A DNA stretch of 64,000 nucleotides from Pseudoxanthomonas gei (GTDB lineage Bacteria; Pseudomonadota; Gammaproteobacteria; Xanthomonadales; Xanthomonadaceae), in assembly GCF_010119615.1 (NCBI RefSeq), contig NZ_QOVG01000004.1:248001-312000 (forward strand), written 5' to 3'. Below are positions 1 through 64,000 of the stretch, in pieces. The notes under the pieces are model-generated. The model was not told the DNA's origin. It was given only the letters and a program-made list of their open reading frames with translations, and searched no databases. The number at the start of each line of letters is the position of its first letter. Position 1 is the stretch's first letter. The position numbers and the translations under genes were made by a program.

Positions 1-1828
1 CGCCGGACACATAGGTCATCACGTGATCGTTCCAGCGATAGGCCGCCTTCAGTGTGCCGGACCATTCCTTCTCGGTGCGGTCCTGGTTGGTGGTCAAGCC
101 ATTGAATGCGAAGTTCGCCCACGGCACGCACAACAGGCCAAGCAGCTGCTGGGCGACGTTGGGGTTGACCGCAGGATCCAGCAGCGCCGCCGCCGGAACG
201 CCACGACCGATGAGTGCGCCGACTGCGCCGCCCACGTTGCCCTGCACTGCCTGGCATCCCTTGTTGCCGGGACCGTTGAGATACGCGGACCTGAGCTCCT
301 TTTCTTCACGCGTGTAGCGCAGGCCCAAGGTCAGGTCCAGCGCATCGGTCGCATGCCAGGTGTTGTTGGTGAACAACGACATCGACTTGGCACTCTGGTT
401 ATAGAGGTCATCGGCCGCGTCACCGGAATAGTTGGTCCCTGGTGCCAGCCCGGTAACCGCGGAAACGAAGCCGAACGGATTGGCGGTATTGACCACCGAG
501 CCGGCCGGATAGCGCCCGTCGGCTACGCCCTGGGCGACGATGCGGGCAATGGAGCCCAGCGCAGCGGCGCCGATATAGGCCTCGTAGTCCTCGCCGAACA
601 CGTACTGGTCGTGACGCTCCAGGTCCTCGTCCGAATAGAACGCGCCAACCATCCAGTCGATCTTGTCGGTGGCGCCGGTCAGGCGGAATTCCTGGCTGAA
701 GCTCTTGAAGGCCGTGGACGAGTCGTCGTAGTTCGCACGGCGATACAGCACGTCGGCGCCGGAGAAATCCAGGTCCAGGCCGTTGATGCTCTGCCAGTCG
801 CGCGAAGCGGTGATGGAAGTGAAGGTCGCACCATTCATCCATGGCGTGATCCAGTTGACCTCGGCCGAGATGCCCTTGTCCTTCATGTCCTGTTCGGTGC
901 TGCGATTGGCATACGCCAGGCGCCGCTCGGGGTCGGCCACGGGGATGATGCCCATTCCCGCGCCACCCGCCAGCGCATCGGCGATGTTGGCAGTCGGACC
1001 GCGCACCGTGGTCACGCCCACGCAGCAGTTCTCTTCACGGCTGCTGTAGTCGGCAATGAAATTGATATCCAGGTTTTCGGTCGGCTCCCACAGCAACTGG
1101 CCACGGATCGAGTGGAAATTCTGGTCGCCGTCCTCATCTTCCGCGCGCGGGCCCTGGCCCGTGTTGACCTCGTTGAAACCATCGCGCTTGCGCTTGGCGG
1201 CATAGATGCTGAACGCTGCGTTCTCGCCCAGAGCATCGTTGTAGGAACCCGAGACTCCCATCGCGCCGTAGTTGCCGACGGTGATTTCACCCTCCACGAT
1301 TTGCGAGTAGCTGGGCCTGCGGGTCATGACGTTGATGACGCCGGCCGAGGTGTTCTTGCCGAATACGGTGCCCTGCGGGCCCTTCAGTACCTCGATGCGC
1401 TCCAGCTGCCCCAGGTCGCCGAAGCCAACGCCGGTACGTGGGCGGTAGACGCCATCGATGACCACGCCGACGGCGGACTCCAGGCCGGCGTTGTCTCCGT
1501 TGGTGCCGACACCGCGGATGCGCGCGGTGGTCTGCGCCTCGTTGGTGGTGGAGCTGACGTGCAGGCCGGGAACCAGCAGTTGCACATCCTTGATGTCGCG
1601 CACCCCGGTGTCCTGCAGCAGCTGTTCAGGCAGCGCGGTCATCGTGATCGGCACGTCCTGCATCGCTTCCTCGCGCTTCTGCGCGGTGACCGTCATGGTC
1701 GCAAGCGTGGTGGGTTCGTCATCGCTCGCTGGCGGCGATGCTTTCTGTGCGTATGCCGTGGGCATGGCGCAGAGTGCGGCGAATACGGCAACTGCGAGTA
1801 CCTTGTGCTGCGGCTTTGCAACGACCAT
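1..1828 (-). CDS. TonB-dependent outer-membrane receptor (C-terminus beyond window)
   Basis: The reading frame is open from an ATG at 1828 to the left edge (about 609 codons), so only the C-terminal part of the barrel is missing. The N-terminus is a Sec signal peptide (MVVAKPQHKVLAVAV... ending MPTAYAQ). A segment TVTAQKREEAMQDVPIT follows, typical of the TonB-box/plug start of TonB-dependent receptors. Then come a plug domain (LLVPGL, RIRGVGT, VVIDGVYRPRTG, GPQGTVFGKNTSAGVINVMTRRP) and long beta-barrel sequence (LGLRYTREEKEL). Family members import siderophores, vitamin B12, glycans or other large ligands across the outer membrane using TonB/ExbBD energy. The ligand cannot be told from sequence; the IDGVYR and AQKREE motifs are common in the receptor subgroup abundant in Xanthomonadaceae and sphingomonads. 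A GGGAGGGGAG ribosome binding site precedes the start. It is divergent from mutS. Confidence 0.93.
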   Translation of the reverse strand, partial: MVVAKPQHKVLAVAVFAALCAMPTAYAQKASPPASDDEPTTLATMTVTAQKREEAMQDVPITMTALPEQLLQDTGVRDIKDVQLLVPGLHVSSTTNEAQTTARIRGVGTNGDNAGLESAVGVVIDGVYRPRTGVGFGDLGQLERIEVLKGPQGTVFGKNTSAGVINVMTRRPSYSQIVEGEITVGNYGAMGVSGSYNDALGENAAFSIYAAKRKRDGFNEVNTGQGPRAEDEDGDQNFHSIRGQLLWEPTENLDINFIADYSSREENCCVGVTTVRGPTANIADALAGGAGMGIIPVADPERRLAYANRSTEQDMKDKGISAEVNWITPWMNGATFTSITASRDWQSINGLDLDFSGADVLYRRANYDDSSTAFKSFSQEFRLTGATDKIDWMVGAFYSDEDLERHDQYVFGEDYEAYIGAAALGSIARIVAQGVADGRYPAGSVVNTANPFGFVSAVTGLAPGTNYSGDAADDLYNQSAKSMSLFTNNTWHATDALDLTLGLRYTREEKELRSAYLNGPGNKGCQAVQGNVGGAVGALIGRGVPAAALLDPAVNPNVAQQLLGLLCVPWANFAFNGLTTNQDRTEKEWSGTLKAAYRWNDHVMTYVSG

Positions 1829-2109
1829 ATTTCTCCCCTCCCAGGGTCATTCAATAACAAGTAATGAGTGCTGGCGAACTTTCGTGCGTCGCTCCGAACG
1901 ACCGGCTTCTACTGGTGCCACCCCCGGCGACCAGCCCCGAAATTAACATCATCTTTACGTTTCGGCATTTTGCAGTGCACCCATACCAAGTTTCCCGAAT
2001 CGGGATGGCACTTTCGCGAAAGTGATTTCACGACCGTGCCACCGACCGCTAGACTTGCCCTCCGCCCCATCCAGTTCCCGGCCTTGACCCTGATTGACTT
2101 TTCCCGGCC

Positions 2110-4686
2110 GTGAGCGATCCCTCAGCGCCCGCCCATACCCCGCTGATGAAGCAGTTCTTCGCCGCCAAGGCGGAGTATCCCGACCTGCTGCTGCTGTTCC
2201 GCATGGGTGATTTCTATGAACTCTTCTATGACGATGCGCGCAAGGCGGCCCGCCTGTTGGACATCACCCTGACCCAGCGCGGCAACTCCGCCGGCGCCCC
2301 CATCCCCATGGCGGGCGTGCCCGTGCATGCCTACGAGGGCTACCTGGCGCGGCTGGTGGCGCTGGGCGAATCGGTGGCCATCTGCGAGCAGATCGGCGAC
2401 CCCGCCTTGGCCAAAGGCTTGGTCGAGCGCAAGGTCGTGCGCATCGTCACGCCGGGCACGGTGACCGACGAAGCGCTGTTGAACGAACGCCGCGATACCT
2501 TGTTGATGGCTGTTTCACGAGGCAGGACCGGCTATGGACTGGCCTGGGCCGACCTGGCTGGTGGCCGCTTCCTGGTCAACGAAGTGGACAGCGCCGACGC
2601 GCTGGAAGCCGAACTTTCGCGCCTGGAGCCGGCCGAGCTGCTGATTCCCGACGAGGAGGGCCTGCCCGCCTTCCTGCAGACACGGACCGGCATGCGCCGG
2701 CGCGCGCCCTGGCTGTTCGATGCCGACAGTGGCCGCCGGCAGCTGCTGCGGTTCTTCGGCCTGCACGACCTGGGCGGCTTCGGCCTTGATGATCGCCCGC
2801 TGGCCACGGCCGCCGCGGGCGCCCTGCTGGGCTATGTGGAAGAGACCCAGAAGCAGCGCCTGCCGCATCTGACCTCCATCGCAGTGGAATCGGCCGGCGA
2901 CGCCATCGCCATGAATGCGGCAACGCGCAGGCACCTGGAGCTCGATACGCGGGTCGACGGTGACACCAGGAACACCTTGCTTGGCGTGCTGGACTCCACC
3001 GTCAGCCCGATGGGGGGCCGGCTGCTGCGACGCTGGCTGCACCGCCCCCTGCGCAACCGCCAGGTGCTGGGCGAACGTCATCAGGCGGTAGCCACGTTGC
3101 TCGACAGCCGTGCCGATGGGGTCCTGCGCGAGCGCTTCCGTGCGCTGGGCGACATCGAACGCATCCTAACCCGCGTCGCCCTGCGCTCCGCGCGGCCACG
3201 TGACCTGTCGACCTTGCGCGACGGGCTGGCGATGTTGCCGGGCATAGGCGCTGCGATCGCAGCGCTCGACTCGCCGCGACTGCAGACGCTGTCGGCCGAA
3301 CTCGGCGAACATGCCGATACCGCCCGCCTGCTTGCCCAGGCGGTGGCCGAGCAGCCACCGATGAAGCTCAGCGATGGCGGTGTCATCGCCACTGGCCACG
3401 ACGCCGAGCTCGATGAACTGCGCCGCCTCAGCACCCACGCCGACCAGTTCCTGATCGACCTGGAAACCCGCGAGCGCGCGAGCAGCGGCATCGGCTCGCT
3501 GAAGGTCGGCTACAACCGTGTCCACGGCTACTACATCGAGATCAGCAAGGCGCTGTCCGAACGCGCGCCGGTGCATTACACGCGGCGGCAGACCCTCAGC
3601 AATGCCGAGCGCTACATCACCGAGGAACTGAAGTCATTCGAAGACAAGGTGCTGTCGGCGCGGGAACGTTCCCTGTCGCGCGAGAAGCTCCTGTATGAGT
3701 TGTTGCTGGATGCGCTGGGCGAAGTACTTGAACCGCTCAAGCGCTGCGCGGCCGCGCTGAGCGAGCTCGACGTGCTGGCCGGTTTCAGCGAACGCGCGCA
3801 GGCGCTGGACTGGTCCCGCCCGGAGCTGCGCGACGAGCCCGGCCTGCATATCGAACGCGGTCGCCACCCGGTGGTGGAAGCGGTGCGCGAGGAACCGTTC
3901 GAGCCCAATGACCTGGTCCTGGACGACGATCGCCGCATGCTGGTCATCACCGGCCCCAACATGGGCGGCAAGAGCACCTACATGCGCCAGAACGCGCTGA
4001 TCGTGCTGCTGGCCCACATCGGCAGCTTCGTGCCGGCGGCACGGGCGGCGATAGGCCCGACCGACCGCATCCTGACCCGTATAGGCGCCGGCGACGACCT
4101 GGCTCGTGGCCAGTCCACCTTCATGGTGGAAATGTCGGAAACCAGCTACATCCTGCACCACGCCACCCCGCAGTCACTGGTGCTGATGGATGAGATCGGT
4201 CGAGGTACTTCCACTTATGACGGCCTTGCGCTTGCCGATGCGGTCGCCCGGCACCTTGCAGCGACCAATCGCTGTTACACCCTTTTCGCCACCCATTACT
4301 TCGAACTCACCGCCCTGGCCGAGCCCGGCAGCGGCATTGCCAACGTGCACCTGGATGCGGTGGAACACGGGGATTCACTGGTGTTCATGCACGCGGTAAA
4401 GGACGGCCCAGCCGACCGCAGCTTCGGCCTCCAGGTCGCGGCGCTGGCGGGCCTGCCGAGGTCCACCGTGCAGCAAGCCCGTCGTCGCCTGGCGGAACTC
4501 GAACAGCGCGGCGGTGAGAGCCACGCCGCGCAGATGGCTCCCCAGTCGCTGGACCAGCCACAACAGTTCGGCCTGTTCGCTTCCGCTCCCTCGGTTGCAC
4601 AGGAAGCGCTGGCTGCCCTTGAGCCGGACGAGCTGTCACCGAAGCAGGCGCTGGAAGCGCTGTACAGGCTCAAGGCTTTGCTCTGA
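2110..4686 (+). CDS. mutS: DNA mismatch repair protein MutS
   Basis: 858 residues, the usual length for MutS. The mismatch-binding domain has the GDFYELF signature (Phe-x-Glu wedge, about residue 36). The clamp and lever domains lie in the middle, and the C-terminal ABC ATPase has Walker [10 protein letters not shown] (about 614-622), the [10 protein letters not shown] signature region, Walker [14 protein letters not shown] and ATHYFELT. The C-terminus ends with the [16 protein letters not shown] dimerisation helix typical of full-length MutS. It binds mismatches and recruits MutL in post-replicative repair. The start is a GTG at 2110 with only a weak ribosome binding site. A downstream ATG (MKQFF) exists, but the intervening HTPL sequence is conserved in relatives, so the GTG is preferred. 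It appears monocistronic, with a hairpin downstream. Confidence 0.98.
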
Positions 4687-4793
4687 CATCGATTCGCCCG
4701 CGCTCCTGTCTCGGGTCGCCATCGCCAGCATTTGACGCGTCGCATCATTGAATCGCGCTATCGAAGTGTTTACGACAAACGATTTTCAGTAAT

Positions 4794-4816
4794 CCCCAGC
4801 CTTCGCTAGGCTGGGG
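4794..4816. terminator. Hairpin downstream of mutS
   Basis: Perfect 8-bp inverted repeat CCCCAGCC / GGCTGGGG with a 7-nt loop, 107 bases after the mutS stop. There is no clear T-tract, so it may be a REP-type element or RNA 3' end rather than a classical terminator. The rest of the 267-bp mutS-katG gap shows no gene; the katG promoter must lie here. Confidence 0.5.
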
Positions 4817-4947
4817 TTCTCGCAGCGTCGAACATTTTTGTAATTGCCCGCCCGCATCATGTCGACGGAAGTCGACGCAAGCCGCAACGTCGCTGACGCC
4901 GGCATGGATCGACGCCGTCCACAAGTCCACCACCCCAGCCAAGGTAG

Positions 4948-7197
<2,250 letters not shown>

Positions 7198-7226
7198 GCC
7201 GTGTCGCAACTTCCATTGAAGTGCCT

Positions 7227-7262
7227 AAACGGGGCGTGATTTTCACGCCCCGTTTCTTTTTG
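7227..7262 (+). terminator. Rho-independent terminator of katG
   Basis: 13-bp perfect stem (AAACGGGGCGTGA / TCACGCCCCGTTT), a 3-nt loop, then CTTTTTT, starting 29 bases after the katG stop. Confidence 0.93.
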
Positions 7263-7364
7263 AAACGAACCTCAGGCGCGGGTCCGGCGCCCTTGTGCAT
7301 CCGGTACCGATACGCATGGAATGGGAATAGCATGGGCTTCGATCTCCCAACCTTGGAACCGACT

Positions 7365-7985
7365 ATGAGCAGCAACAGCCTCGCCGAACAATTGTTCCAA
7401 CAGCTGCAGGGAGCGCCACTGCAGCAGCTGTCCCAGCAACTGGGCACCGGCCAGATGCAGACCTCCAGCGCCATCAGCGCAGCCCTGCCATTGCTGCTCG
7501 GCGCCCTGGGCAAGAACACCGCCCAGCCGCAGGGGGCCGAGGCCCTGTTCGGCGCGCTGCAGAAAGACCATGCCGGACTCGACCTCGGCAGCGTGCTGGG
7601 TGCCGTGCTCGGTGGCGGTTCGGCCCCTAGCCGCCAGACCGATGGCGCCGCCATCCTGGGCCATATATTCGGCGGCGCGCAGCCACGCGCCGAAGCCAGC
7701 CTCGGCCAGGCCACCGGCCTGGGTGGAGACAAGGCCGGCATGCTGATGAAGATCCTTGCGCCGATCGTACTTTCGTTCCTTGCGCAACGCTTCATGAGCC
7801 AGGGCAATGCGAATCCGAGTGGCTTGAGCCAGGTACTCGGGCAGGAACGCCAGGTCGCCCAACAGCAAGGCGGGCTGGGCGGCGGTTTGCTCGGCGCGGT
7901 TCTTGACCAGGATGGCGATGGCCAACTAGGCCTGGGCGATCTGCTGAAGATCGGTGGTGGCATGCTGGGCGGCAAGCGACAGTAA
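7365..7985 (+). CDS. DUF937 (YidB-like) protein
   Basis: 206 residues from the ATG at 7365. An in-frame ATG at 7332 would add 11 residues but has a poorer ribosome binding site. The sequence is Gln-, Gly- and Leu-rich with repeated amphipathic helices (LFQQLQG.PLQQLSQQLG, ISAALPLLLGALGKN, ILGHIFGG, VLSFLAQRF, LSQVLGQERQ) and ends in a Gly-rich acidic tail (DQDGDGQLGLGDLLKIGGGMLGG). This pattern is typical of DUF937/YidB proteins, whose biochemical role is unsettled. No signal peptide is visible. It lies between katG and the convergent hslR, with its own downstream hairpin. Confidence 0.85.
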   Translation: MSSNSLAEQLFQQLQGAPLQQLSQQLGTGQMQTSSAISAALPLLLGALGKNTAQPQGAEALFGALQKDHAGLDLGSVLGAVLGGGSAPSRQTDGAAILGHIFGGAQPRAEASLGQATGLGGDKAGMLMKILAPIVLSFLAQRFMSQGNANPSGLSQVLGQERQVAQQQGGLGGGLLGAVLDQDGDGQLGLGDLLKIGGGMLGGKRQ

Positions 7986-8010
7986 TCCAGACTGCTGCAC
8001 GCAATTCAGG

Positions 8011-8040
8011 AACGCCGGCTGGATGCCGGCGTTCTTGGTT
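8011..8040 (+). terminator. Hairpin between convergent DUF937 gene and hslR
   Basis: 9-bp stem AACGCCGGC / GCCGGCGTT with a 5-nt loop, followed by CTTGGTTT on the plus strand. It is a plausible terminator for the DUF937 gene; the T-tract is weak. Confidence 0.6.
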
Positions 8041-8048
8041 TCACAGAC

Positions 8049-8459
8049 TCAAAGCGCGTCCAGGTCGCCCAGCGCCTGGATCAGCCGCCTCGCCCGCTTG
8101 TCCGGCTTGTGTTCGGGCGCGTGGTAGCCGCTGCGCTCGGCCGTGCGCTGGGCGCGCTGCAATTCGCGCAACGCGCGCGCATCTTCATCCTCGCGATAAA
8201 GCGTAGCCGCCACTGGCGCGGCACCGCGCTTGCTCGAGAGCAAGGCTACTTCCACCTGGAAAGTTTCCTCACCGCGCACGATCTGCAGCGTGTCGCCCAT
8301 ACGGACCTGTCGCGCCGGCTTCGCACGCTGCCCGCCAACTTCGATCTTGCCGTTCTCGATGGCTGCCTTGGCCAACGCGCGCGTCTTGAAAAAACGCGCC
8401 GCCCATAGCCACACATCCAGCCTCACCAGCCCGGTGTTGGAGTCGCTGCCGTCTTGCAT
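8049..8459 (-). CDS. hslR: S4-domain RNA-binding heat-shock protein (Hsp15/HslR family)
   Basis: 136 residues. The S4 RNA-binding domain spans about 12-75 (RLDVWLWAARFFKTRALAKAAIENGKIEVGG...KPARQVRMGDTLQI), followed by a basic, Arg-rich tail (RAQRTAERSGYHAPEHKPDKRARRLIQAL) as in Hsp15. In E. coli, Hsp15 binds stalled 50S subunits that carry peptidyl-tRNA and helps recycle them. It is convergent with the DUF937 gene and divergent from the MATE gene. A small paralogous S4 protein is the only alternative, and the basic tail argues for HslR. Confidence 0.9.
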   Translation of the reverse strand: MQDGSDSNTGLVRLDVWLWAARFFKTRALAKAAIENGKIEVGGQRAKPARQVRMGDTLQIVRGEETFQVEVALLSSKRGAAPVAATLYREDEDARALRELQRAQRTAERSGYHAPEHKPDKRARRLIQALGDLDAL

Positions 8460-8597
8460 GGTTCTCCTGTCATCAGTGCGGGAGCCGCGATTGGATGGCG
8501 TGCGCTGCAGGCGCTTCCCGCCCCACGCCCGCCTTTATTTTGCATCGGCGTAATGAATGCAATGTTAGGGTGCCCGCTTCGCTGGACAGGCATGCCG

Positions 8598-10050
8598 ATG
8601 GCCGAAAAATCCGTGCGTGACCTGACTACCGGATCGGTCAGTCGCAACCTACTGCTGTTCGCGCTGCCGGTGATGGCAGGCAACATCGCGCAATCCTTGA
8701 ACGGTTCGGTCAATGCGGTGTGGGTAGGTCGTTACCTGGGCGAGGCCGCGCTGACGGCCACGGCCAATGCCAACAACGTGATGTTCTTCCTGCTGGGTTC
8801 GGTCTTTGGCATCGGCATGGCCGCCAGCATCCTCATTGCCCAGGCCATGGGTGCCAAGGACATCGGACAGGCACGCAGGGTGATGGGTACCAGCGCGACG
8901 TTCTTCATCGGCCTGTCGGTGGTCATCGCGGTGGTCGGCTGGCTGGTGGCACGGCCGATCCTGCACGCCATGGGCACGCCGGCGCCTTCGCTGCCCTATG
9001 CCGAGGCCTACCTGCGCATCATTTTCCTGGCCATGCCCTTGCTGTATGCATTCGCTTTCTTCTCGGCGGCCCTGCGCGGCGCCGGCGATTCACGCACGCC
9101 GTTCCGGTTCCTGGTGCTGTCGGTGCTGCTGGACATAGTTTTCAACCCGGTGCTGATTTTTGGCCTGGGGCCTTTCCCGAAGCTGGGCATCGCCGGTGCG
9201 GCATGGGCCACCTTGCTGGCGCAAGGGCTGAGCCTGGTCGCGATGCTGTGGTACCTGCGCAACAAGCGTCACGTGCTGTGGCTGGGGCGCAAGGATGCCC
9301 ATCTGCTGAAGGTGGACACGACCATCCTGCGCGCCCTGGTGGTGAAGGGAATCCCGATGGGACTGCAGATGGTGCTGATCTCGCTGGCGATGATCGCCAT
9401 GATGACCCTGGTCAACCACAAGGGTACGACGACCACGGCCGCCTACGGCGCGGCCATGCAGCTCTGGACCTACCTGCAAATGCCAGCGATGGCGATCGGC
9501 GCGGCGTGTTCCTCGATCGCGGCGCAGAACGTGGGCGCACGCAACTGGGATCGCGTGGAGGCGACCGCCCGCAGCGGGGTGCTGTTCAATTTCCTGCTGA
9601 CCGGCGCGCTTATCGCGCCGTTGATCCTGCTGGATCGCTGGACGCTCGCCCTGTTCCTTCCCGAGGGCAGCGCATCGCTGGAAATCGCGCGCCACCTCAA
9701 CCATATCGGTGTGGTCGTTCCTGTTCTTCGGCGTGACTTTCGTGATCTCCGGCGTGGTGCGCGCCACCGGCGCCGTGTTGCCGCCGCTGCTGATCCTGGG
9801 CTTCTCGCTATGGGGCATCCGCGTGCCCTTCGCCAACCTGATGCAGCCGGTGATCGGCATCGATGCCTTGTGGTGGAGCTTCCCGGTCAGCGCGCTGTGC
9901 GCGATGTTCCTGTCGCTGGCTTATTACCAGTGGGGCGGCTGGCGACAGGCGCGGATGCTCTCACCCCACGCCCACGACGTGGCGATCCCTGCCGAAGTCG
10001 GTTCGCAGCCGCCAGCGCCGGTGGCCGCAGCCGGTGCCGTCACGTCCTGA
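8598..10050 (+). pseudogene. MATE-family multidrug efflux transporter, frameshifted
   Basis: The gene begins at ATG 8598 (MAEKSVRDLTTGSVSRNLLLFALP), with GGACAGG seven bases upstream; an ATG at 8592 is too close to that site. The N-terminal part is a standard MATE protein (NGSVNAVWVGRYLG, ISGLRGAGD-like AALRGAGDSRTPF, IAAQNVGARNWDR) with about ten membrane helices. Near 9708 the frame is lost: the first frame reads HLNHI and then unrelated Arg-rich sequence to 10178. The next frame continues the transporter perfectly from 9709 (VWSFLFFGVTFVISGVVRATGAVLPP... to the stop at 10050). One extra G in ATCGGTGTGG, or loss of two bases, explains it. Either the gene is recently inactivated or the assembly has an error. 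MATE pumps export cationic drugs by Na+ or H+ antiport. Confidence 0.85.
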
Positions 10051-10139
10051 CTGGGTCGTCTTGGGCAGAAGCCGCTTCTGCATGGCTCCCTGCTCGACGC
10101 GGGTGCACTGCCAGGCTGCAAAGCGATCCCGCAAATGCA

Positions 10140-10163
10140 AACGGCCACCCGAGGGTGGCCGTT
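10140..10163 (-). terminator. Hairpin terminator of the rpsP-rplS operon
   Basis: 10-bp stem AACGGCCACC / GGTGGCCGTT with a 4-nt loop, 24 bases past the rplS stop on the minus strand, followed there by TGCATTTGC. The T-tract is short, but the position fits the operon end. Confidence 0.7.
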
Positions 10164-10186
10164 GGTGATGCGCTGTAACCTGGAAC

Positions 10187-10621
10187 TTATTCGGCAGAAG
10201 CAGGAGCGGCAGCGGCGGCAGCAGAAGCGGCGGCCAGCTTGGCGGCCTTGGCCTGCTGGCCGGCGGCCAGGTCTTCCTTGATGCGGGCAGCCTTGCCTTC
10301 CAGGTTGCGCAGGTAGTACAGCTTGCCGGCGCGGACCTTGCCACGGCGCTTCACTTCAACCGAATCGATGGTGGCGCTGTGGGTCTGGAAGACGCGCTCG
10401 ACGCCGAAGCCGTGCGAGATCTTGCGCACGGTGAAGGCGGAGTTGAGGCCGGCGTTCTTCTTGCCGATGACCACGCCTTCATAGGCCTGGACGCGCTCGC
10501 GGGTGCCTTCCTTGACCTTCACGTTCACCACTACGGTGTCACCGGGGCCGAAAGCGGGCAGTTCGCGCTTGATCTGGGCGGCTTCGAAATCAGCCAGGAT
10601 ATTCATGTTGAGCTTGGTCAT
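10187..10621 (-). CDS. rplS: 50S ribosomal protein L19
   Basis: 144 residues. The conserved L19 core ([89 protein letters not shown]) fills the first 115 residues. The last 30 residues are an Ala/Lys-rich extension ([19 protein letters not shown]) common in Xanthomonadaceae. L19 sits at the 30S-50S interface. It is the last gene of rpsP-rimM-trmD-rplS, 153 bases after trmD. Confidence 0.98.
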
Positions 10622-10774
10622 GGTGGCACCGTATTGAGTGTCGTGGGCGTGTCGTTCGACAACTGGAAACTGATGCAGTCACCGGACTGTGCTGCACGAT
10701 ATTATTGTGGGTTCACGGCATGGAGCGGCCGAGAGCCGGGCATGGTACGCGAATTTCCCTTGCGTTGCGAGGGG

Positions 10775-11536
10775 TTAGGCCTTTTTTGGAACCGTCTGGC
10801 AAGCCTCCTGGCGGAAGGCTTCCAGCAAGGCCCGGTCGGTCCTGGACAACCCGGCCTCATCCAGCAATTCCGGCCGCCGCAGCCAGGTCCTGCCCAGCGC
10901 CTGTTGCCGGCGCCAACGCGCGATGGCGGCATGGTCGCCCGAGCGCAGTACCGCCGGCACCTCGCCCAGCGCATGGCTGGCGGGATGGGTGAAATGCGGG
11001 CAGTCCAGCAGGCCATCGGCCTCGAAACTGTCCTGCGTGGCCGACTCGGCGTCGTTGAGCGCGCCCTCCTGCAGCCGGGCGACCGCATCGATCACCACCG
11101 CCGCCGCCAGCTCACCGCCCGACAGCACGTAATCGCCAATGGAAATCTCCTCATCCACTGCGGACGCCACCAGTCGCTCATCGACGCCTTCATAGCGTCC
11201 ACACAGCAGCACCAGGCGGGGCCGTGCCGCCAGCTCGCGCACCCTGGCCTGGGTCAGCGGGGCGCCCTGCGGGGTCAGGTAGATCACGTGTGGTGGCGCC
11301 GGGTCGGCCGCCCGTGCCGCCGCAAGGCAGGCCTGCAACGGCTCGATCATCATCACCATGCCCGGTCCGCCACCAAATGGCCGGTCATCGACGCGCCGGT
11401 AGTTGCCTTCCGCATGATCGCGCGGATTCCAGCCATGCAGTGCCAGCAGCTTGCGTTCCTGGGCGCGCCCGACCACGCCAAAGCCGGCGCATTGGGCGAT
11501 GAACTCGGGGAACAGGCTGACCACGTCGATGCGCAT
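10775..11536 (-). CDS. trmD: tRNA (guanine-37-N1) methyltransferase TrmD
   Basis: 253 residues. The SPOUT methyltransferase starts [12 protein letters not shown] and carries the knotted AdoMet-binding region with [13 protein letters not shown] and [18 protein letters not shown]. The C-terminal tRNA-binding domain includes [38 protein letters not shown]. It methylates G37 next to the anticodon and prevents +1 frameshifting. Its ATG shares one base with the rimM stop codon (TGATG), so translation is coupled. It is an essential enzyme in most bacteria. Confidence 0.98.
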
Positions 11537-12048
11537 CAGAAATCAGGATCCCAGTCGACGGTAATCAGGCCGGCGTCGAAATCCACGGACTTCACGAAAT
11601 CCGGTTCGACAAAAGGCACCATCCGCTCGCGGTCGCCGCGCACGAACAGCACGTCATTGGCGCCGGTGGAAAACAGGTGCGACACCGTGCCGAAATCGAC
11701 ACCGTCCACGGTGACCACGCGGAAGCCTTCCAGGTCGATCCAGTAGAACTCGCCGGGCTTCGGTGGCGGCAGGGCCGAGCGCGGCACGTAGATGTCGGTC
11801 CCGCGCATGGCTTCGACCACGTTGCGGTCGTCGACACCGGGGAAATCGGCCACAAGGTGCTTGCCGGATTCCTTGCCTCGCGCGCCACTGAACTCGCGCT
11901 CATTGCCGGCGTTATCGACCAGGATCCACGGCTGGTATCGGAAGATCGCGTCACGCGGCTCCGTCCAGGACTCGATCTTGATTTGCCCGCGTATGCCGAA
12001 GGCGCCGACGATCCTGCCGAGCAGGATCCGACGTTCTTTATCGCTCAT
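11536..12048 (-). CDS. rimM: Ribosome maturation factor RimM
   Basis: 170 residues. The N-terminal RimM domain has [24 protein letters not shown], and the C-terminal PRC-barrel has [37 protein letters not shown] and [14 protein letters not shown] near the end. It binds S19 in the 30S head during assembly. The start at 12048 lies nine bases after a strong GC hairpin, and no good Shine-Dalgarno is visible (TTACCTCCC precedes the ATG). Expression may therefore be held below that of rpsP. Confidence 0.97.
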
Positions 12049-12057
12049 GGGAGGTAA

Positions 12058-12082
12058 GGGACGGCGCCGGGGGCGCCGTCCC
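12058..12082 (-). promoter_or_regulatory. GC-rich hairpin in the rpsP-rimM spacer
   Basis: 11-bp perfect inverted repeat GGGACGGCGCC / GGCGCCGTCCC with a 3-nt loop fills most of the 40-bp gap between the rpsP stop and the rimM start. It has no T-tract. It may be an attenuator, an mRNA-stability element or a translational brake on rimM; in E. coli, rimM and trmD are made at much lower levels than the ribosomal proteins of the same operon. Confidence 0.6.
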
Positions 12083-12088
12083 GCCGGA

Positions 12089-12355
12089 TCAGGCCGAAGC
12101 CTGCGCCGCGACGACCTTGCCCGCTTCCTTGTACAGGTTGCGGACCTTCTCGGTCATCTGCGCGCCCTGGCCGACCCAATGGTCGACGCGGGCAGTGTTC
12201 AGTTCAATACGCTTCTCGGCGCCCGAGGCGACCGGGTTGTAGTAGCCCAGGCGCTCGATGTTTCGGCCGTCGCGCGCGCTGCGCGAGTCGGTGACGATGA
12301 TGTGGTAGAAGGGACGCTTCTTGGCGCCGCCACGGGTAAGGCGAATCTTGACCAT
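12089..12355 (-). CDS. rpsP: 30S ribosomal protein S16
   Basis: 88 residues from ATG 12355 ([19 protein letters not shown]), the canonical S16 start; a longer open frame upstream is ignored. Core motifs are [19 protein letters not shown] and [16 protein letters not shown]. It is an early assembly protein of the 30S body. It is first of the ribosomal/tRNA-modification set, 94 bases after the class-IV aminotransferase gene, so a promoter may lie in that gap. Confidence 0.97.
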
Positions 12356-12449
12356 TGTGATGCTTTCCTGTGTTGCCCAGTCGCCATTGCGGCGCGGTGA
12401 ACCGGGGATTCTAAGCCATTGAATTCGGGAAGGAAACCCCGAGCCTGTC

Positions 12450-13241
12450 TTAGATCGCTTCCCAGGGCCACGAGGCGGCGGCGGTTCCAAGCAGCGAAAT
12501 GCCCTGGTGCGCCGGGTCCAGGGACGTCCCATCTATTGCTGCGATTGGCTGTATCCCGCCCGCATTGCAGGCGAAGGCCGCCTCGAATTCGCTGGTTTCC
12601 CCCAGGATCACCGGCCGGGTCACCTGTCTTATGCCCTGACGGTCCAGGGCCATCTGGAGCATGCGCTCGGCGGTGCCGCGCAGGGCTGGCGCCTGCGGCC
12701 AGACCACCCCGCCCTGGTGCCAGAAGCCCAGGTTCCATATCGAACCCTCGCCGATGAGGCCTGTGTCATCGACGAACAGGGCGTCGTCAAAGCCGTCCGC
12801 AATTGCCTGGCGACGGTAATGGAACAACGGGAACGTGCCCACATGCTTGATGTGGGGCAGCGGACGCTGGAAGCAGAACGACTTCACCCGCAGTGGAAGC
12901 GTGCGTGGCGGCGATGCGGGGGCCAGGGAGACCAGCACGTCAGGTTCGCAGGCTTCGGCGGGCACGCGGTAGTCGAATTTTCGCGAAAAAACGGTCACGC
13001 GCAGCGTGCAATCGGGCATGTCCGCAACCGCGGCGCGCATCTGCATCCGCACACCATCGAAATCCAGGTCGGTGCCGAACAGCTCCCGGGTACCGGTCAG
13101 CAGGCGCTTCCGATGCAGCTCGATGCCCTGCACCGCGTGGTCACGCACCTGGATGGAGGTGAAGTGTCCGTAGTTGACCAAGGCCAGCGCGCGCAGGTCA
13201 TCGGCGCTGGCCGGCTGCCCGTTGAGCAGCGCCACACTCAC
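12450..13241 (-). CDS. Class-IV aminotransferase (PabC/branched-chain type)
   Basis: 263 residues, GTG start at 13241. It has a PLP fold-type IV pattern: [19 protein letters not shown] (the Lys before HVGT is the probable Schiff-base residue), followed by [23 protein letters not shown] and the C-terminal [21 protein letters not shown]. The family includes aminodeoxychorismate lyase, branched-chain and D-amino-acid aminotransferases. The TN/SIWNL motif fits, but the substrate cannot be fixed. It starts 8 bases after the ffh stop and so is probably co-transcribed with ffh, an unusual partner. PabC is one candidate; this copy does not sit with folate genes. Confidence 0.85.
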
Positions 13242-13248
13242 CGGGAAC

Positions 13249-14622
13249 TCACCGGAACGGCGGCATGCCGCCGCCGCGGGCGCCCATCATTCCCTTCATG
13301 CCGCGCATCAGGCCTTTCATGCCGCCGCCGGCCAGCTTGCCCATCATCTTTTCCATCTGCTGGTACTGCTTGAGCAGGCGGTTGACGTCGGCAGGGGTGG
13401 TTCCGGAACCACGCGCGATGCGTGCGCGGCGCGAACCATTGAGCAGGGTCGGGTTGCGTCGTTCCTTCTTGGTCATCGAACCGATGATCGCGACCATGCG
13501 CGGCACTTCCTTGCCAGTGACCTGCTGCTTGACGCTGTCGGGCACCTGGCCCATGCCGGGCAGCTTGTCCATCAGGCCGCTGATGCCGCCCATGTTCTGC
13601 ATTTGTTCCAGCTGGTCGCGCATGTCGTTGAGGTCGAACTTCTTGCCCTTGGCGACCTTGGCCGCGAGCTTGGCCGCCTTGTCCTGGTCGACGCCCTGCT
13701 CCACCTGCTCGACCAGCGACAGCACGTCGCCCATGTCGAGGATGCGGCTGGCGACGCGGTCGGGGTGGAAGATATCCAGGCCGTCGGGCTTTTCGCCGAC
13801 GCCGATGAACTTGATCGGCTTGCCGGTGATGTAACGCACCGACAACGCGGCGCCGCCACGCGCATCGCCATCGGTCTTGGTCAGCACGACGCCGGTCAGT
13901 GGCAGCGCTTCGGAAAATGCCTTGGCGGTGGTCGCGGCGTCCTGGCCGGTCATGGAATCGACCACGAACAGCGTTTCCACCGGCTTGACCGCCGCGTGCA
14001 GCGCCTTGATCTCGGCCATCATCGCTTCGTCGATGGCGAGGCGGCCGGCGGTATCGACGATCAGCACGTCGGCGAACGATTTGCGCGCATCGGCAATCGC
14101 CGCATTGACGATGTCGACCGGTTTCTGCGAGGCATCGGAGGGGAAGAAAAGCACGTCGACCTGCTGGGCCAGCGTCTTCAACTGTTCGATCGCCGCGGGA
14201 CGGTAGACGTCGGCGCTGACCACCATCACCTTCTTCTTGCGCTTTTCCTTCAGGTGCTTGGCCAGCTTGGCCACGGTGGTGGTCTTGCCCGCGCCCTGCA
14301 GGCCGGCCATCAGGATCACCGCCGGCGCCGGCACGTTGAGGTTCAGGTCGCTGGCCGTGGACCCCATCACCGCGGTGAGTTCGTCGCGGACGATCTTGAT
14401 CAGCGCCTGGCCCGGAGTCAGGCTCTTAAGCACTTCCTGGCCGACCGCGCGCACCTTGATGCGTTCGATCAGCGCCTGCACCACCGGCAAGGCCACGTCG
14501 GCTTCCAGCAGCGCGATGCGCACTTCGCGGGTGGCCTCGCGGATGTTTTCCTCGCTCAGGCGGCCACGGCCGCGCAGGCGTTCGATAGTGCCGGAAAGAC
14601 GCTGGGTGAGTGACTCGAACAT
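13249..14622 (-). CDS. ffh: Signal recognition particle protein Ffh (SRP54)
   Basis: 457 residues from ATG 14622 (MFESLTQRLSGTIERLRGRG), the conserved start. The N domain is residues 1-90. The GTPase G domain has GLQGAGKTTTVAKLAKHL (about 105-122), DVYRPAAIEQL, DTAGRLAIDEAMM and TKTDGDARGGAALS. The Met-rich M domain (about 300-457: MRDQLEQMQNMGGISGLMDKLPGMG, MEKMMGKLAGGGMKGLMRGMKGMMG) binds 4.5S RNA and signal sequences. With FtsY it targets inner-membrane proteins co-translationally. It is divergent from ypjD, as in E. coli. Confidence 0.98.
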   Translation of the reverse strand: MFESLTQRLSGTIERLRGRGRLSEENIREATREVRIALLEADVALPVVQALIERIKVRAVGQEVLKSLTPGQALIKIVRDELTAVMGSTASDLNLNVPAPAVILMAGLQGAGKTTTVAKLAKHLKEKRKKKVMVVSADVYRPAAIEQLKTLAQQVDVLFFPSDASQKPVDIVNAAIADARKSFADVLIVDTAGRLAIDEAMMAEIKALHAAVKPVETLFVVDSMTGQDAATTAKAFSEALPLTGVVLTKTDGDARGGAALSVRYITGKPIKFIGVGEKPDGLDIFHPDRVASRILDMGDVLSLVEQVEQGVDQDKAAKLAAKVAKGKKFDLNDMRDQLEQMQNMGGISGLMDKLPGMGQVPDSVKQQVTGKEVPRMVAIIGSMTKKERRNPTLLNGSRRARIARGSGTTPADVNRLLKQYQQMEKMMGKLAGGGMKGLMRGMKGMMGARGGGMPPFR

Positions 14623-14731
14623 GCCTGGAAAACCATTGTCGGGAGGGGGCGAAGTATAGCGGGACGCGTCCGCACCTATTCCGCAATCGAGAACGGTTCG
14701 CGGAAACGACCCGCTATGCCAAACTGCAGGC

Positions 14732-15523
14732 ATGTGGATTTCCCTGATTGCCATCGCCCTGTATCTGCTCGCTGCCGGTCTGCTGGTGCGCGCAGTCGCA
14801 CAGGACAAGCTTGCGGACAGTCGCGCCTGGCTGTGGCCGGCACTTGCAGGCGCCTTGCTGCATGGCGCCTACCACCTGCTGGTGGCATGGCGAACTCCCG
14901 GTGGCCCGGACATGCATTTCTTCTCCGCACTTTCCCTGGTCGGCCTGGGCATGGCGGCCATGACCACGGTGGTGGGCGCGCAGGGGCGGATGGCAGGCCT
15001 AGGCGTGCTGTCCTTTCCGCTGGCGGCGTTGCTGCTGTTCGTCTATCACGCCTACGGCCATGAACCCTCGCACGGCCTGGACTGGCGACTGCAGCTGCAT
15101 GCCTGGCTGGCTTTGCTGGCCTACGCCACCCTGGCCATTGCCGCCCTGCTTGCGCTGATGCTGTGGGCGCAGGAACGCGCGCTGCGCCGCCGCGAATTCC
15201 ACGCCTGGCTGCGCGCGTTGCCGCCGCTGACCGAGCTGGAGGAGCTGCTGTTCCGCACCATCGCGGTGGGCTTCATCCTGCTGACCGCCACCCTGCTCAC
15301 TGGCGTACTGTTTGTCGAAAACCTGTTTGCCCAGCATCTGGTCCACAAGACCGTGCTCAGCCTGCTGTCGTGGCTGGCCTTCGGTGCCCTGCTGGTGGGA
15401 CGCTGGCGCTATGGCTGGCGTGGTGGCAAGGCCGTCCGCTGGACCCTCACGGCCATGGTCCTGCTGCTGCTGGCTTTCTTCGGCAGCAAGTTCGTGATGG
15501 AACTGGTGCTGGACCGCGCCTGA
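14732..15523 (+). CDS. ypjD: YpjD/CcsA-like inner-membrane protein
   Basis: 263 residues with about eight hydrophobic helices (LIAIALYLLAAGLLV at the N-terminus, LAYATLAIAALLALMLWAQERALRRREFHAWLRALPPL in the middle, MVLLLLAFFGSKFVMELVL at the end). The conserved YHLL, VYHAYGH and KTVLSLLSWLAFGALLVGRW segments are those of the CcsA/CcmF-like cytochrome c assembly superfamily. Divergent placement beside ffh matches E. coli ypjD. The Trp-rich haem-handling loop of true CcsA is not evident, so a direct role in cytochrome c maturation is uncertain. The ATG at 14732 lies 109 bases from the ffh start. Confidence 0.85.
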   Translation: MWISLIAIALYLLAAGLLVRAVAQDKLADSRAWLWPALAGALLHGAYHLLVAWRTPGGPDMHFFSALSLVGLGMAAMTTVVGAQGRMAGLGVLSFPLAALLLFVYHAYGHEPSHGLDWRLQLHAWLALLAYATLAIAALLALMLWAQERALRRREFHAWLRALPPLTELEELLFRTIAVGFILLTATLLTGVLFVENLFAQHLVHKTVLSLLSWLAFGALLVGRWRYGWRGGKAVRWTLTAMVLLLLAFFGSKFVMELVLDRA

Positions 15524-15655
15524 GCCCTGCCTTGCTGGCGGCGCATAGCTGATCGGCCACGAGTCACAACGCCGCCCGGGTCCCCGGCGAACCCGCGACA
15601 CCATTTCCCCACTACGTCTGCCTTGGCCAGGGAGCCGCAGGCGATGCAGTATTTC

Positions 15656-15705
15656 ATTGTCAGGACAATATTTGCATTGACAACTATTGCAGAGGCGAGG
15701 ATATT
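15656..15705 (+). promoter_or_regulatory. Promoter and operator-like palindromes of the marR-emrAB operon
   Basis: TTGACA (15677-15682), a 17-bp spacer and GATATT (15700-15705) form a good sigma-70 promoter. Directly upstream is a perfect palindrome ATTGTC-AG-GACAAT (15656-15669). CAATA (15666-15670) and TATTG (15685-15689) form a second inverted repeat across the -35 box. These are likely sites for the MarR repressor encoded immediately downstream. The -10 box is only 8 bases from the marR ATG. Confidence 0.72.
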
Positions 15706-15713
15706 TGCGCGCC

Positions 15714-16190
15714 ATGAGCAAACCTCCCTACCCCCCGACGGCCAACCTGGGCCTGATATTCCGCCAGGTCCGCGATGCGATGTGGGCAGACATGGCCCGG
15801 GAAATGGCGCTCGTCGGCCATGAGCTGACCTACAGCCAGTTCATGACCATCAAGCACCTGGCGGTGGACCGCACCGCCGGGGTCACCGAGCTGGCCCGCC
15901 TGGCGCAGCTCAATCCTGGCGCCATGACCCGGCTGCTGGACAAGCTGGAAGCGCGCGGCCTGCTGCAGCGGATCGCCGATCCCGCCGACCGGCGTGCCTT
16001 GCACATCGTCCTGACCGAGCCGGGCCTGCGGATCTGGGACGACATCAGGCACTGCGGCCAGATCGTGCGTGACCGGGCCATGCTCGGCATGGATGAAAAC
16101 GAACGCGAGCAGTTGTTCCGCCTGCTTGGCCAGGTGCTTCAGAACCTGACTGCCACCGCCAACCCCACACCCCCTGTTTCCGACGACTGA
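15714..16190 (+). CDS. MarR-family transcriptional regulator of the EmrAB efflux operon
   Basis: 158 residues from ATG 15714 (MSKPPYPPTANLGLIFRQV). An in-frame TTG further upstream lies inside the promoter and is rejected. It carries a winged helix-turn-helix of MarR type (about 45-120: TYSQFMTIKHLAVDRTAGVTELARLAQLNPGAMTRLLDKLEARGLLQRIADPADRRALHIVLT). DPADRRA is the wing signature, and the flanking helices form the dimer interface. It is the first gene of the operon, so negative autoregulation relieved by an exported compound is the usual arrangement (compare EmrR). The predicted transcription start is at or within a few bases of the ATG, so the mRNA may be leaderless. Confidence 0.9.
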   Translation: MSKPPYPPTANLGLIFRQVRDAMWADMAREMALVGHELTYSQFMTIKHLAVDRTAGVTELARLAQLNPGAMTRLLDKLEARGLLQRIADPADRRALHIVLTEPGLRIWDDIRHCGQIVRDRAMLGMDENEREQLFRLLGQVLQNLTATANPTPPVSDD

Positions 16191-16196
16191 GTCTCC

Positions 16197-17675
16197 ATGC
16201 GCACTCCCTCAACCACACACGCGGGCCGGCCCGTGGCTTCCGCACTCGTGCTTGGCCTGCTGCTGGCCGGATGCGCCAGCACCCACGGACTGGCGCCCGA
16301 CGCGCGACCGCTGGATGGCGACGCGCTGGCGTCCACCCGCAGCCTTTCCGGGCATGAACTCAGTGCGGCAAATTTCCCCGCCCAGGACTGGTGGTCTGCG
16401 CTGGGCGACCCGCAACTGGATTCGCTGATCGTCGAAGCGCTGCAAGGCACGCCCTCGCTGGAAGCAGCCGATGCGCGCCTGCGCAAGGCACAGGCGCAGG
16501 CCGGGCTGGCTGACGAGGCGCGCAAGCCCACGTTGTCGGCGAGCGCACAGTATTCGGGCGTGCAGTTGCCGGAAACGCTGCTCCCGCCCCCCGAAGGCGG
16601 CAGTTACCTAGGCAGCACCGTGGTGATGTTCAACTTCAAGTACGGCCTGGACCTGTGGGGCGGCAAGCGCGCGCAGTTCGAAGCCGCGGTCGGCCAGGCC
16701 AGGGCGGCGGAAGTCGATGCGCAGGCGGCGCGCCTGACCCTGGCTTCCAACATCGCGCGCGCCTACGTCGGCCTGGCCCAGGCGCATGCCGCGCTGGACG
16801 TGGTCAACCGGGAACACGAGCGCGCTTCCAGGCTACGCGGCCTCGGCGAACAACGCGTCAGGGCCGGGCTGGACAACCAGCTGCAGCTGCGCCAGGCCGA
16901 AAGCATCATCGGCAGCGCGCAACAGCAGGCGCAGGCGGCGCAGCAGCAGATCGACATGGCACGCACCATGATTGCCGCATTGATGGGCCAGGGTCCGGAT
17001 CGCGGCCTGGCAATCACGCGCCCGGCAATCCTGCAGGCCGGTACGCCCGGCGTTCCCGCCGTGCTGCCCAGCGAGCTGCTGGGCCATCGTCCCGACGTGG
17101 TGGCCGCGCGCTGGCGTGTGGAAGCCGCAGGCCGTGGCATCGACGCCAGCAAGGCTTCGTTCAAACCCAGCATCAACCTCAGCGCGATCGTGGGCCTGGC
17201 CTCGGCCGGCCTGTCGGATCTCTTCAGCAGCGATGGGCTGCTCGGCCTCGGTGGCCCGGCCATCAGCCTGCCGATCTTCGACGGTGGCCGCCTGCGCGGC
17301 CAGCTCGACGCCAGTGACGCCGATTACGACCTGGCCGTAGCCAACTACAACCAGTCGCTGGTAGCTGCCTTGCATGAGGTCACCGACGCACTGCAGGCCG
17401 CGCGCTCGCTGGACCAGCAGGTCGATTCCTCCCGGCGTGCACTGGCTGCATCGAAATCCGCGTGGAGCCTGGCCCAGGCTCGCTACCGCGCCGGGCTGGG
17501 CACGCAGCTCGATGTGCTGGCCGCGCAGCGCCCGCTGCTGCAGCTGGAACAACAGATCGCCGGCCTGCAGGCACAGCGACTCAACGCCACCATCGATCTC
17601 GACCGCGCCCTGGGCGGCGGCCTGGTCCTCGAACAACCCACCTCTCCCATTGCCAACACCGTGGCCACCCCATGA
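16197..17675 (+). CDS. Outer-membrane efflux lipoprotein (OprM/NodT family)
   Basis: 492 residues. It has a lipoprotein signal peptide with lipobox LLLAGC (Cys about residue 23). Two OEP repeats follow, with FPAQDWWSALGDPQLDSLIVEALQGTPSLEAADARLRKAQA at the start. LPSELLGHRPDVVAARWRVEAAGRGIDASKASFKPSINLSA is in the second half. It is a TolC-like outer-membrane channel that joins the EmrAB pump to make a tripartite exporter. The ATG is 6 bases after the marR stop, and its stop overlaps the emrA ATG (ATGA). Confidence 0.95.
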   Translation: MRTPSTTHAGRPVASALVLGLLLAGCASTHGLAPDARPLDGDALASTRSLSGHELSAANFPAQDWWSALGDPQLDSLIVEALQGTPSLEAADARLRKAQAQAGLADEARKPTLSASAQYSGVQLPETLLPPPEGGSYLGSTVVMFNFKYGLDLWGGKRAQFEAAVGQARAAEVDAQAARLTLASNIARAYVGLAQAHAALDVVNREHERASRLRGLGEQRVRAGLDNQLQLRQAESIIGSAQQQAQAAQQQIDMARTMIAALMGQGPDRGLAITRPAILQAGTPGVPAVLPSELLGHRPDVVAARWRVEAAGRGIDASKASFKPSINLSAIVGLASAGLSDLFSSDGLLGLGGPAISLPIFDGGRLRGQLDASDADYDLAVANYNQSLVAALHEVTDALQAARSLDQQVDSSRRALAASKSAWSLAQARYRAGLGTQLDVLAAQRPLLQLEQQIAGLQAQRLNATIDLDRALGGGLVLEQPTSPIANTVATP

Positions 17676-18868
17676 CTTCCAAGATCAATCCCGCCGCAAC
17701 CGATACCGCACCGGCCGCGCCCCGCAACAACAACCGCAGGCGTGCGCTGCTGATCCTCGCGGTGCTCGTGATCGTGGGCACCATCGCCTGGCTGGCCTAT
17801 TACTTCCTCTATGCGCGCTGGCACCAGGACACCGACGATGCCTACGTGCAGGGCAACGTGGTCAGCATCGTGCCGCAGACCGGTGGCACGGTGATCAGCA
17901 TCGATGCCGATGACGGCATGAAGGTGGAAGCCGGCCAGGCGCTGGTCCACCTGGACGCCAACGATGCGCAGGTCGCCTATGACCAGGCCGTCGCCAATCT
18001 TGCGGGCACGGTGCGCCAGGTGCGCGGCCTGTACAGCAGCGTCGATGCCGGGCAGTCCGATCTGCGTGCGCGCCAGGTGGCCGTGTCGCAGGCGCGCGCC
18101 GACGTCGCCCGCCGCAGCGGACTGGTCGCCAGTGGCGCGGTCTCCAGCGAGGAACTGGCGCATGCACGCGACGTGCTCGCCGCCGCCGAAGCCGCGCTGG
18201 GCAGCGCGCGCGGCAACCTGTCGCGCAGCAGCGCACTGGTCGATGCCACCAGCCTGTCCGAACAACCGCAGGTACAGGTCGCCGCCTCGCAGTTGCGCCA
18301 GTCGTATCTGAACCTGCAGCGTTCGGCCATCGTCGCCCCCGTGTCCGGCTACGTGGCCAAGCGCCAGGTGCAGCTGGGCCAGCGCGTGCAGCCGGGCACC
18401 GCCCTGATGACCATCGTGCCGCTGGAACAGGTGTGGGTGGACGCCAACTTCAAGGAAACCCAGCTCGGCCTCATGCGCATCGGCCAGCCGGTCGAAGTGC
18501 ATGCCGACCTGTACGGCGGCGATGTCGAATACACCGGCAAGGTCGCGGCCCTGGGCCTGGGCACCGGCAGCGCGTTCTCACTGCTGCCGGCGCAGAACGC
18601 CAGCGGCAACTGGATCAAGATCGTGCAGCGTGTTCCGGTGCGCATCGAACTGGATCCGAAGCAGCTCGCCGAGCATCCGCTGCGCCTGGGCCTGAGCATG
18701 AGCGTGGACGTCAGCGTACGCGACCAGACCGGCCCGTCGCTGGCCGCCGCGCGCAAGGACGTCAAGCCGGTGCTGACCACCGTGGCCTACAAAAAGCAGC
18801 TGCAGGATGCCGATGCACTGATCACCCAGGTCATCGAACAGAACCTGCCCGCTTCCGCACGCAACTGA
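17672..18868 (+). CDS. emrA: EmrA-type membrane-fusion (periplasmic adaptor) protein
   Basis: 398 residues from ATG 17672, overlapping the preceding stop by 4 bases. There is one N-terminal membrane helix (RRALLILAVLVIVGTIAWLAYYFLY). The HlyD/EmrA signature follows: DTDDAYVQGNVVSIVPQTGGTVISIDADDGMKVEAGQALVHLDANDAQ (lipoyl half). A long alpha-hairpin comes next (ARADVARRSGLVASGAVSSEELAHARDVLAAAEAAL), then the second lipoyl half and beta-barrel (RSAIVAPVSGYVAKRQVQLGQRV, WVDANFKETQLGLMRIGQPVEV). It links the EmrB pump to the outer-membrane channel. Confidence 0.96.
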   Translation: MTSKINPAATDTAPAAPRNNNRRRALLILAVLVIVGTIAWLAYYFLYARWHQDTDDAYVQGNVVSIVPQTGGTVISIDADDGMKVEAGQALVHLDANDAQVAYDQAVANLAGTVRQVRGLYSSVDAGQSDLRARQVAVSQARADVARRSGLVASGAVSSEELAHARDVLAAAEAALGSARGNLSRSSALVDATSLSEQPQVQVAASQLRQSYLNLQRSAIVAPVSGYVAKRQVQLGQRVQPGTALMTIVPLEQVWVDANFKETQLGLMRIGQPVEVHADLYGGDVEYTGKVAALGLGTGSAFSLLPAQNASGNWIKIVQRVPVRIELDPKQLAEHPLRLGLSMSVDVSVRDQTGPSLAAARKDVKPVLTTVAYKKQLQDADALITQVIEQNLPASARN

Positions 18869-18876
18869 GCTAGCCA

Positions 18877-20466
18877 ATGGCCACCATCGCAAGCGGGGAC
18901 AACAGCCCCGGGCTGCCGGCGACGCCGCAGCCCGCGGCCAAGCCGTTCGCACCACCGAACCTGGCGCTGACCACGATTGGCCTGGCGCTGGCCTCGTTCA
19001 TGCAGGTGCTCGACACCACCATCGCCAACGTTTCCTTGCCGACCATTTCCGGCAACCTGGGCGCCAGCTCGAACCAGGCGACCTGGGTCATCACCTCGTT
19101 CGCGGTGAGCAATGCCATCGCCCTGCCGCTGACCGGTTTCATGGTGCGGCGCTTCGGCGAGCGCAAGGTGTTCATGTGGGCGACGCTGGCCTTCGTCATC
19201 GCCTCGCTGCTGTGCGGCCTGGCCAACAGCATGGGCCTGCTGGTCGGCGCGCGTGCCCTGCAGGGCTTCGTCTGCGGTCCGATGTACCCGGTCACCCAGG
19301 CCCTGCTGATTTCGATCTACCCACCACAGAAACGCGGACAGGCCATCGCCTTGCTGGCCATGGTCACGGTGGTGGCGCCGATTGCCGGACCCATCCTGGG
19401 CGGCTGGATCACCGACAACTACAGCTGGGAATGGATCTTCTTCATCAATATTCCCATCGGCATCTTCTCCAGCATCGTGGTCGGAAGGCAGCTGAAGGGC
19501 CGCCCGGAAAAACTCGAGCGCCCGAAGATGGATTACATGGGCCTGTCGATGCTGGTGCTGGGCGTGGGCGCGCTGCAGATCCTGCTGGACCTGGGCAATG
19601 ACGAAGACTGGTTCAACTCCACCAAGATCGTGGCGCTTGCGCTGATCGCGGTGGTCGCGCTGACCATCTTCATCATCTGGGAACTCACCGACAAGGATCC
19701 GATCGTCAACCTGCGCCTGTTCCGCCACCGCAATTTCGCCGCCGGTACCGCGGCCATGGTGGTGGCGTACGCGGCGTTCTTCGCGGTCGGCCTGCTGGTG
19801 CCGCTGTGGCTGCAGCGCAACCTGGGCTACACCGCCATCTGGGCGGGTTTCGCCAGTGCGCCGATCGGCATCCTGCCGGTATTGCTCACGCCATTCGTGG
19901 GCAAGTACGCGACCAGGATGGACCTGCGCTGGCTGGCCACGTTCGCCTTCATCGTCATGGCCGCGACCAGTTTCTTCCGCTCCGGCTTCAACCTCGACGT
20001 GGACTTCCAGCGCGTGGCCATGGTGCAACTGGTGCAGGGCCTGGGCGTGGCGCTGTTCTTCATGCCGGTGCTGACCATCCTGCTGTCTGACCTGGAACCG
20101 CATGAGCTGGCGGCCGGTTCGGGCCTGGCCACCTTCGTGCGCACCCTGGGCGGCAGCTTCGCCGCCTCGCTGACCACATGGGCCTGGAATGAACGCAGCA
20201 CCGTGCACCACGCGCAGTTGACCGAGCATATTTCCGCCTACGACCCGGCCACCCTGCAGACGGTGGAAACACTGGGGCGCGGTGACCTGCAGCGGGGTGC
20301 GGTCGCATTGAACCAGATGATCTCGCAGCAGGCCGTCCAGATCGGTTTCAACGAGATCTTCCACCTGCTGGGCATCGTGTTCCTGTGCGTGATCGTGTTC
20401 GTGTGGATCGCCAAGCCGCCGTTCGCCGCGAAGCTGGGCGGCGGCGCCGCGGCCGGGGGTCACTGA
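18877..20466 (+). CDS. emrB: EmrB-type MFS drug/H+ antiporter (DHA2 family)
   Basis: 529 residues with 14 predicted membrane helices, as for DHA2. Motif D1 is FMQVLDTTIANVSLPTISGNLG, motif A is GFMVRRFGERKV and motif C is VTVVAPIAGPILGGWITDNYSWEWIFFINIPIG. It exports hydrophobic compounds using the proton gradient through EmrA and the outer-membrane factor. It begins 8 bases after emrA and is the last gene of the operon. The segment after it is full of REP palindromes, which commonly lie at the 3' ends of transcripts. Confidence 0.96.
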   Translation: MATIASGDNSPGLPATPQPAAKPFAPPNLALTTIGLALASFMQVLDTTIANVSLPTISGNLGASSNQATWVITSFAVSNAIALPLTGFMVRRFGERKVFMWATLAFVIASLLCGLANSMGLLVGARALQGFVCGPMYPVTQALLISIYPPQKRGQAIALLAMVTVVAPIAGPILGGWITDNYSWEWIFFINIPIGIFSSIVVGRQLKGRPEKLERPKMDYMGLSMLVLGVGALQILLDLGNDEDWFNSTKIVALALIAVVALTIFIIWELTDKDPIVNLRLFRHRNFAAGTAAMVVAYAAFFAVGLLVPLWLQRNLGYTAIWAGFASAPIGILPVLLTPFVGKYATRMDLRWLATFAFIVMAATSFFRSGFNLDVDFQRVAMVQLVQGLGVALFFMPVLTILLSDLEPHELAAGSGLATFVRTLGGSFAASLTTWAWNERSTVHHAQLTEHISAYDPATLQTVETLGRGDLQRGAVALNQMISQQAVQIGFNEIFHLLGIVFLCVIVFVWIAKPPFAAKLGGGAAAGGH

Positions 20467-20490
20467 CCCGGCCCCGGATGGCGGGAGCCT

Positions 20491-20619
20491 GCAGGAGCGA
20501 CGCAAGTAGCGAAGTCTCGAATGCTGAAACTTCCAGAGCTTCGCGACTCGCGTCGCTCCTACAAGGTCCGCGCGCTCCGAGATAGCGGAATTCTGTAGGA
20601 GCGACGCAAGTCGCGAAGC
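20491..20619. repeat. Three REP palindromes between emrB and the RAYT gene
   Basis: Copies of the Xanthomonadaceae REP element (core GGAGCGACGC...GTCGCGAAG) lie at 20491-20514 (plus orientation, one variant base), 20538-20562 (inverted) and 20595-20619 (plus). The first two form an inverted pair (BIME-like). Each copy can fold into a hairpin around the self-complementary GCGAC/GTCGC halves. Confidence 0.9.
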
Positions 20620-20629
20620 CCTCAACCCC

Positions 20630-21121
20630 TCAGACCCACACCGCATCCCAGAACGGATACTCGCCGACCCTGCCAACCAACCCGGCGCGCACCGGGTTCA
20701 TCACGATATAGCGCGCCGCCGCCATCGCAGCTTCGTCAGCGCGTAGCGCACGGTCATGGAAAGATTTACCCCACAGCGCCCCCATGTTGGGATGTCGCAA
20801 CCGCAATCGCCGCGACACGTTCGACTTGAAGTGTCGCATCAGCGCGGGCAACGCTTCTCCCTCCCCCAGTTCGATCAGGCCGTGCCAGTGGTCGGGCATC
20901 AATACCCATGCCAATAGAGTGGATCGTGTCCAGGAGCGGGAGTCGGCGATCTCCCGTGCAGCGTCCATTGCAAGGTCAAAGTCCGAGAACAGTGGCTGGC
21001 GCCGATGGGTAGTAAACGTCACCAGGTAGAGCTGGCCTGCAATTGAATTCCTGCCGTTGCGAAGCGCCGCGTGGCCCGGTCTCGGGCAGTCTCGCAAGCT
21101 TTCCGGCATGTAATCGCGCAT
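20630..21121 (-). CDS. REP-associated tyrosine transposase (RAYT)
   Basis: About 163 residues from ATG 21121; an ATG at 21109 is also possible. It is a Y1/HUH-type single-stranded DNA transposase: the LYLVTFTTHRRQPLF strand, the metal-binding HUH variant VLMPDHWHGLIEL, LMRHFKSNVSRRLRLRHP and the C-terminal YIVMNPVRAGLV helix carrying the nucleophilic Tyr, ending YPFWDAVWV. RAYTs are domesticated IS200/IS605 relatives thought to spread or maintain REP palindromes. The gene is flanked on both sides by the cognate REP copies, as expected for a REPtron. It looks intact. Confidence 0.92.
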   Translation of the reverse strand: MRDYMPESLRDCPRPGHAALRNGRNSIAGQLYLVTFTTHRRQPLFSDFDLAMDAAREIADSRSWTRSTLLAWVLMPDHWHGLIELGEGEALPALMRHFKSNVSRRLRLRHPNMGALWGKSFHDRALRADEAAMAAARYIVMNPVRAGLVGRVGEYPFWDAVWV

Positions 21122-21231
21122 GCATCCAGAATCCCCCGCGATGCCCGCCATGGCTATCGGTTGAACATGGATGCTGGCGTAAGAAATTGCCCCGGCGTGC
21201 GCGCCTGAAGTCGCGACAGTTGCCCGCCGTT

Positions 21232-21458
21232 GTAGGAGCGACGCGAGTCGCGAAGCACGCACGGCTGAACCGCCGAGGGCTTCGCGACTTGCGTCGCTCC
21301 TGCAGGGGTTGCTCGCTTACCTCTATTGGAGCCTGCGTCGACCGAGCAACTGCCCGGTCGCTTGACGTGCACGCTTCCGCTTTTTGTAGGAGCGACGCGA
21401 GTCGCGAAGCACCTACATCTGAACTGCCGAGGGCTTCGCGACTTGCGTCGCACCTGCA
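21232..21458. repeat. Two inverted REP pairs upstream of the RAYT gene
   Basis: REP copies lie at 21232-21256 (plus), 21279-21304 (inverted), 21386-21410 (plus) and 21433-21458 (inverted). They form two tail-to-tail pairs separated by about 80 bp. Spacers within the two pairs are nearly identical (ACGGCTGAACCGCCGAGG versus ATCTGAACTGCCGAGG), so one pair is probably a duplication of the other. Confidence 0.9.
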
Positions 21459-21505
21459 AGACCTGCAAGACCTGCAAGACCTGCAAGACCTGCAAGACCT
21501 GCAAG
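21452..21505. repeat. 9-bp tandem repeat (six copies of ACCTGCAAG)
   Basis: Six perfect head-to-tail copies of ACCTGCAAG begin in the outer end of the last REP copy and stop seven bases before the radA stop codon. It probably arose by replication slippage from the REP tail (CACCTGCAAG). It does not alter RadA. Confidence 0.95.
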
Positions 21506-21511
21506 ACAATA

Positions 21512-22903
21512 TTATTCCGAGGCGGCTTCCAGGGCGTCGGAGAGGCGCTCCACGGCGATGACTTCCATGGCCTTGAAGGCGCCTGACTTCGGCGCGTTGC
21601 CCTTGGCCACGATGGCGCGCTTGAAGCCGTGGGTGGCCGCTTCGCGCAGGCGCTCCTCGCCATTGGGAATCGGGCGGATCTCGCCGGACAGGCCGACCTC
21701 GCCGAAGGCAATGGTCTTCTCGGCCAGCGGCTTGTCGCGCAGTGACGAAAGCACGGCCAGCAGGACGGGAAGATCGGCCGCGGTTTCCTGCACGCGGATG
21801 CCGCCGACGACGTTGACGAACACGTCCTGGTCACTGGTGACGATGCCGCCATGGCGATGCAGTACCGCCAGCAGCATGGCCAGGCGATTCTGTTCCAGGC
21901 CGACCGCCACGCGGCGCGGGTTCGACAGCGGCGACGAATCCACCAGCGCCTGCACCTCCACCAGCAACGGACGCGTGCCCTCGCGGGTAACCATCACGCA
22001 GCTACCCGGCTGCTGGGTGCTGCCGCCGGAGAGGAAGATCGCCGACGGGTTGGGCACTTCCTTCAGGCCCTTCTCGCCCATCGCGAACACGCCCAGCTCA
22101 TTGACCGCGCCAAAGCGGTTCTTGAACGCGCGCAGCACGCGGAAGCGGCTGCCGCTTTCGCCTTCGAAGTACAGCACCGCATCGACCATGTGCTCGAGCA
22201 CGCGTGGGCCGGCGATGCCGCCGTCCTTGGTCACGTGACCGATCAGGAACACCGCGGTTCCGGTTTCCTTGGCATAGCGCACCAGTCGCGCCGCGCTCTC
22301 GCGCACCTGGCTGACCGAACCGGGCGCGGCGGTCAACGACTCGGTCCACAGGGTCTGCACCGAGTCGGCGACGATGATCTTCGGCTGCGCGGCCACCGCG
22401 TGGTCGAGGATCTTCTCGATGCCGGTTTCGGCCAGCGCCTGCAGCCCGTCCATCGGCAGGCCCAGGCGCAGCGCGCGTCCTGCCACCTGGGCCAGCGATT
22501 CCTCGCCGGTGACGTACAGCGAAGGCAGGGTCTGCGACATCTGCGCCATGGCCTGCAGCAGCAGGGTCGACTTGCCGATACCGGGATCACCGCCGACCAG
22601 CACCACTGCGCCCTCGACCAGGCCGCCGCCAAGCACGCGGTCGAACTCGCCGATGCCGGTGGACACGCGCGCTTCTTCGCTGCTGCGCACGTCCTTCAAC
22701 GCGGTGATCTTCGGGGTTTCCAGCTTGCCGGCCCAGCCGCTGCGCCGCGCTGCGGGTGGCGCCGCGGAGGCGGACTCCAGCACGATTTCCGACAAGGTGT
22801 TCCAGGCGCCGCATTCGCCGCACTGGCCCTGCCACTTGTTGTGCTCGGCGCCGCATTCGGCGCAGACGTAGGCGGTGCGGGATTTCAGGGAAGCCTTGGC
22901 CAC
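21512..22903 (-). CDS. radA: DNA repair protein RadA (Sms)
   Basis: 463 residues from a GTG at 22903 (MAKASLKSRTAYVC), the usual RadA start; an upstream GTG at 22912 would add MPH. The N-terminal zinc finger has Cys14, 17, 28 and 31 (CAECGAEHNKWQGQCGEC). The RecA-like ATPase has Walker A GGDPGIGKSTLLLQ, and the RadA-specific KNRFG motif appears as FKNRFGAVNELGVF. The C-terminal Lon-protease-like domain (GGIRVQETAADLPVLLAVLSSLRDKPL...FGEVGLSGEIRPIPNGEERLREA) lacks protease activity in this family. It drives branch migration during recombination. No clear Shine-Dalgarno is visible. Confidence 0.96.
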   Translation of the reverse strand: MAKASLKSRTAYVCAECGAEHNKWQGQCGECGAWNTLSEIVLESASAAPPAARRSGWAGKLETPKITALKDVRSSEEARVSTGIGEFDRVLGGGLVEGAVVLVGGDPGIGKSTLLLQAMAQMSQTLPSLYVTGEESLAQVAGRALRLGLPMDGLQALAETGIEKILDHAVAAQPKIIVADSVQTLWTESLTAAPGSVSQVRESAARLVRYAKETGTAVFLIGHVTKDGGIAGPRVLEHMVDAVLYFEGESGSRFRVLRAFKNRFGAVNELGVFAMGEKGLKEVPNPSAIFLSGGSTQQPGSCVMVTREGTRPLLVEVQALVDSSPLSNPRRVAVGLEQNRLAMLLAVLHRHGGIVTSDQDVFVNVVGGIRVQETAADLPVLLAVLSSLRDKPLAEKTIAFGEVGLSGEIRPIPNGEERLREAATHGFKRAIVAKGNAPKSGAFKAMEVIAVERLSDALEAASE

Positions 22904-22981
22904 GTGCGGCACCGGATACGGATGGGGGCGCCTACTCTAGCCGTGCGCGGTCTCCGCTGGCGAGACACGCGGACCTCTGCG

Positions 22982-23320
22982 TCATTCAGTCGCGACAACA
23001 GCCGCCAGTTCATTGCCATTGGGATCCAGGAACTGGAACCGGCGGCCACCCGGAAACGCGAAGATCGGTCGCACGATCCTGCCGCCGGCGGCGATCACGG
23101 CCTGCAGGGTGGCTTCCAGGTCATCGACCGCAATCACCGGCAGTGGCGCCTGGGTGGCTTCCGCCGCATCGCCCTGCAGGCCGATGTCGACGTCACCGGT
23201 CAGGGTGGAGGCATAGCTGGGCCCGAAATCGGTCAGTTGCCAGTCGAAAATCTCGGCGTAGAACTTCTTCGCCGCCGCGATATCGGCAGCGGGCAATTCG
23301 ATGTAGTTCGGACGGGCCAT
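22982..23320 (-). CDS. VOC-family (glyoxalase/bleomycin-resistance fold) protein
   Basis: 112 residues from ATG 23320 (MARPNYIELPAADIAAAKKFYAEIFDWQL). It carries paired beta-alpha-beta-beta-beta modules typical of the vicinal oxygen chelate fold, with FQFLDPNGNELAAVV at the C-terminus. These proteins include glyoxalases, dioxygenases and antibiotic-binding proteins. The substrate is not predictable. AGGCGAAACC precedes the ATG. It stands alone on the minus strand between radA and the sterol desaturase gene. Confidence 0.85.
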   Translation of the reverse strand: MARPNYIELPAADIAAAKKFYAEIFDWQLTDFGPSYASTLTGDVDIGLQGDAAEATQAPLPVIAVDDLEATLQAVIAAGGRIVRPIFAFPGGRRFQFLDPNGNELAAVVATE

Positions 23321-23351
23321 GGTTTCGCCTTGCTGAAGTGGGTGGCCCAGT

Positions 23352-24620
23352 CTATCGGTGCGTGGTCGCCGCAAGCGAGACGCCGTCCGGCGGCGGCAGG
23401 CCACGCCAGGCCAGCAGCAAGCCGATGACACTGGCCGCGCCGATCGCCGCAAAGGCGATGCGCAGTGCCATGGGCAGCACGCTGCCATCCAGCCATTGGC
23501 CCGTGACCACAGGCACCAGCGTCAGCACCAGCAAACGTGGCAACTCGAGCCAGGGCGCAAACCTGCGCCCTTCCAGCAACGCCCCGATCACGCCCAGCGA
23601 GCCGACCAGGAATACCAGGTAGGCGAGCACCGGCAGCAGCGCCAGCGTCGGTGCCACCTGCAGGAAATGCACGCCCATGCCCAGCACCAGCGCGAACTGC
23701 AGCAGGCAATAGATCGACATGGCACGCGCTACCGGCGGGTCGTAGTCGGCACGCTGCAGGTCGAATTCGGGTTTGGGGAAACGTTCCGCCACATCGGCCG
23801 GCCGCCAGCCCGGGCGCGCGACCCACACGCGCAACTTGTCACGCCAGCGCCGTGCATGCCACGCGCCCTTGGCCATGGCCCAGTACACCTCGGCGTTGGC
23901 CCACAACGGATTCCAGCTGCGCAACGGCGCGCGCGTGCCGTAGATGGGCCGGTCGACGTCGTCTTCCTCGACGAAGCTGCCGAACAACCGGTCCCAGATA
24001 ATGAAGATGCCGCCGTAGTTGCGGTCCAGGTAGCGATCGTTGACCGCATGGTGGGCGCGGTGGTTGGACGGCGAGGCGAACACGCGATCGAACCAGCCCA
24101 GCTTGCCGATCAGTTCGGTATGGATCCAGTACTGGTACAGCAGGTCGATGACGGCCACGACCGCGAACACTTCCACCGGATAGCCCAGCAGCGCCATCGG
24201 CAGGTAGAACACCCAGCCCAGCAGCACGCCGCTGCCGGTCTGACGCAGCGCGGTGCTCAGGTTGTACAGCTCGCTCTGGTGGTGGACCACGTGCGCGGCC
24301 CACAGCACGTTCACTTCATGGCCCATGCGGTGCAGCCAGTAGTAGCAGAAGTCGTACAGCACCAGCGCGCTGATCCAGACCCAGGCCTTGTCCGTGGGCA
24401 GGTCGAACAGCGCCACCCGCTGGACCACCCAGGCGTAGATGCCGATGGTCAGCACCTTGGCGAACACGCCGACGATCTGCGACAGCACGCCCAGGCCGAT
24501 GCTGTTGATGGCATCGTTGAGGCGGTACACGCGGCGCTTCATGATCCACGCCGCCAGCAGTTCCAGCGCCATCAGGATGAAGAACCCGGGGATGGCGAAC
24601 AGCATGATCTTTTCCGCCAT
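23352..24620 (-). CDS. Sterol desaturase/fatty-acid hydroxylase family membrane enzyme
   Basis: 422 residues from ATG 24620. The N-terminal half has the di-iron histidine boxes of the FA_hydroxylase superfamily: HRMGHE (about 95), HVVHHQ (about 110) and HRAHHAVNDRYLDRNYGG (about 190-200). Several membrane helices lie before, between and after these. The C-terminal 120 residues add four more hydrophobic segments (LLQFALVLGMGVHFLQVAPTLALL...). The overall layout resembles TMEM195/alkylglycerol monooxygenase-like proteins. Its start is two bases from the stop of the lysoplasmalogenase gene, and both act on ether lipids in animals (AGMO and TMEM86), so a joint role in ether or plasmalogen-like lipid turnover is an attractive inference. 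Confidence 0.88.
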   Translation of the reverse strand: MAEKIMLFAIPGFFILMALELLAAWIMKRRVYRLNDAINSIGLGVLSQIVGVFAKVLTIGIYAWVVQRVALFDLPTDKAWVWISALVLYDFCYYWLHRMGHEVNVLWAAHVVHHQSELYNLSTALRQTGSGVLLGWVFYLPMALLGYPVEVFAVVAVIDLLYQYWIHTELIGKLGWFDRVFASPSNHRAHHAVNDRYLDRNYGGIFIIWDRLFGSFVEEDDVDRPIYGTRAPLRSWNPLWANAEVYWAMAKGAWHARRWRDKLRVWVARPGWRPADVAERFPKPEFDLQRADYDPPVARAMSIYCLLQFALVLGMGVHFLQVAPTLALLPVLAYLVFLVGSLGVIGALLEGRRFAPWLELPRLLVLTLVPVVTGQWLDGSVLPMALRIAFAAIGAASVIGLLLAWRGLPPPDGVSLAATTHR

Positions 24621-24622
24621 GG

Positions 24623-25315
24623 TCACTGCCCTCCCGTGTGCAGGTCGACCGAACGCGCGATGTACCACTGCGCGACGTAATAAGTGGCCAGCACCCACAG
24701 CGAAGCCAGCGGGATGCCGCCGCCGAAGCGGTTCCAGGCCAATAGTGTATCGCTGAGCACGAACAGCGCCGCGCCGATCGCCGCGGCGCGCGCACTGCCT
24801 GCCAGCCCCGGCTGCGCCCCTGCATTGCGCAGGCTGCGTGAGCGTGCCAAAGCCAGCCCCGCCATCACCACCAGCGCCGCCACATAGACCAGCACCGGTA
24901 CGCGCATGTCGGCCGGCAACCTCGGCAACAGGCCGTAGAGATTGACCCCGCCAAACACGGCGAACAGGGCAATGCAGGCGAGCCGCGTGCGTGCGTCCGA
25001 TCCCGGCGCGAACGCGGCGATGTAGCAGAGGTGCGCCAGCAGGAAGGCGACCAGCCCCGGCAGGAACAGGTCGGCCGGCAGCATCAGGCAGACGTCACCG
25101 ACCAGGGAGAAGAACAATCCAAGCAGGATCGTTGCGCGATAGCGCGGCGAGACCGGACTGGCTGCGGTCGACGCCAGCACAAGCAAAAGCAAGGTGGCCA
25201 GCGGTTTGGCCAGGAAATGCAGCCATGCCCAGGCGCTTCCGGCCAACGCAGCAGCAATTGCGCAGGCGGCGGCAATGGTGATGCCCAGGGTCAGGCCAGG
25301 ACGGAGCGCGGTCAT
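24623..25315 (-). CDS. YhhN/TMEM86-family lysoplasmalogenase-like protein
   Basis: 230 residues with about eight membrane helices. Family motifs are visible: FLAKPLATLLLL near the N-terminus, GLFFSLVGDVCLMLP (Asp), ALFVLSDTLLAWNRF (Asp) and TYYVAQWYIARS at the C-terminus. Characterised members hydrolyse the vinyl-ether bond of lysoplasmalogens. It is immediately upstream of, and co-transcribed with, the sterol-desaturase-like gene (2-base gap). The substrate in this organism is unknown. Confidence 0.88.
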   Translation of the reverse strand: MTALRPGLTLGITIAAACAIAAALAGSAWAWLHFLAKPLATLLLLVLASTAASPVSPRYRATILLGLFFSLVGDVCLMLPADLFLPGLVAFLLAHLCYIAAFAPGSDARTRLACIALFAVFGGVNLYGLLPRLPADMRVPVLVYVAALVVMAGLALARSRSLRNAGAQPGLAGSARAAAIGAALFVLSDTLLAWNRFGGGIPLASLWVLATYYVAQWYIARSVDLHTGGQ

Positions 25316-25488
25316 GGGGGCGAGCTGGTTCGGATGACGATGTCCATACCTTACCGTATGCCACCGCCATCGCCCAGCGCGGCCGTCATTCAGGGCTTAG
25401 GTTGGCCGAAGCACCCCATCCGTCCCAACTCGTGCTGGTGGCGAAACCACCGTAACGTGCCGCGTACACGCGGCGGGCCCGCGGGTGC

Positions 25489-25923
25489 TCAAGGCTTGGG
25501 CTTGGCCAGTGCGGCCACCAGGCCCACGTATTCCTTGAAATCCAGGCTGCGGTTCCTGTCTGCATCGAAAGTGGCCATGGTCGGCGCAGCGGCGCCGGCC
25601 TTGCGGACAAGATCAAGTTTCAGGTATTCCGCATCGTCGAGGGTGCCGTTCCGGTCCGCGTCCTTGGCCGCGAAGTTGTCGCGCAGGTTGCGCAGGGTGT
25701 TGACGGCCTGCACTTCCCGCCATCCGGCGCCGAACTCGGCCCCCGACAGGCTGCCATCGTTATTCGTGTCCCAACGCTTGAAGGTAGTGCCGGCATCGGC
25801 CGTCCCCTGCGTCTGCGCCACCGGCGCCGGCGCCGGGTCGGGAGCCTGCGCCGAGGCGCTGGCGCTGGCGCTGGCCAGCAGCATGCAGGCCAGCCCGGTG
25901 CGAATTACCGTGGACATCTTCAT
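25489..25923 (-). CDS. Secreted EF-hand calcium-binding protein
   Basis: 144 residues with a signal peptide (MKMSTVIRTGLACMLLASASASASAQA). Three EF-hand loops follow: DTNNDGSLSGAEF, DADRNGTLDDAEY and DADRNRSLDFKEY. The third has Arg in place of the usual Gly at position 6 of the loop and may bind calcium poorly. It is probably periplasmic. Its ATG overlaps the TGA of the preceding gene (ATGA), so the two are translationally coupled. Its function is unknown; small calmodulin-like periplasmic proteins are common in Xanthomonadaceae. Confidence 0.88.
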   Translation of the reverse strand: MKMSTVIRTGLACMLLASASASASAQAPDPAPAPVAQTQGTADAGTTFKRWDTNNDGSLSGAEFGAGWREVQAVNTLRNLRDNFAAKDADRNGTLDDAEYLKLDLVRKAGAAAPTMATFDADRNRSLDFKEYVGLVAALAKPKP

Positions 25924-27176
25924 GCAATCGCTTCCTGCTGGAGTTCTGTTTCAAAGGTGATCAGGTCCCTGATTTCAGGCGTGCGCAGTCCCACCATCAT
26001 CGGGTGGCGCACGTTGGGCAGGAAGCACAGGTCGAAGATCTCGGTGATGTCGCCATCGAAGCGGATCCAGTGCTGCACGTCGCCATTGGCCAGCGACACG
26101 ATCTGCACCCCGCACCACGGCTCCACATCGCGCCTGGTCAGTTCCTGGTCCAGCTGCAGGCCCTCGAAGCGCTGGTTGCGCGGCTTGGACAGGCCCACCG
26201 CCGCCATGTTGCCGATGATCGACAGCCCGCGGGCGAAGCCGGGCAGGAAGGTCAACGGCACGAACGCCTTGTTCTCGAAGTCCACCCAGCCCAGCTGGCC
26301 GGTGCCGGCATTGAGCAGCCACAGCTTGCCGTTGGCCCAGCGCGGGGAGTGCGGCATGGACAGGCCTTCGCAGACGATCTCGTTGCTGTCGATGTCGATG
26401 ACGACCCCGCCGTCCTTGCGGCGGTCGCGCCAGCCATCGACCGCATCGGACTTGCACACCGCGGTGACGTACTTGGGCTCCCCATCGACCATCGCCAGGC
26501 CATTGAGGTGGCAACGGTCCTCCGGGGCCAGCTTGCTGATGAAGTCCGGTTTCCAGATCACCTTGAAGCTGTGGGTCATGCTCAGCTCGGCCAGGCATGA
26601 GTACTTGGTGTTGACGAACACCACCTTGCCATTCTTGCGGATGCCCAGTTCGTGGATGTCCAGGTCGCCGATGGTCTGGGCGTTGCGCGGCACGTAGCAC
26701 TTGTCGAACTGGCCGTGGATGACCTCGTTGGAACGCAGCACGTTCTCGAAGCGCCACAGCTGGTACAGCCCGCCCAGGTACAGCCGCTGGGCATTGCCGA
26801 CGATGCCCATGGCGCGTTCGAAGATGCGTTCGAAGAAGGACACCCGTCCGCTCTTGTCGCTGCCGACCAGGTAGACCCGGCCGGTCTGGTAGGAAGAGAT
26901 CGCCAGCGACAGGCGATTGCCGGCCAGCCAGGCGGCCAGGCCGCGCGAGCAGCTCTTCTCCACCTTCATCTGGGTGATGTCCAGCGGAGCCTTGGGCCCA
27001 GCGCCAGTCGCGGACGGCACTGCCACATCAGGCGTGCCGGAAGGTTCGGGCGTGGGAATCTGCGCCTCGGCGGTGACTGGCTCCAGGCCTGCTCCATCGT
27101 CGACGCTGGCATCGCTAGTGGTGACTTCAGCGTCGACGACTTCTGCGTCGGCGCGACTACTTTTCCTGCTTGCCAT
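25920..27176 (-). CDS. TIGR03032-family protein
   Basis: 418 residues from ATG 27176 with GGAGAG upstream; an in-frame TTG five codons earlier is possible. The first 75 residues are acidic, Pro/Ala/Ser-rich and probably disordered (DAEVTTSDASVDDGAGLEPV). The remainder matches the TIGR03032/DUF4915 type: SCSRGLAAWLAGNRLSLAISSYQTGRVYLVG, FENVLRSNEVIHGQFDKCYVPRNAQTIGDLDIHELGI, CHLNGLAMVDGEPKYVTAVCKSD, GLSMPHSPRWANGKLWLLNAGTGQLGWVDFEN, LPGFARGLSIIGN. Such repeats suggest a beta-propeller. The biochemical role is unknown. There is no signal peptide, although its coupled downstream partner is secreted. Confidence 0.85.
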   Translation of the reverse strand: MASRKSSRADAEVVDAEVTTSDASVDDGAGLEPVTAEAQIPTPEPSGTPDVAVPSATGAGPKAPLDITQMKVEKSCSRGLAAWLAGNRLSLAISSYQTGRVYLVGSDKSGRVSFFERIFERAMGIVGNAQRLYLGGLYQLWRFENVLRSNEVIHGQFDKCYVPRNAQTIGDLDIHELGIRKNGKVVFVNTKYSCLAELSMTHSFKVIWKPDFISKLAPEDRCHLNGLAMVDGEPKYVTAVCKSDAVDGWRDRRKDGGVVIDIDSNEIVCEGLSMPHSPRWANGKLWLLNAGTGQLGWVDFENKAFVPLTFLPGFARGLSIIGNMAAVGLSKPRNQRFEGLQLDQELTRRDVEPWCGVQIVSLANGDVQHWIRFDGDITEIFDLCFLPNVRHPMMVGLRTPEIRDLITFETELQQEAIA

Positions 27177-27300
27177 CGAACTCTCCGTCAATCAGTGTGC
27201 CAACCGCATTGTCACCGTATTACCTACTGGAAACCGCGCGGGTCAAACTCGCAGACGGGCGGCGGCAACGCGTTCCTGCTGCACCTGCGCAGCTCTTGCT

Positions 27301-27348
27301 GTTCCTGTTCCTGTTCCTGTTCCTGTTGCTGTTGCTGTTGCTGTTGCT
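27301..27348. repeat. 6-bp tandem repeats upstream of the TIGR03032 gene
   Basis: Four copies of GTTCCT followed by four copies of GTTGCT, a microsatellite 125 bases upstream of the start of the TIGR03032-family gene. Copy number changes here could alter spacing of upstream control sites. No coding role is supported. Confidence 0.95.
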
Positions 27349-27356
27349 TCTAGCCT

Positions 27357-27383
27357 CCTCCCTTGCGCGAAGCGCAGGGGAGG
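27357..27383. repeat. GC-rich hairpin next to the microsatellite
   Basis: 12-bp imperfect inverted repeat CCTCCCTTGCGC / GCGCAGGGGAGG with a 3-nt loop. It resembles the interspersed palindromes common in Xanthomonadaceae intergenic regions. Confidence 0.7.
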
Positions 27384-27393
27384 ATTGAGGAGG

Positions 27394-27533
27394 GGTGCTC
27401 TTGCTCTGCTCCTGGTGCTCTTGCTCTGCTCCTGGTGCTCTTGCTCTGCTCCTGGTGCTCTTGCTCTGCTCCTGGTGCTCTTGCTCTGCTCCCGGTGCTC
27501 TTGCTCTGCTCCTGGTGTTCTTGCTCTGCCCGG
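27394..27533. repeat. 20-bp minisatellite (six full copies plus a partial)
   Basis: Unit TTGCTCTGCTCCTGGTGCTC repeats head to tail from 27401 to 27520, with single-base variants in the last copies and partial units at both ends. The unit length is not a multiple of three, so it cannot encode a regular peptide repeat. It lies in the 466-bp gap between the TIGR03032 gene and the 3' end of the autotransporter gene; no gene is seen in this gap. Confidence 0.95.
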
Positions 27534-27558
27534 AAGTTGTCACCCGAAAACAGGATGA

Positions 27559-27578
27559 ATCCCAGCGTTCGCTGGGAT
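27559..27578. repeat. REP-like hairpin at the 3' end of the autotransporter gene
   Basis: Perfect 8-bp stem ATCCCAGC / GCTGGGAT with a GTTC loop. It is a known type of interspersed palindrome in Xanthomonadaceae, 65 bases after the autotransporter stop, and may stabilise or end the transcript. Confidence 0.75.
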
Positions 27579-27642
27579 GACGATCCTGAAGGTGGATGCA
27601 TCCCGGACGTTGCCGTTATCGCAAGGCAACGTCCCGCATTGA

Positions 27643-30600
27643 TCACCAGGCGAAGCGCATGCCCACCTGTCCGCTGACGATGCTTTCCAGCGCGCCGCCG
27701 TCCTGCCAGTTGGCACCGCCGAACACCGACAGGCGACCGATGTCGACGTTCAAGCCCGCTTCAACCAGCGCGTTGGTGCCGTCGGCGCTGGTGCGGCCGG
27801 AGAAGTCGTCATTGATGGAGAAGCTGTTCTCGCCATCGAACTCGCGTACGGCGTTGATCGAGGCGTACGGTGTCCACACCGCGCTGCCGCTGGCGAAGCC
27901 CTGGCGGAACATCACGCCCGCACGCACGCGTGAGGAATCGCCGCCTTCGGACTGGAAGCTGGCCAACCGGCCCGGCAAGGCCTGGATGTCGTCCACGGTG
28001 ATGCGCGTGTACTGCAGCTGCGGTTCGACCTTCAGGCCGTTGCCCAGCGTCCAGGCATAACCGGCTTCCAGGCTCACCGCATCGGCGTCGCCGCTGGTGC
28101 GTATCTGGCCGACGCTGGTGTTGAGCTTGGCGTCGAAGCTCATGCGGCGATACGAACCATCGAGGTAGAAACCCGACGGAGAGATCCAGGTGGCGTAGGC
28201 GCCGACCGAATCGCCTTCTATCCGGCTGCTGCCCTGGCCTTCGCCCAGCAGGTGCTGGCGCCCGTCGGCCTTGGCTGCGAGCAGGCCCAGGCTGAACTCA
28301 TCGGAGAGAGCGAAGTCGGCGCCCACTTCGGTGCCGGAGTTGCGCTGGTCGAACGCGAAGTTGCCGTCCTGGCCGAAGTTGCTGGCGCTGTGCTGCGGAC
28401 TGACCACGCCGCTGTCCTGGAACAGGCGCGCCCACATGGCCACCCCACCACGGCGGAAGGAGTCGATCACGCCCATGCGCTGGCGCCAGGTACCGACCTG
28501 GCTGCTCAGCAGGCTCTGCGCACCCGGGGCGATGGTCGCTGCCAATGTGCCCGAATCGCTCAGGCCACTGACTTTCATGCCCAGAGAGAACACGTCAGCG
28601 ATCGCGTTGCTGGGATCGATGGCCGCTTCCAGTTCGGTGTCGTAGGTCAGGGTAAGGAAGCTCTGGTCCGGGTCGTAGCGCACTTCGCCCAGGGCGAAGG
28701 AGCTGGCGGTGGAATCGCCGGAGACATAGACCAGAGGAATGTTCGCGTCCTTGGTCGTGGGCAGGGTCATCAGCGCCACGTTGATCTTGCTGGTGCTGCC
28801 GGAGACGACGTTGCCATTGACGTACAGCAGGTCGCTGCCGCTGTTGAGCCCGCTGACATCAAGGTTGATCGTCCCGTTACCGTCGAAGTCGCCGTTGAGG
28901 GTCAGGATGTCGTCGGCGGCGCCGTCGCGGAAGTCTATGATGCCGCTGTTGGTGAAGGCGATGGCGTTCTGTGCGCCCAGGTCGAGGGTGTTGTCGCCCG
29001 AGACCCGGATCAGCCCGCTACTGCTGAAGGCGTTGTCGAAGCTGGCCGCATCGCCCAGGCTGATGGCGGCGTTGTCCAGCAGGATCGTGCCCGCACTGGT
29101 GACGGTGTCGATGCCGGCGCCGAAGTCCGAGGAACCGGTGGCATGCCACAGGGCTCCGACGGCGTTGTCCAGCGTGTCGTTGCCCGCCTGGGTGGCCACG
29201 GCGCCGTTCAAGGTACCGGTGTTCTGGATCAGGTCGGTCGAGTCGCCGGTGCGCACGGCGATCCCGGCGCCCCCGGAGAAGGCGCTGATGGTGCCGCTGT
29301 TGACCAAGGTGGTGGCGGTGAGGCTGTCCAGCTGCACGCCCACGGCCAGGTCGGCGTCGGTGGCGTTGATGGTGCCGCTGTTGCTGAAGGCCACCGCGCC
29401 GGTGGAGGCGATGCGCGCACCGAACGTGTCGCCGCCGCCGATGAACTCGGCCTGCAGGATACCTGCGTTGCTCCCGCTCAATGCATCGCCGCTAAGGGAC
29501 AGGGCGATGGCGGTGCCGCTGAGGCCCGTGGCCTGCACGACGACGACACTGTCTTCTCCCAGCACCGTGGCCACCGAGACGGCAGAGCCGAGCACGCCAT
29601 TGGCGTACACCGCACCAGGGCCTGTCGCCACCGCCTGGATGCGGCCATCGTTGGCGATGTTCACCGCACCGTTGGTGGCGACGCTGACGGCGGAGATGCC
29701 GTTGGCGGTCGCCGCGCCCGTGCCTTCGCCGGTGACCGAGGCCACGACGGAGATGGAGCCTGCGTTGGTAACGGTGATGATGCCTTCGCCGTTGCTTTCG
29801 CCGTCGAAGATTCCGTAATAGCCGCCGTCGTAATAGAAAGTATCGTGCTGGGCGCCGATACCGATCGCCAGCGCGGTGCCGTCTGCATAGACTGCTTCGG
29901 CCGATACCGTGATCGATCCAATATTGGTCAGCGCTATTTCGCTGACGTCTTCGTCAAGTGAGCCGTAGGTAGAGGCCATCATGCCCGCCGCCGTGGTGGC
30001 CCAGCCTTCCAAAGTCTGGCCTTCGGGGGTATAGCCTTCACCCTTGGCCGACACGGTGATGATCCCGGCGTTGGTCGAGTCGATGTCGCCGTAGTCGCCG
30101 ACCGTCAGAATGCCCGCAGCAAATGCGCCACCCGAATAGTAGGAACCGTAGCGTTTCATCTCCGTTGAACTGCTGGAATGGACCGAAGCGGAAATCGTGC
30201 CGGCGTTGACGACAGTGATATCGCCCGCATAGTAGCCGTGGTAGTGGCCGTGCCCACTGGCTGCCAGGATGCCGACGGCCGATCCGACGGTCGCGCCGCT
30301 GAAGCAAGCGTAGGCGAACGCAGCAGAATCGCAGGTTGCAGCGGTCGCCTCCGCCACGATATCGCCCGTGTTCTCCACGACGAGGTTATTCGTGAAACTC
30401 GTCGCCAGCACACCCATCGCCTTGACGCCACCGCGGAAATCGTCTTCGTTGGTTCCGGCATGATTGATTGCCGAGATGGAGCCGCTGTTGCTGATGACGA
30501 GGTCGCTGCTGATCGGCGTGCCTCCAGTCAACAACAGGTTATTGAAGCTTGTGGCCAGCACACCGTAAGCAAAGCCGCCTGCAGCCAGCGTCGTCACGTC

Positions 30601-33243
30601 TCCGGAGTTGCTTACGTATGCGCCCGACTCATTATCGGAAAACGTTCGGATCCCTCTGGCGCCTTCTTGCGCCTGGACCCAGATGTCTCCGGTGTTGTCG
30701 ACGATCGCACCGTTGTTGGGGCTGTTGTACGAGTAGTCTTCCGCATAGCGGGAGTTGGGTGCACTCGCGAACACGCCTGTGCCGGTGCTGTGCAGACCTT
30801 CGCTGACGAGCCTGATATCTCCCGAGTTGCTGATTACGGCCTGCTGGTATTGTCCGTCCGCCTGCATTCCATAGGCAGCCTGCGCAGCGAGGATGGTGAT
30901 GGCTCCGGAGTTCACGACAAGAGCGTCACCCGCGCCATCAGGGATGTTGTTTCCGGTAATGGTATTGGAGTTGTGCGGCGCTCCCGCGACCCCACGCATT
31001 CCTACGGCCAAGTCCACGTTGAAATAGTTGGTGTTCTCCTTGGCGGCCATTTCAATCGTGATGTCGCCTGAATTGACTAGACTCGCGTTCGAAGCGGTGG
31101 ACCAGGACAACATGCCAAAATTAACGGAGTTGAGGCCGGAGGAGAAAATGTCGATAGTGCCGGAATTTTCCACCACCGAATCACCACCGAAGAAGTAGTT
31201 CATCGTGCGGATGCCGTACGAATTGTGCTGGGACGTGACGTCAATGCTTCCTGAGTTGCTTACATCGATTCCGGCCGCATTCAAGGACGTTGCCGCAATA
31301 CCAGTACCTGCCGGGATTGTCGCCGAGCAGTAGCAGTTCCCGGTCTGGATGACCTTGATCGAGCCGGCATTGTCGACTGATGCACGGAAATCGCCGTAGG
31401 TGACCTGTGCTTCGATACCGAACGCGTTGAGTCCCCTCACCAACAACTGCCCCGTTTGCGAGTTGTTTACCACTACGTCGCCATACGTGGCCACGGCAAT
31501 GATGCCCTTGGCGAGCCAGGCGCCGCCGACATCGACGATGCCGCTGTTGTTTACGGTGGTCCCGGCGTAGCTGAAGGCCTGGAGGCCCCTGATCGTATTG
31601 ATATCTTCTACCCGGCCCAAGAGGATTTGATTTTGCACTGAAAGATGCCCGGTGTTCTCCACCGTCGCCAGCCCGGTCGAGGAGACTGCGCTCAGACCCA
31701 GTGCGTTACTGAACAGTCGAGCGGCGACGGCTACGTCTCCGGTGTTGGTGACGCTGGCGTCGCCGCCCGAGGCCAACGCCCTGATGCCTGCGCCGTCACC
31801 ATAGATCGACGAGGAAACGATCCTGCCGTCGTTGGCAACGCTGGCGTTCCCGTCCAAAGCTTGCGCAATGAGCCCCGTCGAACTTGAGTAAGGGTCAAAG
31901 CTCACTCCGACGGATCGCACGTAGCCGGCTACCCCATTGGTGATGGAGGCATCGCCGGTTTGCGCCACGGCAATGGCGGCGATCGTCGCGCCCGAATAGG
32001 AACCGGCCAGCAGGTAGCCGTTGTTGACGATCGTGCTGCCGGTACCGGAGTAGGCGGCCATGCCGATGACGGTGCTCTGGCCTACACGGCCGATCAGCTG
32101 GATGAAGCCGGCGTTGTCGACCGAAGCGGCGCCGTCGACCGAATCGGCCTGCATGCCCACAAGATCCTCGGTTCCGGAGGTGTAGCCGAAGATGGAGCCG
32201 GTGGCGCCGTTGCTCACGCTGGCGTCGCCCTCATAGGTCGACGCCAAGGCGCCGGTGATCGAACCAGCGGTCGAGTGGACGGTGATGGTGCCGCTATTCG
32301 CGATGTCGCTGCCGAGCAGGCCGGAGGCCTGGATGCCAAAGCTCTGATCCTCGCCACCGAAAGCGGTGATGGATCCGGAGTTGTCGACACTGGCGCTGCC
32401 GTTGGTGGAAGACGCCAGTACGGCGATGCCCTGGTAATAGGTGGCGTTGGCGGTGATAGAACCGCTGTTGGTGACAGTGGCATCGCCGTTGTAGGCCTGG
32501 TCCAGCACGCCGATGGCCGCGCCATGTACGGACGTGGCGGTAATCGCGCCTTCGTTGGAAAACGTTCCAGCGCTGGTCGCGAAGCTCAGGATGCCGATGG
32601 CATTGCCGTCCTGGGCGGTGGCGGTGATGGTTCCCGTCGCCAGATTGTCGATCAGGACATCGCCGCCGCTCGAATAGGTGTTGATGGCGGTAACGTCGTA
32701 AATGCCCGCGCTGTAGGCGAAGATCTCACCGCTGTTGCTGATCGAAATATCGCCGTTGGCGTACACATCCAGGGCCATGGCGCCATCGGTGGTGACGTTG
32801 GTGGTGATAGTGCCCTGGTTGTCAATGGTGGCCGAGGTGGTGCCGAACACCAGCATGCCGCTGGCGCCGTCGGTGGCGATGTCGGCGAAGCTGGTCACGC
32901 CGACAGTGCCGCCCCAGGTCGCTTCCACGCCCGTCTGCCCGGCCAGCGGCGTCACGCTGGTGGGCTCTTCGTCGCCGAGGACCAGGGTCATGTCCACCAC
33001 CGGCACGACCGGCCCATCGGGTGCCGTGGTGAAGAACTCCCCATTGCAGGACAGTGTGTTGGGCGCGGTCATGTCGCAGGTGCCGGCGAGCGCGCTGCCG
33101 CTACCCATCAGCGCAAGCAGGGTGCCGGAAACGGCCAGGACCGAGCGAACGGCGCCGGCGATCGGGGTGATCGCCAGACGTTTCCGGCGAGCCGAGTGAC
33201 CGTTGCCGGAAGTGACGCCCACGTTCGCTGCTGACTGCTTCAT
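27643..33243 (-). CDS. Giant autotransporter (type V secreted surface protein)
   Basis: 1,866 residues. The N-terminus is a long basic signal region (ARRKRLAITPIAGAVRSVLAVSGTLLALMGSGSALAG). The passenger (about 55-1560) is made of dozens of short repeats of the pattern hydrophobic-x-N-S/A-G-x-I/V (VTNSGSITAN, VDNSGSITAF, ISNSGDIRLV), typical of a right-handed beta-helix. The C-terminal 280 residues are an autotransporter beta-barrel (WRQRMGVIDSFRRGGVAMWARLFQDSG..., GAYATWISPSGFYLDGSYRRMSFDAKL, SVFGGANWQDGGALESIVSGQVGMRFAW) ending in an aromatic residue as BAM substrates do. There is no protease or lipase motif, so adhesion or biofilm is the likely role. The subtilase gene lies 169 bases upstream on the same strand. 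Confidence 0.94.
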   Translation of the reverse strand: MKQSAANVGVTSGNGHSARRKRLAITPIAGAVRSVLAVSGTLLALMGSGSALAGTCDMTAPNTLSCNGEFFTTAPDGPVVPVVDMTLVLGDEEPTSVTPLAGQTGVEATWGGTVGVTSFADIATDGASGMLVFGTTSATIDNQGTITTNVTTDGAMALDVYANGDISISNSGEIFAYSAGIYDVTAINTYSSGGDVLIDNLATGTITATAQDGNAIGILSFATSAGTFSNEGAITATSVHGAAIGVLDQAYNGDATVTNSGSITANATYYQGIAVLASSTNGSASVDNSGSITAFGGEDQSFGIQASGLLGSDIANSGTITVHSTAGSITGALASTYEGDASVSNGATGSIFGYTSGTEDLVGMQADSVDGAASVDNAGFIQLIGRVGQSTVIGMAAYSGTGSTIVNNGYLLAGSYSGATIAAIAVAQTGDASITNGVAGYVRSVGVSFDPYSSSTGLIAQALDGNASVANDGRIVSSSIYGDGAGIRALASGGDASVTNTGDVAVAARLFSNALGLSAVSSTGLATVENTGHLSVQNQILLGRVEDINTIRGLQAFSYAGTTVNNSGIVDVGGAWLAKGIIAVATYGDVVVNNSQTGQLLVRGLNAFGIEAQVTYGDFRASVDNAGSIKVIQTGNCYCSATIPAGTGIAATSLNAAGIDVSNSGSIDVTSQHNSYGIRTMNYFFGGDSVVENSGTIDIFSSGLNSVNFGMLSWSTASNASLVNSGDITIEMAAKENTNYFNVDLAVGMRGVAGAPHNSNTITGNNIPDGAGDALVVNSGAITILAAQAAYGMQADGQYQQAVISNSGDIRLVSEGLHSTGTGVFASAPNSRYAEDYSYNSPNNGAIVDNTGDIWVQAQEGARGIRTFSDNESGAYVSNSGDVTTLAAGGFAYGVLATSFNNLLLTGGTPISSDLVISNSGSISAINHAGTNEDDFRGGVKAMGVLATSFTNNLVVENTGDIVAEATAATCDSAAFAYACFSGATVGSAVGILAASGHGHYHGYYAGDITVVNAGTISASVHSSSSTEMKRYGSYYSGGAFAAGILTVGDYGDIDSTNAGIITVSAKGEGYTPEGQTLEGWATTAAGMMASTYGSLDEDVSEIALTNIGSITVSAEAVYADGTALAIGIGAQHDTFYYDGGYYGIFDGESNGEGIITVTNAGSISVVASVTGEGTGAATANGISAVSVATNGAVNIANDGRIQAVATGPGAVYANGVLGSAVSVATVLGEDSVVVVQATGLSGTAIALSLSGDALSGSNAGILQAEFIGGGDTFGARIASTGAVAFSNSGTINATDADLAVGVQLDSLTATTLVNSGTISAFSGGAGIAVRTGDSTDLIQNTGTLNGAVATQAGNDTLDNAVGALWHATGSSDFGAGIDTVTSAGTILLDNAAISLGDAASFDNAFSSSGLIRVSGDNTLDLGAQNAIAFTNSGIIDFRDGAADDILTLNGDFDGNGTINLDVSGLNSGSDLLYVNGNVVSGSTSKINVALMTLPTTKDANIPLVYVSGDSTASSFALGEVRYDPDQSFLTLTYDTELEAAIDPSNAIADVFSLGMKVSGLSDSGTLAATIAPGAQSLLSSQVGTWRQRMGVIDSFRRGGVAMWARLFQDSGVVSPQHSASNFGQDGNFAFDQRNSGTEVGADFALSDEFSLGLLAAKADGRQHLLGEGQGSSRIEGDSVGAYATWISPSGFYLDGSYRRMSFDAKLNTSVGQIRTSGDADAVSLEAGYAWTLGNGLKVEPQLQYTRITVDDIQALPGRLASFQSEGGDSSRVRAGVMFRQGFASGSAVWTPYASINAVREFDGENSFSINDDFSGRTSADGTNALVEAGLNVDIGRLSVFGGANWQDGGALESIVSGQVGMRFAW

Positions 33244-33348
33244 TGGTTCGGATCTCGAATAATTAGGTGAATTCGGATCTGGCGCGCTCTTCTCGAATGC
33301 GGCCAGGCTTGCAGAAGAACATCACTTTCATTGACGACAGGCACGGCT

Positions 33349-33374
33349 CGCCGACGTTTCCCGCAACGTCGGCG
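33349..33374 (-). terminator. Hairpin between subtilase and autotransporter genes
   Basis: 9-bp perfect stem CGCCGACGT / ACGTCGGCG with an 8-nt loop, 39 bases after the subtilase stop on the minus strand. There is no T-tract, so it may reduce rather than stop read-through. Confidence 0.5.
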
Positions 33375-33412
33375 CCAAATCGCTGAAGCCGGTGGGTCAA
33401 CTGTCCCTACGA

Positions 33413-34903
33413 TCAGCGGATCGTTAAGGTCTTGCTTCGGCTTTCGGTGTAGTCCGCGTTGTCCGTAACGGTCTCCGTTACGGTATAGACGCCACTGCGT
33501 GGATATACATGCGTCGGCTTGGCTACGCTGGATTTCCCGCCATCGCCGAAATCCCAGGACCTGCTGACGATCGAGCCCGAGTTGCTTGTTGATGTATCGG
33601 CGAACCTTGCGATCAGCCCGGTGCTGGTGGCGGTGAAGTCCACGAAGACCGGACCATTGATGGTGTTGAATGCCCTCGAGAACAACAGCAGGTTGGGCGA
33701 ACCCGACGCATTGGCCACCTTGTTCCGGCTGCTGGCATTGAGGATCGCGGCCGTGGTGCGCGCCGGGGTCGCATTGGGCTCCAGGGCGAGAAACAGCGCG
33801 GCGGCGCCCGCCACGTGCGGTGAGGCCATCGAAGTGCCGTCGAGGATGTTGGTCGAATCCGGAGTCGTGTTGCCGGCCGACTTGATGCCCACGCCAGGGG
33901 CGAATAAATCCACGCAGCTTCCGAAATTGGAGAAACCTGCGCGGGCATCGGTAGCGCTGGTAGCGCCGACCGTGATGGCTGCGGGGGCTCGGGCTGGCGA
34001 AAAGCCGCATGCGTCGGCGCCGTTGTTTCCGGCGGCGACCACGGTCACCACGCCGGAAGCGACCAGCCTGCCGATGGCATCGTCCAGCGCCTGCGATGCG
34101 CCACCACCCAGGCTAAGGTTCGCCACGGCGGGATTGACGTGATTGGCGGCAACCCAGTCGACCCCTGCGATGACCTCGGAGTAGGTGCCCTCACCACCGC
34201 AACCGAGCACCCGCACCGGATGCAACTGCACTTGCTTGGCGACGCCCCAGGTGGCGCCGCCTACGGTCCCGGCCACATGGGTGCCGTGGTAGTGACAGTC
34301 CACGGTGCCGTTGCCATCGTTCACGGCACTGAAACCTCCACTGACACGGCCGCCGAAATCCTTGTTCGCCGGGTAGATGCCGGTGTCGATGATGTAGGCA
34401 TGCACCGTGGCGGCGGTGGTGACGTAGGAATATGCGTTGTCCAAGGGAAGGTTGCGCTGGTCGACGCGGTCCAGTCCCCAGGTCGGCCGGGTCTGGGTCT
34501 CCGCTATGCGTACGACGCCGTCTTCCTCCACGTAGGCCACTCGCGGATCGGCGACCAGGTTGGCAAGCGACTTGTCCGAGGCTTTGACCACGAAACCGCG
34601 CAAAGCCGCGTCATAGGACCGCAGGACACGCACGCCGTAGCTCCGGCCCATCTGTCCGGCGACTGCGCCGGTGCTGGGTTTCCGCGACGTCTCCAGCTTG
34701 GTCCCGGATGCGGATTCCTTCAGCACCACGATGTATTGCCCAGGCACCGGCTCCTTGGCGAACCGCAATTCGCCCGCCGCGGCCGTGAACGACAACGACA
34801 GGGCGATCGCCGCTGCCAGCGCGCAAGAGCGAATCCCCTGCCCGGCGGCATTCGTGTGCACTTGTCCATTGGCGCGGAAACGGCGTGGTGTGGTGGCGGT
34901 CAT
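33413..34903 (-). CDS. Secreted S8 (subtilisin-like) serine protease with PKD domain
   Basis: 496 residues from ATG 34903. The signal peptide ends near SFTAAAG (about 44). The I9 propeptide inhibitor covers about 53-135 ([10 protein letters not shown]...[38 protein letters not shown]). The catalytic triad is Asp173 (AYIIDTGI), His206 ([13 protein letters not shown]) and Ser about 358 ([17 protein letters not shown]), with the oxyanion Asn in AAGNNG. A PKD domain ([35 protein letters not shown]) closes the protein. It is a proteinase K-like extracellular protease, probably exported by Sec and type II secretion and self-activated. Xanthomonadaceae typically secrete such proteases. Confidence 0.95.
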
Positions 34904-35201
34904 GTGGGTTCCAGGTAAAGAGACGAGGGGCTGATGCATCGAGGCCCGCACACTATTCCACCGTCCGCCCACAGGCACATCACCAGAACGAGTGGTGGCT
35001 CCGCTTGCCGATGTCCACTCACTACAAAGAGTAGTACTGGAAACGGACGTGGCGCGTTAGCCTGCTTCCTGCGTGACGAAACGGAGCGTCCGCGCCCGGA
35101 TTTCCCATCGCATCCGTTCCCCCACCACACCAACTGCCATCCGTTCGGCCGGCTATATACTCGCCGTGCTGCCGAGGCACCCCGCTAAAGGCGATGTTGC
35201 G
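34904..35201. promoter_or_regulatory. Divergent control region between subtilase and sensor kinase genes
   Basis: This 298-bp gap must contain promoters for both divergent transcripts. A short palindrome ACTAC-AAAGA-GTAGT (35021-35035) sits near the middle and is a candidate regulator site. No gene is seen. Confidence 0.45.
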
Positions 35202-38200
35202 ATGACCCACTGGCTGACCCATCGACTGCCGTTACTGGCATTGGGGCTGCTATGTCTGGCCGGGACGATTCAACCCGCCAGCGCGCTGGATCCGCGAAAG
35301 GCCCTGACCCAGTACGTGCATACCGTGTGGCGCACGGACGATGGCTTGCCGCAGAACTCGGTCACCAAGATCCTCCAGACCAGGGACGGTTTCCTGTGGG
35401 TCGGCACCCAGGCCGGACTGGCGCGCTTCGACGGCGTGCGCTTCACCACCTTCGACCACACCAATACGCCGGTGTTTCGCGACGACTTCATCTCCGACCT
35501 GGTCGAAGACCGCCACGGCACGCTGTGGATAGCCACTTGGAGCGATGGGGCCTTCACCTACCGCGACGGACGCTTCGCGCGCGTGGCCGGGATCGGATCG
35601 CGTTCGGGCATGAGGCTGGCGGTCGCTGCCGACGACAGCATCTGGATCGGCGGCCACGACGGCTTGAGGAAAGTCCGCAATGGCGTCGTGATCAAGGCGT
35701 ACACGATGAAAGACGGTTTGCTCTCCAACGAGATCAGGGGCATCGTCGTCGACAAGGATCGTTCGGTCTGGTTCGGCAGCCTGGCCGGGCTGCACCGTCT
35801 CGGCGACGGCAAGATCCAGACTTTCACCAGCAAGGACGGCCTGCCCAACAACGAAGTGACCAGCTTGTTCAAGACCGCCGACGGCGTCCTGTGGGTCAAG
35901 ACCCGTAACGCGGACATCGCACGATGGAGCCATGGCCGCTTCGAACCATGGAATATCGAAGGCGTCGCCGGCGGCACCGTACGCGACGTACTTGTCGACC
36001 GGGATGCGAATTTCTGGCTGGCCAGCGGCAGCGAAGGGCTGTTGCGACACAGGGAACGGCGCACGAGCCGGTTCGATGCCGCCGACGGATTGAGCAGCGA
36101 TGCGGCCACCTGCATGTACGAAGACCGCGATGGAAATCTCTGGGTCGGGACCAATGCCGGCGGATTGAACAGGTTCCGGGATGGAAGTTTCACCACCTAC
36201 GCGAAAGAAGAAGGTCTTTCGGCCGACCAGACCACTTCGGTGCTGCAGGATCGCGCCGGCGACATCTGGGTGAGCGCGATCGATGGGCTCAACCAGTTCC
36301 ATGGAAACGGAATCCGCAACCTCAGGAGCACAGACAAACGGCTGGATACCTGGTCGATGTGGGAAGGCCGCGGCCCCGCTCTGCTGGTCGGTACGTCCAG
36401 CAACGGCGTGCTGGAGCTGAAGGACGGAAAGCTGGCTCGGAAGTTCTCCGCCCGCCAAGGCGTACCCGCTTACCACGTCAGTGGCATCCTCTCCGACGAC
36501 GCCGACAGCATCTGGGTGGCGACGCGAGGAGGCGGCCTTGCGCAAATCGCTGGAGCAAAGACCACCCTGTTCACCCGGGCGCAGGGACTGAACAGCGACA
36601 GCCTGTACGCGCTGGCGGATGCTGGAGACGGATCCCTCTGGATCGGAAGCGACAACGGACTCAACCGCCTCAAGGACGGCCGCATCGGCAACCACTCGAA
36701 AACCGGTAATCTTGCTGGAGCGGTAGTCATTTCGCTTTATCAGGACAGCAGGCGCGCACTGTGGATCGGGACCTTCGGGCGAGGACTGTTCCGCCTGGAG
36801 AATTCGCGCCTCACCCAGTACACGACCCACCAGGGACTACGGGACGACACCGTCAACAGTATCGTCGAGGACGCCAGCGGCAACCTGTGGGTCGGCACGG
36901 ACCACGTGATCGCGCGCCTTCCGCGGCAAGGCCTTGATGCTGTCGCCGCCGGCTCGCTCGCATCGCTGACGCCCACGGTGTTCGGCAAGGCCGATGGAAT
37001 GAAGAGTGCCGAAACCACCGGCGGCACCCATCCGTCGGCATGGCGCGCGAGGGATGGCCGCCTGTGGTTCCCCACCAACCGGGGCGTAGTGGTGGTCGAT
37101 CCCTCGCAACCCTCGTTCCCGGTAGCTGCGCCGCGTGCGCGTATCGAGCAGATGTTTGCTGACGAAGCCTCCGTCGACAACGCGCAGGCGGTATCGTTGC
37201 CGGCAGGAACGCGCCGCCTGGAGATCCATTACACCGCTCCCAATCTTTCCTCCCCCGAGCGCACCCAGTTCCGCTATCGGCTGGACGGCTTCGACGACGA
37301 ATGGGTGCAGGGCGGCACGCAGCGGGTGGCCAACTACACCAATCTCTCGCCCGGGCATTACTCGTTCCGGGTGAGCGCCCGAATAGAGAACGGAGCCTGG
37401 GATCCGCAGGAAGCCACGCTGGGTTTCGACCTGGCCCCGCAGTTCTGGCAGACCTGGTGGTTCCGCCTGTTGTGCGCGCTGGCAGCGCTGTCGGTGATAT
37501 GGGCCATTTATCGCCTGCGCGTCGGCTGGCTGCATGCGCGGGCCGCGGTCATGGAAGAGCGCCAGCGCATAGGCAGCGAAATCCACGACAGCCTGGCCCA
37601 GGGACTGAGCGGCATCATTTTCCAGACCGAGGCCGCGTTGCTCAGCATGCCGCCCGGCATCGCTTCCACACGGGTGGTATCGGCACGTGAGCTGGCCAAG
37701 AGCAGCCTGGACGATGCCCGTTACTCGGTGTGGGAACTGAGCCCTCCCGTGCTTGACCAGAAGGATCTTTCCGAATCCATCCCTTCGATGGCCAGGCAAC
37801 TCACACATGGCCAGGTGGACGACCTGGAAATCAATTTTTCCGGCAAGGCCTGGGCGACCCGTCCGGAAGCCAACCATCATTTGGTGATGATCACCCAGGA
37901 GGCGATTTCGAACGCCATCCAGCATGGTCATGCCCGCAAGATCGTCATCAGGCTGGCCTACGAGGCCAATGGCCTGCATCTGTCGGTGGCGGACAACGGC
38001 GTGGGATTCACCCCGGTCGCGGCCGTCAGCACGCGCGAGCGCGGTTACGGCATGAGGAACATGCGCCATCGCGCGGCGGCGCTTGGCGGCACGCTGGATT
38101 TCTTCAGCGAACCGGGAGAAGGCACGCGGATCTCCCTGCGCGTTCCCAGGGCGGGAAAGTTGGAGAAGGCATGGCGCCTGCTGCTCGGAAAATCCATCGC

Positions 38201-38216
38201 AAGGGTAGAAGCATGA
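35202..38216 (+). CDS. Two-component sensor histidine kinase with periplasmic propeller
   Basis: 1,004 residues from ATG 35202. The signal peptide is LPLLALGLLCLAGTIQPASA. The periplasmic region (about 35-680) has at least twelve Reg_prop blades of the type GLPxNxVxxxxxDxxGxLWVGTxxGLxRF, forming two seven-bladed propellers. A Y_Y_Y immunoglobulin-like domain follows (LEIHYTAPNLSSPERTQFRYRLDGFDDEW...NYTNLSPGHYSFRV). One membrane helix is at about 747-768. The HisKA_3 phosphoacceptor His is at about 794 (IGSEIHDSLAQGLSG), and the HATPase has NAIQHGHA and VADNGVGF. Family members sense glycans or other extracellular ligands. The stop overlaps the start of the response regulator gene (ATGA). Confidence 0.95.
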   Translation: MTHWLTHRLPLLALGLLCLAGTIQPASALDPRKALTQYVHTVWRTDDGLPQNSVTKILQTRDGFLWVGTQAGLARFDGVRFTTFDHTNTPVFRDDFISDLVEDRHGTLWIATWSDGAFTYRDGRFARVAGIGSRSGMRLAVAADDSIWIGGHDGLRKVRNGVVIKAYTMKDGLLSNEIRGIVVDKDRSVWFGSLAGLHRLGDGKIQTFTSKDGLPNNEVTSLFKTADGVLWVKTRNADIARWSHGRFEPWNIEGVAGGTVRDVLVDRDANFWLASGSEGLLRHRERRTSRFDAADGLSSDAATCMYEDRDGNLWVGTNAGGLNRFRDGSFTTYAKEEGLSADQTTSVLQDRAGDIWVSAIDGLNQFHGNGIRNLRSTDKRLDTWSMWEGRGPALLVGTSSNGVLELKDGKLARKFSARQGVPAYHVSGILSDDADSIWVATRGGGLAQIAGAKTTLFTRAQGLNSDSLYALADAGDGSLWIGSDNGLNRLKDGRIGNHSKTGNLAGAVVISLYQDSRRALWIGTFGRGLFRLENSRLTQYTTHQGLRDDTVNSIVEDASGNLWVGTDHVIARLPRQGLDAVAAGSLASLTPTVFGKADGMKSAETTGGTHPSAWRARDGRLWFPTNRGVVVVDPSQPSFPVAAPRARIEQMFADEASVDNAQAVSLPAGTRRLEIHYTAPNLSSPERTQFRYRLDGFDDEWVQGGTQRVANYTNLSPGHYSFRVSARIENGAWDPQEATLGFDLAPQFWQTWWFRLLCALAALSVIWAIYRLRVGWLHARAAVMEERQRIGSEIHDSLAQGLSGIIFQTEAALLSMPPGIASTRVVSARELAKSSLDDARYSVWELSPPVLDQKDLSESIPSMARQLTHGQVDDLEINFSGKAWATRPEANHHLVMITQEAISNAIQHGHARKIVIRLAYEANGLHLSVADNGVGFTPVAAVSTRERGYGMRNMRHRAAALGGTLDFFSEPGEGTRISLRVPRAGKLEKAWRLLLGKSIARVEA

Positions 38217-38854
38217 ATGCGCTTTCCAATATCAGGGTGCTGGTGGTGGACGATCATCCGCTGGTCCGCGACGGCATCAGCGCGATCGTCGATCACCAGA
38301 CCGACCTGGATGTCGTCGGCCAGGCCGCCAATGCCGCCGAAGCGATCGCGTTGTTCGAATCGCTGGCCCCCGACGTCACCCTGGTGGACCTGGGTCTTCC
38401 CGACATCGGTGGCATCCCCTTGATCGCGATGCTGCACGCGAAATCGGCCACGGCCAGGTTCATCGTGCTGACCGCCAACGCGGGCGGCGGCGAGATCGCC
38501 AAGGCATTGCACGCCGGCGCGCATGCGTATCTGTTCAAGAACGGACCGTCTGCGGAACTCCTGACCGCCATTCGCGCGGTCTCGGCCGGCGGCAAATACC
38601 TGTCGCATGCGGTGGGGCATCTCGCCGATTCGGTGGCGTCGCATCCTGGATTGACGGCCCGGGAACTGGAGGTGCTGACCTGGATCGTCCGCGGCCACAG
38701 CAATTCGCAGATCGCCAACGAACTGGGCGTGGTGGAAGACACGGTCAAATCCCACGTCAAGAACATACTAATGAAGCTGGGGGTCAGCTCGCGCAGCAAG
38801 GCCGCTGCGTCCGGCCTGCAGCTCGGCCTGGTAAGGCTGGACGCAGGGAGTTAG
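38213..38854 (+). CDS. NarL/FixJ-type response regulator
   Basis: 213 residues from ATG 38213. The receiver domain has acidic pocket Asp13/Asp14 and phosphoacceptor Asp59 (VTLVDLGLPD), the Thr of VLTANA and the Lys of YLFKNG. The LuxR-type helix-turn-helix is at about 147-200 (LTARELEVLTWIVRGHSNSQIANELGVVEDTVKSHVKNILMKLGV). It is the partner of the HisKA_3 kinase whose gene overlaps it by 4 bases. Likely targets include the adjacent divergent subtilase gene, but no binding site is proven. Confidence 0.96.
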   Translation: MNALSNIRVLVVDDHPLVRDGISAIVDHQTDLDVVGQAANAAEAIALFESLAPDVTLVDLGLPDIGGIPLIAMLHAKSATARFIVLTANAGGGEIAKALHAGAHAYLFKNGPSAELLTAIRAVSAGGKYLSHAVGHLADSVASHPGLTARELEVLTWIVRGHSNSQIANELGVVEDTVKSHVKNILMKLGVSSRSKAAASGLQLGLVRLDAGS

Positions 38855-38998
38855 GTCCGGTCGCTCCCCTACCGCCTTTTTGCCTCTCGAAGTGTCGCGT
38901 CCCAGGACACGGGACCCGAGTGCGGCAACCGGCAATGCGTGGCCATGATTGTGTAGCCTTCCCAGGGCAGACTGCGGTATCCAGACCAGGCCGACCTC

Positions 38999-40117
38999 AT
39001 GTTCACCCTCACGCGCCGGGCGGTCGTGCTGCTGATATCGCTGCAGCCCATTGCCGCCGCCGCCCTTGACCCGATTGCATCCATGGCCTCGTCCACCCCT
39101 GGCACTTCCTCTCCTGCGTCTGTCATCGCCCACCGCGGCGCCAGTGCGCTGCGACCCGAACACACCCTGGCCGCCTACGCCAAGGCGATCGAGGACGGCG
39201 CCGACGCCATCGAGCCCGACCTGGTCAGCACCCGCGACGGCGTGCTGGTCGCCCGCCACGAGAACGAGATCAGCGGCACGACCGACGTGGCCGACCACCT
39301 GGAATTCGCCGCACGCAAGGCCAGCAGGGCCATCGACGGGGAAACCATCACGGGCTGGTTCACCGAGGATTTCACCCTGGCGGAACTGAAGACGCTGCGC
39401 GCGCGGGAACGCCTGCCGCAGCTGCGGTCCACGCATTACGACGGCCAGTTCGAAATCGCCACGCTGGACGAGATCATCGACCTGGCCGCGCGCGAGTCCG
39501 CAACGCGCGGACGGTTGATCGGCCTGGTTCCGGAGATCAAGCATCCCAGCTATTTCGCTGGCCTCGGCCTGGCCATGGAAGACAAGCTGCTGGCCGCGCT
39601 GGACGCGCATGAATTCACCCGCCGCGCGCCGGTGACCCTCCAGTCATTCGAAACGGCCAACCTGCGTGCGCTGCGCCACACCCTGGGTCAGAACCATCCG
39701 AACATCAGGCTGCTGCAATTGCTGGGTGACAGCGCCGAACAACCTTTCGACGCCGTGCTCGCCCAACAGGGCACCACCTACGGCGACCTGATGGAACCCG
39801 CTGGACTGCGCCGGATCGCCGGCTATGCCGATGCCATCGGCGTACCGGTGAAAAACCTGGAGCTGCGCGGCGACGCCGGCAGCCCACGCAGCACGCTGGT
39901 CGAGGCCGCGCACACGGCCGGATTGAAGGTGGTGGCGTACACGTTCCGGCCGGAGAACCATTTCCTCGGCGCCAGCTTCAAGGGCGACGGCGAGGCGGCG
40001 GCACGCAACGAGGCCGGCTCCATTGGCGAGATGCGCGCCTGCCTTGCCGCCGGCATCGATGCGCTATTTACCGACGACCCCGCCCTGGGCCGCCGGGCGG
40101 TGGATGGGGAGCCCTGA
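38999..40117 (+). CDS. glpQ: Secreted glycerophosphodiester phosphodiesterase (GlpQ type)
   Basis: 372 residues with a signal peptide (MFTLTRRAVVLLISLQPIAAAALD). It has a GDPD TIM barrel: VIAHRGASALRPEHTLAAYAKAIEDGADAIEPDLVSTRDGVLVARHENEISGTTDVA (His45-Arg46 and the Glu/Asp metal ligands), LVPEIKHPSYF, and the C-terminal VKVVAYTFRPENHF-like LKVVAYTFRPENHF and IDALFTDDPALG. It hydrolyses deacylated phospholipids to glycerol-3-phosphate and an alcohol in the periplasm. The length fits GlpQ rather than the cytoplasmic UgpQ. It appears monocistronic. Confidence 0.93.
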   Translation: MFTLTRRAVVLLISLQPIAAAALDPIASMASSTPGTSSPASVIAHRGASALRPEHTLAAYAKAIEDGADAIEPDLVSTRDGVLVARHENEISGTTDVADHLEFAARKASRAIDGETITGWFTEDFTLAELKTLRARERLPQLRSTHYDGQFEIATLDEIIDLAARESATRGRLIGLVPEIKHPSYFAGLGLAMEDKLLAALDAHEFTRRAPVTLQSFETANLRALRHTLGQNHPNIRLLQLLGDSAEQPFDAVLAQQGTTYGDLMEPAGLRRIAGYADAIGVPVKNLELRGDAGSPRSTLVEAAHTAGLKVVAYTFRPENHFLGASFKGDGEAAARNEAGSIGEMRACLAAGIDALFTDDPALGRRAVDGEP

Positions 40118-40266
40118 CCGGAGGCTTGGCCTTGACGGCAATATGAATCCGCCTGGCGTTGTTGACCCGCAGGCCCTGTTCGCCGCTCACGCGTAGCCGG
40201 TACCCGTGTCGGATCCCAGGGGAGGAAGTCACCTCGCCATCGGGTCTTCCCCTCCCTTGGAGATGG

Positions 40267-40644
40267 GACCCTTCCATTGGAGTCACGGACCCTTCCGTTG
40301 GGGTCGCGGACCCTTCCGATGGGGTCGCGGACCCTTCCGTTGGGGTCGCGGACCCTTCCGATGGGGTCGCTGACCCTTCCGTTGGAGTCGCGGACCCTTC
40401 CGTTGGGGTCGCGGACCCTTCCGATGGGGTCGCTGACCCTTCCGATGGGGTCGCTGACCCTTCCGATGGGGTCGCGGACCCCTCCGATGGAGTCGCGGAC
40501 CCTTCCGATGGACTCGCGGACCCTTCCGTTGGGGTCGCGGACCCTTCCGATGGGGTCGCGAACCCTTCCGATGGGGTAGCGAACCCCTCCGTTGGGGTCG
40601 CGAACCCTTCCGTTGGGGTCGCGGACCCTTCCACTGGGGTCGCT
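40267..40644. repeat. 21-bp minisatellite, 18 copies
   Basis: Eighteen head-to-tail copies of a 21-bp unit, consensus GACCCTTCCGNTGGGGTCGC plus G, with substitutions mainly at a few positions (Val/Asp/Thr codons if read as GACCCTTCC...). Because 21 is a multiple of three, several frames stay open on both strands: plus frame heptads DPSVGVA/DPSDGVA, minus frame heptads of ATPTEGS type. Neither frame has a convincing start or ribosome binding site. It occupies about half of the 768-bp gap between glpQ and the haloperoxidase-like gene. Confidence 0.95.
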
Positions 40645-40828
40645 GACCTCTGCGCTCGCGCCGACACCCGACAGTAACTCGCCACCGGCTGCGCGACCTG
40701 CCGGACTCTCGGGGAGCCTGCGCGGCAAGGAGCTGGCAGCGGACCTGTACCGCTCCCGGGAGCTGCGTGCAGTCCGGACTGAGGATGGATGGACGCGCCC
40801 TTTCCCCAACTGCGCGCTCCCGCCCACC

Positions 40829-40862
40829 GCCTGCCTGCAGGAGGACGCTCCTGCAGGCAGGC
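40829..40862. terminator. Long perfect hairpin downstream of the haloperoxidase-like gene
   Basis: 15-bp perfect stem GCCTGCCTGCAGGAG / CTCCTGCAGGCAGGC with a GACG loop, 23 bases after the stop of the minus-strand gene. No T-tract is seen; it may act as an mRNA 3' stabiliser or be a REP-type palindrome. Confidence 0.65.
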
Positions 40863-40885
40863 GACCTGGGTCGCGACCACTTCTG

Positions 40886-42187
40886 TCAGTGGCGACTGGC
40901 CCGCAGTTGCGTCAGGTATACGAACTTGGCCACCCGGCGGCTCTGTTCCACCCCGACCTCGCAGCCGAAGCGGAAGTGGATGCCGCCGTAGACGCGGGCG
41001 TCGACAGAGTCGGACTCGGCATCTGACAGGCGGGTGTAGGAACGCGGAATGCCCGCGGCGGTCAGCGAATAGGGCAAGCGGTCGGTGCCGAAGTAGGACC
41101 GCATCACCTGTACCCCCGCGCCCATCGTGCTGGGCAGTCCGCAGGGATAATCCGGATACGGCGGAGTGGTGATGTAGGAGGTGAAGCCGGGGTCGGGCTG
41201 GGTGAGCGGATTGCCGTCGTTGGCCCAGCGGATCGCGGTGTACGGACGCCAGAAGTTGTAGCGGTACTTGGCCCCGAAGGTGGTGATCAACGCATCGTTC
41301 ACCGCCATGTTGACCAGCGCGAACAGGCGCGCGTGCTGCCAGCGATCCAGCCCCTTTCCTGCGACAACGGCACGGGCAATGGCGTTGAGGTTCGCGCCTC
41401 CCCCTGGGAAATAGCGGGCGACCTTGCTTTCCTCCGAATCGGGCGCGGCGTTACGAACGGCGAAGGAACCCATCAGCTTCACTTCGTTGTATTCGTCGGC
41501 GTAGGCCTTGCTCCTGAGGTTGAGCTCGGGGGCGGGGCCGGGAGCGAACTGGCGGTTGTTGATGATCGCGAACGGCTTGAGGTTGCCCCAGTTGCCGAAC
41601 TGCGGGTAGGGAGCCGGCGGCGGCGGTGTCGGCAGCGTGGGCTGGTAGACCCCCGGACCTGGCGCCAGCGTGTACGGCAGGTGCGGAGTGGCCGAACCAT
41701 CCAACTGCCGCCGCTGCACGATGGCGGCGGCGGCGGCCTCGCCCGCTCCGATGCCTTGGCCGACGCAACCCGGCGCGGAGGCCGGACAAGCCGGTAGCGC
41801 GGCGATGGCGGCAGCGTACTGGGCGTCGATCAAGGAGAGCTGGCTTGGAATGGTCGCGCGCAGCACGCCGGCGGCGGCGGCGGCGACCGCCGCATCCGGT
41901 GAGGCGTGATGGCTGGCCGCGCCGAGCGGCGAATAGGTGCGATAGCGCCGGTCGATGCTGTTCAAGGCATCGTGCACGGCGATCTGGGTCATGGCCAGTA
42001 CGCGGTATTGCTGCGGCGGGGCCCCCGCACCGGCAATCACGGTATCGGCAAACGCGCTCCAGTCGGTCACCGAATCGGCGAAGGCCGAGCCCGGCAACAC
42101 CAGCAGCAGGGCGCCAGCCAGGGGCCAGCGACGCGGAAGTTCACGAATGGCCCGGCGCATGCCGGGCACTTTGGTTTTTGTTTTCAT
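40886..42187 (-). CDS. Vanadium-dependent haloperoxidase/PAP2-like secreted protein
   Basis: 433 residues from ATG 42187 with GGAAACC upstream. It has a signal peptide (RRWPLAGALLLVLPGSAFA). Conserved VHPO elements: RVLAMTQIAVHDALNSIDRRYRTY, WQHARLFALVNMAVNDALITTFGAKYRYNFWRPYTAIRWA (Lys and Arg of the vanadate/phosphate site) and ARVYGGIHFRF near the C-terminus (Arg and the axial His). The central P-S/C-G-H motif, which supplies the acid-base His, reads YPDYPCGLPSTMG here, so His is replaced by Leu. The protein may therefore be inactive as a haloperoxidase, act as a phosphatase-like binder, or use another residue. Confidence 0.85.
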   Translation of the reverse strand: MKTKTKVPGMRRAIRELPRRWPLAGALLLVLPGSAFADSVTDWSAFADTVIAGAGAPPQQYRVLAMTQIAVHDALNSIDRRYRTYSPLGAASHHASPDAAVAAAAAGVLRATIPSQLSLIDAQYAAAIAALPACPASAPGCVGQGIGAGEAAAAAIVQRRQLDGSATPHLPYTLAPGPGVYQPTLPTPPPPAPYPQFGNWGNLKPFAIINNRQFAPGPAPELNLRSKAYADEYNEVKLMGSFAVRNAAPDSEESKVARYFPGGGANLNAIARAVVAGKGLDRWQHARLFALVNMAVNDALITTFGAKYRYNFWRPYTAIRWANDGNPLTQPDPGFTSYITTPPYPDYPCGLPSTMGAGVQVMRSYFGTDRLPYSLTAAGIPRSYTRLSDAESDSVDARVYGGIHFRFGCEVGVEQSRRVAKFVYLTQLRASRH

Positions 42188-42485
42188 GATGGTTTCCACT
42201 TTGGACGGGGGATGCGCATGCGGGCGTCCCAGCCCGGGCACGCAACCGGTCCAACGACCCTCTGCAGGGAAGGCGGACAGATGCGGGTGGAAATCCGGTG
42301 GAAACCGACCGGCGGCGCGGCAGGACCGTCATGCCTGGACCGACGGGTGAAATGCAAAAAAGATCCTGGTGCACCGCAACGTGCGGAGCCACCGACGGAA
42401 CCGAAATGAAACTGGAAATGTGGGCCACGATTCCAGTGACAGGTGCAACGGCGGTTACACGGGCCGTGGCAACGCCGGAATACGA
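42188..42485. other. Intergenic stretch without a supported gene
   Basis: 298 bp between two minus-strand genes. It must carry the promoter for the haloperoxidase-like gene. No credible reading frame, repeat or terminator was seen. Confidence 0.5.
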
Positions 42486-42818
42486 TCAGTGGGACGAATC
42501 GATGGCCTCCAGCATTCCCGCCAGGTCGCTTCGCTCGCGTGGCCGCACCGCGCGTGCGATCTCCACCCCATCCTGCAGCAACACCAGGGTCGGCCAGAGC
42601 TTGACCCTGAAGGAGCGCCCGAGCGGCCTGCCGCGTCCATCCTCCACCTTGATATGAGTGATTGCCGGCTGCGAACCGAGGAGCACCTGCAAGGCCTCCT
42701 GTGCAGCGATGCAATGCCCACACCAGGGCGCACCGAACTCGATCAAGGTGAGGCCAGCCATCGCGTCCACGCTGCTGCGTTCCGGCTCGGCCGCGGCATA
42801 CGCCGATTGGTAGGTCAT
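42486..42818 (-). CDS. Thioredoxin-fold protein with CGHC active site
   Basis: 110 residues from ATG 42818 (MTYQSAYAAAEPERSSVDAMAGLTLIEFGAPWCGHC). The thioredoxin fold has WCGHC, the active site of oxidising or PDI-like members, and the cis-Pro segment LWPTLVLLQDGVEIARAVRPRE. No signal peptide is visible, so it is probably cytoplasmic; a longer frame exists but its extra N-terminus does not look like a signal either. Role: disulfide exchange of unknown client. It stands alone on the minus strand. Confidence 0.85.
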   Translation of the reverse strand: MTYQSAYAAAEPERSSVDAMAGLTLIEFGAPWCGHCIAAQEALQVLLGSQPAITHIKVEDGRGRPLGRSFRVKLWPTLVLLQDGVEIARAVRPRERSDLAGMLEAIDSSH

Positions 42819-43154
42819 GGGGCTAGCCGTCGCACAGATGCGAAAGCTCCAAACCCGCAATCGCCAGGCATCGACTCCACTTCGCCGCCAACGGACTCAC
42901 TATTTGTCGTATTCATGATCCTCCCGCCTCGCCGGCGCGCACTCGGGCGTTTCGCCCATGCCATCGAATCTGCGGCACCCGCGGTTAAGCGTGCGCGAAG
43001 TGGCATTCACCCCGCTCATCGCAAGCAGCAACGGATACTTGCTGCAGCGAACACCGCCATAGCCAATACAGTTCCCTGCGCACGCATACTTGCAGGAGCA
43101 ACGCAATCACGCCCTTCCCTAACACCAATCACTCGCCATGCCACGGCAGAACCT

Positions 43155-43179
43155 GTAGGAGCGACGCAAGTCGCGAAGC
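43155..43179. repeat. Solitary REP palindrome
   Basis: Full copy of the GGAGCGACGC...GTCGCGAAG element, the same family as the seven copies around the RAYT gene 22 kb away. It lies in the 589-bp gap 42819-43407, which otherwise holds only the terminator at 43313-43330 and no supported gene. Confidence 0.9.
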
Positions 43180-43306
43180 TCCGGACAATCAACCGATCCG
43201 TGTTTCACGAAGCGCGATTCGCGTCCAGTTGACCGATCCGGTGCGCCTGCTGTCGCTGCATCTGCAAGGCCTGCCACGCTGCCGGCGCAATCCTTCGCGC
43301 GCTCAT

Positions 43307-43330
43307 AAAAAAGGGCCGGTTTCCCGGCCC
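43307..43330 (-). terminator. Rho-independent terminator of the Host_attach gene
   Basis: On the minus strand: stem GGGCCGG / CCGGCCC (7 bp, 4-nt loop) followed by TTTTTTATGAG, 78 bases after the stop at 43408. Confidence 0.9.
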
Positions 43331-43407
43331 ATTCCCCAGGCGTCAATACCAACCCATTGATGCCGGTGCGCCTGACCATAAGGCCAGGCACAGCTTGCAG
43401 GGTGGGG

Positions 43408-43803
43408 TCAGGAAAGCGCCTTTTCTATATCCTCGATCGCCGCATTGGTGAAGGTCTTGCCCAGTTCCAGCACCATCCGCTGGGTGGCTTCCTTGTGCAG
43501 CAAGGGGCGCACGCGGCCCAGGGTGATCGGGTCGGCCACCAGTACCAGGTGTTCGTAACGCTGCTTCAGCGCGCCTTCGTTGAGGCTGTGCGCCAGCTGC
43601 TTTGCGAAGGTCGCCTCGTCCAGCTGCTTGGGATTGGATCCGCCCGGCATGCTGCCTGCGGGGCCATCGACATTCACGTTCATCAATTCGTGCAATTCGA
43701 CCTGCTTCAGCGAAATGGACTGTTCGTCTCCGGTATTGCGGAACACCCGCGCGCCCTCGCCGTCTGCCACTACTACCATTGCGCCATTGGGAATCTGGTT
43801 CAT
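43408..43803 (-). CDS. Host_attach-family (PF10116) protein
   Basis: 131 residues from ATG 43803 (MNQIPNGAMVVVADGEGARVFRNTGDEQSISLKQVEL) with AGGAGAAACACG upstream. Conserved features are the VADGxxARVFRN strand, the central KQLDEATFAKQLAHSLNEGALKQRYEHLVLVADPITLGRVRPLLHKEATQRMVLELGKTFTN and the C-terminal IEDIEKAL. The family was named from an Agrobacterium locus affecting attachment, but its fold (release-factor-1-like baeRF group) suggests RNA or ribosome contact. Its function is unknown. It is monocistronic with its own terminator. Confidence 0.85.
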   Translation of the reverse strand: MNQIPNGAMVVVADGEGARVFRNTGDEQSISLKQVELHELMNVNVDGPAGSMPGGSNPKQLDEATFAKQLAHSLNEGALKQRYEHLVLVADPITLGRVRPLLHKEATQRMVLELGKTFTNAAIEDIEKALS

Positions 43804-44034
43804 CGTGTTTCTCCTTGCGTGCCTGCTAAGGCACCGGATGTTTCGCATGCGAAATTGGATGCGGCCGGGTTGCAAGGTGGCGCATCGGGGGTTAACCGCC
43901 TGCGAAGTGCGCGTCACGCGCACCGCTGGCACGACGGACTTTCTGAATGCATGAGAGGTGTTCGTACAGTGCGCGGCGCAACGAAGAAGACACACAGCCT
44001 CTTGCGGGCGCCGGACTCGCCACTAGGAGCCGCC

Positions 44035-44066
44035 AAAGAAAAAGCCGCCCTTGCGAGGCGGCTTTT
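44035..44066 (-). terminator. Original terminator of tRNA-Thr, now cut off by the island
   Basis: 10-bp stem AAAAGCCGCC / GGCGGCTTTT with a 7-nt loop. On the minus strand the stem is followed by TTTTTCTTT. It lies 12 bases beyond the left 17-bp repeat, which is the remnant tRNA 3' end. Before integration it would have stood directly after the tRNA-Thr gene. The plus strand also has a short T-tract. Confidence 0.85.
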
Positions 44067-44077
44067 CTGTTTCAACC

Positions 44078-44094
44078 TGGTGCCGGAAATAGGA
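44078..44094. repeat. Distal att site (17-bp direct repeat)
   Basis: TGGTGCCGGAAATAGGA, identical to 59113-59129, which is the CCA end, discriminator, acceptor 3' strand and part of the T-arm of tRNA-Thr read on the minus strand. Flanking bases differ on both sides. Confidence 0.92.
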
Positions 44095-44155
44095 TCCTGA
44101 CAGATTCGACCCTAAGCCATTGAAGCCTTGAGTTTATTGGGTTTCACGGGTCAAA

Positions 44156-44177
44156 CTGTACCGGATAACTGTACCGG
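44156..44177 (+). promoter_or_regulatory. Paired CTGTACCGG repeats at the left end
   Basis: Two copies of CTGTACCGG separated by 4 bases, 62 bases inside the left att repeat. The same 22-bp arrangement, differing only in the 4-base spacer (ATAA versus AATA), occurs at 59038-59059. These are probable arm-type integrase or excisionase sites. The right-hand copy abuts the integrase ribosome binding site. Confidence 0.75.
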
Positions 44178-44188
44178 AAGGTCAAATC

Positions 44189-45667
44189 TTGAGCGCTGAT
44201 CGTCACCTGAAAAAACGCGGAGAAACTTACTTCGCACGTCTGCATGTTCCGCTGGGGGCACAGCGAGCAGTGGGCATGACCGAAAAGGTCAAATCACTGA
44301 AAACGAGGGACGTTGTAGAGGCGCGCAGGAGGCTGATTAAGGCGCTTGCTGTAATGCAGACGGAGATCGACGAAGCGCTGGCGTCACCTATCAAGGGTAA
44401 TGCTGAGGTGCTACTGCAGCAAGCGCAACAGCTACGCCAGCAGATGGAGCTGGGAGCTATCACGGCGCGTGAGGCTGAGGTCACGATGGACGCGGCGCTC
44501 GACCTCCTGCTGTTCAAGGAGGAGCGCCTGCGTGGTCTGGAGGAGACGACCGAAGAAGAGGTAACGACCGAGAAAGGCAACCTACAGACTGTGCAAAGTG
44601 GTGGTCACCCACCCCTATCTCCCGCGGATATCGCCACGATCCGCCGTTCGTTCGATGTTGTCGCAGGACGTAGGGAAACCGCGCTTGCGCTGTTGATGGA
44701 GGCGCACCTCGCAGAGTTGAAAAAGGACGGCGTGGTCCGAGCCTCCACGCGAATAGAGAAGGAACGCAGGATCGGAGACTTCGTCGTGTGGTTCGGTGGC
44801 AACCGAAGCTGGAAGGAAGTTCGGCGGAGCGTTGCAGTGGACTACCTCAAACACCTCAAGGGCAAGGAGATCGGGAAGAAAGGATCGGGAGAACGGCTAT
44901 CGCGTTCCTCTCTGGTCAAGTGGCTTTCAGACCTCCGGGTATTCTTCAAGTGGATCCTCGACCATGAGGATGCAGACACTCGACCGTTGAACCCCTTCCA
45001 CGAACTGCAACCGGCCAAGGATGTTCGCGGAAAGCTCCCCGCTCATCGCCCATGGAGAAACGAAGAGGTCGCAGCGATGCTTGAGGGTATCCCTGCGGGT
45101 GATCCTCTATGGCCCCTTACAGTGCTTGCAGCGTACTCGGGCGCACGCCTAGACGAACTGGCCTCGTTGAAAGTCTCCAACGTCGATGGCGATTCCTTCA
45201 TGGTCACTGAGGGTAAGCGGCAGGCGTCCGTGAGGCGTGTACCGGTGCATCCGATTGTGGCCCCCATGGTTGCGCGTCTGGTGGAGTCCTCTGCGGACGG
45301 CTATTTGATTCCGGGTCTACTGCCGGGCGGATACGACAACAAGCGGAGCCACCTGATTGGCAAGCGCTTTGGCTACCTCAAGGGAAAGCTGGAAATAGGA
45401 GACGAGAGGCTCGTCTTCCACTCGTTTCGGAACACCGTTGAATCTCAGATGCTTTCCCGTGGCGTTCCTCTGGAGCGGGCGCAGTTGATCGTCGGCCATG
45501 AAAATCTCGGATCGTCTACGCCCTATGTGGACAGGGGTAGCGTGCAGGACGTGGAGAACCATAAGGCGCTAGGGCTGATCTCCTACGGAAAAGTAGATTT
45601 CTACGTCTCCGAGGGTGGCGCGAAGGTGGCTGTAACGGTCAAGGCGAAGGCCCGAAAGCGGAAGTAG
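44189..45667 (+). CDS. Tyrosine-recombinase integrase of the island
   Basis: 492 residues with a TTG start at 44189 and GGAAGGT 9 bases upstream. The N-terminal MSADRHLKKRGETYFARLHVPLGAQRAVGMTEKVKSLKTRDVVEARRRL matches the usual start of this integrase type, so the internal ATG (MTEKV) is rejected. The region 160-260 is the SAM-like core-binding domain. Catalytic residues: Arg of YSGARLDELASL (about 317), HSFR (411-414), GH (about 436) and nucleophile Tyr of STPYVDRG (about 445). It integrates the element at the tRNA-Thr 3' end. Its position at the tRNA-distal end, reading inward, is unusual but known. The TTG start and nearby repeats may keep expression low. Confidence 0.94.
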   Translation: MSADRHLKKRGETYFARLHVPLGAQRAVGMTEKVKSLKTRDVVEARRRLIKALAVMQTEIDEALASPIKGNAEVLLQQAQQLRQQMELGAITAREAEVTMDAALDLLLFKEERLRGLEETTEEEVTTEKGNLQTVQSGGHPPLSPADIATIRRSFDVVAGRRETALALLMEAHLAELKKDGVVRASTRIEKERRIGDFVVWFGGNRSWKEVRRSVAVDYLKHLKGKEIGKKGSGERLSRSSLVKWLSDLRVFFKWILDHEDADTRPLNPFHELQPAKDVRGKLPAHRPWRNEEVAAMLEGIPAGDPLWPLTVLAAYSGARLDELASLKVSNVDGDSFMVTEGKRQASVRRVPVHPIVAPMVARLVESSADGYLIPGLLPGGYDNKRSHLIGKRFGYLKGKLEIGDERLVFHSFRNTVESQMLSRGVPLERAQLIVGHENLGSSTPYVDRGSVQDVENHKALGLISYGKVDFYVSEGGAKVAVTVKAKARKRK

Positions 45668-45787
45668 ATCCGCTACCGAATGGACATCCATTAGCAGGCA
45701 TTTTATTCACTGCATAAAGGTGCTTTGATACTCCCCACGGCCGCCCCTCACGTCAGCAGGGGATCACTTCAGGGGAGCCGAAACACC

Positions 45788-45895
45788 ATGCGCATCGAAC
45801 TTGAACTGTCCCGCTCTTCGCTCTGGATCAGCATCGGCAAGCGTCACCTATGGTGGTCTCTCGGCGACGGCCCGCAGCTGGGCCGGGAAGGTTAA
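45788..45895 (+). CDS. 35-residue small protein of unknown function
   Basis: The frame ATG-TAA encodes MRIELELSRSSLWISIGKRHLWWSLGDGPQLGREG in the order seen (written here in two parts: MRIELELSRSSLWISIGK and RHLWWSLGDGPQLGREG). A strong ribosome binding site AGGGGAG lies 10-12 bases upstream, and a strong terminator starts 7 bases after the stop. The alternating hydrophobic pattern and Trp-rich RHLWW suggest a short beta structure. There is no membrane helix and no known family was recognised. Compact gene architecture argues that it is real. It lies 120 bases downstream of the integrase. Confidence 0.65.
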   Translation: MRIELELSRSSLWISIGKRHLWWSLGDGPQLGREG

Positions 45896-45901
45896 AAAAA
45901 G

Positions 45902-45930
45902 ACCCCCTCGCGCTGAGGGGGTTTTGCTTT
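45902..45930. terminator. Bidirectional terminator
   Basis: 8-bp stem ACCCCCTC / GAGGGGGT with a 5-nt loop. It is flanked by seven A on the left (T-tract for the minus strand) and TTTTGCTTT on the right (plus strand). It serves the 35-residue gene from the left and the 192-residue gene from the right. Confidence 0.9.
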
Positions 45931-45936
45931 GTGGGA

Positions 45937-46515
45937 TCAATGCGGCACGTTCGCTGCGGCCTTCGCTTCTGCGGCCTCTTCTATGTCGGCGAGGAACTCC
46001 TGCAGGAAAGCTGTTCCTCTCGCCTTACGCTCTAGACGCTGCGCTTGATGTGCTGCCACCACTTCGGCGGGATCTAGACTAGGAAAACAGGAACGCGGGC
46101 GCGCCTTGCCAGCGCGGTGAGCGTGGATAGGCATGACGCATGGGCCGTTGTAGTCCGGATCCTTCTCGGGCAGCTTGGTATTCCTCAGGACTTCGATCCG
46201 CTCACGAAGGTCTGCGGTCTCCGAAATCCAGGCGGCGCATAGTTCGCATCCGGTCTCCGCTTCCCGCTTCGTACGGGCGATGCTCTTCAGCTTACCGTCC
46301 GCTTCGTCACTCAATAGCGGAGTGCCGGGGTACGCCATGCGGTAGGCGCCACTCTTGTCAGCGTGCAGGGCATCCAATCGGAACAGGAAGGCTTCCAGTC
46401 CCTGCTTTGCGCGGCGCAGTCGAGAGATGGTCTTGCGGCGTTCCAGTGCGGCGGGGTCGGTGGCCACAGGCGTGGCGGGTTTGATAGTGGTTCGGCAGGC
46501 GAGAGGCTTGCTCAT
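45937..46515 (-). CDS. Hypothetical island protein
   Basis: 192 residues from ATG 46515 (MSKPLACRTTIKPATPVATDPAALERRKTISRLRR), with AAGGAGAG 7 bases upstream. Charged and mostly helical; the segment 25-100 (RRAKQGLEAFLFRLDALHADKSG...KSIARTKREAETGCELCAAWISETADLRERIEVLR) could form a coiled coil. It contains a CELC pair. The C-terminal tail is Ala/Glu-rich. No known family was recognised, and there is no membrane segment. It is the last of a leftward run of small genes on the island and is followed by a terminator. Confidence 0.7.
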   Translation of the reverse strand: MSKPLACRTTIKPATPVATDPAALERRKTISRLRRAKQGLEAFLFRLDALHADKSGAYRMAYPGTPLLSDEADGKLKSIARTKREAETGCELCAAWISETADLRERIEVLRNTKLPEKDPDYNGPCVMPIHAHRAGKARPRSCFPSLDPAEVVAAHQAQRLERKARGTAFLQEFLADIEEAAEAKAAANVPH

Positions 46516-46571
46516 GATTTCTCTCCTTGGAGATGGGTTCGATTGAATGTGTCTAGGACACGCTGAGAAGC

Positions 46572-46641
46572 ACACCTCACGGGATCCGGAGGTATTCCAG
46601 GACGGTGGCAAGGGCATACCCCTAGTTGCCCCGTGAGGTGT
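46572..46641. repeat. 12-bp perfect inverted repeat in a small-gene spacer
   Basis: ACACCTCACGGG (46572-46583) and CCCGTGAGGTGT (46630-46641) flank a 46-bp spacer between two minus-strand genes. The core TGAGGTG recurs in several other spacers of the same cluster. Confidence 0.75.
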
Positions 46642-46668
46642 TACTCCCAGAGGCCTTCTAGGCCAATG

Positions 46669-46950
46669 TCAGACACCGCAGACCTTCGCCCGTGAACTGC
46701 CTTGCTTGGAGGCGCGCGCCAGCACTGTGCGGAGGTAGTCGCCTCCCTCACTGCCGGTCAGGACAAGACGGAGGGACTCATCCACTGCAGGGCGCAGGTA
46801 GGCAGGCACTGCCCCATCCACCTTCACTGCTTCCCGAAGGTACAGACAGGACGGCTCGCGGTAGAGCGTGGTGGTATGAGATCGATCAGGATCCAGCGGG
46901 CAATACGGTGCGCTGCAGGTAGCGAACTTGGGGCATCCTTGCGGTGACAT
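46669..46950 (-). CDS. Small Cys-containing hypothetical protein
   Basis: 93 residues (MSPQGCPKFATCSAPYCPLDPDRSHTTTLYREPSCLYLREAVKVDG...). Four Cys in the first 35 residues (C6, C12, C17 and C35) could bind metal. The C-terminal half is helical (LRPAVDESLRLVLTGSEGGDYLRTVLARASKQG). A GGAG site precedes the ATG, and the stop of the next upstream gene is 2 bases away, so the two are translationally linked. Function unknown. Confidence 0.65.
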   Translation of the reverse strand: MSPQGCPKFATCSAPYCPLDPDRSHTTTLYREPSCLYLREAVKVDGAVPAYLRPAVDESLRLVLTGSEGGDYLRTVLARASKQGSSRAKVCGV

Positions 46951-46952
46951 GA

Positions 46953-47174
46953 TCAGTGGCTCCGCGAATCGCCGGATGGCTTGGCGAAGGGGTGCGACTT
47001 GATCAGTGCATCCAGTGCCATGGCGAGCGTTACTCGCCTACCGGTCTCCGTGGCGATCTTTGCCCGGAAGGCGCGGATGGTCAGCAGGGCGAACAGGGTG
47101 AACGTGAGGTCCATTCGCTGCAGCTGCTCGGGCGGTGCGTTGCGGGGGCTGTGATAGGTGGGCTGTGTTTCCAT
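46953..47174 (-). CDS. Small hypothetical protein
   Basis: 73 residues (METQPTYHSPRNAPPEQLQRMDLTFTLFALLTIRAFRAKIATETGRRVTLAMALDALIKSHPFAKPSGDSRSH). The helical central part (ALLTIRAFRAKIA...VTLAMALDALIKSHP) resembles ribbon-helix-helix or small DNA-binding accessory proteins only in a general way. It sits 2 bases upstream of the Cys-containing gene, in the same operon. Its start lies 19 bases from a hairpin. Function unknown. Confidence 0.6.
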   Translation of the reverse strand: METQPTYHSPRNAPPEQLQRMDLTFTLFALLTIRAFRAKIATETGRRVTLAMALDALIKSHPFAKPSGDSRSH

Positions 47175-47192
47175 GATTGCTCCAGAAATGAG

Positions 47193-47214
47193 AAGGCCTC
47201 CGCGAGGAGGCCTT
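47193..47214. terminator. Hairpin between small island genes
   Basis: 9-bp perfect stem AAGGCCTCC / GGAGGCCTT with a GCGA loop, in the 67-bp gap after the 180-residue gene on the minus strand. A short T-run (TTCTCATTTC) follows on the minus strand. Confidence 0.75.
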
Positions 47215-47241
47215 GGGGTGTGACGTGAGGTAGTGGTGAGG

Positions 47242-47784
47242 TCAGCCGCTCACGCCAGCGCGGGCGGCGATCTGCTTCGCTCGCCGGTCGACCTCTGCCT
47301 GTTCGATCAGCTTCTGCGCCTGAGCCTGAGCGGCTTGTTCGATTCGCGCGCTGGTTGCCGCGCGCGTCTTCTTCGCTTCGGCCTGCATGCGCTCTGCTTG
47401 TGCGCGGACCTTCTGCGCTTGGATCAGGGCATGGCGGCGGTTACCGTACTTGTAGACCATCAGCTCTCGCTCTCGGCCCGTGTACCGCAGAATCGCGTTC
47501 CCTTCCTTGTCGTAGCCGCTGAAGTCTTCCAACTTCGCATTGAGCTGCTGCAGCTCTCGCTCCAAGCCTTCAGTAAGGCTCTCGGGGCAGACGGTCAGCA
47601 TGTAGGCCTCAAACTCTGCCTCTGCAGTCGGAGACTGGTCATTGCTGGTCCGGACCTTCAGGATCCCTTGGGAACCGTCTGGGTAAAACGCAAGCACTTC
47701 GGTCTCGCTTACGTTTTCCGAAACGCTCACATTGCCGGGACGCGGGGTGACCACGATGCCGCCGTTTGGGGTGTTGTTGCTCAT
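47242..47784 (-). CDS. Hypothetical protein with C-terminal coiled coil
   Basis: 180 residues. The N-terminal 60 residues are beta-rich and polar (GIVVTPRPGNVSVSENVSETEVLAFYPDGSQGILKVRTS). The middle is GLERELQQLNAKLEDFSGYDKEGNAILRYTGRERELMVYKYGNRRHALI. The C-terminal 60 residues are a long Ala/Gln/Arg helix (QAQKVRAQAERMQAEAKKTRAATSARIEQAAQAQAQKLIEQAEVDRRAKQIAAR), a predicted coiled coil. The Shine-Dalgarno AAGGAAAC lies 8 bases before the ATG. Not recognised; the coiled coil suggests oligomerisation. Confidence 0.7.
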   Translation of the reverse strand: MSNNTPNGGIVVTPRPGNVSVSENVSETEVLAFYPDGSQGILKVRTSNDQSPTAEAEFEAYMLTVCPESLTEGLERELQQLNAKLEDFSGYDKEGNAILRYTGRERELMVYKYGNRRHALIQAQKVRAQAERMQAEAKKTRAATSARIEQAAQAQAQKLIEQAEVDRRAKQIAARAGVSG

Positions 47785-47903
47785 GCGTTGTTTCCTTTAT
47801 TGCTGCGCCCATAGGAAAGTGCCCGCTGCGGCGCAAGAACAGCGAACACGGTGAAACCTCCTGAAAGAACCAGGCGGCGGGTTGAGGTGGTGGTGAGGTG
47901 CGG

Positions 47904-48593
47904 CTAGAGCGGGTTGCGCTCCAGCGCTTCGCGGATGGTCATTGCTTCTGCAGCGCGCTCTGCGTCGATCTGCTCAACACGATTCCAGAACAGAATGGCT
48001 AGGCCTCCGATCTTGGAGGCCAGTGCACGCCCGACCTCTTCGGCGAGGAGACCGGGCAGGCGTACCTGCTCCAGCTTGCCGCCGCTGGTCCGGTACCAAC
48101 CTAGCGGCACCGTGCGAAGCCAGCGCGAGCCAAGGCAGGTGAAGTGGACGGCATCATCTGTGAACACGTCCCGCACGCCGACATAGCGGAGACCGTACAC
48201 AGCGAGGATGTTGAGGAGCATCCCTCGCCCGGTCGCCCCTCCTTCGTTCAATCGTCGCCAGTGTTTTGCATACCGCTCGGGCACGGCGCCGGGACTTGCG
48301 ATCATCCGTTCCAAGGTCTGCTCTGCAGCGACGATGGCGGGATGCTCGCCTAGGCCATAGACGTCTAGCGCATAGGCGGCTCTGTCCCGATACGGATTGA
48401 TCTCCTGCACTCGGGGCAGGCGTCCCGTTGGGTTGCGGGTGCGGTAGAAGGCGCTGGCGTGTCGCAGGCAGTAGCGACTCATTGCGCGGCAGGTGCGGGA
48501 GCATCCATCGACCGCACATTCATGGCCCTCGTGTTTGTCGACTCTGGGAGCGCGTCCCGTCAATCGGGCAGCGCGCCGGGTGGCGTAGTCCAT
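47904..48593 (-). CDS. Hypothetical protein with N-terminal Cys/His cluster
   Basis: 229 residues. HECAVDGCSRTCRAMSRYCLRHASAFYRTRNPTGR (about 24-58) holds four Cys and two His, a possible zinc site like those of phage and plasmid DNA-binding proteins. The remainder is helical (YALDVYGLGEHPAIVAAEQTLERMI, GATGRGMLLNILAVYGLRYVGVRDVF, LAEEVGRALASKIGGLAILFWNRVEQID) with no recognised domain. AAGGA precedes the ATG. It is first in the leftward run of small island genes. Role unknown; regulation or replication of the island is a guess. Confidence 0.7.
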   Translation of the reverse strand: MDYATRRAARLTGRAPRVDKHEGHECAVDGCSRTCRAMSRYCLRHASAFYRTRNPTGRLPRVQEINPYRDRAAYALDVYGLGEHPAIVAAEQTLERMIASPGAVPERYAKHWRRLNEGGATGRGMLLNILAVYGLRYVGVRDVFTDDAVHFTCLGSRWLRTVPLGWYRTSGGKLEQVRLPGLLAEEVGRALASKIGGLAILFWNRVEQIDAERAAEAMTIREALERNPL

Positions 48594-49144
48594 AGGGGAT
48601 CCTTGGGGTGGTCTTGTGGCTTCACCTCATCCACGGCAAAGCGGCCCGGGAGGAGATCCAGGCGGAGGCGTGAGGTGGATTGGAGGTGCCCCTGCAGGGA
48701 GAAAAAAATCGGCAGGACGCAGAGGGGTAAAAAAAACTGGCAGGACGCAGGGAGAGACACTGCGGATCCTGAGGAGTCCTTAGGTGATCTTTGGGGGATA
48801 TCTATACCTAGTACCTAACAGAACACCTCAAATAGGAAACCCCACAGGGAAGCTTTAGGTACCACCTCAATACACCTTGAGGTAATCCTAAAGTTCTCCC
48901 CCTTACCCCCTCATGGGACAGAGGTCTCAGAGGTCTGTTCTCCGATGGTGCCCCCCTATCGATCTTCCGATGGTCAGCAGCAATCCGCAGGGGAGACCTG
49001 AGGAGTGCTTGGGTGCGGCTCTGCCTCACTGAAATCCACCCTTCGGCGACTCTGGTTCTCCGATGGTGGCCCCATACCTAATCGACACCTGCCGTATGGC
49101 TGGGCAGGTACAGAGGGAAGAGCGGGCGCAAACCGCGCAGACCC
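48594..49144. other. 551-bp non-coding island segment with repeats and a long palindrome
   Basis: No credible gene. It contains a tandem duplication (A7-rich run plus GGCAGGACGCAG at 48701-48722 and 48728-48750). It also contains a 41-bp interrupted palindrome at 48853-48893 (CTTTAGG...ACCTCAA / TTGAGGT...CCTAAAG) and several further ACCTCAA, CCTTAGGT and TACCTAAC motifs between 48775 and 48835. It is more AT-rich than its surroundings. It could be a promoter/operator region for the leftward cluster or a replication or maintenance site. Confidence 0.55.
48853..48893. repeat. 41-bp interrupted palindrome
   Basis: Outer arms CTTTAGG (48853-48859) and CCTAAAG (48887-48893), inner arms ACCTCAA (48864-48870) and TTGAGGT (48877-48883), with a 6-nt loop. 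Inner arms are the same TGAGGT core that recurs in spacers of the neighbouring gene cluster. Confidence 0.8.
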
Positions 49145-49819
49145 TCAGGCAGCGAGCCGGTCCAACAGGTTCCTAACGCTGCTCTTGTGCCACTGCTTGC
49201 CCTGCGGCGTTTCGATTCCCCGCGAGTTGAGCGCGTCCGCTATGCCTCCCAGACTGGTCACGCCTCCTGCCCTCAGGTCATCCACAATCGGCCCAAGGTC
49301 AGCCGCACGGGACTGTGCCCGGATCCTCACCGCAGCCACGGCTGCAGCATTGCCCTTCCCTGCCCTACGGAGCGCTGCGGCCCCGTTGGGGTTCCCTAGC
49401 CTCGTGCCTCGCACCTTCGCAGCAGCGAGCGCTTCCTTCGTACGCCGGGAAGTCGCGTCGCGCTCCCTTTGGGCGACGATGGCTAGGACGCCCACAGTGG
49501 TCTCATCGGCGTTCGGGAGATCGGCTGCGGTGAAGCGTGTCCCCGTCTTCTGCAGTGTCAGCAGGAAGGCAGCATCGCGGCTCAGGCGGTCCAGCTTCGC
49601 GATCACCAACGTGGCCCCAGTGACCTTGGCCAGCAGCAGCGCACGGGCCAGCTCTGGGCGGTCATCACGCTTGCCGCTCTCCACCTCAGTGAAGGAGTCC
49701 AGCACCCTGCCACCAGACTGGCGGGCGTAGGTCTCAACGGCTGTACGCTGCGCTTCCAATCCCAGGCCGGAGCGTCCCTGTCGCTCTGTGGAAACACGGT
49801 AGTAGGCGACAAGCTTCAT
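49145..49819 (-). CDS. Serine recombinase (resolvase/invertase family)
   Basis: 224 residues from ATG 49819, with GGGGAG 8 bases upstream; the frame extends six codons further but lacks a better start. The N-terminal catalytic domain is MKLVAYYRVSTERQGRSGLGLEAQR (nucleophile Ser10), followed by DRPELARALLLAKVTGATLVIAKLDRLSRDAAFLLTL and IVAQRERDATSRRTKEALAAAKVRGTRLGNP. The C-terminal helix-turn-helix is LGGIADALNSRGIETPQGKQWHKSSVRNLLDRL. It recombines short DNA sites, as a resolvase, invertase or island-stabilising function. An inverted repeat with TGTACC cores lies directly upstream. Confidence 0.9.
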   Translation of the reverse strand: MKLVAYYRVSTERQGRSGLGLEAQRTAVETYARQSGGRVLDSFTEVESGKRDDRPELARALLLAKVTGATLVIAKLDRLSRDAAFLLTLQKTGTRFTAADLPNADETTVGVLAIVAQRERDATSRRTKEALAAAKVRGTRLGNPNGAAALRRAGKGNAAAVAAVRIRAQSRAADLGPIVDDLRAGGVTSLGGIADALNSRGIETPQGKQWHKSSVRNLLDRLAA

Positions 49820-49820
49820 G

Positions 49821-49860
49821 GGTACAACTCCCCGCAACGGACGTTAGCCCGTTTTGTACC
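49821..49860. repeat. Inverted repeat upstream of the serine recombinase gene
   Basis: GGTACAA (49821-49827) and TTGTACC (49854-49860), 26 bases apart, begin one base upstream of the recombinase ATG. It may be an operator or a recombination half-site pair. The remaining bases to 50106 hold no supported gene. Confidence 0.55.
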
Positions 49861-50106
49861 ACCAGCCAAGCTAGTGGTCAACGGGCGCTGGAGGACAACA
49901 GCCTCAAGGCATTGCGGCGCATCCTGGGCGACTGGCAGTGTCAAACGGCTAACCGGTAGACGACGCAGCAAGGGCCTCGATATAGCCTTGGTGACGACTC
50001 TAGGGGGCGCCCGGGGGAATCTGGGAACGCCTGCTCTTATCGAACCCCTTCACATTTTTTCGCAAAAACGGCTATCACGCGCCCACAATCTTTGAGCAAA
50101 CTTTGC

Positions 50107-51546
50107 TTACGCGGTCACCGGCAAGGCAGCCGACAGCTGCAACCGGTTCCAAATGCTCCCTACCTCAGCGATCACTGGCGCTTCAAGGTTCCAAGCCAAC
50201 AAGGTGACAATCACTTGAGACTCGCTGACCTCAATCGTCCTCGATAAATCTGGCACGCTCTGCAAAGCTGGATATACAAGTGCAGTCACACATCCAAGAA
50301 CTGGTTTCCTATTCGCTCTTGCCCTATGGATCACCTCAAGACCATATGCTGTCGCTTGATACATATCCTCAGGCCGCAACCTGACAGTCCTTGTATCGGT
50401 AATAGAAACGAGATCATCAGCTTCGGAGGAGCCGTAGAGGAGACGTTTCCATTTCGTGTCAATCACTACCGGGTAACGAGTCTCATCGCCCGGCACCCAT
50501 ACGTCAGGAATCATGCGGGTTGATCTAATAAGACGACGATCCGGCGGGCAGTCTTTCGGCGTAGATAGGGTGATTATCCACTCTTCATGCCGACTGGCGT
50601 CAGGCTTGATAGACCTCAGCGCATTGAAGAAGGCAAGCTCATAGACCTTGTTCATATCGAGCGTGATCGCAATAGATCTTATGTCGCCCGACTTGCTGCC
50701 GACATGTACAGAGCTGATTACCATCTCGGCCAACTTCAGGGCGTCCGCATAATGTCGCTGGTTGCCTGCTAACCGATTGCGCGTCGACGCGCTCAGATCA
50801 GGACGCTGAAGTTTTACTGCGTGAAACTGTGTGTCCAGCACCCGTAACCGCTCGGCCAGCACATTACCGTTCTTCAGCGTATGCGCAGCGAAGATGCCAA
50901 CATGATTTGCCCAACGCAGTACACGGTTAAGCGGATTATCAAGCTCTAGAGAGGGAAACTGACAAGGCACGACATGCGGCCTGCCCTTAGCAACATTCCT
51001 CAGCCATGGACCCACAAGAAGCCGACCCTTCACACGATTCTTCAGGTCAGCAGTCAGGCGCTGATGCGTGTTCCGCAATCCCCCCAACGCTAGGAATCGT
51101 CTTAGCGTTTCTTCGTAGGCCGCAATCGTCCATTCTAGGAGCGACTCCTCTAACGATTCCGCGACATACGCTCCACCAAGACTCCATCTTGGCAACATGC
51201 CGGCCAAGGCGCCAAGCTCAAGCATGCGAGCAGTTCCTACTTTCGGAACCACCCGCACGAGGCAGCGCGTCCCGTCCGCCGCGTTGATAGAAACGAAGCC
51301 CACGTTGCTTGATGTTTTTATTACGAGCTTAGTAGCGCCAGTTGCATCCTTACGAATATCGAGCCTCAGCAAATCAGCAACTAGGGCTGAAGAGAGAGCT
51401 TGCGAAACTGACTGGAGGTCGCTGAGCGCGCTCTCGTTTTCGATCGGGATCGACCTTGTCTCATGCTCAACGAGCTCAAGAACAATGCCCTTCTCGCCGT
51501 CTTTTTCCGAGGCACCAAGAGCAGTTAGAAGTGGATGCGGAACCAC
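50107..51546 (-). CDS. McrC-like restriction nuclease subunit (BsuMI/LlaJI R type)
   Basis: 479 residues, GTG start at 51546 one base after the stop of the upstream McrB-like gene. The N-terminal half is the McrC-type adaptor (LDIRKDATGATKLVIKTSSNVGFVSI...VRVVPKV, ALAGMLPRWSLGGAYVAESLEESLLEWTIAAYEETLRRFL). The middle is TADLKNRVKGRLLVGPWLRN and LDNPLNRVLRWANHV, a signature of PF10117 proteins. The C-terminal PD-(D/E)xK nuclease motif is MIPDVWVPGDETRYPVVIDTKWKRL (Asp about 345, Asp-Thr-Lys about 360-362), followed by DMYQATAYGLEV. McrC stimulates its partner NTPase and cuts DNA. Here it would be the nuclease of a modification-linked system, because two methyltransferases are upstream. Confidence 0.9.
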   Translation of the reverse strand: MVPHPLLTALGASEKDGEKGIVLELVEHETRSIPIENESALSDLQSVSQALSSALVADLLRLDIRKDATGATKLVIKTSSNVGFVSINAADGTRCLVRVVPKVGTARMLELGALAGMLPRWSLGGAYVAESLEESLLEWTIAAYEETLRRFLALGGLRNTHQRLTADLKNRVKGRLLVGPWLRNVAKGRPHVVPCQFPSLELDNPLNRVLRWANHVGIFAAHTLKNGNVLAERLRVLDTQFHAVKLQRPDLSASTRNRLAGNQRHYADALKLAEMVISSVHVGSKSGDIRSIAITLDMNKVYELAFFNALRSIKPDASRHEEWIITLSTPKDCPPDRRLIRSTRMIPDVWVPGDETRYPVVIDTKWKRLLYGSSEADDLVSITDTRTVRLRPEDMYQATAYGLEVIHRARANRKPVLGCVTALVYPALQSVPDLSRTIEVSESQVIVTLLAWNLEAPVIAEVGSIWNRLQLSAALPVTA

Positions 51547-51547
51547 G

Positions 51548-52909
51548 CTAACTTTCCAAGGCTTGTCTGATTTCTGATCTAAGCTTTGCCGCGGCTTCTC
51601 GCTGATTCAACATGTTCAAAGTTAGGTTACGGAAAGTGAAGGTTCCTTGCTCCCTCAGGCCCTCCTTCTCGTACTCCAGGAGTATCGGAAATACTTCAAA
51701 AGCAACTCTACGCGCGACCTTTGCCGCCCACTCTTCATCATCAGGCGACGGCGCCACAAAGAGTGCGGCGTGCCCTACCTTAAGTCTGTCTGCGATACCG
51801 GAGTTGATTTGTTGGAACAACTCCAAGGCCACCTGCTGCTTCGCCGAATCACCGGCATACCACGCCTCTAGATCCTCTGTTGAAGCGGGAACATCGATAA
51901 ACCGAAAGCGTCTCCGAATAGCGTAGTCGACAAGTGCTATAGATCGATCTGCAGTGTTCATTGTTCCAATGATCCAGAGGTTGGGAGGGACCGCAACCGT
52001 TGGACTTAATCCAGATCCTTGGTACTGCAAACGAACTTCCGTGCCTCGGTGACCCGGATCGATAGCGAAAACGAACTCGCCCAAAATGGCGGCGAGATTT
52101 CCTCTATTTATCTCGTCAAGTACCAGTATTACGGGGCCTTCTCGCAGCGCTGCTACCTGGCACATCTGTGGGAGAAGTCCATCTTCAACCCTAAGCTGAA
52201 TCTGGCCATCGTCTCTACTTACGGGAACCACCCGCCTCACCAGGTCATCGTAAGAGTATCCAGGATGAAGTTGTACAAACTCCCATACCACCGGCGGAGT
52301 GTTACAAGCATCTTTATCAGCCAGAAGAAGCTCCATGCTCCCTTTCTCTGACGCAATCCGACCGAGCCTGCATTCAGCCGATGTCATTCCACCCGACTCG
52401 GCCAACTGTCTAACTAGCTCAAGCGCAATGCTCGACTTGCCGGTTCCCGGCGGCCCCTGCAGCACGATGTTGGGCGCGTGCTTAAGACTTTCCTTCAGAA
52501 ACTCCACTCCGAGAGGCGGCGCGTTCCATTCGCGTCGCGTAAACGCAGGCCTCGGTACCAGATGGATGTTTGCGCCGAAGGATGTAGCCAAAGCTTTGGC
52601 CGTCAGACTGTCCTCATACCCGACAACATCTGCCCGCTGATCTGCACTATTTGGCTGGGCTACCACCAATACGGCCTCCGGGAATGGAAGCGCAAGAGTG
52701 AGGCGCCTAACAGCGCCGCTTGCCGCGATGTCCGGTCTATCTTGAGCTAAAAAAAGTCCAACCCGCGTTCGTGCCGCCGTAGGCTTGCAACTGCCTTCCC
52801 AGAGGCCGTTCGCCTTTATCTGCGTGCCAGGCCTACTCTTGACTGTTACTTCACCCAGCTCGACGCCGGCTGCATTAGCTACCGCCCTCTTGAGCTCAAG
52901 TTCGTTCAT
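51548..52909 (-). CDS. McrB-like AAA+ NTPase, second restriction subunit
   Basis: 453 residues. The N-terminal 130 residues show a probable DNA-recognition domain without a recognised name. The AAA+ module has Walker A LQGPPGTGKSSIA (about 148-158), Walker B VILVLDEINRGNLAAILGE (about 258), and the McrB hallmark GTMNTADRSIALVDYAIRRRFRF (about 315), whose NTAD replaces the classical GTP-specificity motif. FVQLHPGYSYDDLVRRV is another McrB-family segment. It probably forms hexamers, translocates DNA and drives McrC. Its ATG overlaps the stop of the upstream McrB-like gene (ATGA), and its own stop is one base before the McrC start. Confidence 0.92.
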   Translation of the reverse strand: MNELELKRAVANAAGVELGEVTVKSRPGTQIKANGLWEGSCKPTAARTRVGLFLAQDRPDIAASGAVRRLTLALPFPEAVLVVAQPNSADQRADVVGYEDSLTAKALATSFGANIHLVPRPAFTRREWNAPPLGVEFLKESLKHAPNIVLQGPPGTGKSSIALELVRQLAESGGMTSAECRLGRIASEKGSMELLLADKDACNTPPVVWEFVQLHPGYSYDDLVRRVVPVSRDDGQIQLRVEDGLLPQMCQVAALREGPVILVLDEINRGNLAAILGEFVFAIDPGHRGTEVRLQYQGSGLSPTVAVPPNLWIIGTMNTADRSIALVDYAIRRRFRFIDVPASTEDLEAWYAGDSAKQQVALELFQQINSGIADRLKVGHAALFVAPSPDDEEWAAKVARRVAFEVFPILLEYEKEGLREQGTFTFRNLTLNMLNQREAAAKLRSEIRQALES

Positions 52910-54411
52910 GAGCCGCTCTCATCACAGAGCCACGTCGTAAGCGAGTCCCTGACCGCATTCACTGGTGAAGCCAAAAGATCCATTTCGCCACTCTCGACAC
53001 CTACTGTAACGTTGCCCAAGGCCATTCCTTCCTCTCTATACTCCTCAAGCAAGGGCCGCAGGTTGTTCACGAGCAGCGACGCGAAGCGCTCACCCCATTC
53101 GGAGACCGACAGCTTCTCTTGATCGGGGACTAGAAAGTAAGACTGTCCAGGCTGAAAATCTTCCTGCTTTACCGATTCCATAACCGCGTCGAAAACCTCC
53201 GCTGCCTTCGCAGCCCTATGAGGAGTCGCACTATAGTGTTCAAGCACAGCATCTCGAGAAGGTTGCATACGCAGGAATCTAAACCGGCGACGCACCGCGA
53301 AGTCGAGCATCGCTATTGATCTATCTGCGGTATTCATCGTACCCAAGATCAAGAGATTTGCAGGGACACTCAAGCTGTCGGTTCCACCACTTGGCGCTTT
53401 GTACTGAAGTCGAACTTCCTCGTCTCTATGCGCCGGATCAATGGCGAAAATAGTCTCACCGAGTACGGCGGAAAGATTGGCCCTATTTATCTCGTCAATA
53501 ATAAGCAGCGTCGGCTTGCCTTCGCGGATGGCGGCGACCTTACATATCTGAGGAAGAATGCCGTCGACGCTCTTGAGGGCGAAACCCGGCACATCAGGGT
53601 CTGTTCTCATTCCGCGAACAAACTCTTCGTACCCGAAAGATGGATGCAGCTGAACAAAATCCCAGACAAGCGGCGCGGCTAGCAAGATGTCTACGCTGTC
53701 TTCAACAAGGTTCCCCGAGAGCAAGCGATCCAGACGCAGATCTCTTGCATTGCCTCCTGCTAAAACATTGGCTGCCAGAAAGGCGGCGCGAGTCTTTCCG
53801 GTCCCCGGGGGACCCTCCAGGACGACGTTACGAGCCTCAAGCAAATGCTCCACTATCTCTCGGGCTGAGAAGGGCGCGTCAGCCCCACCGTCCTCAGGAC
53901 TTCCCGTGGCCGGCTCTTCCGTAAACGAGGATGTAGCCCGAGTTGTGGCTGCTGGGTCGGGCACCTTTACTATCGGAAAGTTGCCTCCGGTCTCGCTCTT
54001 CAGCCGAGCTCCGATGGAAGAGTGATCATATTCGACTACTTCATGGATGGCCCACTGCCCACCACCGAGGTCCGCTCCAATGACAACAGCTTCAAATCCG
54101 CTGTCGGGTCTCGGGTTCAACCGGTCGCGAGCAGCTTGAATGACGATCTCAGCGTTACTCGACTGATCTAAGAACACCATTACGTCGTTCTTCTCGGAGA
54201 CGCTCTTCCCCTGCCAGAACTGATTATGCAACCCGTTGTTCGTGAGCTTGGCTACATAAACCGATTTGGGCCGCTCACCGCCGACCAACTCATTTATAGC
54301 CTTAGATAGATCCGCCTTGGCTGAGCTCGACGCTGGACCGTCGCCCCCCTCAGCGTAAGCTGCGGCCTCGTCCCAAAACTTTGAGAGGGTTGTCTTGTTA
54401 GTTTCTGACAT
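52906..54411 (-). CDS. McrB-like AAA+ NTPase, first restriction subunit
   Basis: 501 residues from ATG 54411, with GGGG 8 bases upstream; a GTG one codon earlier is possible. The N-terminal region (1-170) differs from the second McrB-like protein and looks like a separate recognition module (VYVAKLTNNGLHNQFWQGKSVSEKNDVMVFLDQSSNAEIVIQAARDRL). The AAA+ core is similar: VVLEGPPGTGKTRAAFLAANVLAGG (about 200), FVQLHPSFGYEEFVRGMRTD, TLLIIDEINRANLSAVLGETIFAID and LGTMNTADRSIAMLDFAVRRRFRF (about 358). Two paralogous NTPases with different N-termini match the three-gene restriction set of BsuMI. It is separated from the methyltransferase genes by 108 bp, which may hold its own promoter. Confidence 0.92.
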   Translation of the reverse strand: MSETNKTTLSKFWDEAAAYAEGGDGPASSSAKADLSKAINELVGGERPKSVYVAKLTNNGLHNQFWQGKSVSEKNDVMVFLDQSSNAEIVIQAARDRLNPRPDSGFEAVVIGADLGGGQWAIHEVVEYDHSSIGARLKSETGGNFPIVKVPDPAATTRATSSFTEEPATGSPEDGGADAPFSAREIVEHLLEARNVVLEGPPGTGKTRAAFLAANVLAGGNARDLRLDRLLSGNLVEDSVDILLAAPLVWDFVQLHPSFGYEEFVRGMRTDPDVPGFALKSVDGILPQICKVAAIREGKPTLLIIDEINRANLSAVLGETIFAIDPAHRDEEVRLQYKAPSGGTDSLSVPANLLILGTMNTADRSIAMLDFAVRRRFRFLRMQPSRDAVLEHYSATPHRAAKAAEVFDAVMESVKQEDFQPGQSYFLVPDQEKLSVSEWGERFASLLVNNLRPLLEEYREEGMALGNVTVGVESGEMDLLASPVNAVRDSLTTWLCDESGS

Positions 54412-54519
54412 CACTTTAGCCCCGTGTGAGCACAGAGCATAAAGCTTTATCTCTCCAAGGTTTCGATGAGGCCCGCGCCCCGAATGAAAGGTGGCCGGTG
54501 TTGCATACGCATCAATCAG

Positions 54520-55683
54520 TTAGGAAGCAGCGACAAGCCTTGCGTCCTCAATATAGGCAGCCATGCTCGGCAGGAAGCCATCTGCAAACCTAATCGCTGT
54601 ACTTTCTTGTGCTCGTTGATAAAAGCCTGAGGCAGCGCGCAGCGATAGGGGCTTCAATGGGTCCTGGAGAAAAGCAGCCAGCCGAGGCGCCGGTGCCTGT
54701 ATTGCCCAAGTTGAGACATCGACAGAATAACGTTGACCGCTAAGTCCGTAAGCGGCTTTAGGGAGCCTTGCAGTCTTCGCTATCCGATGCACCGGCGCCC
54801 CCAGCCCCTTAGGAGCTTCTATCTGCTCGGCTACCCAGTCAACCATAGGTACGCAGATGGTGTTCCCAACAAGTTTCCATCTAGCTCCAGCCCTAGACGA
54901 CTGCTTGATGGCAGGCTCAGTCCAGCCCGCTGGAAACCCGAACATCCGCTCGGCATCCAATATCGAAGGCGTGCCGAACTGTCCTGTCGAGGGAACCCAT
55001 ATCGCGGGAGGAGATGGTATCCCAAGGGCGGACCCGCCCTTGATGGTTGGGACCGCATCTTTGACCCAGCCAAGCCCTCTCTTGCCTTCCGTCCAGTAAA
55101 ACCCGTACGAGCTCTTTTCATCCACAAAGCCGACAGCGTCGTCAACATTAGGAATCACGTAACCGGTTGGGAAGAGAACTTGCGACGGATCCTCCTCAAG
55201 AGACAAAAGGATAACTACACGCTCGCGCCTTTGCGGCAATCCGAAGCTTCTAGCATCCAAGACTCTGTAGGCCCAGTTGTAACCTAGAGCCTCAGCCTGC
55301 TTGATGACATGCTCCATCGCACGTCCTTGCTTTAGTTTCAGCATGTAAGAGACATTCTCAAGGATCACCCACTTCGGCTTGCGCTTCTCAGCGGCAATCA
55401 ACCGGAATATCTCGTCCACTAGTCCAGACCTTGCTCCTCTGATACCTACCTTCTCGCCGGCCTGACTCAGATCTTGACAGGGGAACCCCGCAGTTAGTAT
55501 TTCGGCACCTTGGAGACCTTTCAACTTCTGAATGTCCCCAGAAATCGGAACATTGGGGAAGCGGAAGCGAAGCACTTCCTGCGCAACCGGATCAATGTCA
55601 CACAGGCCGACGCATTCAACACCGCGACGCGAGAAGGCGAGCTCAAAGCCACCGATCCCGCTGAATAGTCCCATTACTTTCAA
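54520..55683 (-). CDS. DNA (cytosine-5) methyltransferase, second of the pair
   Basis: 387 residues. m5C methyltransferase motifs in order: I VMGLFSGIGGFELAF, IV EILTAGFPCQDLSQAG (catalytic Cys about 70), VI PKWVILENV, VIII LDARSFGLPQRRERVVIL, then a variable target-recognition region and a motif X segment GARWKLVGNTICVPMVDWVAEQI. An extra C-terminal part of about 110 residues follows motif X. It overlaps the upstream methyltransferase by 4 bases (ATGA). With its partner it would protect both strands or both hemimethylated forms of the recognition site. The sequence specificity cannot be read from the protein. Confidence 0.95.
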   Translation of the reverse strand: MKVMGLFSGIGGFELAFSRRGVECVGLCDIDPVAQEVLRFRFPNVPISGDIQKLKGLQGAEILTAGFPCQDLSQAGEKVGIRGARSGLVDEIFRLIAAEKRKPKWVILENVSYMLKLKQGRAMEHVIKQAEALGYNWAYRVLDARSFGLPQRRERVVILLSLEEDPSQVLFPTGYVIPNVDDAVGFVDEKSSYGFYWTEGKRGLGWVKDAVPTIKGGSALGIPSPPAIWVPSTGQFGTPSILDAERMFGFPAGWTEPAIKQSSRAGARWKLVGNTICVPMVDWVAEQIEAPKGLGAPVHRIAKTARLPKAAYGLSGQRYSVDVSTWAIQAPAPRLAAFLQDPLKPLSLRAASGFYQRAQESTAIRFADGFLPSMAAYIEDARLVAAS

Positions 55684-57164
55684 AGAAGTACTCCCTGTAA
55701 AGCCGCACCTAGCACGATTGCTTGGCTCAGCTTCGGCGGAGCGGCGTTACCGATAATCTGCTGCATAGCTCTACGTCCTGTCACAGTAGGGAAATCGAAA
55801 AAATCTGGTACGAACTGGAGGCGACAAGCTTCATGAGGAGTCAGGGTTCGCCGCTCAAGTGGGTGAACAAACCGTCCTTGGCCAGTTGATCCGAAGCCAC
55901 CCGTTATCGTGGGAGCTGGCTTGTCCCAGCGCATCCTGCCGTACACAGATACATAGCTATGCGTCTTGTCTCGGTGGCAAGGTGGGCGCTCAGCGTTCGG
56001 AAGTTCGAAAAGCCCGTTCTCAAAAAGAAAATCAATGCGCCTTCGATTCTCCGCAGAATGAGATGCCGACGATTCGTAAGTAACGGCCTCGTTATACGAG
56101 GCTTGCAGGTCTGCTAGTGCCCACTCTACCGGGCGCACTTCACTAGCCTGCGCCGCTAACGCCTGCTCAATGTCGAAAGCGCCTCTCCTGGAAGCGACAA
56201 GAACGAACCGCTTTCTCGCTTGGGGCACTCCCAGCCTTCGTAAGTCCACAAGAGAAGTACTCACTTCATATCCAAGACGTGTCAGCGCTTCCGATGTTCG
56301 GCTCACAACTCCTTGCCGATCATGCACTACGCCAGGAACGTTCTCCACGATCACGAAAGTCGGCTGCAGGAGTTCCGAAAGGCGCACAGTCGAGAAGTAA
56401 AGATTGTTCTTGGGGTCCTCGCGCCGAGTGTGATTGTTGAGGTCGCTATGGCCTTGGCAAGGAGGTCCCGCCACCAGAACGTCAAGACCTCCCCCTATGG
56501 ACCTCAAAAAGGCTTTCTCTTCCCTTGTTTCTGCCGCGCCTACTGTTCCGTTGGCTATTGCTATCACGTCTTCGTGGAGGGCCACCGAAGTAGGAAAGTT
56601 GTGGCGAAACGTAGCGATCGCGTCACCATCGAAATCCAAGCCGAATGCATGAACTGGAACAAGTCCAGCCGCGCGGAGACCCTCATCAACACCGAGCGAA
56701 AAGATTCCGCCCCCGCTGAACGCATCACCTACCCGCACTCGCCGCCCGAGCGATGCTGGCTCCGGCAGTCTCTTAGACCGAAGCCAGTCAAGCTCGTAGT
56801 GCTGGGCTCCGTAGTCCTTAACGCGCCTTCGGGACTCAACCTGTGAGACGACTGGGCGACCATCGGGAAATAAGACTGTCCTTATCCCCTTTCCCGCCTG
56901 CCAGTGGTATGAAATGGGATTCACGTACTCTTCGCCTGCACCCTTTACTGCAACTTGGGGAGCCACGGAAGATGCGGCAACCAGCTTGTTGATCTCACTA
57001 AGACTGAAAAGCCGGTATCCGTTGATCGGATGGCGAACAGCATTGAGACGACCTTGGGCGACCCAGTTCCTGATGGTCTGGGCGGTGACGCCCAAAATAG
57101 AAGCAGCTGCCCCGATTCGGACTGCCTGTCCCAACTTGTCCTGAGAAATTCTAGCTTCAATCAT
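55680..57164 (-). CDS. DNA (cytosine-5) methyltransferase with N-terminal MerR-like HTH
   Basis: 494 residues. Residues 14-62 (AVRIGAAASILGVTAQTIRNWVAQGRLNAVRHPINGYRLFSLSEINKLV) form a MerR/excisionase-like winged helix-turn-helix. A linker of about 85 residues follows. The methyltransferase domain has motif I VGDAFSGGGIFSLGVDEGL, IV VLVAGPPCQGHSDLNNH (Cys about 233), VI TFVIVENVPGVV, VIII DLRRLGVPQARKRFVLVAS, the TRD with GFGSTGQGRFVHP, and X QIIGNAAPPKLSQAIV. It is the first gene of the restriction-modification operon. The HTH is probably a self-repressor or controller, since three 10-bp direct repeats lie 5 bases upstream of the ATG. Confidence 0.93.
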   Translation of the reverse strand: MIEARISQDKLGQAVRIGAAASILGVTAQTIRNWVAQGRLNAVRHPINGYRLFSLSEINKLVAASSVAPQVAVKGAGEEYVNPISYHWQAGKGIRTVLFPDGRPVVSQVESRRRVKDYGAQHYELDWLRSKRLPEPASLGRRVRVGDAFSGGGIFSLGVDEGLRAAGLVPVHAFGLDFDGDAIATFRHNFPTSVALHEDVIAIANGTVGAAETREEKAFLRSIGGGLDVLVAGPPCQGHSDLNNHTRREDPKNNLYFSTVRLSELLQPTFVIVENVPGVVHDRQGVVSRTSEALTRLGYEVSTSLVDLRRLGVPQARKRFVLVASRRGAFDIEQALAAQASEVRPVEWALADLQASYNEAVTYESSASHSAENRRRIDFLFENGLFELPNAERPPCHRDKTHSYVSVYGRMRWDKPAPTITGGFGSTGQGRFVHPLERRTLTPHEACRLQFVPDFFDFPTVTGRRAMQQIIGNAAPPKLSQAIVLGAALQGVLL

Positions 57165-57168
57165 GACC

Positions 57169-57198
57169 CTATTAAACCCTCAAAAACCTAAATAAACC
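57169..57198 (-). promoter_or_regulatory. Three 10-bp direct repeats before the methyltransferase operon
   Basis: On the minus strand: GGTTTATTTA, GGTTTTTGAG and GGTTTAATAG in exact 10-bp register, ending four bases before the ATG of the HTH-methyltransferase. One helical turn spacing places all three GGTTT cores on the same DNA face. They overlap the expected promoter or leader (TTTAAT is a possible -10). They are the likely operator of the fused HTH. Confidence 0.6.
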
Positions 57199-57796
57199 AG
57201 AACATCTTCTACATGGGCCGACCGCGTCTCGTCCAGCAGGCTACTTCTCTGCATTCTCACCAGCTGAGGCCGACCCGAACTCCCGCAACTGCTGCTACTT
57301 TTGAGCGTAAGGCGAGGACATTGCGTCACGCACGGCCAAGCTTCCCGAGGGGAAGTTTGGCGGCATCCATACACTTCAGGGATCAGGCCAGGGTAGGAAT
57401 GGAGGACCTTTGAGTGGGTGTGAAGGCCCGCGGGTTTACAACGTGCAGCGGCCTCGGTGACTCCAAGGCTAGACAGGTGCCTGCTGCCTACTGATCTGGC
57501 GGTCCCCGCCACTGCGTGCATCAGGTCGTTGCATCTTGAGCCAGTCGCGGCAGGCAGGGTCACCGGAGGCAGGGCCTAAAGTCTTCTCAAGTGTCGACCA
57601 CTAGGAGCGCCAAGCGGCGGAGGATGATGAAGTGCCTTGCGCGCTAGCGCTGCCATTGGCCTGGCGATGCCGACGGAGGAGATCAAAGGTGGAATCCGGG
57701 CGAAACATTAGGTGGTCTTGAGGTGGGGGCAAGGGGTATCTCGGAGCGTCACTTATCGATAGCCCTTCGGATTTTTTTCTATGAACGGCCAATGGA
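57199..57796. other. Intergenic stretch upstream of the methyltransferase operon
   Basis: About 600 bp between the restriction-modification operon and the membrane-protein gene. A 127-codon frame on the minus strand (57180-57563) has no ribosome binding site, skewed Ser/Cys/His-rich composition and no family similarity. No terminator or large repeat was seen. Confidence 0.45.
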
Positions 57797-58504
57797 TTAA
57801 GCGACTTTCAACCGTTCGACATGCTGATACAGCTCTGGCGGCCACACAGCACCATCATCACGGCTCTTCCTTAAGGCGTCCCACACGATGGTCCAGCTGA
57901 GCGCCATTGAATCCAAAGAGCCATAGGCCGCCAGCATAGAAGTCATGATTGCTAGCCTCCGCCGCTTCTTCCTCCATGAAACAAACTGACTGAGGATCGT
58001 TAGCACGATCCACCCTGCAGCGAGCCACGGCAGTTCAAAGATAAGTAGTGCAACCACGACCGCAAGCCATATGGACCAAGCCACGACGACGCCCGCGGCC
58101 TGAGCCAGCAAGATCTTCCAGCTGAACTTGCCACCAATCCAACGATCGGAGAAACCGAGTGCGACGGAAGTTGCCGAAACCTCGGCGTGTACCAAGAGAT
58201 TGGCTAGGAGCCAGTTGAAAGCAGGACAATGCAGCCACTGCATTTGATTGACGTACTGAGCCGTTGCGTTCTTCAGTTCGACCACAAAGTAACGATAAGA
58301 ATCTGCAGTTTGTACAACTGAGTTCTCCGAGATAGAGGACCAACTTTCTACAGCCTCACCGTTGCGGCTTACACAGTAGAAAACCGAGCGAATCCACTCC
58401 GCGCCCTCACTCTGGTAGTCGTCAAGCTGCTCCTCATCAGATGTCGCCTGCTTGGCAAGCTGCCTGACAAGCCCCAGAGCACCATTCAGTGATACCACCG
58501 TCAT
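57797..58504 (-). CDS. Hypothetical two-helix membrane protein
   Basis: 235 residues. The cytoplasmic N-terminal half (1-120) is soluble and helical (LGLVRQLAKQATSDEEQLDDYQSEGAEWIRSVFYCV...). A hydrophobic block at about 128-178 (ILLAQAAGVVVAWSIWLAVVVALLIFELPWLAAGWIVLTILSQFVSW) forms two membrane helices, followed by a basic stop (RKKRRRLAIM). A soluble C-terminal tail of about 50 residues ends the protein. No family was recognised. It is the gene nearest the tRNA end of the island, upstream of and in the same orientation as the restriction operon but about 600 bp away. Membrane proteins beside restriction systems are sometimes separate abortive-infection factors; here that is only a hypothesis. 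Confidence 0.65.
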   Translation of the reverse strand: MTVVSLNGALGLVRQLAKQATSDEEQLDDYQSEGAEWIRSVFYCVSRNGEAVESWSSISENSVVQTADSYRYFVVELKNATAQYVNQMQWLHCPAFNWLLANLLVHAEVSATSVALGFSDRWIGGKFSWKILLAQAAGVVVAWSIWLAVVVALLIFELPWLAAGWIVLTILSQFVSWRKKRRRLAIMTSMLAAYGSLDSMALSWTIVWDALRKSRDDGAVWPPELYQHVERLKVA

Positions 58505-58989
58505 CCTTGGACCCCACGCGGAAGGTGCGGCGAGAGTTCCTGTCCTCTCGCCGCGATTGCTTCAGTGGGTCAGGAGGAGCAGAACCGCGAGAATGAGTTC
58601 CCGAAGTTCCCTCAGGTCCAACTTGACCTTGATCTGGATTCGAAGCATGACGGTTATCCCGGCATGTGACGTCCCCAAGCGCTCAGGAACATCTGTGGAA
58701 GATGCCCTTAGTTATTTAACGTCGCTGTGCTACGACGTCACCGTTCGGGGCATGCTCCCTTCAGATGAGTTCCGGAGACCTGCTTCTCCTTGGCCTTGGT
58801 TCGGCTTACGCCCTTATCGTTGGCGGCACGGGTGCTTCCCCAAGGCTGGTCACTGCGTTTCCCCGTTGAGCAGCTTGGAGGCCACCCAGACCCTTTCCGG
58901 GGGTCTAGCCGTCGAGGCTCAGCCTCTCCGACGTTCCTTGACTCTACATGGACGTTACACGCCACGCGACCCTATACAGCCGCCACAGC
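58505..58989. other. Intergenic island end without a supported gene
   Basis: About 485 bp between the membrane-protein gene start and the substitute terminator near the tRNA. Open frames here lack ribosome binding sites and family similarity. It may contain a decayed gene or the promoter of the membrane protein. Confidence 0.45.
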
Positions 58990-59020
58990 AAAAAGCCCCG
59001 AGGGACACCCTTGAGGCTTT
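58990..59020 (-). terminator. Island-borne substitute terminator for tRNA-Thr
   Basis: On the minus strand: AAAGCCTCAAGGG / CCCTCGGGGCTTT, a 13-bp stem with one mismatch and a TGT loop, followed by TTTTTGC (T-run shared with the stem base). It lies 93 bases downstream of the tRNA-Thr 3' end and points in the same direction. Confidence 0.85.
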
Positions 59021-59037
59021 AAAAGTCTTCAAAATAT

Positions 59038-59059
59038 CTGTACCGGAATACTGTACCGG
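59038..59059 (+). promoter_or_regulatory. Paired CTGTACCGG repeats at the right end
   Basis: Two CTGTACCGG copies separated by AATA, 53 bases inside the tRNA-side att repeat and in the same orientation as the pair at 44156-44177. The symmetrical placement supports a role in integrase or excisionase binding. Confidence 0.75.
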
Positions 59060-59112
59060 TTTGGATCATTCAACCGTCCGTAAGTCATTGAATATAAAGA
59101 CAAACGTACAGT

Positions 59113-59188
59113 TGGTGCCGGAAATAGGAATCGAACCTACGACCTCATCATTACGAATGACGCGCTCTACCAACTGAGCTATTCCGGC
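59113..59188 (-). tRNA. tRNA-Thr(CGU)
   Basis: 76 nt including an encoded CCA. Acceptor stem GCCGGAA / TTCCGGC with discriminator A, D-arm GCTC...GAGC with AGTTGGTA loop, and anticodon stem CGTCA / TGATG with loop TTCGTAA (anticodon CGT, reads ACG). The T-arm is GTAGG-TTCGATT-CCTAT. All stems pair. Its 3' 17 bases serve as the island attachment site and are restored intact by the element. Confidence 0.97.
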
Positions 59189-59199
59189 ATGGGACGCGA

Positions 59200-59228
59200 A
59201 TTCTAGGGGTCGCAGGGGGTGGGGTCAA
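59200..59228 (-). promoter_or_regulatory. Promoter of tRNA-Thr
   Basis: On the minus strand TTGACC (59228-59223), a 17-bp spacer and TAGAAT (59205-59200), placing the start of transcription about 5 bases before the tRNA 5' end. The -35 box overlaps the ispH stop codon. Confidence 0.75.
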
Positions 59229-60175
59229 TTCACCAGCTGCAGGCGCAGCTCCTTGGGCAGGGCGAAGACCATGTCTTCCGGCTCGCCGTCGAGCTCCCTG
59301 ACCCCTGCCGCGCCGAGTACGCGCAGTCGCTCGATCACTCCTTGCACCAGTACGTCCGGGGCGGAAGCGCCGGCCGTCACGCCGATGCTGGCCTTGCCGG
59401 CGACCCAGGACGGATCGATCTCGTCGGCGCCGTCGATCAGGTAGGCCTCGACGCCATCACGCTCGGCCAGCTCACGCAGGCGGTTGGAATTTGAACTGTT
59501 GGGCGAACCCACCACCAGCACCAGGTCGCAACGCTGGGCGAGCTCGCGCACCGCATCCTGGCGGTTCTGGGTGGCATAGCAGATGTCGTCGTGTCGCGGC
59601 CCCTGCATCTGCGGGTAACGCGCCTGCAGCGCTTCGATGATCCCGCGGGTGTCATCGACCGACAGCGTGGTCTGCGTGGTGTAGGCCAGGTTGCCGGGCT
59701 GGTTCACTTCCAGCGTGGCCACGCCGTGGATGTCTTCCACCAGGTAGATGCGCCCGGTGCCGCTCTCGGCGCTCCACTGGCCCATGGTGCCTTCCACTTC
59801 CGGATGTCCGGCATGGCCGATGAGGATCACGTCGCGGCCGGCGCGGCAGTGGCGCGCCACTTCGAAATGCACCTTGGTCACCAGCGGACAGGTGGCGTCG
59901 AAGATCTTCAGCCCGCGCGCGGTGGCTTCGGCACGTACCGCCTGCGACACGCCGTGGGCGCTGAAGATCACGGTGGCGTTGTCGGGCACTTCATCGAGCT
60001 CTTCCACGAACACCGCGCCGCGGCTGCGCAGGTCTTCCACCACGAAGCGGTTGTGGACCACCTCGTGGCGCACATAGATCGGCGCGCCCAGCGTCTCGAT
60101 GGCGCGCTTGACGATCTCGATGGCGCGGTCGACACCGGCGCAGAAACCTCGGGGATTGGCGAGCAGGACGTCCAT
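59225..60175 (-). CDS. ispH: 4-hydroxy-3-methylbut-2-enyl diphosphate reductase IspH
   Basis: 316 residues from ATG 60175 ([27 protein letters not shown]), the canonical start. Iron-sulfur Cys residues are in GFCAGVDRA (Cys12), [12 protein letters not shown] (about 96) and [13 protein letters not shown] (about 198). The substrate and diphosphate site is [14 protein letters not shown], with [17 protein letters not shown]. It makes isopentenyl and dimethylallyl diphosphate in the last step of the MEP pathway. It is 7 bases downstream of lspA. Confidence 0.98.
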
Positions 60176-60182
60176 GGGCCGA

Positions 60183-60686
60183 TTATCCCGCGTTTTGCTT
60201 GCGCTTGCCGTCGAACACGCCGAACAGGGCAATGCCCACGGCCCCGGCGACAATGGCCGAATCGGCGATATTGAACGACGGCCAGTAGTGCTCCTGCCAA
60301 TGCCACTGGATGAAATCGACCACGTGGCCGTGGACCAGGCGGTCGATCACGTTGCCCAGCGCGCCGCCGATCACCAGCGCATACGGCGCCGCCTGGCGCC
60401 AGTCCGCGCGCCGGGTGCGGGCGAGCCAGTACCCGAGCAGTCCGCAGATCGCGATCGCCAGCACGGTGAAGAACCAGATCTGCCAGCCGCCAGCATCGCT
60501 CAGGAAGCTGAACGCCGCGCCGGTGTTGTAGGTGCGGTACCAGTTCCAGACACCCTTGATCACCGGAATGGCAGTGTATTCGGGCAGCCGGGCCAGGACC
60601 CATGCCTTGCTCAGCTGGTCAAGGACGATCACGGCGAGGGAGAGCAGCAGCCAGATCAGGGCATTGGGTTTGGGGTGTTTGGACAT
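60183..60686 (-). CDS. lspA: Lipoprotein signal peptidase II
   Basis: 167 residues from ATG 60686; a TTG one codon upstream is less likely. Four membrane helices. Catalytic Asp residues are in the conserved blocks [20 protein letters not shown] (Asp about 122) and [12 protein letters not shown] (Asp about 141); [10 protein letters not shown] is also conserved. It removes the signal peptide from diacylglyceryl-prolipoproteins in the inner membrane. It lies between ileS and ispH as in other proteobacteria; the fkpB gene often found between lspA and ispH is absent here. Confidence 0.97.
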
Positions 60687-60709
60687 CAAGTGGAGCCTTG
60701 CTGTTGTGT

Positions 60710-60843
60710 CCTTCTCCCGTCGGGAGAAGGTGCCCGAAGGGCGGATGAGGGAACGGACTTTCAGATCGCAATCAACTCATGAGGCAAGTCATTTTCCTTC
60801 CCTCATCCGTCGCTGCGCGCCACCTTCTCCCGAGGGGAGAAGG
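60710..60843. repeat. Inverted pair of interspersed palindromes between ileS and lspA
   Basis: 60710-60751 (CCTTCTCCCGTCGGGAGAAGG plus a CCCGAAGGGC hairpin and GGATGAGG) and 60800-60843 (CCTCATCCG... CCTTCTCCCGAGGGGAGAAGG) are inverted copies of an interspersed repeat common in Xanthomonadaceae. They fill the ileS-lspA gap and could separate expression of the two genes. Confidence 0.85.
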
Positions 60844-60851
60844 GAGCAACA

Positions 60852-63698
60852 TCAGAACCACTTACGTTCTTCTCCCGGTCCTTCGATATTGGAAACGCAG
60901 CGCGTGCAGAGTTCGGGATGGGCGGCATTGGCGCCCACGTCGGCGCGGCGGTGCCAGCAGCGCACGCACTTCTCCTTGGTCGTGGGCTGGGCCAGCACAA
61001 AAATCTCGTCGGCATTGACCGCCGTCACCGTGACGTCGCCGCTGATGAACAGGAAACGCAGTTCCTCGGCCAGCGGCTGCCAGCGTGAGGCGAGCTCGGG
61101 ACTGGCCGACACCGTGACTTCCGCATCCAGCGCCGCACCGATCACGCCATTGGCGCGCATCGGCTCCAGCACCTTGGCCATCTGTTCGCGCAGGGCCAGC
61201 AGCCGGTCGAAATCCTCCACACCCAGCGGCGCATCGGACGGCAGCGCGACCAGGCCTTCGTACCAGGTGGCGAACAGCACGTTGGCCACGCGCTCGCCCG
61301 GCAGGAAGCTCCAGATCTCATCGGCGGTGAAGCTGAGGATGGGCGCGACCCAGCGCGTGAACGCCTCCAGGATATGGAACATCGCGGTCTGCGCCGAACG
61401 TCGGCCGCGTGAGTCCTCCTGCATCGTGTACAGGCGGTCCTTGGTCACGTCCAGGTACAGCGAGCCCAGGTCGACGCTGCAGAAATTCAGCAGCGCCTGC
61501 ACGATCTCGGCGAAGTCGTAGCGCGCGTAGGCGGCAATGATCCTCTGCTGCACTTCGAAGGCGCGATGCACGACCCAGCGATCCAGCGCCACCATGTCTT
61601 CGGGCTGCACCAGGTCGCGTGCCGGGTCGAAACCATCCAGGTTGCTGAGCAGGAATCGCGCGGTGTTGCGCAGGCGGCGGTAGGCGTCGGCGTTGCGCTT
61701 GAGGATTTCCTGCGACAGCGACATCTCGTTGCTGTAGTCGGCCGAGGCGATCCACAGGCGCAGGATGTCGGCGCCCAGGGTCTTCATGATGTCCTGCGGC
61801 TCGATGCCGTTGCCCAGCGACTTGGACATCTTGCGGCCGTTCTCGTCCACGGTGAAACCGTGGGTCAGGCACTGCCTGTAGGGCGCGTGCTTGTCGATGG
61901 CCACGCCGGTAAGCAGGGAGGACTGGAACCAGCCGCGATGCTGGTCGGAACCTTCCAGGTACAGATCGGCCGGCTTGCCGAAACCGCGTTCCAGCAGCAC
62001 GCCTTCATGGGTCACGCCGGAATCGAACCAGACATCGAGGATGTCGGTGGTCTTCTCGTAATGCGCGGCTTCCGCGCCCAGCAATTCAGCGGCATCCAGC
62101 GAATACCAGACATCCACCCCGCCCTGCTCCACCTTGTCGGCGATGACGGCCATCAGCTCGACGGTGCGCGGATGCGGCTCGCCGGTTTCGCGGTGCACGA
62201 ACAGGGTGATCGGCACGCCCCAGGTACGCTGGCGGCTGATGCACCAGTCGGGCCGGCCTTCGACCATGCCGGCGATGCGCGCCTGGCCCCATTCCGGATA
62301 CCAGGTCACGTGCTTGATGGCAGCCAGCGCATCGCGCCGCAGGTGCGCCTGTTCCATCGAGATGAACCACTGCGGCGTGGCGCGGAACACCACGGGCGTG
62401 CGGTGGCGCCAGCAATGCGGATAGCTGTGCTCGAGCTTGTGGAAGGCCAGCAGGGCGCCGCTCTGGCGCAATGCATCGACCAGGGCGTCGTTGGCTTTCC
62501 AGATGTGCAGGCCGGCCAGCACCAGCTCGCCCGCGGGCGGAGTCGACGGCAGGTACACGCCGCGGCCGTCGACCGGATTCATCTGGCCGGCGGTGTACTT
62601 CTCGATCAGCCCGTACTTCTGGCCGACCACGAAATCCTCCTGGCCGTGGCCGGGCGCCGTATGCACCGCGCCGGTGCCGTCTTCGGCGGACACGTGGTCG
62701 CCGAGGATCACCGGGATCTCGCGATCCGCATAAAAGGGATGGTTCAACACGATGCCTTCCAGCGCACTGCCCTTGGCATGCGCATGGACGACGAAGTCGG
62801 ACACGCCGTAGCGCTGCGAGGCGCGTTCGGCCAGCGCCTCGGCCAGCAGCAACCAGCGGCGCTTGCCGTTGTGCGCCGGGCCTTCGACCAGCACGTAGTC
62901 CAGGTCCGGGCCCAGCGACACCGCCAGCGACGCGGGAATCGTCCACGGCGTGGTGGTCCAGATCGGCACCGCGACTTCCACGTCCGCAGGCACCGTGACG
63001 TCCATTGCCGCGGCGAACGCTTTCACGTCGCGCACGGCGTAGGCGATGTCCACCGCGGGCGACACCTTGTCCTGGTATTCGATCTCGGCTTCGGCCAAGG
63101 CCGAGCCGCAATCGAAGCACCAGTGCACCGGCTTGGCACCACGCAGCAGGTGGCCGTTGGCCACGATCTTGGCCAGCGCGCGGATTTCGTCGGCTTCGAA
63201 CTTGAAGTCGAGGGTGAGGTAGGGGTTCTCCCAGTCGCCGATCACGCCCAGGCGCTTGAAGTCGCGGCGCTGGATGTCGATCTGCTCGTTGGCGAATTCG
63301 CGGCACTTCTGCCGGAACTGTTCGGCGTCCAGCTTCACCCCGACCTTGCCGTGTTTCTTCTCGACCGCGATCTCGATCGGCAGGCCGTGGCAGTCCCAGC
63401 CTGGCACGTAAGGCGCATCGAAGCCGGCCACGTACTTGGACTTGACGATGATGTCCTTGAGGATCTTGTTGACCGCATGGCCCAGATGGATGGCGCCGTT
63501 GGCATACGGCGGGCCATCGTGCAGCACGAACAACGGGCGCCCCTTGGCATTGGCACGCAGCTGCGCGTACAGGCCCTCGGCCTCCCAGCGCGCCAGCGTC
63601 TGCGGCTCGCGCTTGGGCAGGTCGCCGCGCATCGGGAATTCCGTGGCGGGCAGGTGCAGCGTTGCTTTGTAGTCAGTGGGGTTGGAATCGGTGGTCAC
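60852..63698 (-). CDS. ileS: Isoleucyl-tRNA synthetase
   Basis: 948 residues from a GTG at 63698. Class I synthetase with the HIGH-type motif [18 protein letters not shown] (about 58-75), the CP1 editing domain (about 200-400) with [10 protein letters not shown], the WFDSGVTH block, KMSKS in [11 protein letters not shown] (about 620), anticodon-binding domain, and a C-terminal zinc finger [24 protein letters not shown] (four Cys). It charges tRNA-Ile and edits Val. The GTG overlaps the ribF stop (GTGA), so the two are translationally coupled. Confidence 0.98.
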
Positions 63699-64000
63699 GC
63701 CGTCGCTCTTAGTCGTTGTTCGGAAAGGAGGCGGCGCGCGGTTTGGGCGTCGCGTTGCATCTGCTCGGTCAGCGAGGGCAGATCGGGGAACTTCAGCTCG
63801 TCGCGCAGCTTGGCGACGAACTCAACCTCGATGTGGCGCCCGTAGAGGTCGCCATCGAAATCGAACAGGTGTGCTTCCAGCAGCGGCTCGATGCCGTCGA
63901 CCGTGGGCCGGGTGCCGAAACTCGAAACCGAGGCGTGTGGCCGCTCGCCCACGCCGTGCACCCAGGTTGCGTAGATGCCGGACAGCGCCGGCGTCTTGGG
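63695..64000 (-). CDS. ribF: Riboflavin kinase/FMN adenylyltransferase, C-terminal part
   Basis: The last 101 codons are present and the gene runs off the right edge. The visible part is the riboflavin-kinase domain: [95 protein letters not shown] and [12 protein letters not shown] are family signatures. The enzyme makes FMN and FAD from riboflavin. It is first of ribF-ileS-lspA-ispH. Confidence 0.95.

Follow-up and report, generated by a model that had tools for sequence, protein, structure and literature searches.

The window analyzed here, a whole stretch of 64,000 nucleotides from Pseudoxanthomonas gei, contains five intact genes, all on the minus strand. M1 (55680..57164; 494 aa) codes for a C5-cytosine methyltransferase with a fused MerR/HTH_17 N-terminus and is followed by M2 (54520..55683; 387 aa), a second C5-cytosine methyltransferase. 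Then come McrB-1 (52906..54414; 502 aa), with an N-terminal domain (about residues 30–160) and a McrB-type AAA+ motor, its paralog McrB-2 (51548..52909; 453 aa), whose motor motifs are intact and whose N-terminal domain is homologous to that of McrB-1, and McrC (50107..51546; 479 aa), a McrC-type PD-(D/E)xK nuclease. The initial annotation had described five genes of one strand in the order HTH-methyltransferase, methyltransferase, McrB, McrB, McrC; this order is right, the Pfam families agree with it, and each catalytic motif that was searched for could be located in the five proteins. The same order recurs in a second genome, that of Janthinobacterium sp. LM6, so the gene set is more than a chance association.

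The ATGA overlap reported between McrB-1 and McrB-2 is present in the sequence, and McrC, which has a GTG start codon, does begin one base past the preceding stop. The junction of M1 and M2 had also been described as ATGA, but it is TTGA, with a TTG start; an alternative start of M2 (ATG 55674) would give a 5-base gap after M1. A gap of 105 bases, absent from the earlier description, separates M2 from McrB-1. Translation of McrB-1 likely begins at ATG 54411, the codon next to GTG 54414, which is the better fit to the ortholog. Directly upstream of M1 lies a box (TTGAGGGTTTAATAGGGT, 57166..57183, minus strand) that is common to the Janthinobacterium locus, and it is a possible promoter or operator, as judged from these two loci only. 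Since ATG 57164 is preceded by this conserved box, M1 may start at TTG 57134 instead. The box has two exact matches in viral contigs, which were treated as chance, and none of the five operon genes was found in the 7.7 and 9.6 kb examined at these two loci (L105, L106).

The operon is carried by an island of ~15 kb (44078–59129), and the earlier claim that it is tRNA-borne stands. A tyrosine integrase (44189..45667, plus strand; PF00589 and DUF6538) lies near one end, where a 17-bp attachment repeat (44078..44094, plus strand) is a direct repeat of the one at the 3′ end of tRNA-Thr (CGT) (TGGTGCCGGAAATAGGA, 59113..59129, plus strand). This tRNA (59113..59188, minus strand) is the integration target. 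One genome of the same genus (G749) has an empty site, in which the left flank, matched over its final 60 bases at 85% identity, abuts the tRNA and the right flank (90% identity over the 334 bases up to the end of the contig), the two matches overlapping by exactly 17 bases. Of the 1726-base left-flank query, nothing more than these 60 bases matches at this site; other parts match elsewhere in G749, and therefore the sequence further to the left is arranged differently. The match coordinates in G754 and G760 likewise overlap by 17 bases, the left flank contributing ~50 bases, and there the tRNA copy is separate from the remaining right flank. The GC content is 0.53–0.57 across 50–59 kb, against 0.63–0.69 over most of the sequence before 42 kb.

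The motor domain of McrB-1 is assigned to PF07728. Both McrBs have the AAA+ motor with Walker A, Walker B, and NxxD that characterizes the McrBC superfamily, and RRRF is intact as well. The strict NxxD pattern is found in 24 of 27 rows of the McrB-1 alignment and in all nine McrB-2 rows, the residues N and D themselves being invariant in a McrB-1 alignment, and the Walker B pattern is found in 26 of 27 and six of nine rows, respectively. A sequence search of the PDB with McrB-1 matched only the McrB proteins of E. coli and Thermococcus (9.2e-31 for McrB in 6hz4). The initial annotation had counted a better alignment with type IV McrBC against its own reading. For the motors this is what is found, with 139 bits to E. 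coli McrB versus 51.6 to R1.LlaJI for McrB-1, and 117 versus 65.1 for McrB-2; the links of the nuclease are weak (see following). The annotation had also proposed a structural comparison with YdiS of BsuMI, and the AlphaFold model of McrB-1 (mean pLDDT 83.3, pTM 0.62) places E. coli McrB above it. Foldseek ranks E. coli McrB first (8.1e-21) and Thermococcus McrB next; ranks 1–21 are all from these two, and YdiS, assigned from its 343 aa as chain B of the YDJA-YDIS entry, follows at rank 22 (4.2e-12), so that it is a distant motor relative by fold. A search of viral contigs with McrB-1 gave 13 loci with distant motors.

McrB-1 and McrB-2 share 37% identity over 422 columns, N-terminal domains included. 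In a tree of the motor domain (47 rows), one branch (support 98/96) separates the McrB-1 group (19 rows) from the McrB-2 group (nine rows), and the set made of both groups and two ungrouped rows has support 95/95. Similarity to McrB-1 was the basis for choosing the rows, and some proteins on the McrB-2 side come from loci of unknown neighborhood. R1.LlaJI has a very long branch and an unsure position. Because the groups split across a supported branch, the two genes did not result from a recent duplication, and they are best read as anciently diverged, intact paralogs.

Their N-terminal domains are homologous (hhalign profile probability 99.2%), and that of McrB-2 is 54% identical between the window and its Janthinobacterium counterpart. 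Pfam tables covering 25/34 families and 27 alignment members gave no convincing match to this domain; a hit of PF06908 in McrB-1 (0.035) is at noise level. Newer Pfam families, PF28529 among them, are listed with protein matches and lie outside the tables examined. A PDB search with the domain returned two chance-level matches only (0.54 and 0.79). The 5mC-reading N-terminus of E. coli McrB gave hhalign probabilities of 0.1% with McrB-1 and 0.0% with McrB-2, no better than shuffled sequences in this sequence test, and the N-terminus of R1.LlaJI (residues 1–250, a LlaJI-like B3 reader) gave 0.2% and 0.1%, no higher than the shuffled controls. Cross-group members outside the profile scored 98.3% and 97.5%; the targets were single sequences, so a remote kinship remains compatible with these values. 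In the McrB-1 model, residues 4–151 (block pLDDT 58–90) form an alpha/beta domain with the succession helix-helix-strand-helix-strand-helix-strand-strand-helix-strand. The SRA, EVE, YTH, and B3 readers have beta-barrel folds, and the model looks different from these, with moderate confidence. All four types of reader are named for McrB relatives in the available part of PMC12707154. The best 50 of 689 Foldseek matches, given without aligned ranges, were all AAA+ proteins and include no recognizable relative of the N-terminal domain. From its position in the protein, the domain is a candidate new DNA-recognition domain.

McrC matches PF10117 above the cut-off (7.4e-27), and the PD and DxK (DTK) motifs are found in 18/18 aligned rows, so that it has the McrC-type PD-(D/E)xK nuclease of the McrBC superfamily. 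The nuclease of LlaJI, R2.LlaJI, belongs to PF09563 (RE_LlaJI), and McrC has no sequence match with it. Among 14 control genomes, PF09563 matches only B. subtilis and PF10117 only Methanosarcina acetivorans. The PF10117 label alone is thus no proof of kinship with E. coli, because the E. coli control genome (strain not stated) gave no PF10117 match. More direct comparisons give weak links: a match to the NCBIfam model of E. coli McrC (5.4e-11, 42 bits) far below the cut-off of 338, and a profile probability of 28% (E 6e-4) with E. coli McrC versus 0.1% with R2.LlaJI. Run against the PDB at a threshold of E 0.1, the McrC profile retrieved E. coli McrC (4.2e-4 and 0.02) and neither Thermococcus McrC nor YdjA, and this comparison hence discriminates weakly. 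The genome itself has a single PF10117 match, and no relative of McrC was found in viral contigs. Seven plasmid records have relatives of McrC; in each of the three examined, one annotated AAA ATPase gene precedes the McrC-like gene, and in two of these three an MT-A70 gene is nearby.

Both methyltransferases match PF00145 (M1 3.2e-39, M2 6.7e-49), M1 also HTH_17 (2.2e-8) and M2 the PADLOC model MTase_II PDLC03324 (1.1e-127), and motifs I, IV, VI, VIII, and X are found in each. They share 28% identity over 187 aa and are not sisters, unlike the methyltransferases of LlaJI (51% over 378 aa). A third m5C methyltransferase is coded elsewhere in the genome. Methyltransferases like M1 are common, as P0005 was matched in 105 of 369 genomes of the class, the best match outside the own genome having 36% identity; in viral contigs a single weak relative was found (32%).

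The McrC profile matched in none of the 36 other genomes of the genus and, weakly, in one of 24 genomes of the order, and P0001 was matched in ten of 398 genomes of the phylum, the own one included and the other nine at 23–30% identity. A scan with the McrC alignment, using one genome per species, gave 66 loci, one of which is that of Janthinobacterium sp. LM6. Three loci (L016, L017, L062) have one methyltransferase match beside a single McrB and McrC; most of the remaining ones have one McrB and one McrC with no M1 or M2 match, and some, short contigs among them, have McrC or McrB alone. Two McrB-like open frames are present in each of L038 and L075, where they may be broken genes. When 51 McrB-1 and 56 M1 rows were compared, the two co-occurred on a contig in 18 cases, including the window, or 16 without two M1 rows picked because they matched; contigs of equal length were counted as one, which is likely right, not proved. 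McrB-1 shares a contig with McrC in ten of 19 McrC rows, and M1 is present too in eight of the 19.

The operon probably codes for one restriction-modification system. M1 and M2 would mark and protect host sites, while McrB-1 and McrB-2 would form a GTP-driven AAA+ ring, either mixed or as two separate rings. The related but diverged N-terminal domains, as putative DNA readers, would read unmodified DNA, which the McrBs would move using GTP, and the McrC-type nuclease would dock on the ring and cut. Methylation would then block cleavage, both motors would belong to one machine, together with the single McrC, and the HTH of M1 may regulate the operon. The shared gene set and the pairing of M1 with McrB-1 favor such a modification-blocked system. 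So does the higher conservation of the methyltransferases between the window and Janthinobacterium (67% for M1, 73% for M2) than of the restriction proteins (47–58%). Across 19 pairs, the distances of M1 and McrB-1 are correlated (r 0.84, p 0.0001), which also favors one system, although shared descent without function can produce the correlation. A general 5mC-dependent nuclease would threaten a host whose genome codes for M1, M2, and a third m5C methyltransferase, and N-terminal domains unlike the 5mC-reading one of E. coli McrB also argue for restriction of unmodified DNA, for which LlaJI is a precedent (PMC1459862, as far as available). The closer resemblance of motors and nuclease to type IV McrBC than to LlaJI weakens this reading. 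Of the earlier proposal, retargeting to unmethylated DNA is still the best reading of a co-inherited methyltransferase/McrBC operon, but the kinship with BsuMI and LlaJI is not supported. A bolder scenario, to which we would give rather little weight, is that this McrBC lineage switched to unmodified DNA independently of LlaJI and BsuMI, and that the new reader was duplicated into two specialized McrBs of a mixed ring, each motor checking the mark of one of the two unlike methyltransferases.

One might instead expect a division of labor in which a single McrB reads DNA and the other serves ring assembly or dose regulation. E. coli offers a parallel in a short form of McrB devoid of the N-terminal domain. 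This form withdraws McrC from the active complex (PMC12707154, available part), and McrB-2 is indeed the shorter of the two. Yet McrB-2 keeps all the motor motifs looked for and an N-terminal domain that is homologous to that of McrB-1 and conserved in Janthinobacterium (54%), so this explanation is possible but doubtful. Less likely is a type IV, methylation-dependent McrBC that cuts other marks and tolerates those of M1 and M2, which might be, e.g., an epigenetic or addiction module of their own. The resemblance of motors and nuclease to E. coli McrBC speaks for it. A better alignment does not decide the substrate, however, since that choice is expected to lie with the N-terminal domain, and this domain matches neither that of E. 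coli McrB nor that of R1.LlaJI. Against the type IV explanation are also the linkage of the methyltransferases on many contigs, the existence of methyltransferase-linked McrBC systems as a branch (PMC11090510, available part), and the fact that LlaJI-type systems cut unmethylated DNA (PMC1459862, available part). Direct membership in the BsuMI/LlaJI family, as claimed in the initial annotation, is very improbable: a pair of m5C methyltransferase genes ahead of McrB-like and nuclease genes, and the presence of YdiS among the Foldseek matches, would fit it, but the nuclease family already contradicts it (PF10117 instead of PF09563, with no match to R2.LlaJI), M1 and M2 are not sisters, and the motors are nearer to E. 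coli McrB, with YdiS below all the E. coli and Thermococcus entries. About as improbable is a silent or decaying passenger of the island, to which the lack of McrC matches in the rest of the genus could point, since all five reading frames are intact and have the motifs looked for.

In textbooks, McrBC stands for the cleavage of methylated DNA. If the one-system reading is true, there is a second, separate McrBC lineage guarded by its own methyltransferases, in which a change of reading domain would have given the same motor and nuclease a new target. The McrB pair would be a naturally occurring example of what may be a mixed AAA+ ring, and two motors beside DNA-marking enzymes hint that an attacker of marked DNA can turn to unmarked DNA.

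The operon resembles known systems in different parts. With McrBC of E. coli K-12 it shares the AAA+ motor with NxxD and the McrC nuclease, and this is the best match of the motor in sequence and fold. E. coli, however, has a single McrB with a 5mC-reading N-terminus and no methyltransferases of its own, whereas here there are two McrBs, an N-terminal domain with no match to that one, and two linked methyltransferases. LlaJI (L. lactis pNP40) has a similar operon, with two m5C methyltransferases, a McrB-like motor, and then a nuclease, but the nuclease is of PF09563, the McrB is single, and its N-terminus has no match in the McrBs of the operon. Thus, among the traits of the LlaJI/BsuMI type II systems, the two methyltransferases are found here and the RE_LlaJI nuclease is not, nor is the LlaJI-like (B3) reader of LlaJI. 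As reported in the available part of PMC1459862, restriction by LlaJI is directed at unmethylated DNA and requires both subunits, and R1.LlaJI binds its site, with no cleavage seen in vitro. BsuMI (B. subtilis) and LlaI are alike in having three restriction genes beside methyltransferase genes (PMC1459862), and for BsuMI the B. subtilis control genome matches PF09563, not PF10117. According to the same source, the 343-aa AAA protein of BsuMI aligns from end to end with R1.LlaJI, and the AAA subunit of LlaI has 337 aa; at such lengths both seem to lack a large N-terminal domain, unlike the two McrBs here.

The available texts indicate that LlaI, BsuMI, and LlaJI were recognized as a group of McrBC-related type II systems by 2006–2008 (PMC1459862; PMC2614495), and that McrBC branches linked to methyltransferases were made known in 2024 in an article that deferred the details to a subsequent one (PMC11090510). 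In these branches of Bell et al. 2024, NxxD McrB genes are linked to predicted DNA methyltransferase genes, as in the operon, and the available part of that paper makes no mention of paired McrBs. In the literature searched, which excludes most subscription papers, no recognized description of paired McrBs in one methyltransferase operon was found. The names McrB1 and McrB2 do occur in three papers, one each on Geobacillus kaustophilus, Campylobacter coli, and mouse genes, which are outside that statement. Hence, as far as sequence comparison goes, the operon is best read as a separate methyltransferase-linked McrBC line, of a kind already in print (Bell et al. 2024), and what seems new here is the presence in such a system of two anciently diverged, intact McrB paralogs.

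The five-gene operon lies in an integrative element of about 15 kb, which is delimited by an uninterrupted target in a genome of the same genus and by exact attachment repeats, whose identical copies (44078–44094 and 59113–59129) form its ends. Pfam assigns no family to five further ORFs of the element, between 45937 and 49730. Between the tRNA-Thr gene and the operon, a predicted protein of 235 aa with hydrophobic stretches (57797–58504, minus strand) matches none of the families in Pfam, PADLOC, and NCBIfam. A weak match to the sRNA CcsR1 (58522–58599, minus strand; 24 bits versus a gathering threshold of 65) is probably due to chance.

A short repeat at 43147–43200 (about 779–832 of the search query) is REP-like, with many copies throughout the host genome and also in several relatives.

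Upstream of M1, the first methyltransferase gene, is the box TTGAKGGTTTAATAGGGT (57166–57183, minus strand). Because in the window it extends to the annotated ATG, the sequence suggests that the true start of M1 is later; the box is common to the window and the Janthinobacterium sp. LM6 locus with the same five genes.
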